From positions 1 through 52,474 of the forward strand of contig CALWZG010000037.1 in assembly GCA_944385965.1 (NCBI GenBank): 52,474 bases of DNA. The letters are read 5' to 3'. The stretch comes from an uncultured Anaerotruncus sp. GTDB taxonomy: Bacteria; Bacillota; Clostridia; Oscillospirales; Ruminococcaceae. The notes below the pieces were generated by a model. That model had not been told where the DNA came from. It was given only the letters and a program-made list of their open reading frames with translations, and did no database searches. Position numbers and translations under genes: made by a program. Numbering within the stretch: the first letter of the stretch is position 1; the number at the start of each line of letters is the position of its first letter. Shown piece by piece: positions 1 to 52,474 of the stretch.

Positions 1-113
1 TGCAAGAAGATTGTTATTATCCTTTTCTCGCTTTGTTCGATACTTGAAGATAAGGCTTTTTACGCTCTCCGGCAGAGCCGGGGGGTGTCGTTATGCTAAA
101 ACGATAACAATAC

Positions 114-144
114 AAGAGGCCCGGAGAGTATCTCCGAGCCTCTT
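114..144. terminator. Hairpin, possible terminator
   Basis: The arms AAGAGGC-CGGAGA and TCTCCG-GCCTCTT pair with one mismatch around a 3-base loop. Neither side has a long T tract, so terminator function is only possible. It may end transcription entering from the left of the window. Confidence 0.45.
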
Positions 145-237
145 TGCTGCCGTTCCGGTTGCCCATAGTCCACTTTTTGTACCTGTGAGTGACCGCCCTC
201 AACGGAAGCTGTTTTTTGTTGGCCAATTGGGGTATCA

Positions 238-280
238 ATAAAACCGCCCCCCGCTCAGCTGAGCGGAGGGCGGTTTTATT
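238..280. terminator. Bidirectional intrinsic terminator after iscU
   Basis: AATAAAACCGCCC pairs with GGGCGGTTTTATT around an inner CCGCTCAGCTGAGCGG palindrome. The A/T flanks give a U-run on either strand. It lies 11 bases past the iscU stop on the minus strand, so it most likely ends the nifS-iscU transcript. Confidence 0.85.
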
Positions 281-291
281 GAATCACATGA

Positions 292-717
292 TTAGCCGTG
301 GCAGGCCTCACATTCACTGAGCTTGCCCACAATAGGCTCCGGGTCCACACCCTGCTTGGTGTAGTAATCGGAGAGAGCGGCTTTTACAGCCTGCTCTGCC
401 AACACAGAGCAATGGATTTTAGAAGCAGGAAGTCCATCCAGAGCCTCTACTACCGCCTGATTGGATAATTTCAGCGCCTCGTCAACGGTTTTGCCTTTAA
501 TCATATCGGTAGCCATGGAGGAGGTGGCGATAGCGGCGCCACAGCCAAAGGTTTTGAATTTGGCATCGGTAATCATACCGTTGTCGATTTTCAGGTACAT
601 CTTCATAATATCGCCGCACTTGGCGTTGCCGACCTCACCGACCCCATCCGCATTCTCAATCTCGCCCACATTATGGGGATTGGCGAAGTGTTCCAAAACT
701 TTATCAGAATATAGCAT
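292..717 (-). CDS. iscU: Iron-sulfur cluster scaffold protein IscU/NifU-like
   Basis: This 141-residue protein is the cytoplasmic scaffold on which iron-sulfur clusters are built before transfer to target proteins. The three cluster-binding cysteines are visible in GNAKCGD (near residue 34, with the conserved Asp), FGCGAAIA (near 59) and HCSVLAEQA (near 103). Length and order match the clostridial NifU N-terminal-domain type, which is often followed by a short Cys-containing tail, here ECEACHG. It begins 24 bases after nifS on the same strand, so the two are cotranscribed and the desulfurase supplies its sulfur. No IscR, HscA or ferredoxin gene is adjacent, as is common for clostridial minimal ISC pairs. 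Confidence 0.93.
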   Translation of the reverse strand: MLYSDKVLEHFANPHNVGEIENADGVGEVGNAKCGDIMKMYLKIDNGMITDAKFKTFGCGAAIATSSMATDMIKGKTVDEALKLSNQAVVEALDGLPASKIHCSVLAEQAVKAALSDYYTKQGVDPEPIVGKLSECEACHG

Positions 718-741
718 GACCTCAAGTCCTTTCTATGGTAT

Positions 742-1938
742 TCAAATTCCTTCCAGAACAAGCTCGCCCTTTTGGATGTGTTCCCACATGGGTGAGATGC
801 TCCGCAGTTTTTCAATAATGGGGGGGACCTTCTCAATGATATAGTCCACATCCTCTTGGGTGGTCCAGTCGTTGATGGAGATGCGCAGGGAGCCATGGGC
901 TACCTCATGGGACAACCCAATGGACAGCAGTACATGGCTGGGGTCCAGAGAGCCAGAGGTGCAGGCGGACCCGGAGGAAGCGCAGATGCCTTCCAAATCC
1001 AGGGAAAGCAGCAGGGCTTCTCCCTCAGCGCCAGGGAAGGACAGATTGATATTTCCAGCCAAACGGTTCTGCCGGCCGCCATTCAAACGGGACATGGGGA
1101 TTTTCAGCAGCGCGTCAATGATTTGGTCCCGCATAGGAGCTACTTTAGCGTTTTTCGCCTCAATATCAGCGCAGGCAATCTCAATGGCTCGTCCCAGTCC
1201 AATAATAGAGGCCACATTTTCAGTACCGGCTCGATGGCCGCCCTCCTGACCGCCCCCATCTATCAGGTTGGGGATGGAGATGCCCTTGCGGATGTACATG
1301 ACCCCAACTCCTTTGGGGGCGTGAATCTTATGGCCGGACATGGAAAGCATATCGATGTTCTGCTCTTTCACATTGATGGGAACATTCCCAACCGCCTGCA
1401 CCGCATCGGTGTGGAACCAGACACCCTTCTCACGGCAGATAGCGCCAATTTCAGCAATGGGCTGAATAGTGCCAATCTCATTGTTGGCGTACATGATGGA
1501 TACCAAGGCAGTATCCTCCCGGATAGCGTCCGCTACCTGCTGGGGATGAATAAATCCATCTTGGTCCACCGGCAGGTAAGTTACCTCAAACCCCTCCTTC
1601 TCCAAAGCGGCACAGCTGTGGAGAATGGCGTGATGCTCAAACACTGAGGTGATGATATGCTTTTTGCCTTTGGAAGCCAGCTTATGGGCGGTTCCCTTCA
1701 GCGCCCAGTTGTCCGATTCTGAACCGCATCCTGTAAAATAGATTTCACGCGGCTCGGCGCCCAAGGCTTGGGCCACCTTCCGGCGGGCTTCCTCAATGGC
1801 AAACCCCGCCTCCCGGCCTTTGGCGTAGATGCTGGAAGGGTTGCCATAGCCCTCGGTGAGCCAAGGCATCATAGCGTCCAGCACCTCTTTGGAAATCTGG
1901 GTGGTAGCGGCGTTATCCGCGTAAACAAATCGTTTCAT
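742..1938 (-). CDS. nifS: Cysteine desulfurase, NifS/IscS family
   Basis: This 398-residue PLP enzyme removes sulfur from cysteine, giving alanine and a persulfide passed to the scaffold encoded just downstream. The PLP lysine lies in [12 protein letters not shown] and the persulfide-forming cysteine in [15 protein letters not shown], the loop typical of group I desulfurases. The N-terminal [18 protein letters not shown] segment matches the family start, supporting the ATG at 1938. Its own promoter lies at 1989-2017. It could equally be called iscS; the clostridial two-gene context favours the nifS-like name used here. Confidence 0.94.
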
Positions 1939-1988
1939 AACAATTCCACCAATCTATTAAAAATAAGTGTGTGTATTTTTACGACCTT

Positions 1989-2017
1989 ATTGTATACCTT
2001 TTTAGTAGAAAATGCAA
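1989..2017 (-). promoter_or_regulatory. Sigma-A-type promoter for nifS-iscU
   Basis: On the minus strand TTGCAT and TACAAT are separated by exactly 17 bases, about 50 bases upstream of the nifS start. I see no obvious regulator operator beside it. Confidence 0.7.
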
Positions 2018-2062
2018 CCTCTTTTTTAAAAGACACAAAAGATTCACAATTTGGGGAATTTC

Positions 2063-2515
2063 TCAAAGCAAACCTGCCCGTACCTTGGAGATAGCCTCTA
2101 CCGCCAGACGGTCGCAGCGCTCATTTTCAGGATGGCCAGCATGTCCCCGCACCCACCGGAATTCTACCTGATGCTGTTTCAGCAGGGGGAGGAGGGTTTT
2201 CCACAGGTCGGCGTTTTTGGCAGGCTCGCTGGGAGTGCGCATCCAGCCCTTCTTTTGCCATCCGTAAACCCATCCTTTGGTGATGGAATCCACTACATAC
2301 TTGGAATCGGTAGTGAGGATGACTTGGCAGGGCTCTTTCAACGCAAGAAGGGCTTGGATTACCCCAGTCAGTTCCATGCGGTTATTGGTGGTCTGGGCTT
2401 CCCCGCCGGACAGCTCCTTCTCATGGGAGCCGAACCGGAGAATTGCGCCCCACCCGCCGGCACCGGGATTGCCTGAACAGGCGCCATCAGTAAAAATCTC
2501 GATTTGCTTGGCCAT
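2063..2515 (-). CDS. rnhA: Ribonuclease HI
   Basis: This 150-residue enzyme cuts the RNA strand of RNA-DNA hybrids. The carboxylate catalytic set is visible: Asp in [11 protein letters not shown], Glu in NNRMELTGV, Asp in TTDSKYV and the late Asp in [11 protein letters not shown], with the conserved His in [10 protein letters not shown]. Length is normal for bacterial RNase HI, including the basic-protrusion region GWQKKGWM. It is transcribed away from the gene at 2663 and toward nifS, but nifS has its own promoter, so rnhA is probably a separate unit. Confidence 0.96.
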
Positions 2516-2553
2516 AAGGGTCCTCCCATAAAAATTACCTTAAATACCTATCT

Positions 2554-2582
2554 ATTGTATACTATACCGCTCTAGAATACAA
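2554..2582 (-). promoter_or_regulatory. Probable promoter for rnhA
   Basis: On the minus strand TTGTAT and TACAAT are spaced by 17 bases, about 40 bases upstream of the rnhA start. The element is nearly symmetric, so the opposite strand carries a similar but weaker pair. Confidence 0.5.
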
Positions 2583-2662
2583 GCCTTTCTCAACGAATTT
2601 TCCAACCCCTGTGTAAAACTTTTCGGTCAAACCCATACTACCCTAAAAAGGGAGGCGAGAAA

Positions 2663-4750
2663 ATGCGGGGAGTCATCTTGATGGGAAAGCCCCAGGAAGG
2701 CTTGGGTTCCAAAGCCAGCCTTTGCGGAAAGCCGGCTTGGAGCCGCTTGCTGAAGGAGTTGGAGGAGGCTGGTGTGGAGCAATGCGCTTTGGCGGGAGCG
2801 GCTCGGGAGGTCTTGAGAGAATCCGTAAGAGCGGCCCTGATTCTAACACCTAGGACAGGAGGCTCCGCAGGAGCGGCTCGTCGGGCGTGGCCGAAATGGG
2901 ATGGGTCCTTGGTGGTGTGCCATGGACAGATTTTTACCAAACAAGCCCTGAAACCTTTTCTGGCGGAGCATCATAAGCGAGCGGCGGCTTTGACCGCCTG
3001 CCTTCTGCCAGGAGAAACGGAAAAGGGTGTCTGGATAGTATCCCCCATTGCTCTGGCTTTGATTCCCTCCAATCGCTTATTTGAGCTGGGAAAGGACCTG
3101 CTGCCAATGCTGGAGGAAAAAGGTCTGCGGGTGGAGCGGAAAGCCTTGGAGGGCTGGGATTTAGACACAGTGGAGGGAGTTTTAAGCGCTCAAAAATGGC
3201 TGCTGGAGCAAGGAGATGCCATCAGCGGAAGCCCTCCGGATGGACGGTATCGGATTTATCCCCCGGTTTGGTTTGGGGCGGGGGTTTGTGTGGAGGATGG
3301 GGCCAAAATCGGCCCCAATGTGGTGCTGGAGGCCGGATGCCAGATTGGGGAAGGAACGGTTATAAAGAACAGCCTTTTGAGAGAGGGCACCTTAATTGGA
3401 GATTACACCAGTCTGTCAGGCTGTTTATTGGGAGAAGGGGCCTCGGTCAAATCCCACGCCAGTTTGATGGGCTGTCTGCTGCAAAGGGGAGCCGTGGCGG
3501 GGTCCAGCGCTACCTTGCGGCCAGGCACCATTGTGACCACCGGAGCGGCTGTCCCGGATTTTGAGACGGCCCAAGGAGTGGTGGAATCCCATGAAACCCC
3601 CTCCCAACAGCTATGGGAAAGCGAAATTAAAGGAGAGCCTGGTGTGGAACTAACTCCCGAACTGGCTGTAAAATTAGGACAAGCTTTGGGAACGGTGGCG
3701 CGCGGACAAAATATCGGACTTATGACCGGAGGAAACCAGGAAGCCTCCATTTTAAGAGACGCGTTAGCCGCTGGCGCCCGATTCGCAGGGGCTTCTGTTA
3801 TGGAATTTGGAGAAGGTTTTCCGGCCTTGTTTCAATTTTGCATGGGTTATCATAATTTGAGCTTTGGGGCGGCTGTATGGGATGGCTCCCCAGCCTCTAT
3901 TCAGCTGGCAGGCCCCTGGGGGTTCCCTCTCCCCTCTAAATGGGAGGAACGGATTCAGACGCTGCTGAGATGGAACCACTACGCCCGAGCCAGAAAGGAA
4001 GGGTGCGGAACCTGTGCCGACCTGTCCGGCATGAAGGGAATTTATCAAAATTATCTCCTTCGCTTGGCGCCGGAAGGAATTTCTGACATACAGGTTCAGG
4101 TGCGGGGACAAAATTCCCAGGCGGTCAAGCAGTTGGAGCGAATCCTGTTTCAGCTTGGAGGCAGAGACGAGAAGGGGGTTCGCTTGGAGCTGACCCCTGA
4201 TACCAAAGGAATTCAGATTTCCCAGGGAGAAACCTTGATAAGCCCTCAAAGAGCGTTGGCCATTTGCTGTGCCATCCTGTTTGAAAAGGGGAAGGATGTG
4301 GCGGTTCCAGAGCCAGCACCTCCGATTTTGGACCTGATGGCTCAAAAATCGGGACATAAGGTGTACCGGGCTTTGCCTTGGGGAGCCAGAGACCTGTATC
4401 TAACAGGCCAGCATCCTTTTTTGGGAGATGGGCTTGGAATGGCGGTGATGTTGTTGGGGCGGATGGCCCAGACAGGCGTTTCGCTGGAGGAACTGAACCA
4501 GTTGGCGCCTCCCTTTGAGATTTGGGAGGAATTGGTGCCATTGGATGAAAATACCCTGAAACATCAGGCTTGGCTGAAAGAACAGAATTGGTGTCTCGGG
4601 GTCTGGCGGGAGGAAAAACGAGGAAGTGTTCTGCTTTACCCGGAAAAGGCAGGAACCGCCATCCGAATTCTGGCGGAAGCGGCCAATTGGGAAGCGGCCC
4701 AAGAACTTTGCGGAGATTTGACGTGGCGGATTCGTCAGCTTAAAAATTAG
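2663..4750 (+). CDS. Degenerate sugar nucleotidyltransferase / hexapeptide-repeat / phosphomutase-like protein
   Basis: This 695-residue protein resembles the fused nucleotidyltransferase-phosphomannomutase family. It has an N-terminal nucleotidyltransferase-like region (1-190), a left-handed beta-helix of hexapeptide repeats (about 205-300: WFGAGVCVEDGAKIGPNVV and following) and a C-terminal phosphohexomutase-like region (about 330-690). The active-site motifs appear lost. The first domain lacks a GxGTRL loop. Where mutases carry TASHNP it reads SFGAAVWDGSP, where DGDGDR is expected it has TPDTKGI, and the phosphate loop RPSGTEP is replaced by LLYPEKAGTA. The frame is intact over 2 kb, with a GGGAGG site 7 bases before the ATG, so it is probably expressed. 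It may be a non-catalytic regulatory or scaffold relative; its function is unknown. Confidence 0.7.
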   Translation: MRGVILMGKPQEGLGSKASLCGKPAWSRLLKELEEAGVEQCALAGAAREVLRESVRAALILTPRTGGSAGAARRAWPKWDGSLVVCHGQIFTKQALKPFLAEHHKRAAALTACLLPGETEKGVWIVSPIALALIPSNRLFELGKDLLPMLEEKGLRVERKALEGWDLDTVEGVLSAQKWLLEQGDAISGSPPDGRYRIYPPVWFGAGVCVEDGAKIGPNVVLEAGCQIGEGTVIKNSLLREGTLIGDYTSLSGCLLGEGASVKSHASLMGCLLQRGAVAGSSATLRPGTIVTTGAAVPDFETAQGVVESHETPSQQLWESEIKGEPGVELTPELAVKLGQALGTVARGQNIGLMTGGNQEASILRDALAAGARFAGASVMEFGEGFPALFQFCMGYHNLSFGAAVWDGSPASIQLAGPWGFPLPSKWEERIQTLLRWNHYARARKEGCGTCADLSGMKGIYQNYLLRLAPEGISDIQVQVRGQNSQAVKQLERILFQLGGRDEKGVRLELTPDTKGIQISQGETLISPQRALAICCAILFEKGKDVAVPEPAPPILDLMAQKSGHKVYRALPWGARDLYLTGQHPFLGDGLGMAVMLLGRMAQTGVSLEELNQLAPPFEIWEELVPLDENTLKHQAWLKEQNWCLGVWREEKRGSVLLYPEKAGTAIRILAEAANWEAAQELCGDLTWRIRQLKN

Positions 4751-4832
4751 CGGGTGAGGGATTGTTTGCATACTTTTTGCGTATGATGATAGGGGCGTTT
4801 TTAAAGATGGAATTTGAGGAAGGGACCCTGCC

Positions 4833-4861
4833 TTGACAAAGAAAGGGAAAAGAGGTAAACT
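4833..4861 (+). promoter_or_regulatory. Promoter for RNase J gene
   Basis: A perfect TTGACA is followed after 17 bases by TAAACT, about 260 bases upstream of the GTG start. Confidence 0.6.
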
Positions 4862-4887
4862 TAAACACAATGATGTGTTCGGTTTTG

Positions 4888-4920
4888 GCGAAGTTGGCCT
4901 GATTAGGCGGTTTCGCTTTT
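4888..4920 (+). terminator. Terminator-like hairpin inside the RNase J leader
   Basis: GCGAA...TTCGC encloses GCCT-gatt-AGGC with a small internal loop, followed by TTTT. It lies between the promoter and the coding region, so it could act as an attenuator. Confidence 0.4.
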
Positions 4921-5120
4921 GACATGTGTCCCTTGCCTGTGGTGAAAACAGGAAACCCCTTGGGATACTGCTGAATATTCATAGGCCTATTCCTTTATGG
5001 GGAGGAACGGAAAAGTCTCCATAAGGTATGGGTGTAGATTGTTTTGTGTTTTAATTTTGGTTGTACACAGGGTACGAAACTGAAATTTTACGAATCGTAC
5101 AATATACGGAGGTAAATTTT

Positions 5121-7250
5121 GTGACAGATGAGAAAAAAGGATATGGAAAGCTCACCGACCAGCAACTAGAGTTGGGAATCGACCAACTGGAAAAGCGTTC
5201 GGTAGTTGAGCGGAAGGCCCCACAGAAAAAAACATCCAGGGCCAGTGTAAAGGAAACGGCGGCTCGGATGCTGCAAAAAGCGCTGCCGAAAGCGCCTGAG
5301 CAGCAGAAGCCTGTTCGCCGCCGGAAGCCTTCCCGCCCTGCCCCTCAAGGAGAAAATGCAGGGACACAGCCGGTAGAGGTATTCATTGAGGTGGTGGAGG
5401 AACCCAAGAAGAAAGAGCAATCCGCCGCGAAAAAGGTTCAGGAGAAGGGGGCCCAGCGTCCTTCTGCCCAGAAAAAAGAGAAAAAACAAAAGGAAAAGCC
5501 CGCTGAGCGGACGCAAGAGCCGCCGAAAGCTTCCCAGAAACCCAACGGCAACGGCCGGAAAAAGGGTCGCGGCAAAGAAAAGGAACAGCGCAAGCCGCCA
5601 TTGAGAATCGTTCCCTTGGGCGGTTTGGGAGAAGTGGGAAAAAACATGACCCTCTTTGATTGTCAGGGAGACTGTTTCCTGCTGGATTGCGGCATGACCT
5701 TCCCGGATGATGATATGCTGGGCGTGGACCTGGTGCTGCCGGACTTTACCTATGCCCTGAAGCAGAAGGACCACCTGCGGGGCATCGTGATTACTCATGG
5801 ACATGAGGACCATATTGGGGCGCTGCCCTTTTTCCTCAAACAGTGTAATGTACCGGTATACGCTACCCGCCTGACCATCGCCTTGATTGAAAACAAGCTG
5901 AAAGAACATGGGCTGTATGGACGGGTAAAGATGATTCAAATTGCTCCAGGCGAGATGGTGCGGTTGGGATGCATGGAAGTGGAATTTATCCGCGTGAACC
6001 ACTCTATTCCTGACGCAGTGGCTTTGGCAATCCACACACCTGCTGGCGTGGTTATACACACAGGGGATTTTAAGGTGGATTATACCCCAATTACAGGGGG
6101 ACCTATTGACTTGGCTCGATTTGGGGAGCTGGGAAGCCAGGGGGTTTTGGCCCTGCTCTCCGACTCCACCAATGCGGAGCGTCCAGGCTTTACGCCTACT
6201 GAGCGGATTGTAGGGGAGAGCTTGGATAAACTGTTTAAGCAGGCGAAAAACCGCAGAATCATTGTGGCAACCTTCTCCTCCAATATCAACCGCATCCAGC
6301 AGATTGTGGACGCCGCCGCGAAATATAAACGAAAGGTAGCGGTTTCTGGCCGAAGCATGGTGAATGTGGTAGGGGTTGCTGTGGAGCTGGGGTACCTGAA
6401 AATGCCCAAGGGTGTGTTCATTGATATTGATGAAATCAACCGTTATCCCCAGGACCAGCTGGTGATTATCACCACCGGAAGCCAGGGAGAGCCTATGAGT
6501 GCCCTTTCCAGAATGGCCAGCAGTGACCACCGGAAGGTGACCATCACCCCAAATGATTACATCATTATCAGCGCTACTCCCATTCCCGGCAACGAAAAAA
6601 CTGTGGGACGGGTAGTCAACGGCTTGATGAAGCTGGGGGCGGAAGTGATTTACGAGCGGATGTATGAGATTCACGTCTCGGGGCACGCCTGCCAGGAGGA
6701 GCAGAAGATTATGCTCACCCTCACCAAGCCCAAGTTTTTCTTCCCGGTTCACGGGGAATACAAACAGCTGAAAAAGCACGCCAATCTGGCCCAGGCCATG
6801 GGAATCCCTGCGGACCATATCTTTTTGGGAGAGAATGGCCGGGTGTTCGAGCTGGATGGAGTGTCGGTGAAAAATGACGAGATGGTTCCCGCTGGTCGGG
6901 TGCTGGTGGATGGACTTGGTGTGGGCGATGTGGGAAGCATCGTTCTCCGGGACCGGAAACATCTGGGCGCGGATGGGTTGATTGTAGTGGTCACCACCAT
7001 TGATTCCGCTTCAGGAGAAATCGTGGCAGGACCCGATATTATCTCCCGTGGGTTTGTATATGTGCGGGAGGCGGAGGAGATGCTCAACGAGGCCCAGTCC
7101 ATTGCCCGTTCCGCTTTGGAGCATTGCCGGGACAGCCATGTTCGGGAATGGGGAAATCTGAAAACCCAGGTGCGGGATGCCTTGTCCTCCTATTTTTACA
7201 GCCGCACAAAGCGCAGCCCCATGATTCTTCCAGTCATCCAGGAAATCTGA
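5121..7250 (+). CDS. rnj: Ribonuclease J with long basic N-terminal extension
   Basis: This 709-residue metallo-beta-lactamase/beta-CASP ribonuclease acts in 5' exonucleolytic and endonucleolytic mRNA decay and rRNA processing. Zinc ligands are in THGHEDHIGALP, with downstream HSIPDAVAL, HTGDFKVD, SDSTNAERPG and the beta-CASP HVSGHACQEE segment. The catalytic core begins near residue 160 (LRIVPLGGLGEVGKN). The preceding 158 residues are rich in Lys, Pro, Gln and Glu and look disordered. I chose the GTG at 5121 because ACGGAGGT lies 7 bases upstream; an in-frame ATG at 5061 has no such site. The extension may bind RNA or a partner, which is inference. A strong terminator follows. Confidence 0.95.
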   Translation: MTDEKKGYGKLTDQQLELGIDQLEKRSVVERKAPQKKTSRASVKETAARMLQKALPKAPEQQKPVRRRKPSRPAPQGENAGTQPVEVFIEVVEEPKKKEQSAAKKVQEKGAQRPSAQKKEKKQKEKPAERTQEPPKASQKPNGNGRKKGRGKEKEQRKPPLRIVPLGGLGEVGKNMTLFDCQGDCFLLDCGMTFPDDDMLGVDLVLPDFTYALKQKDHLRGIVITHGHEDHIGALPFFLKQCNVPVYATRLTIALIENKLKEHGLYGRVKMIQIAPGEMVRLGCMEVEFIRVNHSIPDAVALAIHTPAGVVIHTGDFKVDYTPITGGPIDLARFGELGSQGVLALLSDSTNAERPGFTPTERIVGESLDKLFKQAKNRRIIVATFSSNINRIQQIVDAAAKYKRKVAVSGRSMVNVVGVAVELGYLKMPKGVFIDIDEINRYPQDQLVIITTGSQGEPMSALSRMASSDHRKVTITPNDYIIISATPIPGNEKTVGRVVNGLMKLGAEVIYERMYEIHVSGHACQEEQKIMLTLTKPKFFFPVHGEYKQLKKHANLAQAMGIPADHIFLGENGRVFELDGVSVKNDEMVPAGRVLVDGLGVGDVGSIVLRDRKHLGADGLIVVVTTIDSASGEIVAGPDIISRGFVYVREAEEMLNEAQSIARSALEHCRDSHVREWGNLKTQVRDALSSYFYSRTKRSPMILPVIQEI

Positions 7251-7289
7251 ATCATCTGCGCCCTTAGAGGGGATAAATCTTTATGTAAA

Positions 7290-7321
7290 AGAACCGGCGC
7301 GGCTGATGCCGCTCCGGTTCT
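7290..7321 (+). terminator. Intrinsic terminator after RNase J gene
   Basis: GAACCGG-GCGGC pairs with GCCGC-CCGGTTC around a TGAT loop, followed by a T-rich stretch (TCTTTGCTTTTT). It lies 40 bases past the stop. Confidence 0.85.
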
Positions 7322-7349
7322 CTTTGCTTTTTGCAGAGGTTCGCTCTGA

Positions 7350-7736
7350 TTATTGTGAAACCTTTTCTATGATGTAGGACTGCAAGCTTTTTTGGCAGCC
7401 ATTTTTTTCATAAAACGCCTCTATTCTTGGCTGTGCGCCAAAATACAGCATAGTGGGCGTGTGTTCTTTTGCCAGACCAAGAAGATGACTTCCTATCCCT
7501 TGCTTTTGATATTCCGGGAGAACAAGCAGCTCTGTAATGGTTCCGAAAAAATAGCCATCTGTGAGGATGCGTAAGCAGCCCACAAGCAAATTGCCATCGT
7601 ATGCTGTGATGTTAAAGGTTTTAGACAACGCCTGGGAAGTTCGGTGCATATCATAGTCGCCCTTCCAAATTTTATTAACAAATAAAATAAAGTCCGAAGC
7701 ATTGAGCGCGCAATCCTGAACCCTATAATCTATCAT
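7350..7736 (-). CDS. GNAT-family N-acetyltransferase
   Basis: This 128-residue protein has the acetyl-CoA-binding motif A of the GNAT fold, LLVLPEYQKQGIGSHLLGLA (QxxGIG), and a typical late FYEKNGCQKS strand-helix. The substrate cannot be read from the sequence; the family acetylates amines in small molecules or proteins. It stands alone between the convergent RNase J gene and the divergent gdpP operon and has its own promoter at 7777-7805. Confidence 0.85.
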   Translation of the reverse strand: MIDYRVQDCALNASDFILFVNKIWKGDYDMHRTSQALSKTFNITAYDGNLLVGCLRILTDGYFFGTITELLVLPEYQKQGIGSHLLGLAKEHTPTMLYFGAQPRIEAFYEKNGCQKSLQSYIIEKVSQ

Positions 7737-7776
7737 CTGTCAGACCCTCCCAGCAGTTCAATTTAATATGGGATTC

Positions 7777-7805
7777 ATTATACAATACAAGCCCTTTTAT
7801 GTGAA
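7777..7805 (-). promoter_or_regulatory. Promoter for GNAT gene
   Basis: On the minus strand TTCACA and TATAAT are separated by 17 bases, about 40 bases upstream of the start codon. Confidence 0.7.
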
Positions 7806-7916
7806 TAAAGAAATGAAAGACTTGAACAATATCACAAGGGATCAGCAAGCAAAATAAATAGAAGGAAGCTTTACTGGTTTATGGGGAAAAAACCTTGCCG
7901 CCGCCGTTTTTATGCA

Positions 7917-7945
7917 TTGCAAAGCAGGAAGGGCTGTGCTATAAT
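7917..7945 (+). promoter_or_regulatory. Promoter for the gdpP operon
   Basis: TTGCAA and a perfect TATAAT are spaced by 17 bases, about 130 bases upstream of the gdpP start. It probably drives gdpP-rplI-dnaB and perhaps the genes beyond. Confidence 0.75.
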
Positions 7946-8075
7946 AATCTCTAAGTGTAGAAGGAAGGGTTCCGGCAAAAAGCCCTTTTTCAGAGCTGGA
8001 ACGGGACTGGCTGGAGGATAGTCAGTCAGAAAGATTCGCTTGGGTTTCATAATCTTGCAAGAATGAGGTTCTGAC

Positions 8076-10061
8076 GTGAAAAGAGACAAGAGCTTATTTC
8101 AACCACTGTTATATATCCCCGCCGGCTGTGTAGCGGCGTTGACCATCTCGGCGCTGTTTTTTGATGTAAAACTGTTTTATGTCTGCGCTGCGGTGTCCAT
8201 CGCCTGTGTGGTAATGATTGCCTGGCAGATGCGGGAAATCAAAAACAATATGGCGCAGTTTCTTATAGAGATGGGCCAGGGGCTGACTGCTATGCAGCGG
8301 GATACCCTGGCCAGTTTCCCGGCACCAGCGTTTATCTGCGCCGCCAACGGGGAGATTTTGTGGTACAATGACTTGGCCCAGGCCAAGGTTCTGGCCGGGG
8401 AAAACGCTTATTCCAAAAGCATTTATGCCATTTTAGGCGGGGCGGATATTACTGGAAAATGCCCGGAAAATGGGTATGATGTGGCCTACAAGGAGCGCAA
8501 TTACGCGGCCTATACCATGGGCGCTGTTGGGGAACACAATGATTTATATATTGTATATTTTTTCGAAAATACCGAATTAAAGCGGTACGCGAAGGAATAT
8601 TTTGAGTCCCGGCCCTCGGTAATTTTTATTTCGGTGGATAATTACGAGGAATTGCAGCAGGGCATGAAGGATAATGAGCGTACCCGGCTGATGGGCCAGA
8701 TTGAGTATGAGGTCAGCAAATATGTGAATGACAATGGCGGCTTGGTTCTGAAGGCGGAACGAGACCGCTTTATCGTGGTGGTTGAGGAACGAAACCTGCG
8801 GAAGATGATTTCTTCCAGATTCCAGATTTTGGAGCGGGTGCGGGCGATTGAGACCTCTAATAAAATGGTAGCGACCCTGTCCATTGGTGTGGGACGGGAC
8901 GCCAAAACCTTCGGAGAAAGCGAACAGGCTGCCCGTCAGGCGTTGGATATGGCTTTGGGACGAGGCGGCGACCAAGCGGCAGTGCGGGGCAGCGCTGGCT
9001 ATGAGTTTTTCGGTGGGGTTTCCAGCGGTGTAGAAAAACGAACCAAGGTAAAGACCAGAATTGTGGCGGCGGCTTTGGTGGAGCTGATTAACAGCAGCGA
9101 CAATGTGATTGTAATGGGCCATCGCTTCGCGGACCTAGACGCTTTTGGCTCCTCAGTGGGCCTGATGCGGGCTGCCCGCATGATGGGCAAGGAGGCCTAT
9201 GTGGCCATCCGGCGGGAGCGGTGTTTGGTAAAAGAATTATACGAACGGCTGGTGCAGGAGGGCTATGGAGACTGCTTCCTGGAGCCGGAAGCCGCTTTGG
9301 AGAAGGTCAGCCGCAAAACCCTGCTGATTATCTGCGACACCCATACCAGCAATCTTCTGGAATCCCAAGAGCTTTATGAGGCCTGCCGCAGCGTGGTGGT
9401 GATTGACCATCACCGGAAGATGGTTGGGCATATTGAGAACGCGGTTATTTTCTACCATGAGCCTTATTCTTCCAGCGCCTCCGAGATGGTCACCGAGCTG
9501 GTGCAGTATTTCAGCAGCAGCATGCGTCTGATGCGTCCAGAGGCGGAAGCCTTGCTGGCCGGCATTATGCTGGACACCAAAAACTTTGTGATGAAGACCG
9601 GTGTGCGTACCTTTGAGGCAGCGGCTTACCTGCGGCGGATGGGAGCGGACACGGTGGAAGTGAAAAAACTGTTCTCGTCCTCTATGGAGTCTTACCAAAG
9701 AAAGGTGCGGCTGGTGGCAGGCGCCCATGTATATAAAGGATGCGCCATCGCTATGTCCGAGGACAAAGATGCGCCTGACATCCAGGTAACTGCTGCTCAG
9801 GCCGCTGATGAGCTGCTGACCATCAGCGGGGTGCAGGCATCCTTCCTGTTATTCCCGCAGGGGGCAGGCATCTCCTTTTCCGCCAGAAGCATGGGCCAGC
9901 TGAATGTGCAGCTGATCATGGAGAAGCTGGGAGGCGGCGGACATCATACCATGGCGGGCGCTCAGGTGCCAGGTATCACAATGGAGGAAGCCCATACCCG
10001 CCTGATTGCCGCCATTGACCAATTTTATGAGGAGAATTCCCAAGGAAGCAAAGCAAGCTGA
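8076..10061 (+). CDS. gdpP: Cyclic-di-AMP phosphodiesterase GdpP (YybT/DHH family)
   Basis: This 661-residue membrane protein degrades the second messenger c-di-AMP and so affects potassium balance, wall stress and beta-lactam tolerance. Two transmembrane helices occupy residues 8-50, followed by a PAS-like region, a degenerate GGDEF domain (about 170-300) and a DHH-DHHA1 phosphodiesterase. Metal-binding motifs are visible: GHRFADLDAFGSS, VIDHHRKM, MLDTKNF and the C-terminal GGGGHHTMAGAQ. The start is GTG with GAGG 7 bases upstream. Placement before rplI and dnaB is the classic Firmicute arrangement. All catalytic motifs look intact. Confidence 0.95.
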   Translation: MKRDKSLFQPLLYIPAGCVAALTISALFFDVKLFYVCAAVSIACVVMIAWQMREIKNNMAQFLIEMGQGLTAMQRDTLASFPAPAFICAANGEILWYNDLAQAKVLAGENAYSKSIYAILGGADITGKCPENGYDVAYKERNYAAYTMGAVGEHNDLYIVYFFENTELKRYAKEYFESRPSVIFISVDNYEELQQGMKDNERTRLMGQIEYEVSKYVNDNGGLVLKAERDRFIVVVEERNLRKMISSRFQILERVRAIETSNKMVATLSIGVGRDAKTFGESEQAARQALDMALGRGGDQAAVRGSAGYEFFGGVSSGVEKRTKVKTRIVAAALVELINSSDNVIVMGHRFADLDAFGSSVGLMRAARMMGKEAYVAIRRERCLVKELYERLVQEGYGDCFLEPEAALEKVSRKTLLIICDTHTSNLLESQELYEACRSVVVIDHHRKMVGHIENAVIFYHEPYSSSASEMVTELVQYFSSSMRLMRPEAEALLAGIMLDTKNFVMKTGVRTFEAAAYLRRMGADTVEVKKLFSSSMESYQRKVRLVAGAHVYKGCAIAMSEDKDAPDIQVTAAQAADELLTISGVQASFLLFPQGAGISFSARSMGQLNVQLIMEKLGGGGHHTMAGAQVPGITMEEAHTRLIAAIDQFYEENSQGSKAS

Positions 10062-10126
10062 AACCGGCGAGAAGCCGTTTTTCATAAAGCGTGACCAAAA
10101 TTTTTCGATAGAAGGGGTTTTGTGAG

Positions 10127-10570
10127 ATGAAGCTGATTTTGAAGCAGGATGTGGCTGGTACAGGAAAAAAAGGCCAGCTGGTAAATGTATCAGATGGATA
10201 TGGACGCAACTTTCTTCTGCCTAAGGGGCTGGCTATGGAGGCCAACGCCCAGGCTATGGGAGAGCTGAAATCCAAACAGGCCGCCGCCGAGCATCGGGCA
10301 GCGGTAGAGAAGCAGACCGCCCAGGAAACCGCCCAAAAGCTGAACGAGAAAACCGTGAAGCTGGTGGCCAAAGCAGGCCAAGGCGGCCGGCTGTTTGGTT
10401 CTGTCACCTCCAAGGAGGTGGCCGAGGCCATTAAAAAGGAGTTTGGAGTGGAGCTGGATAAGCGCAAGATTTCCATGGATGATGTGAAAGCTTTCGGCAG
10501 CTATACCGCTCAGGTAAAACTGCATCCTGGTATTACCGCAACCGTCTATGTGGTTGTTGGGGAAGCGTGA
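10127..10570 (+). CDS. rplI: 50S ribosomal protein L9
   Basis: This 147-residue protein binds 23S rRNA at the base of the L1 stalk and helps maintain the reading frame. The N-terminal RNA-binding domain is plain ([33 protein letters not shown]), followed by the long connecting helix and a C-terminal domain with [14 protein letters not shown]. Length is normal. It sits 66 bases after gdpP and 40 before dnaB. Confidence 0.97.
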
Positions 10571-10609
10571 GTTTCTTTAGAAACATTGAGTTGGAAAGGG
10601 GAGCGCTAG

Positions 10610-11962
10610 ATGGCAGAGTATGAGTCTTTAGAGTATGGCCAGCAGCTCCCCTATAATCTGGAGGCGGAGCAAAGTGTGCTGGGGGCGGTGCTGATTGACC
10701 CCAGCTGTTTTCCCGCCGTATTGGAGCGGCTGCGCTCCGAAAATTTTTACCGGCCCCAGCATCAGCGGATTTTTGAGGTTATGGTGAATATGTTCAACCT
10801 GAACCGCACCATGGATTTTATCACCATCCTGGACGCGGTGAAGGACGAGAGCATATTTGACACAGAGGAGGACGCGAAAATTTACCTGACCAATCTGGCT
10901 CAGGTGGTGCCTTCCGCCGCCAATGTGGACGCCTATTGCCAAATCATGCTGGAAAAGTATTATATGCGCCGGCTGATTCTGGCCTCTCAGGAGATTATCG
11001 AGTCCGCTCAGGAGGCTCAGGCGGATTCCGATTTGCTGCTGGATGCTGCGGAACAGAAAATATTTGAGATTCGTCAGGGCCGGGGCGCCAGCTCTTTCAA
11101 ACATGTGCGCACAGCCATTACGGAAACTTATGAGACCCTCCAGCGGCTGTCCGGTGAGGACAGGGACAAATATAAGGGGATGTCCACAGGGTACCCAGCG
11201 TTGGACAGGGTGATTACCGGACTGAATAAGTCCGACCTGATTTTGATTGCCGCCCGTCCCGGTATGGGAAAAACCTCCTTTGCTCTGAACATCGCGGAGA
11301 ATGTGGCTACCAAGTCGGAACGGACAGTGGCTATTTTTTCCCTGGAAATGAGCAGCGAGCAGCTGGCCCAAAGATTGTTGTCCTCTCAGGCTTCTGTGGA
11401 AGGAAAATCTTTGCGGACCGGGGAGCTTTCCGGGGACGATTGGGTCCGCATCGCTATGGCCTCCCAGGTGCTGGCCAAAGCGGACATCTATTTGGACGAC
11501 ACCCCAGGTATCACCATCGGGGAGATGAAGGCCAAGCTCCGCAGGCTGCGGAAGGTGGATTTGGTTATCATCGACTATTTGCAGTTGATGTCCTCCGGCC
11601 GACGGATTGAGAATCGTGTTCAGGAGGTTTCGGAAATTACCCGGAACCTGAAAATCATGGCCAAAGAACTGAATGTTCCGGTCATTACCCTTTCCCAGCT
11701 GTCCCGTGGCCCGGAGTCCCGGGCGGACCATAAACCCATGCTGTCCGACCTGCGTGAGTCCGGTTCCATCGAGCAGGATGCGGACATTGTGCTGCTGCTT
11801 TACCGGGAGGATTACTACGCCCGGGAGGAGGCGGAGGAGCGCAACATCGCCAACTGTGATGTTGCGAAAAACCGCCATGGAGAGGTAGGCGTGGTGAAGC
11901 TGGGATGGGATAACCGTTATACACGCTTTACAAATTTGGAGTTAGCAAGGAATGAACCATAA
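10610..11962 (+). CDS. dnaB: Replicative DNA helicase DnaB
   Basis: This 450-residue hexameric helicase unwinds DNA at the replication fork and recruits primase. The N-terminal domain begins with PYNLEAEQSVLGAVLIDP; the RecA-like motor carries Walker A in ARPGMGKTSFALNIA, Walker B around VDLVIIDYLQLM and the QLSRGPESR segment. Length is normal and I see no intein. It follows rplI and overlaps tilS by 11 bases, suggesting translational coupling. Confidence 0.97.
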   Translation: MAEYESLEYGQQLPYNLEAEQSVLGAVLIDPSCFPAVLERLRSENFYRPQHQRIFEVMVNMFNLNRTMDFITILDAVKDESIFDTEEDAKIYLTNLAQVVPSAANVDAYCQIMLEKYYMRRLILASQEIIESAQEAQADSDLLLDAAEQKIFEIRQGRGASSFKHVRTAITETYETLQRLSGEDRDKYKGMSTGYPALDRVITGLNKSDLILIAARPGMGKTSFALNIAENVATKSERTVAIFSLEMSSEQLAQRLLSSQASVEGKSLRTGELSGDDWVRIAMASQVLAKADIYLDDTPGITIGEMKAKLRRLRKVDLVIIDYLQLMSSGRRIENRVQEVSEITRNLKIMAKELNVPVITLSQLSRGPESRADHKPMLSDLRESGSIEQDADIVLLLYREDYYAREEAEERNIANCDVAKNRHGEVGVVKLGWDNRYTRFTNLELARNEP

Positions 11963-13361
11963 AGCTAGACAAACCATCCGGGAGTACCGGATGCTTCAGC
12001 CGGGCGATACGGTCATCGCCGCTGTTTCCGGCGGCGCCGACTCGGTAGCTTTGCTGGATTTTCTCTGTTCCCTGTGGGAGTATCAGCTTACCGTCCGGGC
12101 CTGCCACCTGAACCACTGCCTGCGGGGCAAGGAAAGTGACCGGGACGAGGAGCTGGTGCGCTCCATGTGCCGGGAATACGGGGTGCCTCTGGACGTGCGC
12201 CGGGTGGAAATCCGGCCGCTGGCCGGGAAGCGGGGGACCTCCATTGAGGTCACCGCCCGCCAGGAGCGATACGCTTTTTTTAAGGAGCTGGCTCAGACCT
12301 ATCAAGCCAAGGTAGCTACCGCCCACACCCTGTCGGATACCACCGAGACGGTGTTGCTGAATCTTTCCAGAGGGACCGGAGCCGCTGGGCTGCGGGGCAT
12401 CCCGCCGGTGCGGGAAGGATGGGTCATCCGTCCCCTGCTGGACTGCTGCCGCCAGGAGACAGAGGAATATTGTCATCAGCATGGGTTGTATTTTGTCACC
12501 GACAGCACCAATCTCACCGACGACTATACCCGAAATTTTCTGCGCCATCAGGTGGTGCCACTGTTGGAACGGGTCAATCCCGCCTTTCAGCAGGCGGTTG
12601 GAAGGATGTCCCAGCAGCTGCGGATGGATGCGGATTGTTTGGACCAGATGGCTCGGCAAGCGGCCTCTCAATGTGAGGCCCAGGAGGGCGGATATGACGC
12701 CCAAAAGCTTTTGGAGCTGCATCCGGCTGTCCGGGGTCGCATACTGGCGGGGATGCTGGACCGGCTGGGTGTGGAAAAGAACAGCCAGCGGGTAGCACTG
12801 ATGGAAGAACTGCTTCAGGGAGGACGCAGACGGGTTCTTCAGGTAGGGGGGCACCAGTATATCGCTCTGCGCAGAGGGATTCTGCGGGGGGAGGAGCGCC
12901 GGCCTGCCCGTCCATTGGAAAGCCTTTGTTTTGAGAAAGAAAAGCTGGATGGGCTGAGGCTTCCATTAAGAGAGGGAAAAGCGGTAAGCTTTTCAGTGAT
13001 AGAAGCGAAAGATTATGAAATTTCTGAGAATAATACCAAAGTGGTATTCAATAATTTCTTGGATTATGATAAGATAGATATGAACATCTTTTTGCGGTCC
13101 AGACAGCCGGGAGACAGGATGCGTCCAGCGGGACGAGGCTGTTCCAAACCCTTGCGGCGCCTGTATTCAGAGCTTGCCTTGGAGGGCAGGGAAGGCTTGT
13201 TGGTGCTGGCGGACAGCGGCGGCCTCTTTTTTGCGGAAGGGGTGGGCCTGGATGAGCGGGTAAAACCTACCCCCGTCTCAAAAAGATTGCTTACCATTTT
13301 AATTACGGAAATTATCGAGCGAGAGGAAGACGACCATGAAAAGCCAGAATATGCGGGATGA
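11952..13361 (+). CDS. tilS: tRNA(Ile)-lysidine synthase TilS
   Basis: This 469-residue enzyme attaches lysine to C34 of the CAU-anticodon isoleucine tRNA so that it reads AUA. The ATP pyrophosphatase P-loop is [13 protein letters not shown] near residue 22, followed by [17 protein letters not shown] and the [16 protein letters not shown] segment. The C-terminal TilS domain is present ([14 protein letters not shown], residues about 380-395), so this is the long form. It overlaps dnaB by 11 bases and hpt by 26. Confidence 0.95.
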
Positions 13362-13890
13362 CATTTTGAAGGTCCTGATTACAAAAGAGGAGCTTGCACA
13401 AAAGGTAAAGGAATTGGGGCAAGAGATTACCAAGGCCTACCAGGGGAAAAAATTATTGGTACTGGGTGTGCTGAAGGGGTCTTTTGTTTTTATGTCAGAC
13501 CTGATTCGGGAGATTGACACCCCCTGCGAGGTGGAATTTATGGCGGTGTCCAGCTACCAATCTGGGGTAAAAAGCTCTGGAGTGGTTAAGATACTCAAGG
13601 ACATTGATATCAACCCCAACGCCTACAACATTCTGATTGTGGAGGATATTCTGGACAGCGGCCTGACCCTGAGCTACTTGAAGAATCTGCTGCTTCAGCG
13701 GGGCGCTTCCAATATTCAGATTGCCACCCTGCTGGATAAGCCGGCCCGCCGGAAAGCGGATATCCACGCTGATTTTGTAGGTTTTGAGGTGCCGGACGAG
13801 TTTGTGGTTGGCTATGGCTTGGATTATGCCGAATATTACAGAAACCTGCCCTATGTAGGGGTGCTGAAGCCCGAGGTTTACAGCGAATAA
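13336..13890 (+). CDS. hpt: Hypoxanthine-guanine phosphoribosyltransferase
   Basis: This 184-residue salvage enzyme converts hypoxanthine and guanine to IMP and GMP using PRPP. The PRPP loop is [17 protein letters not shown], with the substrate loop [16 protein letters not shown] and the C-terminal [20 protein letters not shown]. The tilS-hpt-ftsH order is conserved across Firmicutes. The start overlaps the tilS end by 26 bases and is preceded by GAGAGGAAG. Confidence 0.96.
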
Positions 13891-13933
13891 GCCTCTGGGT
13901 GATTTCCATTGAAATGACGGGAGTGAACGGGAT

Positions 13934-15949
13934 TTGAACAAAAAAACCAAGGGCATCGGCATTTATGTTTCGGTGTTCCTGATGTTGATGGTGATTGCCA
14001 CTGTGCTTTTTTCCACCATGCAGACACCCAAAAGCACAGTGAAATATTCCGAGGTGGTGGGATATTTCCAGACCCAGCAGGTAAAGGAATTTGAGCTGGA
14101 TTTGGGAACAGGGGAACTGCATTTGGTCTTTCAGGGGGAGCCTGGCAAGGAAACCAGCATGGATTATCTGCTGCCCAATGTCAGCTTGTTTCTGTCAGAT
14201 GTGTATTATAAAAATTACGACGGAACCCCCACCTATGTGGAGCAGTACAATGAGGCCCACCCAGATGAGCCTATGGTCTGCAATTTTATCCGTCCTAAGG
14301 ATACCCCATGGTGGATTAACCTGCTTCCCACCCTGCTGTTGGTAGGCTTGATGGTGTTCCTGTACTGGAGCATGATGCGTCAGGCCAGAGGCGGAGGCGC
14401 CGGCGGAGTTATGAGCTTTGGAAAAGCCAAGCCCCGCTCCCCGGAGGATGGACAGAAGGTCACCTTTGCCGATGTGGCGGGAGCTGACGAGGAGAAAGAG
14501 GAATTGGTGGAGATTGTGGAATTCCTCAAAGCGCCAGGAAAGTTCAACGCTTTAGGCGCCCGGATTCCCAAGGGTGTTCTGCTGATGGGACCTCCTGGAA
14601 CCGGTAAAACCTTGCTGGCCAAGGCGGTAGCGGGTGAGGCGGGCGTTCCGTTTTTCTCCATTTCAGGTTCTGACTTTGTGGAAATGTTTGTGGGTGTGGG
14701 TGCTTCCCGTGTCCGTGACCTGTTTGAGCAGGCCAAAAAGAACGCACCCGCCATTATCTTTATTGATGAGATTGACGCAGTAGGACGTCAGCGCGGCGCC
14801 GGTTTGGGCGGAGGCCACGACGAGCGTGAGCAAACCCTGAACCAATTGCTGGTGGAAATGGATGGGTTTGGTACCAACAGCGGTATTATCATTATTGCGG
14901 CTACCAACCGAAGGGACATTCTGGACCCAGCACTTCTGCGGCCAGGCCGTTTTGACCGTCAAATTATGGTGGGTTATCCTGACATTAAAGGACGAGAGGC
15001 CATTTTAAGGGTTCACACCCGAAAGAAGCCGATTGCCCCTGATGTGGACCTCCATACCATTGCCGCTTCCACAGCGGGCTTCACCGGCGCGGATTTGGAA
15101 AACCTGACCAATGAGGCGGCGCTGCTGGCCGCCAAGAAGGATTTGAAGGCCATTACCATGCAGGAAATCGAGGATGCCACCATTAAGGTCATCGCCGGTC
15201 CTGAGAAGAAATCCCATGTGGTTACCCCGAAGGATAAGAAGCTGACCGCTTATCATGAGGCGGGCCACGCGGTCTGCACCTATTATCTGCCCAGTCAGGA
15301 CCCGGTGCATCAGATTTCCATTATTCCCAGAGGTATGGCGGGAGGTTACACCCTTTCCTTGCCTGGAGAGGATAAATCCTACCAAACCAGAGGGGAGATG
15401 TGTGACAATCTGGTTACCCTGCTGGGTGGACGTATGGCGGAGAAACTGGTGCTGGAGGATATTTCCACAGGGGCTTCCAATGATATTGAACGGGCTACCA
15501 AGCTGGCCCGGAATATGATTGTCCGGTATGGTTTCTCAGAAAAATTAGGTCCCATTGTTTATGGCCATGATGATAATGAGGTGTTCTTGGGACGTGATTT
15601 CAGCAGCACCCCCAGCTACTCTGAAACGGTAGCTGCTGAGATTGACGCGGAGATTCGTGAGGTCATTGACACAGCTTACGAGCGGGCCAGGGATATTCTC
15701 ACCGAGCATATGGATCAGCTCCATAAGGTTGCCCAATTCCTGTTTGAGCATGAGAAGATGGCTCAGAACGAGTTTGAGGCTATGATGCAGGGGCTCCCCA
15801 TGCCGGAGAAACCAGATTACAGCATCTATCATCATGCGGCGGAGCCTGCGGCAGAATCGTCAACAGCTCCAGCTTCTGAGCAGCCCCAGGAGGGACAGCC
15901 AAAGGAAGAAATGCCCACTCAGGAGGAATCTGGCCAGGGCCAGGAATAA
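13934..15949 (+). CDS. ftsH: ATP-dependent zinc metalloprotease FtsH
   Basis: This 671-residue membrane AAA protease degrades misfolded membrane proteins and short-lived regulators. Two transmembrane helices (about 8-28 and 120-145) flank an extracellular segment. The AAA module has [29 protein letters not shown] and the second region of homology with [11 protein letters not shown]; the protease has HEAGHAV. The start is TTG with ACGGGAG upstream; no nearby ATG fits better. The C-terminal tail is Glu, Pro and Gln rich. Confidence 0.96.
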
Positions 15950-15967
15950 AAAGGATGGCGACCGATT

Positions 15968-16909
15968 ATGATGTTCAATAAAATCATTACTCTTTCCCTA
16001 AATCCCGCTGCGGACATCACCTGTTTTGTGGATGAATTTGGTCCGGGGATAGAGGCTCTCGTAACCAGTGAGCTGTACGACGCCGCTGGAAAGGCGGTGG
16101 ATGTGTCCCGTGTACTGCAAAGCTATGGGATTGATAATTTGGCGGTGATTGTGGCTGGGGAAGAAAACAGCGGCCGCTATTTTGAACGTTTAAAAAATGA
16201 GCATGTTTCCACTCGGGTCATTTACACTAAAGGTCGTATTCGGGAGAATACCAGTGTGGTGACACCGGACCGAAAGGTAACACGGTTGGTTCGGCAGGGG
16301 CCTACCCTGCGCCACAAGGATATTGAGAAATTGGAAAACGCTCTGAGCCAGGAAGTGAAACCATCCACTCTGGTAGTAGTGGCTGGACTGATGCCGGAGG
16401 GGGTTACTTCCGAAACACTTCAGGAGTTGTGTCTGTTTATCAAGGAGGCAGGGGGAATCATTGCTATGGATACCCGTACAGCAACTCTGGAAGATATAAA
16501 AGTCATCAAGCCTTGGGTGGTAAAGCCCAACTATGAGGAATTATGTACTTTAGTGGGGAAAAGGCTGCATAGCCTTCAGGAGATTAAAGAGGCTGCCCAA
16601 CAGGTAGCCGCTGTTGGAGCTACCCATGTATTGGCCAGCCTGGGCGCTGAGGGAATGGTTTATACCAATGGAACGGTCACCTATAAGGCGGATGTGCCTG
16701 AGCTGGAGGAAATTAAATCCACACTTGGAGCAGGAGATGCCGCTTTAGCCGGATTTATCATCGCCCATGACTATAAATATGACCTGAAAAAATCTCTGCA
16801 ATTGGCGGCAGCTTTTGGTACTGCTTCCTGTTTGGTGGAGGGAACCAATCCACCTCGCAGAATTTCAGTGGCGATGGTGAATAATCAAGTCAATATCAGT
16901 GAAATTTAA
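15968..16909 (+). CDS. PfkB-family sugar kinase, 1-phosphofructokinase-like
   Basis: This 313-residue kinase belongs to the ribokinase/PfkB superfamily, 1-phosphofructokinase/tagatose-6-phosphate kinase branch. The early TLSLNPAADITCFVDEF motif fits that branch and the catalytic aspartate lies in TLGAGDAALAGF near residue 255. No PTS permease or DeoR regulator is adjacent, which would be expected for a dedicated fructose operon, so the substrate is uncertain. It follows ftsH by 18 bases and ends at a strong terminator. Two successive ATGs could serve as start. Confidence 0.85.
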   Translation: MMFNKIITLSLNPAADITCFVDEFGPGIEALVTSELYDAAGKAVDVSRVLQSYGIDNLAVIVAGEENSGRYFERLKNEHVSTRVIYTKGRIRENTSVVTPDRKVTRLVRQGPTLRHKDIEKLENALSQEVKPSTLVVVAGLMPEGVTSETLQELCLFIKEAGGIIAMDTRTATLEDIKVIKPWVVKPNYEELCTLVGKRLHSLQEIKEAAQQVAAVGATHVLASLGAEGMVYTNGTVTYKADVPELEEIKSTLGAGDAALAGFIIAHDYKYDLKKSLQLAAAFGTASCLVEGTNPPRRISVAMVNNQVNISEI

Positions 16910-16914
16910 AAAAC

Positions 16915-16955
16915 AACAGGCCCTAGAATTTAAGTTCTGGGGCTTGTTCTTTTTT
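16915..16955 (+). terminator. Intrinsic terminator after pfkB-family gene
   Basis: A 14-pair stem allowing two G-U pairs (AACAGGCCC...GGGCTTGTT with inner AGAA/TTCT) is followed by CTTTTTT. It closes the transcript 5 bases after the stop. Confidence 0.9.
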
Positions 16956-17080
16956 AGCCATAGAAACGGTATAAAATAAAAATAAAATTCCTTTTAGTAA
17001 TATACGTCACAATTTTTTCTAAGAAATTCCACCATAACTTCATACGAAATCCAGAATACCAACAAATAAAATCATTAAAC

Positions 17081-17134
17081 TTGATACGTCGGATGGATAA
17101 TCCGAAACGGTACTGATCATACCGTGTGTATCAA
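17081..17134 (+). promoter_or_regulatory. Candidate three-way-junction RNA element in leader of surface protein gene
   Basis: Three nested perfect stems fit a compact junction. P1 is TTGATAC (17081-17087) with GTATCAA (17128-17134). P2 is TCGGAT (17089-17094) with ATCCGA (17100-17105) and a 5-base loop. P3 is ACGGTA (17107-17112) with TACCGT (17120-17125) and a 7-base loop, CTGATCA. Junction strands are only 1, 1 and 2 bases. P1 ends 10 bases before the AAAGGAGG ribosome site of the next gene. It does not match purine, TPP or c-di-GMP aptamers as I know them. Confidence 0.5.
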
Positions 17135-17163
17135 ATGAGTTTATAAAGGAGGAAACCAAAACT

Positions 17164-18438
17164 ATGAGAAAATTTTTAGCCTCTTTGTTGGCGGTATCCA
17201 TGATCGCCAGCATGAGCGTTCTGTCCAGCGCCATCATGTATAATGATGACGAGGATGGAGAGGAAATCGACAGCGGAGATTATTACGCGTCTGGCAACGG
17301 CAGCGTCAGCATTGACAATGTTCGTCCGGATACCACCTATTGGCTGCCTATCACTGACTTTGGAGATATTGTGTTCGATGACCCTGCTTATCAAGTGGAT
17401 GCCACTGATGTCACAACCTCAGTGAATGAGCTGGGTGATACTGACCTGTTTAAATGGTCCTTTGACAAGGATGGGGATGGCCGCAGCCTCATCAAATCCA
17501 TCACAGTTGTCAATGATAAAAACTTGAGCACCGTGAATGGCAATGCGCCCAGCAGCCGTACTACTTATCTGAAGATTGTCACCAATCAGACTTTTGAGGA
17601 TGATGAGAAAAAGGCCACTGTGGAGATTACCATTAAACCTAAAAAATCTGACCCAGATGACTATACCTATTTCTCTCGTGACAACAGCAGTTTAATTGGT
17701 AGTGGAGATGTAGAGACTAGCTCTGAGGCCACTTTGAATTTAACTCTGTGGATTACCAACTATGAAATTTCCGGTGAGGACGCAGATGTAGAGACTGGTG
17801 ACGGATTTGTATTCGATCCCGTAGACAATGAGGACAACACCATTGTTTATGGTGATGACCGGGCAGCTATCTATTTCGCTGCTGATGACGACGCTGACAA
17901 ATTCTACGCTAAACTGTCCACCAAATCCATGAGCGAGATTTACACCGAATATGGTGACCCTGTGGACGCTGACCTGTGGTTCTATGACTTTGTTGGCAAC
18001 AACACCATTCCTTCCACCTCCCGTGCTACCCTGACCTTGGGTATTCCGTGGGATGAGGATGATGACTATGTTCCCGACCCCACCAATGTTTATATCTATG
18101 AGTTGGACACCGACGGATATCTGACCGACGTAACTGATCAGTTCACCTATTCCGAGGATAATGATTCCACCACTGGCATTGAGGGTTGGTCCATTAAGAC
18201 TCGTACCTTGGGCACCTACATTGTTTCCGATACAGAGCTGGATCTGGATGTGGCTTATGTAGAGGATGATACCACCACTTCTGAGGAAGAGGCTTCTTCT
18301 GATACATCTTCCACCTCTGATGGGGATAAAACCATTCCCAACACTGGTTCTTCTGATATGGTGAATGTAGCTGTGGCTGCCGCTGTGGTTTCTCTGGCCG
18401 CTGCTGGCGCTTTAGCCTTCAAGAAAGCCTCCAAATAA
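17164..18438 (+). CDS. Secreted cell-wall-anchored protein with LPXTG-like sorting signal
   Basis: This 424-residue protein has an N-terminal signal peptide (MRKFLASLLAVSMIASMSV, cleavage probably near 20-25) and a C-terminal sorting signal: IPNTGSSD, a hydrophobic stretch of about 20 residues and the basic end FKKASK. IPNTG is a variant of LPXTG, so a sortase probably links it to the wall. The mature region is very acidic and rich in Asp, Thr and Ser, suggesting a beta-rich surface domain; I recognise no catalytic or adhesin family. It has an AAAGGAGG site 11 bases before the ATG, an unusual structured leader and its own terminator, so it is monocistronic. Confidence 0.8.
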   Translation: MRKFLASLLAVSMIASMSVLSSAIMYNDDEDGEEIDSGDYYASGNGSVSIDNVRPDTTYWLPITDFGDIVFDDPAYQVDATDVTTSVNELGDTDLFKWSFDKDGDGRSLIKSITVVNDKNLSTVNGNAPSSRTTYLKIVTNQTFEDDEKKATVEITIKPKKSDPDDYTYFSRDNSSLIGSGDVETSSEATLNLTLWITNYEISGEDADVETGDGFVFDPVDNEDNTIVYGDDRAAIYFAADDDADKFYAKLSTKSMSEIYTEYGDPVDADLWFYDFVGNNTIPSTSRATLTLGIPWDEDDDYVPDPTNVYIYELDTDGYLTDVTDQFTYSEDNDSTTGIEGWSIKTRTLGTYIVSDTELDLDVAYVEDDTTTSEEEASSDTSSTSDGDKTIPNTGSSDMVNVAVAAAVVSLAAAGALAFKKASK

Positions 18439-18491
18439 TCCATTATAAACCTCTTATTATCATCGTTCTTAGAATCTAAATCAAAAGAAGG

Positions 18492-18524
18492 GAAGCGAGC
18501 TAACATGCTCGCTTCTTTTCTTTT
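18492..18524 (+). terminator. Intrinsic terminator after surface protein gene
   Basis: GAAGCGAGC and GCTCGCTTC pair perfectly around TAACAT, followed by TTTTCTTTT. Confidence 0.9.
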
Positions 18525-18526
18525 AC

Positions 18527-18566
18527 AATAAAAATTCCCTCAGATGGACAATTGCCCACCTGAGGG
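18527..18566 (-). terminator. Intrinsic terminator after the spore protein gene
   Basis: On the minus strand CCCTCAG-TGG pairs with CCA-CTGAGGG across CAATTG, followed by AATTTTTATT. It begins about 15 bases past the stop. Confidence 0.75.
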
Positions 18567-18582
18567 TCTGTCTTGAAAAGGT

Positions 18583-18789
18583 TTATTTCATGGAGTTCTC
18601 ATAGGCCTCAATCATCTTTTTCACCATCTGGCCGCCGATAGAACCAGCCTGACGAGAGGTCAGGTCACCATTGTAACCTTGGCGCAGATTTACGCCTACC
18701 TCACTGGCAGCTTCCATCTTAAAACGATTCATGGCTTCCTTAGCCTCGGGAACAACAATACGGTTGCTGGAAGAATTAGAATTAGACAT
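18583..18789 (-). CDS. Alpha/beta-type small acid-soluble spore protein
   Basis: This 68-residue protein coats and protects spore DNA. The family signatures are clear: VPEAKEAMNRFKMEAASEVG with the germination protease site, and GDLTSRQAGSIGGQMVKKMI near the C-terminus. The short Ser/Asn-rich N-terminus is typical. It shows the organism makes endospores. It has a good ribosome site (AAGGAGTG) and a sigma-G-like promoter upstream, consistent with forespore expression. Confidence 0.96.
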   Translation of the reverse strand: MSNSNSSSNRIVVPEAKEAMNRFKMEAASEVGVNLRQGYNGDLTSRQAGSIGGQMVKKMIEAYENSMK

Positions 18790-18842
18790 AATTGAAATAC
18801 ACTCCTTAACTCTTTTGTGAAGATGTTTTGCGTTTGCAATAC

Positions 18843-18872
18843 TAGTATGGTTTCCAGCGCTCTTGATATAAC
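18843..18872 (-). promoter_or_regulatory. Sigma-G-like (forespore) promoter for the spore protein
   Basis: On the minus strand a perfect CATACTA -10 lies 17 bases downstream of GTTATA, a partial match to the sigma-G -35 (TGAATA). It is about 55 bases upstream of the start codon. The match to the forespore -10 fits the gene product. Confidence 0.6.
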
Positions 18873-19033
18873 TGCCAATTCTTTGACAAAAAGGCAGATT
18901 TCACCGTGAGATAAATTTGATATAATTTTTGCAGGGGTGTGTGATGAGAATGGATATGGCTTGACATCCATACAAAAAGAGTTTACCATAAAAAAAGTGT
19001 TCTTTAATTATGAGGCCAGGAGGATCAAACAAT

Positions 19034-19828
19034 ATGATGAGAGAGAACAAAATGCGGCGTATGCTTAGAAATGGTGAACCCACTACATCTACTCGGTTAT
19101 GGAGTACATGGCCCTTTTATACCGAGGTAATTGGCACCACCGGCAATTTTGATTATATAGAGTTTGTCGGGGAGTATGCGCCCTTCACCCAACTGGATAT
19201 GGAGAATCTGGCGCGGGCTGCGGAACTGTATGATATGGGCTCCATGATGAAGGTAGATTTTCAGAATCGGTTTTATGTGGCGCAGAAAGCCATCTGCGCG
19301 GGCTTTCAGTCTATTTTGTTCGCTGATCACCATACCGCCGATGAGGTGCGGGAAACAGTCCATATGATGAAAGCGGACCGCTTGGGGGAGGGCCGTTTTG
19401 GTTACCCCAACCGCCGTTATATCGGCGCTCAATCCCATCTCTCGCAGATGGACCACTGTGAGCGGCTGAATGAAGTGGTGCTGGCCTTTATGATTGAGAA
19501 GGATACCGCTATGGAGGAAATTGAGGAAATCTGCTCTATCCCTGGGGTGGATATGGTTCAATTTGGGCCTTCTGACTACTGCATGAGCAAGGGCTTGAAC
19601 CGGGACGAAGCGGTAGAAATCCATAAAGCGGCAGAACGGAAGATGATTGAGGTGGCGCTGCGGCATGGGGTTCAGCCCCGGTGTGAAATTCCCAACCCTG
19701 AGGATGCCCAATATTATATTGATTTGGGTGTGCGGCATTTTTCACTGGGAGACCAGCTGGCCAAGCTGAAACAATTTTGGATCAATGATGGTGGGAAAAT
19801 TCGGCGTATTGCTGACAGCTTGAAATAA
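19034..19828 (+). CDS. HpcH/HpaI-family aldolase
   Basis: This 264-residue protein belongs to the HpcH/HpaI aldolase/citrate lyase fold, metal-dependent class II enzymes that split 2-keto-3-deoxy or 4-hydroxy-2-oxo acids to pyruvate and an aldehyde. Visible features are the early STWPFYTEVIG region, DYIEFVGEYAPF, the FADHHTADEVRE segment and the late MVQFGPSDYCMS and SLGDQ motifs. The start at 19034 follows AGGAGG by 10 bases. The true substrate is unknown. The neighbouring 2-hydroxyacid dehydrogenase, transketolase and GPH transporter remnants suggest it belonged to a sugar-acid route. Confidence 0.8.
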   Translation: MMRENKMRRMLRNGEPTTSTRLWSTWPFYTEVIGTTGNFDYIEFVGEYAPFTQLDMENLARAAELYDMGSMMKVDFQNRFYVAQKAICAGFQSILFADHHTADEVRETVHMMKADRLGEGRFGYPNRRYIGAQSHLSQMDHCERLNEVVLAFMIEKDTAMEEIEEICSIPGVDMVQFGPSDYCMSKGLNRDEAVEIHKAAERKMIEVALRHGVQPRCEIPNPEDAQYYIDLGVRHFSLGDQLAKLKQFWINDGGKIRRIADSLK

Positions 19829-19855
19829 GATGGTTTCGGCGGGGATTCCTGTCAC

Positions 19856-20142
19856 ATGATTTGCAGGGGAAAGATGAATTTTCAGGATTTACTGCGCAAT
19901 GTGGACTTTTTGTCGCTCCATACGGCAGCTACCCTAGAAAACAGGGGGATTATGAATGGGGAAACCCTCTGCTTTCGCTGGAGAATGTTTTGTTCTCTCT
20001 GCATAACGCTTCTCACTCCAAAGAATCTTTAGACGCTATGGGCTATGGGGCCGCTGTTGGAATCCATAAAGTTCTCAGCGGGGACAAACCTGCATTTCTG
20101 GTGAATCATCCGTCACACCCCCGTATCCCTTTAAAGGAATAA
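19856..20142 (+). pseudogene. Remnant of a D-isomer-specific 2-hydroxyacid dehydrogenase
   Basis: Two fragments of this NAD-dependent family lie in different frames. The first, starting near 19856, reads QDLLRNVDFLSLHTAATLEN, matching the SDFVSLHxPLTxET region. The second, from about 19960, reads NPLLSLENVLFSLHNASHS and continues as KESLDAMGYGAAVGIH, matching the C-terminal LxxxxNVxxTPHIA...ESRxxM region. The Rossmann domain and catalytic core between them are missing, so it cannot make a working enzyme. It follows the aldolase gene directly and was probably cotranscribed with it. Confidence 0.8.
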
Positions 20143-20151
20143 TTGCCTTAC

Positions 20152-20193
20152 AAAAAAGACTTCAAACAGTAACAACTGCTTGAAGTCTTTTTT
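20152..20193. terminator. Bidirectional intrinsic terminator
   Basis: AAAAAAGACTTCAA-CAG pairs with CTG-TTGAAGTCTTTTTT around a short loop, with U-runs on both strands. It separates the converging aldolase transcript and the dehydratase transcript. Confidence 0.92.
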
Positions 20194-20201
20194 ATTGGTT
20201 A

Positions 20202-21650
20202 TCAGTCAATGCCAGCTAGATTTTTAGCCAAATCTTTTTTAGAAGAAAGGTCGCTTTGACGAGCAATCATAATACGTTGTGCTTGAGGAGAACCAGCTCC
20301 ATGCATAGATTCTGTGAGATATCCAACCGCAGCAGTACCCAAACATAGATTTTCCAACAAGCGCAAAATCCGCAAACGATTTTCTGTGGGAATGTCTGCA
20401 ACGCCTTTCAAATATTTTTCTATATAAGGGCCAATTTTTGAATCTTTGAAATCTGCTTCACTGGGAGCGGTGACCATCAAGCCGCCAGCAATATCCTCCG
20501 CCAAACGAACAATTTCGTAGGGGTAGCGGGTGATATTTTGTTTACAGACATTGGCTAAAAGAAGGTCAATTAAATAGTTGCCGCTTTTTGTGGGACAACC
20601 TTCAGCTGAACAAGCAATTCCACAGGAAAAAAGCGTTTCGTTCAGATGGGTCATTTCAATTAATTTGTCCTTGATATGGCTGGCTTTGGAAACGCCGTTG
20701 TAGTCGGCGGCCAAAGCAGCAGCCCCAATCAGTACATCTCCCACACCAACCTTACAGCCCCCATAGCTTTGGCGATGGTAACCCGCAAAACGTTCTACCA
20801 TCATTCCTGCAAACTCAGTCTCTCCGTTTAAGAAAATCCGTTCATTTGGGATGAATACATCATCGAAAACCACCAACGCTTCCACACCGCCAAATTGAAC
20901 ATTTCCCACATCCATAGGGCAGTTTTCCAGTTTTCTGGTATCGCAGCTTTGGCGCCCAATCACCATAAAAATTCCTTTTGCGTCTACTGGAACAGCGAAA
21001 GAAACCGCATAATCCTTGTCCTCAGGTCCCATAGAGCAGGTAGGCATTATAATGAGCTCGTGAGAATTGATGGCTCCAGTCTGGTGAGCTTTGGCGCCTC
21101 TCACAATGATACCATCATCACGTCTTTCAACAACCCGCAAATATAAATCAGGGTCAGCTTGCGCATGAGGGGGAAGTGAGCGATTTCCTTTAGGGTCGGT
21201 CATAGCTCCATCCACAGTCAGATCCAGGTGTTTACAGTGCAGCATAAATTTTATAAAGTTTTCAAAATAGTGGGTGTGATATTGTTGGTCTAGTTCATAG
21301 GTGGTGCTGTATACCGCATTGAAAGCGTCCATACCAACACAGCGCTGAAAACAAGAGCCAGTTTTTTGTCCTAACAAGCGCTGCATTTTTACCTTTTTGA
21401 TTAAGTCTTCGGTGGAACGATGAATATGGGTGAACCGGTTAATCCGCTCACCTGTTTCGGGTGAGATAACCGTCATTAAATCCTGATATTCTGGAAGTTG
21501 GGCTAAATCATAGGTCATTTTAACAGAATTTAAAGATGGCCTTAAAATAGGATGTTCGGTAGGATACTGAATTTTTTTGCCGAACATATAAACTTCCATG
21601 GTTCGTTCCCGAATACTTTCCACATATTGAGAGCCTGTCATAAGCGCCAT
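20202..21650 (-). CDS. abfD: 4-hydroxybutyryl-CoA dehydratase / vinylacetyl-CoA isomerase
   Basis: This 482-residue flavin and [4Fe-4S] radical enzyme converts 4-hydroxybutyryl-CoA to crotonyl-CoA. All four cluster ligands known from the Clostridium aminobutyricum enzyme are present: C100 and C104 (GSCFQRCVG), and His then Cys seven residues later in GYHRQSYGGCKVG. Length matches the family. The frame is intact although several neighbours are damaged. A clean AGGAGG precedes the ATG. It lies downstream of the aminotransferase on the minus strand, separated by a hairpin at 21710. With the CoA-transferase, crotonase, Hbd and thiolase at 28-34 kb it forms a 4-hydroxybutyrate-to-acetyl-CoA set. 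Confidence 0.95.
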   Translation of the reverse strand: MALMTGSQYVESIRERTMEVYMFGKKIQYPTEHPILRPSLNSVKMTYDLAQLPEYQDLMTVISPETGERINRFTHIHRSTEDLIKKVKMQRLLGQKTGSCFQRCVGMDAFNAVYSTTYELDQQYHTHYFENFIKFMLHCKHLDLTVDGAMTDPKGNRSLPPHAQADPDLYLRVVERRDDGIIVRGAKAHQTGAINSHELIIMPTCSMGPEDKDYAVSFAVPVDAKGIFMVIGRQSCDTRKLENCPMDVGNVQFGGVEALVVFDDVFIPNERIFLNGETEFAGMMVERFAGYHRQSYGGCKVGVGDVLIGAAALAADYNGVSKASHIKDKLIEMTHLNETLFSCGIACSAEGCPTKSGNYLIDLLLANVCKQNITRYPYEIVRLAEDIAGGLMVTAPSEADFKDSKIGPYIEKYLKGVADIPTENRLRILRLLENLCLGTAAVGYLTESMHGAGSPQAQRIMIARQSDLSSKKDLAKNLAGID

Positions 21651-21709
21651 AGTGTTTCCTCCTGGTTAAATATTTTCATCCTTTATATAAAAAAATAGTT
21701 GATAAGTTG

Positions 21710-21740
21710 GGCCGGATGCTGATAAGCATCCGGCCTTTTT
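21710..21740. terminator. Strong GC-rich hairpin between aminotransferase and dehydratase genes
   Basis: GGCCGGATGCT pairs with AGCATCCGGCC around GATA; TTTTT follows on the plus strand only. For the minus-strand genes it lies in the spacer and may reduce or stabilise the downstream abfD message rather than fully terminate. Confidence 0.65.
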
Positions 21741-21763
21741 ATAGAGGGGAGAAGGAAGGAACC

Positions 21764-23035
21764 TTAAAATCTTTGTTTAACAGCTTTAAATGCGTCATCT
21801 GCTACATCCAAAGCGAATTTAATGTCATCTTCTGTCATAGCAGCGCAGGTAAAGTGATTATGGTGATTGGTGAGGAACACACCTCTTCTGGTACATTCAC
21901 TGGTCCAAGCCTTATGTAGATCCGCTTCAGGTCCATAATAATCCCAGCTTGTGGCATCAGGGTCCTGCAACAGATGTATATAGAACAGAGAAGGAGCAGC
22001 GGTTGTAACCATACGGTATCCATAAGAAGCGGCCAATTTTTCCAATCCATCGGTATACATTTTTCCGATTTTAAGCATATGATTGGCGGCGTCTAATTTT
22101 TTCAGCTTATCGATGCAGGCAAGCGCAGCGGCGAAAGGAGCGGCAGACATCCAATAGCTTCCGGTGTAATACACTTTTTCCACCGCGTCCCGCAAAGCGT
22201 CAATTCCGCAAAGAGCAGAAATATTCCAACCGTTGGCCAAAGCTTTGCAGAAGCACATCAAATCCGCTTTGAACCCAAAATATTTGTCCGAGCCAGCATG
22301 GTCCAAACGGAAGCCGCAGCGTACATCATCTACAATCAATACAATTCCATGCTGTGTACAAAGCTCTCTGATTCGTTTCCAATATCCCTCTGCTGGCATG
22401 GCGTTGTCCTTAAAGGCGGGCTGATAGTAGGGGGTGGAGATAAAAGCTGCAATTTCTCCAGGGTGTTCCTGAATGGCCTGCTCAAACTGTTCCAGATTGT
22501 TCCAGTCCAAATAAATATTTTGAGACTGCTCATAAGAGAATAAGCCATCCGCTGCCCCAACCTTTTGGGCCCAAGGTGCTACACCATGGTAACTGCCATT
22601 AATCATCATGATTTTCTGACGTCCGGTAGCGGCTTTGGCAACCATAATTGCCAAACTGGTTACATCGCCTCCATTTTTGGCGAAGAAAGCCCAGTCCGCC
22701 ATATCCACTGTCTCAACCATCTTTTCGGCCAACTCAATCAGTTTATAAGAAGGAGCGGTCACAGCGTTTTCCTTTTTGAGTTGTTCCATAGCGGCAGCGT
22801 CTACGTCAGGGTCGTTATACCCCAGGATATTAGGTCCGTAAGCGCACATAAAGTCTAAAAAACGATTTCCGTCTACATCATAGAAATAAGCTCCCTGAGC
22901 ATGGTCAGAAAAGATGGGATAGTGCTCCACTGGACAATAGGTTCCAACACCTTGATGCCCATAAATCCCTTTTGGAATTACTTTTTTTGCCCGCTCAAAT
23001 AATTCCTGGCTTTTTGGATAAGTGTAGGTTGTCAT
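21764..23035 (-). CDS. Class III aminotransferase, glutamate-1-semialdehyde aminomutase-like
   Basis: This 423-residue PLP enzyme resembles the glutamate-1-semialdehyde 2,1-aminomutase branch. The PLP-contacting VLIVDDVRCGFRL and lysine-bearing CFCKALANGWNISALCG motifs are present, with the N-terminal FxDxDGNRFLDF typical of the class. No tetrapyrrole genes are nearby, so heme synthesis is unlikely. Its place between transketolase and 4-hydroxybutyryl-CoA dehydratase suggests transamination in a catabolic route, with an omega-amino or 4-amino acid as substrate; this is inference. It overlaps the transketolase C-subunit reading frame by 4 bases. The frame is intact. Confidence 0.8.
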   Translation of the reverse strand: MTTYTYPKSQELFERAKKVIPKGIYGHQGVGTYCPVEHYPIFSDHAQGAYFYDVDGNRFLDFMCAYGPNILGYNDPDVDAAAMEQLKKENAVTAPSYKLIELAEKMVETVDMADWAFFAKNGGDVTSLAIMVAKAATGRQKIMMINGSYHGVAPWAQKVGAADGLFSYEQSQNIYLDWNNLEQFEQAIQEHPGEIAAFISTPYYQPAFKDNAMPAEGYWKRIRELCTQHGIVLIVDDVRCGFRLDHAGSDKYFGFKADLMCFCKALANGWNISALCGIDALRDAVEKVYYTGSYWMSAAPFAAALACIDKLKKLDAANHMLKIGKMYTDGLEKLAASYGYRMVTTAAPSLFYIHLLQDPDATSWDYYGPEADLHKAWTSECTRRGVFLTNHHNHFTCAAMTEDDIKFALDVADDAFKAVKQRF

Positions 23036-23851
23036 AAACTCGCTCCCTTCCGACGGATTACTTCCAGTGCGTTTTCAACAATATTTTCAGCGGTCATGCC
23101 AAACCGCTGGGCCAGATAAGATTGAGGTCCAACTTCTCCAAACTCGTCCTGAGACCCTATCATAGACAGAGCGCAGGACAAAGGTCCATTTAAGGCTAAG
23201 GTTCGTGCTACCGCAGCTCCAAGACCATTGAGGACACTATGATTTTCTGCGGTGACAATCGCACCAGTTTCTTTGGCGCATCTGAGGACTAACTCCTCAT
23301 CCAATGGTTTAATGGTGAAGATATCTACCACTCTGGCGGAAATCCCTTGATTTTCCAGGGTTTCCGCTGCTTTCAATGCTTCGGCCACCAAGATTCCAGC
23401 GGCGATGATGGTAACGTCTTTTCCATCCCGAAGAAGATTTCCTTATCTTCAAAAGTCATATGGGTACCACCATTGTAGGCGGTTGTGATTCCTGGGTCTG
23501 AGCCAATCAGACGAATATTTAATTTTGCGTAGGCACCAGATAGAAAGATTGAATCATAAGTGCGGCGGGTCATAAAAGGCGCAAAAGTATGGATATACGG
23601 AATCTTTCCAGTAACCGCCATACCAGCGGCAATTCCCACCAAATCCGCCTCCTGAATTCCAACATCAAAAAAGCGGTCCCCATAGGTAGCTTTCATCCAG
23701 TGATAATTGGGAGCCCACATTCCATTTCCAATATCCGCCTCACCGGCTACCACATTGGGATTTTGCGCGAATAATTTTTCAGGGTTCCAGAGTAGATTGT
23801 TTTGAAGGGAACTTGGTCGGTTGAGCCATCATATTTTAGAGTAAATCCCAT
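23032..23851 (-). pseudogene. Transketolase C-terminal subunit, broken by two frameshifts
   Basis: The reading begins at ATG 23851 (preceded by GAGGTG, 9 bases after the transketolase N stop) but needs a frame change near 23781-23790 and another near 23428-23434 to give a full family member. The pieces are intact in content: EKLFAQNPNVVAGEADIGNG, DVGIQEADLVGIAAGMA, TFAPFMTRRTYDSI, SDPGITTAYNGGTH, then GILVAEALKAAETL and NHSVLNGLGAAV. Both breaks look like one missing base. In the family this subunit carries the pyrimidine-binding domain of the thiamine-diphosphate enzyme. It is either a fresh pseudogene or a site of sequencing error. Confidence 0.85.
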
Positions 23852-23860
23852 TTTTTCACC

Positions 23861-24031
23861 TCACTTACACGCTTCCAAAGCGGCTGCCTCTGCGTAAAGA
23901 CGAGCAATTTCCTGGTCACAGGACTCTTGGGGCATGGGAATGTGGTGGTTATAATCCATTCCCTCCACAAAAGAACATCCTTTTCCTTTTTGAGTATCCA
24001 GAACAATCAAAGAGGGTTTACCTTGTTCAAC
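23861..24031 (-). pseudogene. Transketolase N-terminal subunit, 3' remnant only
   Basis: About 55 codons of the C-terminal end of the thiamine-diphosphate-binding subunit remain: GKPSLIVLDTQKGKGCSF, then VEGMDYNHHIPMPQESCDQE and a Lys-TGA end. The upstream part, including the GDG thiamine-diphosphate motif, is absent because the coding sequence runs straight into a transporter fragment on the other strand. The missing 5' end implies loss of the promoter for the minus-strand operon. Confidence 0.8.
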
Positions 24032-24983
24032 AATGCCAACTCTGTAATTGTGTCCTCTTTGTATCTTCCGCTTGTAAACCTGTTGGGCGGAGGAGATATG
24101 GCGAAAGGATTTTTCTGGGCTACCACAATTCTGGCTATGTTGGTGTTGGCGCTTCTGCTGGCTGTATTAGCTATCAGTAAAAAATATGAGCTTAATGCTG
24201 ATGGCACCAGCCGGGAACATCTGCGTTCTACCGATCATGAGAATGTGCTGAAACAGGCCAAGGATGTTTTCACCAATCGTCCCGCTATTATGCTGGTGTT
24301 AGGAATCGTTTTTCAATATATTCTGCAAGCGATTCGCAACGGCATGACCGTTTATATCTTTAACTACTATCTGGAAATTCCAAACTTTATGCCGGTAGCT
24401 ATGTTTGTCAACACCAACGCAATGGTCTTGGGCGCTTTATTGCTTCAACCCTGTATCCATATATTCAGAGATTCCAATCGGGCTTTTAAAGGAATCCTGC
24501 TGATAAGCGCTGTTGGGAACGCTTTATTCTGGGGATTGGCCACCAGTATGGGACAAGATGGTTCCGCTGGGTCCATGCAGTACGGCTCACTCTTTTTCCT
24601 GTTTGCGTTTAATGGTTTGATTACAGGTGTCCATTATGCCTTTATGCATGTGATGCTGCCCAATGTAATCGAATATGGCGCCTGGAAGACTGGAAAAATA
24701 TCAGCCTGGAATGATTTACGCTTTAAACGCCATTTGTTTAACTTTGGGTGGAGCGATTGGCGGACAGGTTATGGGAATTTTGCTGGATGGCTCTGGCTAT
24801 GTGGCAAATCAGACACAGACCCCTGAAACACTTTCCAACCTTTTGTTTATTGCTTTTATGGTGCCAGCAATTTTGACAATGGTTCAGTTTGGAACCCAGT
24901 GTTTCTATGGCCTGACAGATAAACAATGCGCCAAATGTGTGGAGGAAGTTCAAAAAAGAGCCCACGCGGCGGCGGGTTCCTGA
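24032..24983 (+). pseudogene. GPH-type sugar:cation symporter, 5'-truncated and frameshifted
   Basis: This is the C-terminal two thirds of a glycoside-pentoside-hexuronide symporter (MelB-like, major facilitator fold). Hydrophobic segments include ATTILAMLVLALLLAVLAI and SLFFLFAFNGLITG, and the hallmark cytoplasmic motif NVIEYGAWKTGK is present. The frame then shifts at an A-run near 24692; removing one A restores GKYQPGMIYALNAICLTLGG through to the normal end. The first third is missing at the junction with the transketolase remnant. A substrate cannot be assigned; hexuronides or other sugar acids are typical of the family. Confidence 0.8.
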
Positions 24984-25006
24984 GCAAAAACAATTTAAGT
25001 CTGAAT

Positions 25007-25043
25007 CGTTATCTCGGAAGGAGCGCTTCCTTCCGGGATAACG
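25007..25043. promoter_or_regulatory. 16-pair inverted repeat upstream of Lrp-type gene
   Basis: CGTTATC-T-CGGAAGGA pairs with TCCTTCCG-G-GATAACG around GCGCT. No T tract follows on either strand, so it is not a standard terminator. It could be an mRNA hairpin or an operator, since it lies about 45 bases before the Lrp-type regulator gene. Confidence 0.5.
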
Positions 25044-25087
25044 GACAAGGAGAAAGGGAGGATTCCATAAAATTAGGAGGCAAATGA

Positions 25088-25545
25088 ATGGATTCTACCG
25101 ATATTAAAATCTTAGCCTATCTTAAAAAAACGCGCGCATGAACGCCTCCATTATTGGTGAGCGAATCAACATGTCGGTTTCCGCAGTCATAGAAAGAATA
25201 AAAAAACTGGAGAACACAGGAATTATTAAACAATACAGCGCCATTCTGGACCATAAAAAAATAGGAAAAGATATGATGGCCTATGTGGCGGTGCGGATAG
25301 AACATCCCCAATATAACGATGCCTTTTCAGCCAATATTATTGGAAATCCTGAGATTTTGGAGTGCCATTATATTACCGGAGACTTTGATTTTCTGTTGAA
25401 GGTGGTCACCAATTCCAGTAAGGACCTAGAACGCGTTTTATATGATATCCGCTGTATCCCTGGTGTTTCCCGAACAAGAACATTGGTTGTCCTTTCTACA
25501 TTTAAAAATGATGTGACAGCGCTTCCCGATGGAGGGCCTTTTTAA
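25088..25545 (+). CDS. Lrp/AsnC-family transcriptional regulator with an early frameshift
   Basis: The start at 25088 (AGGAGG 7 bases upstream) gives MDSTDIKILAYLKK, the usual beginning of an Lrp helix-turn-helix domain, then stops at TGA within 18 codons. Adding one A to the seven-A run at about 25124-25130 restores LKKNARMNASIIGERINMS and the rest of a normal regulator of about 152 residues, including the RAM ligand domain (ECHYITGDFDFLLKVV). Internal ATG 25138 could give a protein lacking part of the DNA-binding domain. It probably controlled the catabolic genes beside it. The homopolymer makes slippage, phase variation or a sequencing error all possible. Confidence 0.8.
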
Positions 25546-25609
25546 TTTGAAAAATGATGACAATACGTCATTTTATAAGGAGCAAAACTTAAATAAGGAG
25601 GAATTTGTA

Positions 25610-27538
25610 ATGTTAATTGGTATTCCAAAAGAAATCATGCATGGTGAAAATCGAGTGGCTGCTACCCCCGAAACTGTAGAAAAATTTGTAAAAGAAGGAT
25701 TCGCGGTATTGGTGGAAAAAAGAGCTGGTGAAGGTTCATTTTACAGTGACCAGCAATATGAAGCCGCTGGCGCCAAGCTGGTAGAGGATGTATGTGACCT
25801 CTACAATCAAGCGGAAGTCATCCTAAAAGTAAAAGAACCTCTCTTTAATGAGCAAAAACAAAAACATGAGATTGAGCTGATGCATGCAGGTCAATATCTG
25901 ATTACCTTCATTCACCCCGCTTCTCCTGTCAATCATGAGATGGTAAGAATGATGGCGAAACAGGGCATTATAGGATTGACTTTGGATGGGGTGCCCCGCA
26001 TTTCCAGAGCGCAAAACATGGACTCCCTCACCTCTATGTCTACATGCGCCGGATATAAAGGCATTTTGATGGCGGCCAATGACCTGGAAAAATTTGTACC
26101 ACAGATTTTCTGCGCAGTTGGAGCGATTAAACCTTGCAATATTATGGTCATTGGTGTGGGTGTAGCCGGACTTCAGGCGTTGGCAACGGCCAAACGACTG
26201 GGAGCGGTCACTTACGCTGCGGATATTCGTCCAGCTGCTGCTGAACAGGCCCAATCCTTAGGCGCCAAAATTATAGAGACTGGTGTGCCAGCAGATATCG
26301 CTGTTGGACAGGGTGGATACGCCAACCGTCTGCCAGAGGAATGGATTTTGAAAGAAAGAGAAGCGCTGAAAGAGACCATCGCAAAAATGGATGTGGTATT
26401 CTGTTCCGCTTTGATTCCAGGCAAGCAGGCTCCGGTTCTGATTACAGACGAGATGGTAGCTTCTATGGCGCCAGGTTCGGTCATTGTGGATATTTCCATC
26501 GACCAGGGCGGAAACTGCGAGAGTACAGTTCCAGGAGAGCGGGCAGTGAAACATGGAGTGATTATTGAGGGAATCAAGAATATTCCTGGTATGCTGGCCG
26601 CAAGTTCTACATGTTTAGCAGCTTTGGCTTCCTGTGGAAGTGTTGCCTTATTTGGATTTTCACAGATTCAACTGCCATTGCTGATTGGCTTCTGTATCTT
26701 GGTCAGCGGCCTGTTTGGAGTAGCCTTTTCTATCCGAGTGGGTGGTGCTGATATGCCCATCACAATTTCTTTGTTGAATTCTCTCAGCGGAGTAGCGGGT
26801 GCAATTGCAGGTATGGCAATCAGTGACCTGCTGTTGGTATCCGTTGGAGGGGTAGTAGGGGCTTCCGGGCTTTTGCTCACCCAAATTATGTGCAGAGCCA
26901 TGAATCGAAGCTTGATGGACATTCTTTTGGGAAAAACCTCTGTACCTCAAAAATCAGCAGGTAAAGACTCTTCGCAGCAACCTGAATCTGTCCCTTCCTC
27001 CAAACCGTTGACATCTGATTTACAACAGAATAATGCTCCAGAAGTTTTGCTTACCAACGCCAAAAAGGTAGCCATTGTTCCAGGATATGGAATGGCGTTG
27101 GCACAGGCTCAAAGTCTGGTAAAACAGCTGGCGGATACCTTGGAGGCCAGAGGAACAGAAGTATTCTTCGCAATCCATCCAGTAGCGGGAAGAATGCCCG
27201 GTCATATGAACGTCTTGCTGTGTGAGGTGGACGTACCTTATGAGAAGCTGCATGAGATGGAGGAGGTAAACCCTTGGTTCAGTCAGTGTGATGTGGCGGT
27301 AGTGATAGGGGCCAATGATGTAATCAATCCGGCGGCGAATACCGCAGAGGGAACGCCGATTTATGGGATGCCGGTTTTGGATGTGGCAGCGGCTAAACAT
27401 ATCATTGTCTGCAACTATGACTTGAAGCCAGGTTATGCAGGCGTGGAAAATCCCTTGTATTCCCAAAAGGAAACGGTAACCCTGTTATTGGGGGACGCCA
27501 AGGAAACTCTCACAAACTTAATAAATGCGATACGATAG
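25610..27538 (+). CDS. Fused, internally deleted NAD(P) transhydrogenase (PntA domain I joined to PntB C-terminal part)
   Basis: Proton-pumping transhydrogenase passes hydride between NADH and NADP+. Residues 1 to about 335 are the NAD-binding domain I of PntA (IGIPKEIMHGENRVAATPE; GVGVAGLQALATAKRLGA). After ASSTC the sequence becomes the last part of PntB: a few membrane helices (LPLLIGFCILVSGLFGVAFS; VGGADMPITISLLNS) and the NADP-binding domain III (PGYGMALAQAQS; HPVAGRMPGHMNVLL; GANDVINPAA). The PntAB helices and about 200 residues of PntB are absent, yet the frame is open, giving 642 residues. Start ATG 25610 follows AAGGAGG. Without most of the channel, proton pumping is unlikely. It could be a deletion artefact. 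Confidence 0.8.
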   Translation: MLIGIPKEIMHGENRVAATPETVEKFVKEGFAVLVEKRAGEGSFYSDQQYEAAGAKLVEDVCDLYNQAEVILKVKEPLFNEQKQKHEIELMHAGQYLITFIHPASPVNHEMVRMMAKQGIIGLTLDGVPRISRAQNMDSLTSMSTCAGYKGILMAANDLEKFVPQIFCAVGAIKPCNIMVIGVGVAGLQALATAKRLGAVTYAADIRPAAAEQAQSLGAKIIETGVPADIAVGQGGYANRLPEEWILKEREALKETIAKMDVVFCSALIPGKQAPVLITDEMVASMAPGSVIVDISIDQGGNCESTVPGERAVKHGVIIEGIKNIPGMLAASSTCLAALASCGSVALFGFSQIQLPLLIGFCILVSGLFGVAFSIRVGGADMPITISLLNSLSGVAGAIAGMAISDLLLVSVGGVVGASGLLLTQIMCRAMNRSLMDILLGKTSVPQKSAGKDSSQQPESVPSSKPLTSDLQQNNAPEVLLTNAKKVAIVPGYGMALAQAQSLVKQLADTLEARGTEVFFAIHPVAGRMPGHMNVLLCEVDVPYEKLHEMEEVNPWFSQCDVAVVIGANDVINPAANTAEGTPIYGMPVLDVAAAKHIIVCNYDLKPGYAGVENPLYSQKETVTLLLGDAKETLTNLINAIR

Positions 27539-27551
27539 GAGGGAAACCATC

Positions 27552-28712
27552 ATGAGCTGGTTATATTCACATATTGGCGCCCCCATTCTGATGGGGTGGG
27601 AAGCCTCTAAGGAAGTTGGTCTCAAGGCAAAAGAATTGGGATGCAGAAAGGTATTCTTGGTACATGACCAAAATTTAAAGGATATAGGGCTTTTGGATGA
27701 TATTATAAATTCTTTAGAGGAACAACAGATTCAATACTGTTCTTTTGATGGAGTACAGCCAGATCCGCCAGATGTGGTGGTGGAAGCTGCTGCTGAACTA
27801 GCCAGAAATCAGCAAATAGATGGAATTATAGCGGTAGGAGGGGGAAGCGCAATTGATACCGCCAAAGCGGTTAATGTATTAATGAGAAATCCTTCCCCCA
27901 TTCATCAGTATCTTCGGCCAGGCTTGACCCTAAATCCTGGAGTACCCTCCATTTTTATTCCCACCACTGCTGGTACAGGCAGCGAGGTCACCAGCATTTC
28001 GGTCATTACCGACACCCTTCATGACCAGGAAAAGCGGTCGGTGAATAATCCGGTTTGTTTGGCTTCCCTGGCGGTGATAGACCCTCAGTTGATGATGGGG
28101 ATGCCGCCTTCTCTGACTGCTTCCACAGGAATGGATGCTTTTGCCCATGCGGCGGAGGCGCTTACATGTGCAATGGCCAATCCTTTGATGAACGCCTTTT
28201 GCCGAGAAGCCATCCGCATGATTTCTCAGAATTTATCCAAGGCAGTGAAGGATGGACAGAATCGGGAAGCCAGAGAAAATATGGCTTATGCTTCCACCAT
28301 TGCGGGAATCGCCTTCACCAATGTAAGGGTTCATGTGGGCCACTCTATTGGGCATGTTTTGGGAGCGGCTTATCATGTTCCCCATGGAGTCGCCTGCGCC
28401 ATTGCGATTCCGCCAGTCATTCGTTGGGCCAGTAAATGGGTCCCCCAGCAGGTAAGAATGATTGGAGAGGCTATGGGCTGTCAAATTCCTCAGGACGCTT
28501 CAGACGCTGAAATTGGAAAAATCACCGCTGACGGGATTCAAAAACTGAAACATGAGATACAGATTCCCTCCATGAAAGACTTAGGGTTTGATTGGGAAAC
28601 AGTTAAAAATCTGGTGCCGCTGATTCGGCAGCAAGGAGCGTTTGTGGCCAAACCAGGGGAAATTTCGGATGAAGAACTGCTGGCCATTCTTCAGGAAGCT
28701 TATGAGCAATAA
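27552..28712 (+). CDS. Iron-containing alcohol dehydrogenase (possible 4-hydroxybutyrate dehydrogenase)
   Basis: This 386-residue group III alcohol dehydrogenase carries NAD-binding GGGSAIDTAKA, the FIPTTAGTGSEVTS segment and metal-binding GMDAFAHAAEA and GHSIGHVLGAAYHVPHG histidines. The family includes 4-hydroxybutyrate and 1,3-propanediol dehydrogenases. Given the 4-hydroxybutyryl-CoA genes around it, interconversion of 4-hydroxybutyrate and succinic semialdehyde is the likely role, but this is contextual. The start follows AGGAGGG by 8 bases. It lies 13 bases after the transhydrogenase and 12 before the thiolase, so the genes form one operon. The frame is intact. Confidence 0.85.
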   Translation: MSWLYSHIGAPILMGWEASKEVGLKAKELGCRKVFLVHDQNLKDIGLLDDIINSLEEQQIQYCSFDGVQPDPPDVVVEAAAELARNQQIDGIIAVGGGSAIDTAKAVNVLMRNPSPIHQYLRPGLTLNPGVPSIFIPTTAGTGSEVTSISVITDTLHDQEKRSVNNPVCLASLAVIDPQLMMGMPPSLTASTGMDAFAHAAEALTCAMANPLMNAFCREAIRMISQNLSKAVKDGQNREARENMAYASTIAGIAFTNVRVHVGHSIGHVLGAAYHVPHGVACAIAIPPVIRWASKWVPQQVRMIGEAMGCQIPQDASDAEIGKITADGIQKLKHEIQIPSMKDLGFDWETVKNLVPLIRQQGAFVAKPGEISDEELLAILQEAYEQ

Positions 28713-28724
28713 TTAGGAGGATTT

Positions 28725-29933
28725 ATGAAGAGATGTGTAATTACCAGCGCAGCACGGACTCCTGTTGGAGGCTATTTGGGAAGCTTAAAAACGGTTGAGG
28801 CCCAGGATTTATGCAAGCTGGTCATTTCTGAATCCATACGCCGTTCTCAATTGGAAGGGTCTCAGATAGAAGAAGTGATTATGGGAGACGTTTATGGGTA
28901 TACCCCCAATGTGGCGCGTTGTGGTGCGTTGTTGGCGGGAATACCTGAAAGAGTCCCAGCTTTTACCGTAGACAGATAATGCGCTTCCTCGCTGCAAGCG
29001 GTTATCAGTGCTTCTCACGAAATTGGGGCGGGAGAAGCGAAAATAGTGGTAGCTGGCGGAGTAGAAACCATGTCCAGGATGCTTTATTATCTGCCTCCAT
29101 CCGCCCGTTATGAAGGTTTTCGTATGGGAAACGCCAATCTATATGATGCTTTTTCCCATGGAGTGACTATGGTGCAGCCAGAGGCTCTTTATCCTGGATT
29201 GAATATGGGGCTTACAGCAGAAAATGTAGCTGAAAAATATGGAATCACCCGGGAAGAACAGGACAATTTCGCTTTTGACAGTCAACGTAAAGCGGCGGAG
29301 GCCATCCGTTTGGGAAAATTTAAAGAGGAGATTGTTCCAGTAGAGGTGCGGGTGCGACGGGATAGCTTTGTTTTTGATCAAGATGAGCATCCTCGTCCTG
29401 ATACCACAAAAGAATCCTTGGCAGGACTGCGCCCTGTCTTTAAAAAAGGAGGAACTGTAACCGCTGGAAACGCTTCGGGAATGAACGATGGAGCCTCTGC
29501 GGTTGTGGTGATGGAGGAGGAAGCGGCTGTTCAGGCAGGCATCAAGCCTTTGGTAAAAATTTTATCCAGCGCTACGGTGGGTGTTGACCCCAGCATTATG
29601 GGCATAGGCCCTGCGCCAGCCATCAAAAAAGCTCTGGAAAAAGCAGGACTCCAATTAGAGGATATGGATTTAATTGAGTTAAACGAAGCCTTTGCCGCCC
29701 AGGCTTTAGGTGTACTGAGAGAACTAAAAATTTCTGTGGATTCTCCACTTTATGAAAGAATCAACGTAAATGGAGGAGCCATCGCTTTGGGACATGCGTT
29801 AGGAAATAGCGGCACCCGACTGCTTACTACACTTATCTATGAACTGCGAAGAAGAAAGGCCAAATATGGACTGGTTTCTTTATGCATTGGAGGTGGAATG
29901 GGGTCTGCTATGATTGTGGAAAATTGTTTTTAA
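28725..29933 (+). pseudogene. Acetyl-CoA acetyltransferase (thiolase) interrupted by an in-frame TAA
   Basis: This is a family-length thiolase (about 402 codons) that would split acetoacetyl-CoA to two acetyl-CoA. The reading is broken by TAA at 28977-28979, immediately before the catalytic cysteine codon: the sequence reads PAFTVDR-stop-CASSLQAV. The rest is intact, with NEAFAAQALGVLRE, GGAIALGHALGNSGTR (catalytic His) and SLCIGGGMG (second Cys). Only one base change (CAA or TTA to TAA) is needed to explain it. A downstream ATG at 29046 would give a product without the nucleophile. It is a recent nonsense mutation or a base error. Confidence 0.88.
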
Positions 29934-29946
29934 AGGAGGGGATTTT

Positions 29947-31260
29947 TTGGATTGGAGTCAGCTGTATGAGCAGCGCAAAATGACACCTCAGGAGGCAGTA
30001 TCTCAATTTGTACAGGATGGAGATGGGGTCTTTCTTGGAGGATTGGCCATTGCGGAAGCCACCATGAAGGAGGTAATCGCTCAGGCAAAAAGAGGAGAAA
30101 AAAAGGGGCTGACACTCCATGGCAACTTGATTCTGAATCAGCTTCCTTTGGATGACCCAGAACTTACACCAGATAAACTGCGGTATAAATGCTTTTTTTA
30201 TGGAGGATACGAACGGGCAGGGTCCAAATATGGAAGCGTCACCTTTGTTCCGCTGCAATTTAGTTCCTTCGCTCGCTATATGGAACAAGTAAAGCCTGAA
30301 GTTGTGATTATTCCGGTTACTCCTCCAGATGCCCACGGAAATTGCAACATTGGTCCTCTAAGCGCTGGATATAATCCAGCAGCGGTAAGAAACTGCAAAA
30401 CCATCATAGCGGAAGTAAATGAATTCCTTCCAAGAGTATTTGGACGTGAACTGGATATACCAGTACATCGGATCTCCGCCTTTGTAGAGCATCATCAGCC
30501 GATTATTGAATATCCAGCCTCATCTCCTTCCAAAATTGATGCAGCGATTGCCAATTACATTTTAGATATGATTCCAGATGGAGCCTGTATACAGTTGGGT
30601 TTAGGCGGTATGTCAAACGCTGTGGGTTATGGATTAAAGGAGAAAAAACATTTAGGAATCCATACAGAGATGCTTACCGAATCCATGATTGAACTCATTA
30701 AGTGCGGTGCGGTGGATAACAGCCGCAAAGGTTTTATGCCAGGCCGTTCTTTGGTAAGTTTCACTTTGGGTAAACAATCCCAATATGATTTTGTGAGAGA
30801 AAATCCAGCGCTGTATTTTGGACCTTACGAATATGTAAATGATGTGAGCCTTATTGCTCAAAATGACAACATGATTTCTATTAATACAGCGATTTCAGTG
30901 GACCTTACAGGACAAGCCTGCTCAGAAAGCATTGGATTTCGTCAGTTCAGCGGAACGGGAGGACAGGTGGACTATGTGAGAGGTGCCAGCTACGCAAAAG
31001 GAGGCAAATCTTTCTTGGCCATATCCTCCACAGTGGAAACAAAAACTGGTGTGGCGTCCAGGATTGTTCTGGATTTCCCCATTGGCGGCACTACGACCAC
31101 TTTACGCTCTGAAACGCAATATGTGGTTACCGAATATGGATGTGCGAAACTTTGGGGGGAGGATTTGCCAACCAGAGCCAAACGTTTGATTGAAATTGCC
31201 CATCCTGATTTTAGGGACCGTCTCACCTTTGAGGCGAAAAAAGCCCACCTGCTGTACTGA
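29947..31260 (+). CDS. 4-hydroxybutyrate CoA-transferase-like (acetyl-CoA hydrolase/transferase family)
   Basis: This 437-residue protein belongs to the Cat1/Cat2/AbfT family, which moves CoA from acetyl-CoA to a carboxylic acid through a glutamyl-CoA intermediate. The catalytic glutamate lies in LGIHTEMLTES, with the glycine-rich IQLGLGGMSNAVGYGL before it and GGQVDYVRGA after. I chose TTG 29947, 5 bases after AAGGAGGGG; an upstream ATG at 29914 lies inside the thiolase end. Together with abfD it would activate 4-hydroxybutyrate, though butyrate or other acids are possible substrates. It is in the same operon as the neighbouring dehydrogenases. Confidence 0.88.
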   Translation: MDWSQLYEQRKMTPQEAVSQFVQDGDGVFLGGLAIAEATMKEVIAQAKRGEKKGLTLHGNLILNQLPLDDPELTPDKLRYKCFFYGGYERAGSKYGSVTFVPLQFSSFARYMEQVKPEVVIIPVTPPDAHGNCNIGPLSAGYNPAAVRNCKTIIAEVNEFLPRVFGRELDIPVHRISAFVEHHQPIIEYPASSPSKIDAAIANYILDMIPDGACIQLGLGGMSNAVGYGLKEKKHLGIHTEMLTESMIELIKCGAVDNSRKGFMPGRSLVSFTLGKQSQYDFVRENPALYFGPYEYVNDVSLIAQNDNMISINTAISVDLTGQACSESIGFRQFSGTGGQVDYVRGASYAKGGKSFLAISSTVETKTGVASRIVLDFPIGGTTTTLRSETQYVVTEYGCAKLWGEDLPTRAKRLIEIAHPDFRDRLTFEAKKAHLLY

Positions 31261-31275
31261 TTGGAGGTAACGATT

Positions 31276-32061
31276 ATGAGCTATTCTACAATTCTGTTTG
31301 AAATCAAGGAACAGGTAGCCATTATTCGTTTGAATCTTCCAAAACAGTTGAATGCTTTGACCAACCAGATGATAGATGATTTGATGGGAGCCTGTGAAAG
31401 AATTACAGAATCTCAGGAAATTCGGGCGGCTGTAATTACAGGAATGGGCAAAGGATTTTGCGCTGGTGGGGATTTGGAGGAGCTAAAAACCTGCTAAGGT
31501 GGTCCTGTTGGATTTGCCCGTCATATGGAACGAGTATCTAGGTTGATGATAGCTTTGGATGAGCTTCCAGTGCCGCTGATTGCGGCGGTGAATGGGGCAG
31601 CGGTAGGTGCTGGAATGAACATTGCTCTTTGTGCGGATTTGGTAATTGCCTCTGAAAAGGCGAAATTTTCAGAAATTTTCGCGAATATTGGGTCGGTTCC
31701 CGATTTAGGTGGTACCTATTTTTTACCCAGATTGGTGGGCAGGCAGCGCGCAAAAGAGTTAATCTTTTCAGCACGGATGGTGTCAGCGGAGGAAGCCTTG
31801 CATTTAGGCTTGGTAACCCAAGTGGTTGCGCATGAACAACTGGAAGAGACCGTTTTGGCCTTGGCCGAAAAACTTGCCAAGGGCCCCACAAGCGCATACG
31901 CACTGGCTAAAAAGCTGGTTAATAAAAGCTTTGAAATCAGCTTGACCGCCGCTTTGCATGATGAGGGAATGGCCCAAGCCATCAGCGGCAGTTCTCAAGA
32001 CTTCCAGGAAGGACTGGCCGCCTTCCAGGAAAAACGACCCGCAAATTTTCAAGGCAGATAA
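31276..32061 (+). pseudogene. Crotonase-family protein (PaaG-like) interrupted by an in-frame TAA
   Basis: This is a 261-codon enoyl-CoA hydratase/isomerase family member with TAA at 31495-31497 (codon 74) after GDLEELKTC; the frame continues normally afterwards. The oxyanion-hole regions are GKGFCAGGDLEEL and AAVNGAAVGAGMN. The usual first hydratase glutamate is Asn (GMNIALCADL), while SVPDLGGTYFLP carries an Asp as in PaaG-type isomerases, so it may isomerise rather than hydrate. Start ATG 31276 has GGAGG 8 bases upstream. As with the thiolase, one base change explains the stop. Confidence 0.85.
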
Positions 32062-32074
32062 AAGGAGGCCTCAT

Positions 32075-32863
32075 ATGGAAGGGAGAAAAGTATACTGCCG
32101 GAAAGAACGAACAGCAGGAATCATTACCATCGATAACCCGCCGGTCAATGTTTTGGATACACAGGTTACCTCTGAGCTTCGGGAATGTCTTTGCCAACTG
32201 AGAGATGACCCGCAAGTCATCACCATCATCATAACCGGCGCGGGACGAAAAGCTTTTATGGCGGGAGCGAATATCAAAGGGTTTCCACAGATGATAGGAA
32301 AACCAGGGGTAGCCTATGATTTTTTGTATTCGGTCTATGAAGTTTGGTACCTTTTAGAAAATTTAAAAAAGCCAACCATTGCTGCAATCAATGGTTTGGC
32401 TTTAGGAGCGGGTTTGGAGCTGGCGCTCAGCTGTGATTTGCGGGTGATGGCTCAGGACGCTCAACTGGGTCTTCCAGAGATTAAATTGGGCCTGTTTCCA
32501 GGTGGAGGCGGTACCCAAAGATTGACTCGATTGGTGGGCCAGGGAGTAGCCAAGGAATTGATTTTTACAGGCGAGCCTGTATCAGCTCAAGACGCCTTGC
32601 GTTTAGGAATCGTAAATCAGCTTACGCAGCCAGGAGAAGAACTGGAAACCGCTATGGGTTTAGCTGATAAGATGGGAAAATTCTCCTTGGTGGCGTTAGG
32701 AGCGGCCAAACAAGCAATCAACGGTGGAGCCAATATAAACAGCCTGCGGGAAGCCATCGACCTGGAAGCAAACCTTTGGCAGCAGGTGTTCATGAGTCAA
32801 GATGTAAAAGAAGGTGTGGACGCTTTTATGCAGAAACGGGCCCCTGTCTTTCACCATTGTTGA
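32075..32863 (+). CDS. Enoyl-CoA hydratase (crotonase)
   Basis: This 262-residue crotonase adds water to crotonyl-CoA, giving 3-hydroxybutyryl-CoA. Both catalytic glutamates are present: in LGAGLELALSCDLR and in LGLPEIKLGLFPGGGG. The start follows AAAGGAGG by 6 bases. It lies between the PaaG-like gene and hbd in the same operon and supplies the hydration step after 4-hydroxybutyryl-CoA dehydratase. The frame is intact. Confidence 0.92.
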   Translation: MEGRKVYCRKERTAGIITIDNPPVNVLDTQVTSELRECLCQLRDDPQVITIIITGAGRKAFMAGANIKGFPQMIGKPGVAYDFLYSVYEVWYLLENLKKPTIAAINGLALGAGLELALSCDLRVMAQDAQLGLPEIKLGLFPGGGGTQRLTRLVGQGVAKELIFTGEPVSAQDALRLGIVNQLTQPGEELETAMGLADKMGKFSLVALGAAKQAINGGANINSLREAIDLEANLWQQVFMSQDVKEGVDAFMQKRAPVFHHC

Positions 32864-32884
32864 TTAAAAAAGGAGTGTATCGCT

Positions 32885-33739
32885 ATGAAACAAGTTTTTG
32901 TGATGGGGTCTGGCGTTATGGGGCGAGGAATCGCTCAAGTAGCGGCGACTTCTGGGTATGAAGTTACATTGTATGATGTGTCGCAAACCGCGTTAAAAAG
33001 CGCATTGGATACAATCGGATGGTCGCTTGGAAAATTGAAGGAAAAAGGAAAGATTCAAGAGGAGCCAGAAAAAATTCAGGCCAGAATTTCCACGGTGACA
33101 GAGCTGACAGATGTGGAAAAGGCGGAGATTGTGATTGAGGCGATTCCTGAAAACCGTGCGCTGAAAGAAAAGCTGTTTCAAGAATTGGATCAACGCTGTG
33201 GGGAACATACCTTATTAGCTTCCAATACATCCGCGATACCCATTACAGAATTGGCCTGCGCCACCAAACGACGGGAAAAAGTGGTGGGACTGCATTTCTT
33301 TAATCCGGTGCCGATGATGAATATGGTGGAAATTGTTCGAGGGCAGGATACCTCAGACGAAACGATAGAAACGGCAAAATCTTTTGTAACCTCTTTGGGG
33401 AAAAAATATTGTTTGGTGCAGAGGGATGTAGCCGGATTTGTGATGAATCGTATTGGTATTTGCAGCTCCATAGAAGCCATTCGAATTTTGGAAGAGGGCG
33501 TAGCTACCGTGGAGGAGATTGACCAAGGGATGCGCATGGCCTATGGATGGTCTATGGGCCCTCTTGAAACTTTTGATTTGTCTGGACTGGATGTGGCCTT
33601 AAACGCTGCTTTGGCCATTTACGAGGAAACACAAGACCCTAAATTTTTACCTCCAGTTACCTTACGCCGATTGGTGGCTTCTGGAAACTTGGGGCGCAAG
33701 ACAGGTAAAGGATTCTATGATTATACCCTTAAAAAATAA
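32885..33739 (+). CDS. hbd: 3-hydroxybutyryl-CoA dehydrogenase
   Basis: This 284-residue NAD(P)-dependent enzyme interconverts 3-hydroxybutyryl-CoA and acetoacetyl-CoA. The Rossmann motif is VMGSGVMGRGIAQVA, the catalytic region LASNTSAIPITELA and LHFFNPVPMMNMVEIV (His), and the C-terminal domain ends RKTGKGFYDY. Length is normal. It is the last gene of the 25-34 kb operon and is followed by a bidirectional terminator. Confidence 0.94.
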   Translation: MKQVFVMGSGVMGRGIAQVAATSGYEVTLYDVSQTALKSALDTIGWSLGKLKEKGKIQEEPEKIQARISTVTELTDVEKAEIVIEAIPENRALKEKLFQELDQRCGEHTLLASNTSAIPITELACATKRREKVVGLHFFNPVPMMNMVEIVRGQDTSDETIETAKSFVTSLGKKYCLVQRDVAGFVMNRIGICSSIEAIRILEEGVATVEEIDQGMRMAYGWSMGPLETFDLSGLDVALNAALAIYEETQDPKFLPPVTLRRLVASGNLGRKTGKGFYDYTLKK

Positions 33740-33747
33740 TCATTTAG

Positions 33748-33786
33748 CAAAGAGGCCTGGCTTTGTATAGAAGCCAGGCCTCTTTG
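33748..33786. terminator. Bidirectional intrinsic terminator between hbd and bilS
   Basis: CAAAGAGGCCTGGCTT pairs with AAGCCAGGCCTCTTTG around a 7-base loop. It lies between two converging operons and probably serves both. Confidence 0.85.
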
Positions 33787-33804
33787 CGGAGGTGCGTATT
33801 TGAT

Positions 33805-34293
33805 TTAGAAGCTGTCCAGAATCTTGCCTTTCAGCTGGTTCAGGTCCTCCTGATTGGGATGAGATAATGCGGCATCAAAATTGTCCAGCATTGCCTGTCT
33901 GGCCGGGGTGTCTTCCATAGACTCATAACGGAGCCGCACAGCGGGAGGCATCTTTCCCTGACACATATAAGTTCCCACGATGGTCACAGTAGGGCTGATA
34001 AATTCCTGAACAGAGGTAAGAATCTTCTGAAAATAAGCGTCAGAACCGCCAAATCCCGCGGTACCAAACAGAAAAACCTTCTGATTGGTCAGGCTGGACA
34101 AAAACTTGGCGGTCTCATCATCACAACGTCCCTTATCAGTCCAGAACCCCACATAAATTTGCTGTGCTTTTAGAGCGTCTGAACAGGGAGCCCCAAAATA
34201 AAGCAGATTTTCCTCTGGCAAAAGCTCTCGAGCCGCCTGGGCCAAAAGCTGTGTGTTTCCTGTTTTGCTGCTGTAAACAATGGCATAATTCAT
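33805..34293 (-). CDS. bilS: Flavodoxin-family protein BilS
   Basis: This 162-residue flavodoxin-like protein has the FMN phosphate loop YSSKTGNTQLLAQAA at its N-terminus and the VFLFGTAGFGGS loop in mid-chain. It overlaps bilR by 4 bases, so the two are translationally coupled. In described bilirubin-reducing gut bacteria a flavodoxin-like gene (bilS) lies beside bilR and is thought to aid electron supply. Here that fits well, because BilR lacks a C-terminal pyridine-nucleotide domain. The order MarR, reductase, flavodoxin is as described for bilQRS. Confidence 0.82.
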   Translation of the reverse strand: MNYAIVYSSKTGNTQLLAQAARELLPEENLLYFGAPCSDALKAQQIYVGFWTDKGRCDDETAKFLSSLTNQKVFLFGTAGFGGSDAYFQKILTSVQEFISPTVTIVGTYMCQGKMPPAVRLRYESMEDTPARQAMLDNFDAALSHPNQEDLNQLKGKILDSF

Positions 34294-35405
34294 TTTGTTT
34301 TCGTCCTTTCATAAATACAATGTACCCCCTGATGAGCCATCATGCCTCCCAGACATTTTTGATTGCAGCGGATACAGCGCTGAATGGTTTCCGGCTGGTT
34401 CTCCAATACCTTTTTGGGCCAGTTGGGGTCAGCGATAAGCTGACGGCTCATGGCGGCGCAGTCAATGCGTCCGCTGGAAAGCTGATTTTCGATAAACTCA
34501 GGGTTGCTCAGTCCACCGACACCGCAGATGGGAAGTTTCGTGAAACGGCGTACCAAGTTACAGAACTTCAGAAAACATCCCTCGCCTCCGAAATCGGGAT
34601 GGCGGGCTGGGGGAATGGTGTCGGTGAGAGAGCCATGATTGGCCAGGGTGACATGGAAGCTGGTGACGCCAGCCTGTTCCAGCAGCGGAATCCAGATGGG
34701 AAGCTCCTGCTCCAGAATCCCAGCGTTGCCATAATGGGGATTTTCTTGGCGAATTGCCAGTTTATAGTCAATGGGGATGCTGGGCAAACGGCGCCGCACA
34801 GCTTGAATGGCCTCCACTGCGAAACGTGCCCTGTTTTCTGGGCTGCCCCCATAGGCGTCGGTTCGATGATTGTAGATGGTGGAGCTAAAGCTGCCACACA
34901 TCCGGTCCCCATGAATCTGAACCATATCAAAGCCAGCTTTTTGTGCCAGTACAGCGGCTTCTCCAAAGCCCTCAATGATTTTGTGGATTTTTTCAGGGGA
35001 TAGATTGGTGATGTATGGTCCAACCTCTTGATTGAGCAGTTCCCGCAGCTGTTCCATACTGATTTTTTTGGACAGCACACCAGGGATATATTTCAGCATT
35101 CCCTTTAGATTGGAGTCGGATTGATGGAGCTGGGCGCAGAGCATACAGTTTTCCTCATGAACCGCCCTAGCCAATCGCTGATAGGTCTCAAAGCCCTTTT
35201 TGCTGTACAAGGATAGCCCAAACCCATGTTTGGTGACAGGAACATCCCCAACAATAATCATGGCGCATCCACCAGCGGCAATCTGACGCAGCCGCTCAAT
35301 CCATTGTTCGGTGGGAAGTCCCATAGAGGTAGGGGCAAAAATAATGCGGTTTTTTAAAACCAGTCCGCCGTAATCAATGGGACTGTGGATGGTCTGGTAA
35401 CTCAT
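34290..35405 (-). CDS. bilR: Old yellow enzyme-family reductase, probable bilirubin reductase BilR
   Basis: This 371-residue TIM-barrel flavoprotein of the NADH:flavin oxidoreductase family most likely reduces bilirubin to urobilinogen in the gut. The FMN-barrel start LVLKNRIIFAPTSMGLP is clear. At 165-168 it reads HGDR, matching the motif I recall as diagnostic of BilR over other family members, at nearly the same position. At 344, 347, 351 and 363 it has cysteines spaced CX2CX3CX11C, as in the 4Fe-4S site of 2,4-dienoyl-CoA reductases, but the FAD/NADPH domain that follows there is absent. It overlaps bilQ by 32 bases and bilS by 4. A plain enoate reductase role is the alternative. Confidence 0.85.
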   Translation of the reverse strand: MSYQTIHSPIDYGGLVLKNRIIFAPTSMGLPTEQWIERLRQIAAGGCAMIIVGDVPVTKHGFGLSLYSKKGFETYQRLARAVHEENCMLCAQLHQSDSNLKGMLKYIPGVLSKKISMEQLRELLNQEVGPYITNLSPEKIHKIIEGFGEAAVLAQKAGFDMVQIHGDRMCGSFSSTIYNHRTDAYGGSPENRARFAVEAIQAVRRRLPSIPIDYKLAIRQENPHYGNAGILEQELPIWIPLLEQAGVTSFHVTLANHGSLTDTIPPARHPDFGGEGCFLKFCNLVRRFTKLPICGVGGLSNPEFIENQLSSGRIDCAAMSRQLIADPNWPKKVLENQPETIQRCIRCNQKCLGGMMAHQGVHCIYERTKTK

Positions 35406-35814
35406 CTGAGGAAAATCTCCCTTTCTTAATTTTTTTCAAAATAGTGCGTAGCTCTTCCTTTTCATCTGAACTCAGGTCCTTCAAGGCCAGTTCATCCCAG
35501 TCAAAAAATACCTGATGGCTGATTTGAAAGGCTTCCTGCCCCTTTTCGCTCAGGTCCAGATGATAGGCCCTCCCACGCTTTTCCCGTGTCAGAAATCCAT
35601 CCGATACCAGCTTTAAAAGGCTCCGCTGGCAGTATCCCCAGTCCAGTCCAAGGGCTGTGGTTAGCTCCCCTTGGGAACATCCAGGGTGTTTGCCAATATA
35701 AATGAGGAGAAACAGTACCCCGTAACTGAGCCCCAGCTGCTGGAGACGATGGGAGGTATAAGCGAAAAAATCCCGATATAAAACTGTAAACTGGTAGGAT
35801 AAGGTGTCAAACAT
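35374..35814 (-). CDS. bilQ: MarR-family transcriptional regulator BilQ
   Basis: This 146-residue winged-helix protein has the MarR layout: LLIYIGKHPGCSQGELTTAL, the recognition helix region GLDWGYCQRSLLKLVSDGFL and the wing LTREKRGRAYHLDLSEKG. It is the first gene of the bil operon and overlaps the reductase gene by 32 bases. Two near-identical palindromes overlap its promoter, so it very likely represses its own operon and responds to a ligand, perhaps bilirubin or a related aromatic compound; the ligand is inference. Confidence 0.88.
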   Translation of the reverse strand: MFDTLSYQFTVLYRDFFAYTSHRLQQLGLSYGVLFLLIYIGKHPGCSQGELTTALGLDWGYCQRSLLKLVSDGFLTREKRGRAYHLDLSEKGQEAFQISHQVFFDWDELALKDLSSDEKEELRTILKKIKKGRFSSDELPDHPQSH

Positions 35815-35832
35815 AAAGCGTTCTTCCTTTCA

Positions 35833-35849
35833 ACTTGACTTAGTCAAGT
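35833..35849. promoter_or_regulatory. Palindromic operator 1 of the bil operon
   Basis: ACTTGACT-T-AGTCAAGT is a perfect 17-base palindrome that overlaps the downstream edge of the -10 element. It is a likely MarR (BilQ) binding site. Confidence 0.75.
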
Positions 35850-35875
35850 ATAAATCAAAAGCTTGACTTAGTCAA
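35847..35875 (-). promoter_or_regulatory. Promoter of bilQRS
   Basis: On the minus strand TTGACT and TATACT are separated by 17 bases, about 35 bases before the bilQ start. The -35 lies inside operator 2 and the -10 abuts operator 1. Confidence 0.8.
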
Positions 35876-35876
35876 G
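35862..35876. promoter_or_regulatory. Palindromic operator 2 of the bil operon
   Basis: CTTGACT-T-AGTCAAG repeats the 15-base core of operator 1 exactly, centred 28 bases away, and covers the -35 element. Confidence 0.75.
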
Positions 35877-35892
35877 TGTGAATTTTAAAAAT

Positions 35893-35924
35893 GAAAGCCA
35901 GCGTTTTTATAAACGCTGGCTTTC
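35893..35924 (-). terminator. Intrinsic terminator of the purine operon
   Basis: GAAAGCCAGCGTTT pairs perfectly with AAACGCTGGCTTTC, followed on the minus strand by ATTTTTAAAA. It lies 7 bases past the purL stop and just upstream of the bilQ promoter. Confidence 0.92.
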
Positions 35925-35930
35925 ACAGAT

Positions 35931-38900
35931 TTACAGTTTGAAGTAGTCCACACCGCCTTCAAATAAAGGCTGGAATTTATTCCCTTCCACATTTTTATAG
36001 AGAAAATCTCCGCTGCGTTCGGTATGGCCCATCTTTCCAAATACCCGTCCATCTGGAGAGGAGATTCCCTCCACCGCCCAGACAGAGCCATTGGGATTGG
36101 CAGTTAGGTCCATGGTGGGAGCGCCCTCCAAATCCACATATTGGGTGGCGATTTGTCCCGAAGCGGCCAGCTGTTTCACCAGCTCCATGGGAGCCACGAA
36201 ACGGCCTTCCCCGTGAGAAATTGCTACCGTGTGAATCTCGCCGGTTTTACAGCGGGAAAGCCAGGGACTCAAATCGGAGGCGATACGGGTGCGCACCAGC
36301 ATACTTTGGTGGCGTCCAACGGTGTTGAAGGTGAGGGTAGGGCAGTTTTCGTCGGTATCCAAAATTCTGCCGTAAGGCACCAACCCCAGTTTAATCAGGG
36401 CCTGGAATCCGTTGCAGATACCCAGCATCAGACCATCCCGATTGTTCAGCAGTTCGTGGATGGCGTCGGTGATGCGAGGGTTGCGGAAGAAGGCAGTGAT
36501 GAATTTTCCAGAACCATCCGGCTCATCACCACCGGAGAATCCTCCGGGAAGTACTACCATCTGGCTGCGACGGATGCTTTGCTCCATCCGCTGGATGCTT
36601 TCCCCAATATCCTGGGAGGTCAGATTGCGGATGACAAGAATCTCTGGTTCAGCTCCGGCCCGGCGTAAGGCTCTGGCGGTGTCGTATTCGCAGTTGGTTC
36701 CCGGGAAAACAGGAATCAGCGCCTTGGGGCGGCTGACGCTGACTTTGGGGGAGACCCGCCGGGAAGCGGTAAAGGTTACAGGCTCCACAGGTGTCTTGGT
36801 GGAGCCGGGGGCCTGACGGTAAGGCATCACCGGTTCCAGCTTCTTTTCCCATACCTCTTGGACAACCGACAGGTCCACCTGCTGACCATCCCCGTAGAAA
36901 TGATAGCTGGCGGTGGTGTGTCCAACAGGCTCGCCAACCGTTACCCCTTCCGCCAGTTCCAGCAGGAAGCTGCCATAGCACCAGCCAAACAGCCGGTCAA
37001 TGGGGAAGGAATCAGCGATTTCCACACCAATGTGGTTTCCCACACCCATCTTAAACAGGGCTTCTGCCAAACCACCATGACCAGGCACATAAACAGAAAG
37101 CACCTGATGGTTTTGAATCAGCTCTTCCACCTGCTTGTAAAGGGAACGCATGGCCTGGGGGTCAAAGGGGTCCGCTTGCAGGAGGGACAACCGGGAACCC
37201 GCTTTTTTAAACTCAGGGGACAGGATGCGTCGGGTATCCCCAGCCGCTACCGCAAAGGAAACCAGGGTGGGGGGGACGTCCAGCTTCTCAAAGCTGCCGG
37301 ACATGCTGTCCTTGCCTCCAATGGCGGCGATTTCCAGGTCCAATTGGGCGTCCAGCGCTCCCAGCAGAGCGGCGAAGGGTTTGCCCCAGCGTTCCGGCTG
37401 GGTACGGAGCCGCTCAAAATATTCCTGGAAGGTGAGATAAGCGTCCTGATGGCGGAATCCAGAAGCCACCAGTTTGGAAACGCTCTCCACCACCGCCAGA
37501 TAAGCCCCGTGGTAAGGGCTCTGCTCCATCAGGAAGGGATTGAATCCCCAGGCCATTCCAGAGCAGGTGGTGGTTTCTCCCTGCACAGGCAGCTTGGCTA
37601 CCATGGATTGGGCGGGGGTCAGCTGTTTTTTGCCGCCAAAGGGCATCAGGACGGTGCCCGCACCGATGGTGCTGTCAAACCGCTCAGAAAGCCCTTTCTT
37701 GGAGCAGATATTCAGGTCGGACATCAGGTTGATGAGCTTTTCCTGAAGGGTACGGCCCTCCACCGGGGAGCGATTTTCAAGGGAAGCCTTTGGAACCTGA
37801 ACGGTTGTATGCTTTTCAGCACCGTTGGAATTGAGGAATTCCCGGGAAATATCTACAATCACATGACCTTTCCACAGCATCCGCAGACGGGGAAGCTGGG
37901 TGACCTTGGCCACAGGGGTGGCTTCCAGGTTTTCGTTTCTGGCTTTGGACAGGAAAAGCTCCACATCCTCAGGGGCCAGAACCACAGCCATCCGCTCCTG
38001 GCTTTCGGAGATGGCCAGCTCGGTCCCATCCAATCCCTCATATTTTTTGGGAACCAAATCAAGATTGATTTCCAGACCATCCGCCAGCTCCCCAATTGCT
38101 ACCGACACGCCGCCGGCGCCGAAATCATTGCACCGCTTGATGAGACGTGTCACTTCCGGGTCACGGAACATCCTTTGCAGCTTGCGCTCCACAGGGGCGT
38201 TGCCCTTCTGCACCTCAGCGCCGCAGGTTTCCAGACTTTGCAGCCCATGGGCTTTGGAGGAGCCGGTGGCCCCGCCGCAGCCATCCCGGCCGGTGCGGCC
38301 TCCAAGCAGCACCACTACATCCCCAGGGACGGGCGCTTCCCGACGCACATTGCGGGCAGGGGCAGCCCCTACCACCGCACCGATTTCCAATCTTTTGGCG
38401 GCATAGCCTGGATGATACAGCTCATCCACCAGACCTGTGGCCAAGCCAATCTGGTTGCCATAGGAGCTGTATCCAGCCGCCGCTGTGGTAACCAGTTTGC
38501 GCTGAGGCAGCTTGCCGGGCATGGTCTCCTCAACAGGCACCAGGGGGTCCGCCGCTCCGGTCACACGCATGGCTTGATAGACATAGCTGCGGCCGGAAAG
38601 AGGGTCCCGGATGGCTCCGCCGATGCAGGTGGCGGCTCCGCCGAAGGGCTCAATTTCGGTGGGATGGTTGTGGGTCTCGTTTTTAAACATCAGCAGCCAA
38701 TCCTCATTCTGGCCATTGTTGTCCACTGTAATCCGAACCGAGCAGGCATTGATTTCCTCAGACTCGTCCAACCCTTTCAAAGCACCGGCTTTTTTCAGGT
38801 AGCGGGCGCCGATAGTGGCCAAATCCATGAGGGTGATGGGTTTTTCCTCCCGGCCCAAAGCTTTTCTGACCGCCAGATACCGCTGGTAGGCCCGCTCCAC

Positions 38901-39623
38901 CGCAGGTTCCTGGATGGAAGCGCTGTCCAGAATGGTGCCGAAGGTGGTGTGGCGGCAATGGTCGGACCAATAGGTGTCAATCATGCGAAGCTCTGTGATG
39001 GTAGGATTCCGGTTTTCCTGCCGGAAATAGGTTTGACAGAAAGCAGCATCATCCACATCCATGGCCAGCCCATATTGATTCACCATGTTCTCCAGGCCCT
39101 GCCGGTCCAGCTCCAGAAATCCATCCAGAAGCTCTACCTGCTCCGGGGTGGGGTAATCCATTTCCAGGGTGTCCTTTTCTTCCAGGCTGGCTTCCCGGCT
39201 TTCCACCGGATTGATGATATACCGTTTCACCCGCTCTAGTTCCTCAGGGGAAGGGTTTCCCTCCAGAAGGAAGACACGAGCGGTCCGCACCAAGGGACGC
39301 TCCCCCTGGGAAACCAGCTGGATGCATTGGGCACAGGAATCCGCCCGCTGGTCAAATTGTCCAGGCAGATACTCGGTAGCAAACACAGGCCCTTCCCACT
39401 GTGGGAGCTGCTCATACAGCAAATCCAATTGAGGCTCGGAAAAAACAACAGGCAGGCACTGCTGGAACAGGCTCTGGTCGATACCCTGCACATCATAGCG
39501 GTTCAGAAGCCGAAGACCGGTCACGCTGGTGACCCCCAGCAAATCCCGGATTTCCGTTAAATGGCCTGCCGCTTCCACATCGTAAGGTTTGTGCTTTTCC
39601 ACATAAATTCTGAAAACAGACAT
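35931..39623 (-). CDS. purL: Phosphoribosylformylglycinamidine synthase, single-chain PurL
   Basis: This 1230-residue enzyme makes FGAM from FGAR, glutamine and ATP in purine synthesis. It is the large fused form: an N-terminal PurS-like region, two AIRS-like halves (YWSDHCRHTTFGT and KNETHNHPTEIEPFGGAATC mark the catalytic half) and a C-terminal glutaminase with nucleophile Cys in LMLGICNGFQAL and start VFPGTNCEYDTARAL. Many Firmicutes instead use split PurS-PurQ-PurL. I chose ATG 39623 (MSVFRIYVEKH) with GGGAG upstream. It is the last gene of the operon. Confidence 0.96.
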   Translation of the reverse strand: MSVFRIYVEKHKPYDVEAAGHLTEIRDLLGVTSVTGLRLLNRYDVQGIDQSLFQQCLPVVFSEPQLDLLYEQLPQWEGPVFATEYLPGQFDQRADSCAQCIQLVSQGERPLVRTARVFLLEGNPSPEELERVKRYIINPVESREASLEEKDTLEMDYPTPEQVELLDGFLELDRQGLENMVNQYGLAMDVDDAAFCQTYFRQENRNPTITELRMIDTYWSDHCRHTTFGTILDSASIQEPAVERAYQRYLAVRKALGREEKPITLMDLATIGARYLKKAGALKGLDESEEINACSVRITVDNNGQNEDWLLMFKNETHNHPTEIEPFGGAATCIGGAIRDPLSGRSYVYQAMRVTGAADPLVPVEETMPGKLPQRKLVTTAAAGYSSYGNQIGLATGLVDELYHPGYAAKRLEIGAVVGAAPARNVRREAPVPGDVVVLLGGRTGRDGCGGATGSSKAHGLQSLETCGAEVQKGNAPVERKLQRMFRDPEVTRLIKRCNDFGAGGVSVAIGELADGLEINLDLVPKKYEGLDGTELAISESQERMAVVLAPEDVELFLSKARNENLEATPVAKVTQLPRLRMLWKGHVIVDISREFLNSNGAEKHTTVQVPKASLENRSPVEGRTLQEKLINLMSDLNICSKKGLSERFDSTIGAGTVLMPFGGKKQLTPAQSMVAKLPVQGETTTCSGMAWGFNPFLMEQSPYHGAYLAVVESVSKLVASGFRHQDAYLTFQEYFERLRTQPERWGKPFAALLGALDAQLDLEIAAIGGKDSMSGSFEKLDVPPTLVSFAVAAGDTRRILSPEFKKAGSRLSLLQADPFDPQAMRSLYKQVEELIQNHQVLSVYVPGHGGLAEALFKMGVGNHIGVEIADSFPIDRLFGWCYGSFLLELAEGVTVGEPVGHTTASYHFYGDGQQVDLSVVQEVWEKKLEPVMPYRQAPGSTKTPVEPVTFTASRRVSPKVSVSRPKALIPVFPGTNCEYDTARALRRAGAEPEILVIRNLTSQDIGESIQRMEQSIRRSQMVVLPGGFSGGDEPDGSGKFITAFFRNPRITDAIHELLNNRDGLMLGICNGFQALIKLGLVPYGRILDTDENCPTLTFNTVGRHQSMLVRTRIASDLSPWLSRCKTGEIHTVAISHGEGRFVAPMELVKQLAASGQIATQYVDLEGAPTMDLTANPNGSVWAVEGISSPDGRVFGKMGHTERSGDFLYKNVEGNKFQPLFEGGVDYFKL

Positions 39624-39665
39624 GCTTTTTCTCCCAATCCTTGTTTTATTCAAAAGTTTCTTTTC

Positions 39666-40949
39666 TTAAATGGCTTCCAGCGCCCGTTTGCCAATATCGC
39701 TCCGCCGGTGAAGCCCCTGGAAAGAAATCCGGTCGCTGGCGGCGTAGGCTTCACGGATGGCTTCCGCCAAGGTGGGAGCGACGGCGGTAACCCCCAAGAC
39801 CCGGCCTCCGGCGGTGACCAAGGTCCCATCTTCCTTTAGCTGGGTGCCGGCGTGATAGACGATGGCGCTGCTGCCAGGCAGCTGTCCCTCCACCAGCCCG
39901 GAAATGGGCAGTCCTTTGGGATAGGAAGAAGGATACCCGCCGCTGGCCAGCACCACACAGCAGGCGCTGTCGGAACGCCATTCCACCGGAGTCTCAGCCA
40001 GGCTGCCGGAGACGGTAGCCTGCATAATGGTAAGTAGGTCGCTTTTCAGCAGGGGAAGCACCACCTGGGTTTCCGGGTCCCCGAACCGGCAGTTATACTC
40101 AATGACCTTAGGCCCTTTTGGGGTAAGCATCAGTCCAAAGTAAAGGCATCCTTTAAAGGGGCGGCCCTCCGCTTTCATGGCCCGGATGGTGGGAAGGAAG
40201 ATGGTTTCCATGCAGACCTGGGCCACCTGAGGGGTGTAATAAGGGTTAGGGGCGATAGTTCCCATGCCGCCGGTATTCAGACCTTGGTCACCGTCCAGCG
40301 CCCGCTTGTGGTCCATGGAGGAAATCATGGGCTGGATGGTTTCCCCGTCGGTGAAGGCCAGAACCGATACCTCCGGCCCGGTTAAGAATTCCTCCATTAC
40401 AATCTGGCTGCCGCTCTGACCAAAGATTTTTTGGTCCATGATTTCATGGACCGCCTGTTCCGTTTCCTGAGCGGTTTGGCAGATGAGAACCCCTTTTCCA
40501 AGGGCCAGACCGTCCGCTTTCACCACCAAGGGCAGGGGAGCGCCTTGACGGATGTAGTCCAAAGCGGCTTTGGAGTCGGTGAATACCTGATAATCGGCGG
40601 TAGGGATGCCGTATTTTTTCATCAGGTTTTTGGCGAACACCTTGCTGCCCTCGATGATGGCAGCTTTCTTGTCAGGCCCAAAGGCGGGGATGCCCACCTG
40701 GGCCAGCGCATCCACCATACCCAGGCACAGAGGGTCGTCCGGGGCAACCACTGCAAAATCAATCTGATGGGTCACGGCGTAGTCCACCACCCCCTCCAAA
40801 TCGGTGGCGGCGATGGGTGCGCAGACAGCGTCAGAGGCGATGCCTCCATTGCCGGGGAGGGCATGAATTTCTGTCACCTGGGGGTTTTCCTTCAGTTTGC
40901 GGATGATGGCGTGTTCCCGGCCGCCTCCGCCCACTACCAATAGCTTCAT
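39666..40949 (-). CDS. purD: Phosphoribosylamine-glycine ligase
   Basis: This 427-residue ATP-grasp enzyme makes GAR from phosphoribosylamine and glycine. The N-terminus MKLLVVGGGGREHAI is the family signature, with LVVKADGLALGKGV for ATP binding and CRFGDPETQVVLPLL near the C-terminal part. It lies 16 bases after the AICAR transformylase gene. Confidence 0.96.
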   Translation of the reverse strand: MKLLVVGGGGREHAIIRKLKENPQVTEIHALPGNGGIASDAVCAPIAATDLEGVVDYAVTHQIDFAVVAPDDPLCLGMVDALAQVGIPAFGPDKKAAIIEGSKVFAKNLMKKYGIPTADYQVFTDSKAALDYIRQGAPLPLVVKADGLALGKGVLICQTAQETEQAVHEIMDQKIFGQSGSQIVMEEFLTGPEVSVLAFTDGETIQPMISSMDHKRALDGDQGLNTGGMGTIAPNPYYTPQVAQVCMETIFLPTIRAMKAEGRPFKGCLYFGLMLTPKGPKVIEYNCRFGDPETQVVLPLLKSDLLTIMQATVSGSLAETPVEWRSDSACCVVLASGGYPSSYPKGLPISGLVEGQLPGSSAIVYHAGTQLKEDGTLVTAGGRVLGVTAVAPTLAEAIREAYAASDRISFQGLHRRSDIGKRALEAI

Positions 40950-40965
40950 AGTTTCCTCCTAGAAC

Positions 40966-42141
40966 TTAGTGATGGAACAGCCGGATGCCAGTGAAGGCCA
41001 TCACTATGCCGTATTTATCACAGGTATCAATCACCTGCTGGTCCCGAATGGAGCCGCCAGGCTGGGCCACATAACGTACACCGCTCCGGCGGGCCCGCTC
41101 GATGTTGTCACCAAAGGGGAAGAAAGCATCACTGCCCAAAGCAACCCCATCCAGTTTTTCCAGCCACGCCTGTTTCTCCTCCGGGGTCAGGGGCTGGGGA
41201 TGGGCGGTAAAGGTTTCCGCCCAAACATCCTCCCCCAGCACATCCTCCCACTGGTCAGAGATATAAACATCAATGGCGTTGTCCCGGTTGGGGCGGCTCA
41301 GGTCCGGCCGGAAGGGGAGGGCCAGCACTTTGGGATGCTGCCGCAGCCACCAGATGTCCGCTTTGTTGCCCGCCAGACGGGTACAATGGATGCGGGACTG
41401 CTGTCCCGCCCCCACGCCAATGGCTTGGCCATCCTTTACATAGCAGACCGAATTGGATTGGGTATATTTTAAGGTGATCAGGGCCACCATCAAATCTACC
41501 AGGGCAGACTGGGGCAGCTCCTTATTCTGGGTCACCAGATTGGAAAGCAGCTCCGGGTTGATTTTCAAATTGTTGCGCCCCTGTTCAAAGGTGATGCCGA
41601 ACACATCCTTGCGCTCCACCGGAGCGGGCTCATAAGCTGGGTCAATCTGAACAATATTATAGCCCCCCTTGCGCTTGGACTTCAGCACCTCCAAAGCCTC
41701 CGGCGTATAGCCAGGGGCAATAATCCCGTCGGAAACCTCATGCTGAATCAGTTTGGCGGTGCTTAAATCACAGGTATCCGAAAGGGCAATCCAGTCCCCG
41801 AAGGAGGACATCCGGTCGGCGCCTCTGGCTCTGGCGTAGGCGCAGGCCAGAGGGGACAGTTCCCTGTCCCCGGTGAAGTAGATTTTCCGCAGGGTGTCAC
41901 TGAGGGGAAGCCCCACAGCGGCACCAGCCGGACTGACATGCTTGAAAGAGGTGGCGGCGGGCAGTCCGGTGGCCTCCTTCAGCTCTTTCACCAGTTGCCA
42001 GCCGTTCAGAGCATCCAAAAAGTTGATGTAGCCAGGTTTTCCGTTCAAAACCTGGATGGGAAGCTCTCCCTCCCTCATAAACACACGGGCAGGTTTTTGA
42101 TTGGGGTTGCAGCCATATTTTAATTCCAATTCGGTGGCCAT
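40966..42141 (-). CDS. purH: AICAR transformylase, standalone (PurH C-terminal domain)
   Basis: This 391-residue protein is the phosphoribosylaminoimidazolecarboxamide formyltransferase half of PurH only. It begins ELELKYGCNPNQKPAR and has the catalytic Lys-His pair in TSFKHVSPAGAAVGLPL. The N-terminal IMP cyclohydrolase (MGS-like) domain found in standard bifunctional PurH is absent; the next gene upstream supplies a PurO-type cyclohydrolase instead. It makes FAICAR from AICAR and formyl-tetrahydrofolate. Confidence 0.93.
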   Translation of the reverse strand: MATELELKYGCNPNQKPARVFMREGELPIQVLNGKPGYINFLDALNGWQLVKELKEATGLPAATSFKHVSPAGAAVGLPLSDTLRKIYFTGDRELSPLACAYARARGADRMSSFGDWIALSDTCDLSTAKLIQHEVSDGIIAPGYTPEALEVLKSKRKGGYNIVQIDPAYEPAPVERKDVFGITFEQGRNNLKINPELLSNLVTQNKELPQSALVDLMVALITLKYTQSNSVCYVKDGQAIGVGAGQQSRIHCTRLAGNKADIWWLRQHPKVLALPFRPDLSRPNRDNAIDVYISDQWEDVLGEDVWAETFTAHPQPLTPEEKQAWLEKLDGVALGSDAFFPFGDNIERARRSGVRYVAQPGGSIRDQQVIDTCDKYGIVMAFTGIRLFHH

Positions 42142-42171
42142 AAATATGCGCTCCTTTCCAGAATAAAGGGC

Positions 42172-42888
42172 TTAGCCCTGATGCTTGTTGATGATGCGGG
42201 TTTGGGTTTCGCCGGTGGACAGGTTGACAAAACAGGTAAACAGGGAAACCTTGTTGTCCGGGTCCAGGCTCTCCCAAACCTGCTGGCTGAAGCTTTCCAA
42301 ATTCCCGAACATCTCAACCCGTTCCGGTTCTCCCTCAAAGGAAGGGATAGGGTTCCCATCCCCTTTGTAGGTGTGCAGGAACCTGCCCTCTCCGCCGGGC
42401 AGGCTGGGGTAGTCGAAAAATTGCCGCTGGGTGTAATTCCCGTTACCATCCCCGCTTTTCAGGATAGACAGTTTAACTTGGAAGTCTTTTGCCCCTAAGG
42501 TCATCAAGCTGGAGATACGTGGGGTCCAGTTGGGCTCATCCGGCTCAAAGGTCCTGGTTCGCAGGGCGTCTTCAAAGGAGCCTCCTTGGGTGAGGGCCTC
42601 CCAGATAGTATCTGTCTGGTCCCCATTGGTCACAATGATTTGATTCCCAAACCGGCGCACCGGATGATAGATAATCAGGGAAGGGTCGGTCATTTTGGAA
42701 GGGTCATGGGCCTGGGTACGGATGCCATCCTCGGTTTCCACAAATACCCGGTTGCGGCTGTTCTGGCTGCGTCCCATGATAAAATAGGCTATAATCCCCC
42801 AGCACTCGTCCTGGCTTTTCCCTACCAAAATCCCCCGTCCGGGATAGGGGTTATTCCTCAGCAGGGTACGTAAATCCATTTTTTCCAT
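42172..42888 (-). CDS. purO: IMP cyclohydrolase, PurO-type
   Basis: This 238-residue protein resembles the archaeal-type IMP cyclohydrolase (PurO family) that closes FAICAR to IMP. Features include NPYPGRGILVGKSQD near the N-terminus, the GRSQNSRNRVFV segment and PNWTPRISSL in the middle. It starts 2 bases after the purN stop with AGGAGG overlapping that stop, and is followed by the standalone AICAR transformylase, so together they replace bifunctional PurH. The gene symbol is given by resemblance and context. Confidence 0.85.
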   Translation of the reverse strand: MEKMDLRTLLRNNPYPGRGILVGKSQDECWGIIAYFIMGRSQNSRNRVFVETEDGIRTQAHDPSKMTDPSLIIYHPVRRFGNQIIVTNGDQTDTIWEALTQGGSFEDALRTRTFEPDEPNWTPRISSLMTLGAKDFQVKLSILKSGDGNGNYTQRQFFDYPSLPGGEGRFLHTYKGDGNPIPSFEGEPERVEMFGNLESFSQQVWESLDPDNKVSLFTCFVNLSTGETQTRIINKHQG

Positions 42889-42890
42889 GG

Positions 42891-43505
42891 TTAAACCTCC
42901 TCCTTTATCGTTTGGGAAAGTTCCTTGCAGCACAATTCCAGCGCCTGGGGCAGCAGCAGCCATTCGGCCTGCTCCATCACCCGTTTTTGTAAGGTTTCCG
43001 GGGTGTCGCCTTCCTCTACGGGTACCGCCTTTTGAAGCAGGATGCGGCCCCCGTCGGTAATTTCATTCACCAGATGCACCGTGGCCCCGGTGACCTTCAC
43101 CCCTCGCTCCAAAGCCGCCTGATGCACCCGCAGCCCATAAAACCCGTCCCCACAGAAGGAAGGAATCAAGCTGGGATGTACATTGATAATCCGGTCCCGG
43201 TAAGCTTCCAGAACCTTGGGCCCCAGGATGGACAGGAAACCGGCCAGGGTTACAAACTGAATCCCATAAGCCTCCAGGGTTTGCAGAAGGGCCTGGTCAA
43301 AGGCTTGAGAGGTGGGATACTGGGCCCGGCTGACTACGGCAGTGGGAATCCCTGCTGCCTCCGCCCGTTCCAGCGCCTTGACCCCAGGCTTGCTGGAGAT
43401 AACAAGGGACAGGCTGACGCTGGGCAGTTTTCCGGCGGCTTTGGCGTCGATGATGGCTTGCAGGTTGGTTCCCCCGCCGGAAACCAAAACAGCTACCTTT
43501 ACCAC
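42891..43505 (-). CDS. purN: Phosphoribosylglycinamide formyltransferase PurN
   Basis: This 204-residue folate-dependent enzyme formylates GAR. The N-terminal KVAVLVSGGGTNLQAIID and the catalytic INVHPSLIPSF with G-x-H and late GD are all visible. The start is GTG at 43505, inside the end of purM, with GGAGGG about 10 bases upstream; the genes overlap by 7 bases. Confidence 0.95.
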   Translation of the reverse strand: MVKVAVLVSGGGTNLQAIIDAKAAGKLPSVSLSLVISSKPGVKALERAEAAGIPTAVVSRAQYPTSQAFDQALLQTLEAYGIQFVTLAGFLSILGPKVLEAYRDRIINVHPSLIPSFCGDGFYGLRVHQAALERGVKVTGATVHLVNEITDGGRILLQKAVPVEEGDTPETLQKRVMEQAEWLLLPQALELCCKELSQTIKEEV

Positions 43506-44533
43506 AGCTCTACGCCCTCCTCGCCCTTGGCCACCTCACCAAAGAGATAGGCGTCCACGCCCTGCTCCTGCAGAATCTGAACCGCCTGGTCAGCCTGGTC
43601 AGCGGCTACGGTGACACACATGCCAACCCCCATATTGAAGGTGTTGAACATATCCCGCTCAGGAATACCTCCCGCTTTCTGGATGATGGAGAACAGGGGA
43701 GGGGTCTGGATTTTGGCTTTCTCGATGCGGGCGGTAAAGCCAGGAGCCAGAGAACGGGGGATATTCTCATAGAAGCCGCCGCCGGTGATGTGGGAGATAG
43801 CCCGGACCTGAACCTGCTCCAACAGGGCCAGCACCGGCTTTACATAAATGCGGGTGGGTTCCAGCAGGGCCTCTCCAAGGGTCCGGCCCAGGTCGTCATA
43901 ATGTTGGTCCAGACCGCCTTTTTCCACATCAAGCACCTTGCGCACCAGGGAGAATCCATTGGAATGTACCCCGGAGGAGGGGAGGGCGATTAAAGCGTCC
44001 CCAGCCTGCATGCTGGTGTTGTCCAAAATCTTGGATTTGTCCACCACACCTACGGTAAAGCCCGCCAAGTCATACTCGTCCTCTGGGTAGAAGCCGGGCA
44101 TCTCAGCGGTTTCACCGCCAATCAGGGCGCACCCGGATTGGACGCAACCCTCCGCCACGCCGGAGACAATCTGTGCTACCCGCTCGGGGACATTTTTGCC
44201 CACCGCTACATAATCCAGGAAAAACTGAGGCTTGGCGCCGCAGCAGATAACATCGTTGACACACATAGCCACACAGTCGATACCCACCGTATCATGTTTG
44301 TCCATCAGGAAGGCAAGTTTCAGCTTGGTGCCAACCCCGTCCGTACCAGAAACCAATACCGGCCGCTGAATGTTGGTCAGGTCCAGCTCAAACAATCCGC
44401 CGAACCCTCCGATGCCGCTGAGAACCCCGCTGGTCATGGTGCGGGCCACATGGCTTTTCATCAGCTCCACCGCCCGGTATCCGGCGGTAATATCCACTCC
44501 CGCGGCCTTATAGCTGGCGCTTTCGCTTTTCAT
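43499..44533 (-). CDS. purM: Phosphoribosylformylglycinamidine cyclo-ligase
   Basis: This 344-residue ATP-dependent enzyme makes AIR from FGAM. The motifs SGTDGVGTKLKLAF, GCALIGGETAEMPGFY and ISHITGGGFYENIPR are typical. It overlaps purF by 4 bases and purN by 7, showing tight coupling. Confidence 0.96.
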   Translation of the reverse strand: MKSESASYKAAGVDITAGYRAVELMKSHVARTMTSGVLSGIGGFGGLFELDLTNIQRPVLVSGTDGVGTKLKLAFLMDKHDTVGIDCVAMCVNDVICCGAKPQFFLDYVAVGKNVPERVAQIVSGVAEGCVQSGCALIGGETAEMPGFYPEDEYDLAGFTVGVVDKSKILDNTSMQAGDALIALPSSGVHSNGFSLVRKVLDVEKGGLDQHYDDLGRTLGEALLEPTRIYVKPVLALLEQVQVRAISHITGGGFYENIPRSLAPGFTARIEKAKIQTPPLFSIIQKAGGIPERDMFNTFNMGVGMCVTVAADQADQAVQILQEQGVDAYLFGEVAKGEEGVELW

Positions 44534-45984
44534 TGCTTTGCCTCCTTCTTTTTCTGTCCAATTTTCTGCTCAAATTTGGATTTCTGGGCTTTGGCCGGTG
44601 GGTCCATAGGATAGTGGCCGGTAAAGCAGCCGTTGCAGAACCCACATTTGCTGTTGTCAGCCAGCTTGTCCAGATAATCCACGTTCAGGTACCCGATGGA
44701 ATCCACCCCGATGATTTCACGGATTTCCTCTACTGTATGATTGTGGGCAATCAGATGGTCGGTAGAGTCGATGTCGGTGCCGAAATAACAAGGGAATTTG
44801 AAGGGAGGGGCGGAAAGCCGTACATGAACCTCTGTGGCCCCTGCTTCCCGCAGCAGCTGGACAATGCGGGCAATGGTGGTCCCCCGCACGATGCTGTCAT
44901 CCACCAGAATCACCCGTTTTCCCTTTACGGTGGAGGAAACGGTGTTCAATTTGATGCGCACAGCGTTTTCCCGCTGTTTCTGGCCCGGCTGAATAAAGGT
45001 GCGGCCAATATATTTATTCTTGATAAATCCCACCCCATATGGGATGCCGCTTTGCTTGGAGTAGCCCAGGGCGGCGTCCAAACCGGAGTCCGGCACGCCG
45101 ATGACCACATCCGCTTGGACAGGATGCTCCAGGGCCAGAAATGCCCCAGCCCGCTGCCGGGCGGTATGGACACAGGAACCATCTACCACCGAGTCTGGGC
45201 GGGCGAAATAAATGAACTCAAAAACACAGGCGGCGGTCCGCTCCTGGCAATGGCTGGTGTCGCTTTCCAGCCCCTTGTCGCTGATGACCAGGATTTCCCC
45301 TGGCCGTATATCCCGGACGAAGGTGGCACCTAGGGTATCCAGAGCGCAGCTTTCGCTGGCCACCACATAACCGTCCCCCAGCTGCCCCAGACACAGGGGA
45401 CGGAATCCGAAGGGGTCCCTGACAGCGATAAGCTTTTTGGGACTCATAATCACCAGGGAATAGGCACCCCGAATCCGGTCCATGGCCTGGCTGATAGCGG
45501 CTTGGATAGAAGGGGAAGTAATCCGCTCCTTGGTGATGGTGTAGGCGATGACCTCTGTATCAGATGTGGTGTGGAAGATGGCTCCTCCCAGCTCCAGCTC
45601 CTCCCGTAGCTCAGCGGCGTTGACCAGGTTGCCGTTATGAGCCAGGGCCATGCCGCCTTTGATATGTTTGATGACCAAAGGCTGGGCGTTGTCCCGGTGC
45701 TGGCTGCCGGTGGTGGCGTATCTGCAATGACCAATGGCCATTCCGCCCCGGGGCAGCTTTTGCAGCACATCTTTGGTAAACACCTCGTTGACCAGCCCTA
45801 CATCCTTATAACCGCTGATGACCCCATCATCATTCACCGCGATGCCGCAGCTTTCCTGTCCCCGATGCTGGAGGGCGTACAAGGCGTGATAGGTGTCCAA
45901 AACCACGTCCTCCTCCGGGTCAGGTGTAAAAATTCCAAACACGCCGCATTCTTCGTGCAGCTTATCAAAAATTTCTTCTTTCAT
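44530..45984 (-). CDS. purF: Amidophosphoribosyltransferase PurF
   Basis: This 484-residue enzyme catalyses the committed step, PRPP plus glutamine to phosphoribosylamine. The glutaminase nucleophile is the Cys in HEECGVFGIF at residue 13, so a 12-residue propeptide must be cleaved, as in other Firmicute PurF. The PRTase loop is VILVDDSIVRGTT. Cysteines near the C-terminus (CGFCNGCFTG) fit the 4Fe-4S form. Start ATG 45984 follows AGGAGT. It is separated from purC by a 95-base spacer with a hairpin. Confidence 0.95.
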   Translation of the reverse strand: MKEEIFDKLHEECGVFGIFTPDPEEDVVLDTYHALYALQHRGQESCGIAVNDDGVISGYKDVGLVNEVFTKDVLQKLPRGGMAIGHCRYATTGSQHRDNAQPLVIKHIKGGMALAHNGNLVNAAELREELELGGAIFHTTSDTEVIAYTITKERITSPSIQAAISQAMDRIRGAYSLVIMSPKKLIAVRDPFGFRPLCLGQLGDGYVVASESCALDTLGATFVRDIRPGEILVISDKGLESDTSHCQERTAACVFEFIYFARPDSVVDGSCVHTARQRAGAFLALEHPVQADVVIGVPDSGLDAALGYSKQSGIPYGVGFIKNKYIGRTFIQPGQKQRENAVRIKLNTVSSTVKGKRVILVDDSIVRGTTIARIVQLLREAGATEVHVRLSAPPFKFPCYFGTDIDSTDHLIAHNHTVEEIREIIGVDSIGYLNVDYLDKLADNSKCGFCNGCFTGHYPMDPPAKAQKSKFEQKIGQKKKEAKQ

Positions 45985-46030
45985 CTTGACTCCTATCCAC
46001 TCACAACCATTGCTTTGGTGAAAAATCAAG

Positions 46031-46058
46031 GGTTGGCCCCACCTCAGCGGAGCCAACC
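46031..46058 (-). terminator. Hairpin in the purC-purF spacer
   Basis: On the minus strand GGTTGGC pairs with GCCAACC around a 14-base loop with partial inner pairing, followed by CTTGATTTTT. It may partly terminate or stabilise the message between purC and purF. The plus-strand 13-mer CCTCAGCGGAGCC within it also occurs at 47643-47655. Confidence 0.5.
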
Positions 46059-46079
46059 ACAGTATTCACGACGGAACAA

Positions 46080-46790
46080 TTATTCTCCCATTAAACGCTT
46101 CATGATTTCATGGTAAGCATCCTCAACGCCGCCCATATCCCGGCGGAAGCGGTCTTTATCCAGTTTTTCCTTGGTGACGCTGTCCCAGAACCGGCAGGTG
46201 TCCGGGCTGATTTCGTCCGCCAGCACAATGGTACCGTCGCTCAAACGTCCAAATTCCAGCTTGAAGTCAATCAGCTCAATGTTCAGGTCCTTCAGGTAGG
46301 CGGTGAGGATTTCATTGACTTTCAAAGCGTAGGAAGCGATTAAGGACATTTCCTCCTGGCTGGCCCATCCCATGGCGGCAATGTGATACTCATTGACCAT
46401 AGGGTCACCCAGAGCGTCATCCTTATAACAATATTCCAGAACGGTTTTGCCCAGCTTGGTTCCCTCCGGCAGCCCCAGGCGCTTGGCAAGAGAACCCGCG
46501 GCGATGTTGCGGACAATTACCTCCAGAGGAACGATGGAAACCTTTTTCACCAGGGTTTCCCGGTCGGACAGCTCCTCCACAAAATGGGTGGGGATGCCCT
46601 CCTTTTCCAAAAGCCGCATCAGGTGGTTGGTGACCCGGTTGTTGATAACCCCTTTGCCCACAATGGTTCCTTTTTTCAGACCGTTCAGAGCGGTGGCGTC
46701 ATCCTTATAATCCACAATATAGAGTTCAGGGTCCTCAGTTTTGAATACTTTTTTGGCTTTTCCTTCATAAAGCTGTTCCAATTTTTTCAT
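46080..46790 (-). CDS. purC: SAICAR synthetase
   Basis: This 236-residue ATP-dependent enzyme joins aspartate to CAIR. The N-terminus [18 protein letters not shown] and the motifs [30 protein letters not shown] and [14 protein letters not shown] are family hallmarks. I chose ATG 46790 because AAAGGAG is about 8 bases upstream. Confidence 0.96.
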
Positions 46791-46843
46791 AAATGCTTCT
46801 CCTTTATTTTTTAGATTCAAGTGTTCAGTTTGTTTTGACATCT

Positions 46844-47338
46844 TTAAAGGGAGGACTGGAGTTTTTTATCCTTTTCCAGAACCGCTTTGGTCATTTCCTC
46901 CCGCATCTGGTCCAGCCGCAGAGCCAGGTCCGCGTTTTGTACCGCCAAAATCTGAGCGGCCAGCAGAGCGGCGTTCTGGGCCCCATCAATGGCCACGGTG
47001 GCCACAGGAATTCCGCCGGGCATCTGAACGGTGGACAGCAGAGCATCCAATCCATCCAGAGTGGAGGATTTAATGGGCAGCCCAATCACCGGCAGGGTGG
47101 TGTGGGCCGCCAGCACACCGGCCAGATGGGCGGCTTTTCCTGCGGCGGCGATAATGGCTCCAAACCCATTGGACCGGGCGGACCGGGCGAAGGAGCTGGC
47201 TGCCTCAGGCGTGCGGTGGGCGCTCATCACATGGGTTTCAACGGGAATGCCAAGTTCCCGCAGCTGTTTGATAGCCTTTTCCACCACAGGCAGGTCACTG
47301 TCGCTGCCCATAATAACCGCTACTTTTTTCTGTTCCAT
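46844..47338 (-). CDS. purE: N5-CAIR mutase / AIR carboxylase PurE
   Basis: This 164-residue protein has the class PurE signature [14 protein letters not shown] and [10 protein letters not shown], plus [15 protein letters not shown] and [11 protein letters not shown]. No purK is next to it, so it may act as a PurE type using CO2 directly or rely on a purK elsewhere. It is the first enzyme gene of the purine operon, preceded by a leader with a small ORF and hairpin. Confidence 0.95.
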
Positions 47339-47392
47339 ATAGTTTCCCCTTTTTTATTGTACTTGTTGCAGGTCTTGAATAAAATCAAAAGA

Positions 47393-47418
47393 GCATGGTG
47401 CGAGAGTCTGCACCATGC
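47393..47418 (-). terminator. Terminator-like hairpin in the purE leader (possible attenuator)
   Basis: On the minus strand GCATGGTGC and GCACCATGC pair perfectly around 8 bases, followed by TCTTTTGATTTT. It lies between the leader ORF and purE with only one visible promoter upstream, so transcripts must read through it to reach purE. Confidence 0.75.
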
Positions 47419-47424
47419 CCATAC

Positions 47425-47556
47425 CTAGCAAACCATTTTCAGTTTCTTCCGTCGGCCAAACCCACCCCGGGCTTGTCCCACATTTACACACATTCCTCGG
47501 GAGAAGATGCACAGCGGGCGGGAAAAACAGCAGCGTGTCTGACCGGTCGTTCCCAT
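47425..47556 (-). CDS. Small Cys-rich leader ORF upstream of purE
   Basis: This ORF of 43 codons has a near-ideal ribosome site: AGGAGAGGAGG, 7 bases before ATG 47556. The peptide carries five cysteines (residues 9, 10, 16, 23 and 43) and a basic stretch, GRRKKLK, near its end. It stops 7 bases before a terminator-like hairpin and lies just after a strong promoter. I recognise no family. It may be a leader peptide whose translation governs read-through into purE, or a small stand-alone protein. An overlapping frame at 47563 starts too close to the ribosome site to be favoured. Confidence 0.55.
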   Translation of the reverse strand: MGTTGQTRCCFSRPLCIFSRGMCVNVGQARGGFGRRKKLKMVC

Positions 47557-47587
47557 AACGCATCCTCCTCTCCTATCGAATAAACTT

Positions 47588-47616
47588 ATCATATCGGTTT
47601 TGAGAATGAAAAGCAA
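47588..47616 (-). promoter_or_regulatory. Promoter of the purine operon
   Basis: On the minus strand TTGCTT and TATGAT are spaced by 17 bases. The -10 ends about 30 bases before the leader ORF start. I could not identify a PurBox or purine riboswitch. Confidence 0.75.
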
Positions 47617-47825
47617 TACACAAAATTTTAAAAAAAGTTTCTCCTCAGCGGAGCCTTTTTGGAGGATAATACCGTTAGTCATTCCAATCCAAGGTGAAAC
47701 GTGAGCCGGTTGAGCGACTAAGAGCAGGATAGCAAGGAAAAAATTTTTATACTTTTCTTATTTTATACCATCCCATATCAGTCAAGAGACAGAGCGTGAA
47801 ACAGTTTGTGGAAGAAGCATATTAG

Positions 47826-47987
47826 ATGAAACCAGTGGTACAGTCCATGAATATAGTGGAAAAGAGAAATTTCTGTTATAATGAGCATGACACACTTGAC
47901 CATAGAAAGAGATTGAACTCTTATGATTTGTATAATGCTGCCGCTGATGTTGATGTATTTTATAGTACCGAATGTAAAGAGTGGTAA
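47826..47987 (+). CDS. Possible small ORF or gene remnant
   Basis: A frame of 53 codons (MKPVVQSMNIVEKRN at the start, LYNAAADVDVFYSTECKEW at the end) has protein-like composition, but only a weak GGAAGAAG ribosome site. The frame upstream of it (47714-47881) is also open in another register with no start, hinting at the 3' end of a decayed larger gene. No family is recognised. Because a small unknown gene follows, a toxin-end/immunity arrangement is possible but unsupported. Confidence 0.3.
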   Translation: MKPVVQSMNIVEKRNFCYNEHDTLDHRKRLNSYDLYNAAADVDVFYSTECKEW

Positions 47988-48103
47988 GGCTGCCTCTGTT
48001 GAAGAATGGACATAGGTATAGCCACTCACCTCGTTCCCACCTCTGGAGATATGATGCCAAACGAATAGGCAGCGAATGAGGAAGAATGAAGGAGAGGATC
48101 AAT

Positions 48104-48487
48104 ATGGGCGATATTCGCGATGGAGTGATTGTCATATCGGGTGAATTAACAATTTATCCAGGTTTTTCATTTGACCAGTTTAAGCGTACAAAATTTTACA
48201 AGAATCAGGATGGAGTAAGAATTATTTATTTAGATGAACGGCAGATGATTGACAATCGAGCCTATCTTATAAGTTTAATTTTCAGGCATGGAAGGCTCTA
48301 TATGCTTTCTTTAATATGTTGTGACAAAGAATTTTCAGAAATTGACGAGCCAAAAAGAAAAATATTACATGATCATATATTAAGGGAGTTTAAGATTAGG
48401 CCGCAGGAGCAATTCAGTTGGGGAAAAATATCTTCGGATTATGATGCCAGGGGGAATGTAAGCAGTATCAACATTGTATATTTTTAA
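48104..48487 (+). CDS. Hypothetical protein
   Basis: This 127-residue protein is unrecognised. It is of mixed charge with alternating hydrophobic segments (GVIVISGELTIYPGF; YLISLIFRHGRLYMLSLICC) suggesting a small beta-rich fold, and no signal peptide or membrane helix. ATG 48104 has AAGGAGAGG about 7 bases upstream; an in-frame ATG at 48086 does not. The codon use is AT-richer than in the flanking pur and his operons, which may indicate acquisition. Its size and setting after a possible gene remnant would fit an orphan immunity protein, but this is speculation. Confidence 0.6.
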   Translation: MGDIRDGVIVISGELTIYPGFSFDQFKRTKFYKNQDGVRIIYLDERQMIDNRAYLISLIFRHGRLYMLSLICCDKEFSEIDEPKRKILHDHILREFKIRPQEQFSWGKISSDYDARGNVSSINIVYF

Positions 48488-48711
48488 TTTGCGGGCGGCT
48501 GATTAAAATGCAGCGAACGTCCTGGGTCAAAATTCTGGAAAGCTTCTTACTTTGGGGAAAAATCCGCCCTTTTTCCTGTTTTCCAACAAGCCCTAAAAAA
48601 TTTTATTTCACCCCTTTTCTTTTTCAGAATAGTATGCTATCATTGCTTTAGTAATTTATAACGCTATCAAAGTAAAATGTAATTGCGAATCGAAAGAAAG
48701 AGGTTTGTGGT

Positions 48712-50295
48712 ATGTGTTTGGAGTTTGAGCAGCTGAATCCCCAGGATTTGATTCCTCTGCGGTTAGGTCTCCTGTATGAGCGGGGCGGCTATCAAAAGTA
48801 TCGGATGAGCCGATTTGAGGCGTACAGTCTCTATCAGGAAAATCAAGGGTTTCTGCCCAGCAGCCAGGTAATTACCTTTACCGATTTGGATGGGCAGCTG
48901 CTGGCCCTGAAGCCGGATGTGACCCTGAGCATCGCCAAAAACGCCCAGCCCCAGCCAGGGGAATGTAAAAAATATTACTACTCGGAAAATGTGTATCGTC
49001 CCAGCCAGGAGAGCCACGCTTTTCAGGAAATCAGCCAGATGGGCCTGGAATGTATCGGGGCGGTGGATGCCCAAACGATGGCCCAGAACGTAAATTTGGC
49101 CCTGGAAAGCTTAGGGACCCTTGGGGGAGAGGGTGCTTTGATTGTGGGGCATATGGGCTTTGTGACCGGACTTTTGGACGCGGTGGGAGTTCCTCAGGAA
49201 CTGCGGGCCGCTGTTTTGGAGGGTATCCGGGATAAGCGGACCCATGAGCTGCGCCGTTCCTGTGGGCAGGGAGGGCTGTCAGAGGCTGGCGCCCGGTCTC
49301 TGTGCCGCCTGGTGGAGCTGGGAGGCCAGTGGGAGCAGGTGCTGGAACAGGCCAAAGCGCTGGCCATTACCCCTTGTCTGGGAAAAGCGCTGGCAGAGTT
49401 GGAACAGCTTTACGCTGTCCTGCATCCAACCGAAAAAATCCAAATTCGGCTGGACTTGTCCTTGGTAAATGATATACAATATTATAATGGACTGGTATTT
49501 CAGGGGTATCTGGCGGGCCTGCCCCGTCCCATTTTGCAGGGAGGACGTTATGACCCGCTGGCTGCCCGGTTTTCTCCAGGGGCCAAAGCCATCGGCTTTG
49601 CCTTGTATCTCAATGAGCTGTCCCAGTCCAGAGGGCCTCAGGAAGCTTCCAAAGGGGCCAGTCCGGAGTTTCTCAATATCGCCCTGCCAAAGGGAAGGCT
49701 TGGGGAAAAGGTATACAAACTTTTGTCGGAAAGCGGCTATGGATGTGAGGAGGATTTCTCCAATTCCCGCAAGCTGACGGTGGAAAATCCCCAGGCAGGG
49801 GTTCGCTACTTCTGGGTGAAGCCCAGTGATGTGGCCATTTATGTGGAGCATGGGGCGGCGGACATCGGCATTGTTGGAAAGGATGTGCTGGACGAGAGCC
49901 GGGCGGATGTATATGAGCTGCTGGATACCGGTCTGGGACGCTGTCAGATGTGTGTGGCGGGCCCAAAAGGGTTCCAGGAGAATACCGGCCGTACTCTGCG
50001 GGTGGCTACCAAGTTCCCCAACATCGCCAAACGGTATTACGGGACCCAGGCCAGGGATATTGACATCATCAAGCTGAATGGTTCCATCGAGCTGGCACCG
50101 TTGGTGGGCCTTTCCGATGTAATTGTGGATATTGTGGAGACAGGTACCACCCTGCGGGAGAACGGGCTGGAGGTGCTGAAAAGCTTTCTGCCAATCAGCG
50201 CCCGGCTGATTGCCAATAAGTCCAGCTATCAATTTAAACGGGACGCCATTGATTCTATGATGCGAAAGATGTTCGAGGTGACAAACCATGATTAA
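48712..50295 (+). CDS. hisZG: Fused ATP phosphoribosyltransferase: HisZ regulatory domain + short-form HisG
   Basis: This 527-residue fusion catalyses the first step of histidine synthesis, ATP plus PRPP to phosphoribosyl-ATP. Residues 1 to about 312 are the HisZ domain, a histidyl-tRNA-synthetase-like regulatory subunit (FTDLDGQLLALKPDVTLSIA; PILQGGRYDPLA). After a short linker (QEASKGASPEF) residues 320-527 are the short HisG (LNIALPKGRLGEKVYKLL; GAADIGIVGKDVLDE; IVETGTTLRENGL). The two are normally separate polypeptides forming a hetero-octamer; here they are one frame with no stop. It overlaps hisD by 8 bases. No T-box is visible upstream. Confidence 0.93.
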   Translation: MCLEFEQLNPQDLIPLRLGLLYERGGYQKYRMSRFEAYSLYQENQGFLPSSQVITFTDLDGQLLALKPDVTLSIAKNAQPQPGECKKYYYSENVYRPSQESHAFQEISQMGLECIGAVDAQTMAQNVNLALESLGTLGGEGALIVGHMGFVTGLLDAVGVPQELRAAVLEGIRDKRTHELRRSCGQGGLSEAGARSLCRLVELGGQWEQVLEQAKALAITPCLGKALAELEQLYAVLHPTEKIQIRLDLSLVNDIQYYNGLVFQGYLAGLPRPILQGGRYDPLAARFSPGAKAIGFALYLNELSQSRGPQEASKGASPEFLNIALPKGRLGEKVYKLLSESGYGCEEDFSNSRKLTVENPQAGVRYFWVKPSDVAIYVEHGAADIGIVGKDVLDESRADVYELLDTGLGRCQMCVAGPKGFQENTGRTLRVATKFPNIAKRYYGTQARDIDIIKLNGSIELAPLVGLSDVIVDIVETGTTLRENGLEVLKSFLPISARLIANKSSYQFKRDAIDSMMRKMFEVTNHD

Positions 50296-51574
50296 GCTAT
50301 ATGAGTTTGACGCTCTGCGCCCTGAGGAAATCCTGAACCGGGACCTTCGGGCGGAGAAGGATGTGGAGCGGACGGTGGAGGAGATTCTGAGCAAGGTCCG
50401 TGAGGAAGGGGACCAGGCTCTGCTCTGGTACGCTGAGAAGTTTGACCACGCCCGGTTAGAAAGCTTGCTGGTTACCCAACAGGAGATGGATGAGGCATAC
50501 GCCGGGATGGATAAGGAATTTTTGGATACCCTGGAGCAGGCGGCGGCTAATATTCAGGCATTTCATAAACGACAGCTCCATCAGAACTTCATCATCAACG
50601 AGAAGGACGGGGTCATACTGGGGCAGAAGTACACCCCAATTGAACGGGTGGGAGTGTATGTGCCTGGGGGGACCGCCAGCTATCCCAGCACCGTTTTGAT
50701 GGATGTGATTCCCGCTAAACTGGCTGGGGTCTCCCAGATTGTGATGGTGACCCCGCCCTCCGCTGATGGAACCATCAACCCCGCTATTCTGGCGGCGGCC
50801 CGGGTAGCGGGTGTGACCCAGGTCTTTAAAACCGGCGGCGCCCAGGCGGTGGCGGCGCTGGCCTATGGAACTGAGAGTGTACCCAGGGTGGATAAAATCG
50901 TAGGCCCCGGTAATGTTTACGTGGCCACCGCCAAACGGAAGGTATATGGGTTGGTGGACATTGATATGATTGCTGGACCCAGTGAGATTTTGGTGCTGGC
51001 GGATGGCTCCTGCAATCCCGCTTGGGTGGCAGCCGACCTGCTCAGCCAGGCGGAGCATGACCGTTTGGCATCTGCGGTTCTGGTCACCGACAGCCGCCAG
51101 CTGGCCCAGCGGGTTCAGGAGGAGCTGGAAAGGCAGATTCCGGCCCTGCCCCGAGGGGAAATCGCCAGGGAGAGCATTGACACCAACGGGAAAATTATTG
51201 TTACCGACAGTTTGGAGAAGGCGGTGGAGGCCGCCAATCTGATTGCCCCGGAGCATCTGGAAATCTGTGTGGACGACCCCTTCCGGCTGCTGAACAACGT
51301 GCGAAACGCTGGCAGCATTTTCTTGGGTAAGCATGCTCCAGAAGCCTTGGGGGATTATTTCGCCGGCCCTAACCACACCCTTCCCACCAGCGGCACAGCC
51401 CGCTTTTCCAGTCCCTTGTCGGTGGATGATTTTGTGAAAAAGTCCAGCTTCCTGTACTATACCCATGAGGCGTTGGGCAAGGTGAAGGACCAGGTGGCGC
51501 TGTTCGCCCAGCGGGAGGGGCTTCAGGCCCATGCCAGAAGCGTCACCATCCGTTTTGAGGAGGACAAGCAATGA
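50288..51574 (+). CDS. hisD: Histidinol dehydrogenase
   Basis: This 428-residue zinc enzyme oxidises histidinol to histidine in two NAD-dependent steps. The motifs GVYVPGGTASYPSTVLM, the long MIAGPSEILVLAD and SQAEHDRLASAVLVT with zinc-binding Gln and His, and GPNHTLPTSGTARFSS are intact. It overlaps hisZG by 8 bases and hisC by 4 (ATGA), so it is part of one operon. Confidence 0.96.
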   Translation: MIKLYEFDALRPEEILNRDLRAEKDVERTVEEILSKVREEGDQALLWYAEKFDHARLESLLVTQQEMDEAYAGMDKEFLDTLEQAAANIQAFHKRQLHQNFIINEKDGVILGQKYTPIERVGVYVPGGTASYPSTVLMDVIPAKLAGVSQIVMVTPPSADGTINPAILAAARVAGVTQVFKTGGAQAVAALAYGTESVPRVDKIVGPGNVYVATAKRKVYGLVDIDMIAGPSEILVLADGSCNPAWVAADLLSQAEHDRLASAVLVTDSRQLAQRVQEELERQIPALPRGEIARESIDTNGKIIVTDSLEKAVEAANLIAPEHLEICVDDPFRLLNNVRNAGSIFLGKHAPEALGDYFAGPNHTLPTSGTARFSSPLSVDDFVKKSSFLYYTHEALGKVKDQVALFAQREGLQAHARSVTIRFEEDKQ

Positions 51575-52474
51575 GCCGATTTTTTACCGAGAGTCTGTCC
51601 GCTCTGGAACCCTATACCCCAGGAGAACAGCCTCAGGACCAGCGCTACTTGAAGCTGAACACCAACGAAAGCCCATTCCCTCCCAGCCCCATGGTAGCCC
51701 AGAAGATTACCAAGGAAGAAATTGATAAGCTGCGCCTTTACCCAGACCCAGGATGCCGGGGGCTTTGCCAGGCTATCGCGGAAACCTGTGAGGTGGAGCC
51801 GGAGCAGGTGATGGTGGGAAACGGCAGCGATGAAAATTTGGCTTTCGCCTTCCGGGCCTTCTGTGACGAGACCCATGGAATTGCTTTCCCAGATATTACA
51901 TATGGATTTTATCCGGTATGGGCCAAGCTGTTTCATATTCCCGCTTTGGAGATTCCCTTGGAGGAGGATTTCTCCCTGAACCCAGAGCGGTATTATGGAC
52001 TGAACCGGACCATTGTGATTGCCAATCCCAACGCCCCCACCGGCTTGGCCCTCTCCCCGGAACAAATTGAGGGGATTCTAAAGGCCAACCCAGACCATGT
52101 GGTGGTGATCGATGAGGCCTACGTGGATTTCGGCGGGGAAAGCTGCGTCCCACTGGTCAATCAGTATGACAATCTGCTGGTAGTCCGTACTTTCAGCAAA
52201 AGCCGGAGCTTAGCGGGGGGGAGGCTGGGCTTCGCCATTGGCAATCCCCAACTGATTGCGGATTTGAACCGGGTGAAATTCAGCCTGAACCCCTATAATA
52301 TCAATCGTCTCACCCTGCTGGCTGGGGAAGCCTGCCTGGGGGATACTGCTTATTTCTCCCAGTGCGTCCGGGAAATTGAGAAAAACCGTCAGTGGACAGC
52401 CCAGCGGCTGAAAGAGCTGGGCTTCACCCTCACCGATTCTAAAGCGAATTTTGTGTTTGCCCAGACTCCGCGGA
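51571..52474 (+). CDS. hisC: Histidinol-phosphate aminotransferase, truncated by the window end
   Basis: About 301 residues of a PLP aminotransferase (fold type I) are visible; the last 50 or so lie beyond the window. LKLNTNESPFPPSP, IVIANPNAPTGLALS, VVIDEAYVDFG and the PLP-lysine segment VVRTFSKSRSLAGGRLGF are typical of HisC. It overlaps hisD by 4 bases. It transfers an amino group from glutamate to imidazole-acetol phosphate. Confidence 0.95.
   Translation, partial: MSRFFTESLSALEPYTPGEQPQDQRYLKLNTNESPFPPSPMVAQKITKEEIDKLRLYPDPGCRGLCQAIAETCEVEPEQVMVGNGSDENLAFAFRAFCDETHGIAFPDITYGFYPVWAKLFHIPALEIPLEEDFSLNPERYYGLNRTIVIANPNAPTGLALSPEQIEGILKANPDHVVVIDEAYVDFGGESCVPLVNQYDNLLVVRTFSKSRSLAGGRLGFAIGNPQLIADLNRVKFSLNPYNINRLTLLAGEACLGDTAYFSQCVREIEKNRQWTAQRLKELGFTLTDSKANFVFAQTPR

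Follow-up and report, generated by a model that had tools for sequence, protein, structure and literature searches.

A bilQRS operon predicted for bile-pigment reduction and twin palindromes as candidate operators of its regulator BilQ

The window, that is, the whole 52,474-nucleotide stretch analysed here (contig CALWZG010000037.1 of an uncultured Anaerotruncus sp.), carries three overlapping genes, bilQ-bilR-bilS, on the minus strand at 33805-35814. A preliminary description had placed a MarR-type regulator, an Old Yellow Enzyme reductase and a flavodoxin here, overlapping in this order; all three genes were found in place, and their identities are backed by NCBI curated equivalog models (NCBIfam), since each product scored above its cut-off. 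The genes, their motifs and the flanking repeats are as follows.

35374-35814, minus strand: bilQ, MarR-family regulator, 146 aa (NCBIfam NF045593, 151.3 bits, cut-off 125)
34290-35405, minus strand: bilR, short-type bilirubin reductase, 371 aa (NCBIfam NF045592, 549.8 bits, cut-off 425)
33805-34293, minus strand: bilS, flavodoxin-like protein, 162 aa (NCBIfam NF045594, 213.3 bits, cut-off 155; Pfam Flavodoxin_3)
34902-34913, minus strand: HGDR codons, BilR residues 165-168 (from the sequence)
34317-34376, minus strand: CX2CX3CX11C codons, BilR residues 344-363, predicted [4Fe-4S] site
34252-34272, minus strand: SSKTGNT codons, BilS residues 8-14, likely FMN-phosphate loop (from the sequence)
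33747-33787, no strand: perfect 17-bp inverted repeat in the gap on which hbd and bilS converge, likely a shared terminator
35892-35925, no strand: perfect 15-bp inverted repeat that separates the end of purL from the bil promoter, the likely terminator of purL

The role given to the BilS loop is the one known from flavodoxins. The overlaps of 32 nt between bilQ and bilR and of 4 nt (ATGA) between bilR and bilS make translational coupling likely. By these sequences, the window carries the known three-gene bilQRS operon, whose predicted role is to reduce bile pigments.

Elsewhere in the window, 20202-33739 holds a butyrate-route-like cluster with an HpaB-like protein, which we take to be possibly a 4-hydroxybutyryl-CoA dehydratase, an iron alcohol dehydrogenase, a thiolase, a butyryl-CoA:acetate CoA-transferase-like protein, two enoyl-CoA hydratase-like frames and a 3-hydroxybutyryl-CoA dehydrogenase. 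In the 669-aa frame at 25529-27538, a match to transhydrogenase alpha (model positions 1-326 of 510) is followed by one to the C-terminal portion of transhydrogenase beta (192-459 of 460), and by these matches the frame reads as a fused, shortened form of the enzyme. A HisZ-HisG fusion of 527 aa is encoded by a single frame at 48712-50295.

The HGDR motif, the cysteine cluster site and the lack of a nucleotide-binding domain that had been noted in the reductase were all recovered. All 84 of the BilR open frames that were examined contain HGDR. The four cysteines (C344, C347, C351 and C363) align with the C-x2-C-x3-C-x11-C of 1ps9; the same pattern occurs in 79 of the 84 frames, and in three others (L065, L072 and L074) CX2CX2C replaces it. 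The structure model of BilR has pLDDT values below 50 across residues 347-371 and is therefore uninformative on the cluster. The sole Pfam match is PF00724 (residues 7-338), with no NAD(P)H or FAD domain, so that the FAD and NADPH domains following the barrel in 2,4-dienoyl-CoA reductases are missing from this 371-aa protein. A short HGDR reductase with a flavodoxin partner agrees with PMC10769871, in which the long bilR of R. gnavus and two short bilRS sets, from C. symbiosum and C. difficile, were cloned into E. coli, and short BilR is monophyletic. One protein (P0081) is a 531-aa BilR-BilS fusion with both parts above the NCBIfam cut-offs; as a single member on one 5-kb contig, it is possibly a sequencing error, and no argument here is built on it.

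The assignment of the reductase to the BilR clade also held in a phylogenetic tree, a quick one with long-branch warnings from which the R. gnavus and C. difficile BilRs were left out. A branch with an SH-aLRT of 99 had on one side 82 short BilRs, with the window's BilR and that of C. symbiosum ATCC 14940 in their number; on its other side were one long BilR and 10 Old Yellow Enzymes of other kinds. The C. symbiosum strains among the tested bilirubin reducers of PMC10769871 and PMC13252198 are others than ATCC 14940.

Of the proposed conversion of bilirubin to urobilinogen, the identity of BilR stands, by clade and by HGDR; the urobilinogen endpoint is too strong a claim, as no second Old Yellow Enzyme was found in the genome. 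The assembly (2.34 Mb in 72 contigs, 95.8% complete) gave a single PF00724 match, BilR itself, and no BilV, so the complete BilR-plus-BilV pathway appears to be lacking; at this completeness and contig number, bilV could sit in an assembly gap. According to the preprint PMC13252198, BilR reduces methine bridges only, and bilV is carried by 0.4% of bilR-short species. From the missing BilV and this limit on BilR, the predicted product of the window's BilRS is divinyl-urobilinogen and not urobilinogen. The apparent absence of bilV thus predicts which urobilinoid the species makes.

BilR above the cut-off was found in 4 of 61 genomes, the window's own included, and in 0 of 10 genomes of the same genus; bilQRS is therefore patchy among relatives, which need not mean transfer. 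The G+C content of bilQRS (0.496) is close to that of the window (0.508), which argues neither for nor against transfer. A bilQRS-free junction beside purL was not found in the 10 same-genus genomes within 1.5-kb flanks, and tblastn of hbd, crt, bilS, purD and the CoA-transferase near purL in these 10 congeners gave 0 matches, so that no empty site can be demonstrated.

Upstream of bilQ, two copies of CTTGACnnnGTCAAG, spaced by 28 bp, lie across the predicted -35 and -10 elements of the bilQ promoter. The stretch covered by the preliminary description ends at a palindrome edge (35876) and its last 43 bases hold both copies, which went unmentioned there.

35862-35876, no strand: candidate operator 1, CTTGACTTAGTCAAG, covering the -35
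35834-35848, no strand: candidate operator 2, CTTGACTTAGTCAAG, overlapping the end of the -10 and the predicted transcription start
35870-35875, minus strand: predicted -35, TTGACT, inside operator 1
35847-35852, minus strand: predicted -10, TATACT, its last two bases inside operator 2

The promoter-like TTGACT-17-TATACT on the minus strand has 10 of 12 consensus matches, and the bilQ ATG lies at 35814. From this placement, which recurs at most of the related operons examined (below), the two palindromes are likely to be sites where BilQ would bind and keep the genes off.

To see how far this arrangement is shared, we turned to 84 loci, in 75 of which bilQ adjoins bilR; one (L100) is cut by a contig end, leaving 74 upstream regions, a number that counts the window and the L003/L075 duplicate. 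At least one CTTGACnnnGTCAAG site (three mismatches or fewer) was present in 72 of the 74 regions, as a pair 27-29 bp apart in 63 (53 at exactly 28 bp) and as a single site in nine; only L079 and L095 had no site at this threshold. In 200 shuffles of the 74 regions, a mean of 4.47 regions had at least one site and 0.005 a pair. Where the spacing is 28 bp, in 53 regions including the window's, the palindrome arms carried 1.68-1.93 bits per base and the DNA between operator 1 and the -10 a mean of 0.27 bits. The -35 in this alignment was TTGACT in 38 and TTGACA in 13 regions, and the -10 was TATACT in 46.

A further sample was drawn by BilQ: 295 genomes of the order were searched with the BilQ model, regardless of bilR, and the best 11 matches above the cut-off, one per genome, were followed up (four, the window among them, were in the earlier set; a twelfth, G274:C15, got no locus). 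All 11 genes had a site with at most one mismatch, and seven had a pair. Among the 19 next-best BilQ relatives below the cut-off that had a locus, none had a site of this quality and none had a pair; one had a site with two mismatches and two a site with three. The locus L155 (1431-2498) consists of a perfect operator pair, bilQ and bilS, with no bilR found in the fetched flanks; its genome, G274, has two BilQ genes above the cut-off.

The nine loci of the 84 without an adjacent bilQ allowed us to ask whether the sites go with BilQ or with bilR. A pair precedes bilR in L028, L029, L044, L073 and L101 and a single site in L099; no site was found before bilR in L004 (a long BilR), L054 (about 160 bases of upstream sequence only) and L086. 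BilQ was then sought elsewhere in nine genomes (that of L004 left out, and G094, which has an adjacent bilQ, included). A relocated bilQ above the cut-off was found in G067, G068, G083, G093 and G108, with its own pair just upstream in four of the five and a single site in G093; the bilR left behind likewise has a pair in four cases and a single site in one. Where bilQ has moved, operator copies therefore stand at both places, and the pairs in G067 and G083 had been flagged by the genome-wide pattern scan before BilQ was sought. No BilQ above the cut-off was found in G105 (L101), G106 (L054) or G107 (L086). In L054 and L086, this goes with the lack of a site before bilR; L101 is the exception, with a pair before bilR and a best BilQ-like match of 62 bits.

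The scan for the pair pattern (three mismatches or fewer) was run on the whole genomes to which 45 of the 80 retrieved loci belong and gave 44 matches in 40 genomes, compared with 8 for the reversed control. Forty of the 44 lay inside the fetched bil loci, 39 of them within 700 nt before bilR and one (the second of L029) at a relocated bilQ. The other four were before the relocated bilQ genes of G067 and G083, upstream of a G094 gene whose product is a 108-aa hydrophobic protein, and in G075, where the match has three mismatches and looks like chance. In 61 relatives, the pattern at this threshold was hardly commoner than its reversed control (9 versus 7); with at most one mismatch there were three pair matches, in G000, G018 and G030, which are the only ones of the 61 with a short BilR above the cut-off. 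The window's own genome has no further perfect single site and two one-mismatch sites (C44 and C72) as against 11 for the reversed control, so we claim no other BilQ target in it. In L108 (1623-1665), an operator pair with an embedded promoter precedes the hydrophobic-protein gene of G094, the genome that also holds the bilQRS of Gemmiger sp. An120, and the pair of G018 lies in the same place; this gene is a possible extra BilQ target.

Apart from bilRS, a second gene recurs next to bilQ. In four operons (L141, 1500-2550; L112, L157 and L158, about 1430-2470), bilQ and the gene for a 184-aa protein stand behind the twin operator, with no bilR in the fetched stretch. The predicted fold of this partner is that of T-type phycobilin lyases (CpcT): in the models, it resembles CpcT/CpeT (4o4o, 4o4s and 5hi8) in fold at 10% identity and, unlike them, has no Pfam entry for the at least 120 homologues listed. 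With Pfam PF06206, 8 of 31 family members match weakly (best E 0.015), and the first member has no match. The family has a 46% identical member in the window's own genome (L147, 1489-2043; G000:C53:115667-116206), with no operator site in the fetched 1.5-kb flanks. Among the literature matches listed, there was no paper on gut relatives of CpeT/CpcT. On balance, we lean towards BilQ being a dedicated bile-pigment sensor that acts through one conserved twin operator (CTTGACnnnGTCAAG in two copies at 28 bp) on a regulon wider than bilirubin reduction. In other genomes, this regulon would include the family of small proteins that resemble cyanobacterial phycobilin lyases in fold, and through which gut-type bacteria would bind or carry bilins. 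It was the operator mark that led to this unnamed family, a candidate for a second bile-pigment function.

For bilQRS itself, our main reading, to which we give a probability of roughly 0.86, is that BilR and BilS reduce methine bridges and that BilQ represses the operon through the twin palindromes until a bile pigment releases it. BilQ would be a repressor sensing a linear tetrapyrrole; occupying both palindromes, it would shut out RNA polymerase, and on release, with a bile pigment as the likely signal, BilR and BilS would be made together. Reduced BilS would then pass electrons to the predicted [4Fe-4S] cluster at C344/C347/C351/C363 and on to FMN, from which a hydride would go to the bridge carbons, with the proton coming from D167/R168. 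PMC10769871 reports D166/R167 as critical, from a double mutant of R. gnavus BilR. The substrate would be the methine bridges of bilirubin or biliverdin.

As to which of the two, it is possible, if the less probable choice, that biliverdin is the main natural substrate, as in the guts of birds, with bilirubin secondary. The preprint PMC13252198 has C. difficile BilRS acting on biliverdin and short BilR dominant in birds, and names of poultry type (such as gallinarum, pullicola and merdavium) are attached to several of the 80 retrieved loci; on the other side, the same enzyme type reduces bilirubin in both PMC10769871 and PMC13252198. The signal could also be something other than a bile pigment, such as a flavin, the redox state or a drug-like compound, with bilRS as one of several uses of BilQ, and the operator pair before the 108-aa hydrophobic-protein gene of L108, in one genome, would fit this. 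MarR proteins often sense aromatics or oxidants. We nevertheless regard such a signal as unlikely, because the second recurring partner folds like the bilin lyases, of which one was solved with phycocyanobilin, and both partner types, BilR/BilS and the lyase-fold protein, point to linear tetrapyrroles.

That BilR instead belongs to a fatty-acid setting, as an ordinary reductase of the enoate or dienoyl-CoA kind, might be thought from the thiolase, CoA-transferase-like, enoyl-CoA hydratase and 3-hydroxybutyryl-CoA dehydrogenase genes at 29046-33739. These neighbours, however, lie on the opposite strand behind the 17-bp inverted repeat, and a reductase with HGDR, no NAD(P)H domain and a place inside the BilR clade makes this very improbable. 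We give as little credence to the palindromes being RNA hairpins (a terminator or an attenuator) in place of operators: the 35862-35876 copy was flagged as terminator-like on both strands, but it sits on the -35, upstream of the predicted transcript, conservation is seen in the arms and the -10 and not in the stretch that joins operator 1 to the -10, and the sites accompany bilQ when it relocates.

In the literature searched, CTTGACnnnGTCAAG twice at 28 bp with a tie to BilQ was not found. A bil operator or promoter is described in neither PMC10769871 nor PMC13252198 (the word 'operator' occurs once in the main text of the former, for the lac operator of a construct). Among the literature matches listed, the palindrome string appeared only in an unrelated plant-virus paper, and there was no regulatory study of bilR with MarR. 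Bilirubin sensing by gut bacteria appears to be little covered, BilQ being named in the literature searched by one paper, twice. The candidate operator lends itself to a simple binding experiment and offers a DNA mark by which genes under BilQ control can be found in any genome; a biosensor for bilirubin could also be made from it.

Compared with the bilQRS operons of C. symbiosum and C. difficile in PMC10769871, the window's operon has the same three genes, with a short HGDR BilR, a separate BilS and a MarR-type BilQ, in a different species. The best-matching segment of C. symbiosum ATCC 14940 BilR is 61% identical to the window's BilR. The window's candidate operators are perfect palindromes, whereas the pair before C. 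symbiosum bilQ (L089, about 156-198) has diverged, with 2 and 3 mismatches at 27 bp apart, so that operator and BilQ may have drifted in step. With the long BilR of the R. gnavus type (PMC10769871), the window's BilR shares the catalytic barrel and HGDR; in the long form, the flavodoxin-like and NADP(H)-binding domains belong to a single polypeptide, whereas the window has a separate BilS and no NAD(P)H domain. BilV (PMC13252198) is likewise an Old Yellow Enzyme of the same pathway, but has AHAH and reduces vinyl groups, while the window's BilR has HGDR and is predicted to act on methine bridges. Relative to 1ps9, it has HGDR in place of the region with the catalytic tyrosine and is without the FAD and NADPH domains. 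In autoregulated MarR-family repressors, the regulator gene comes first in its own operon and palindromes lie on the -35 and -10; the window's bilQRS resembles these systems in both respects, with bilQ first in the operon and the palindromes on the two promoter elements.
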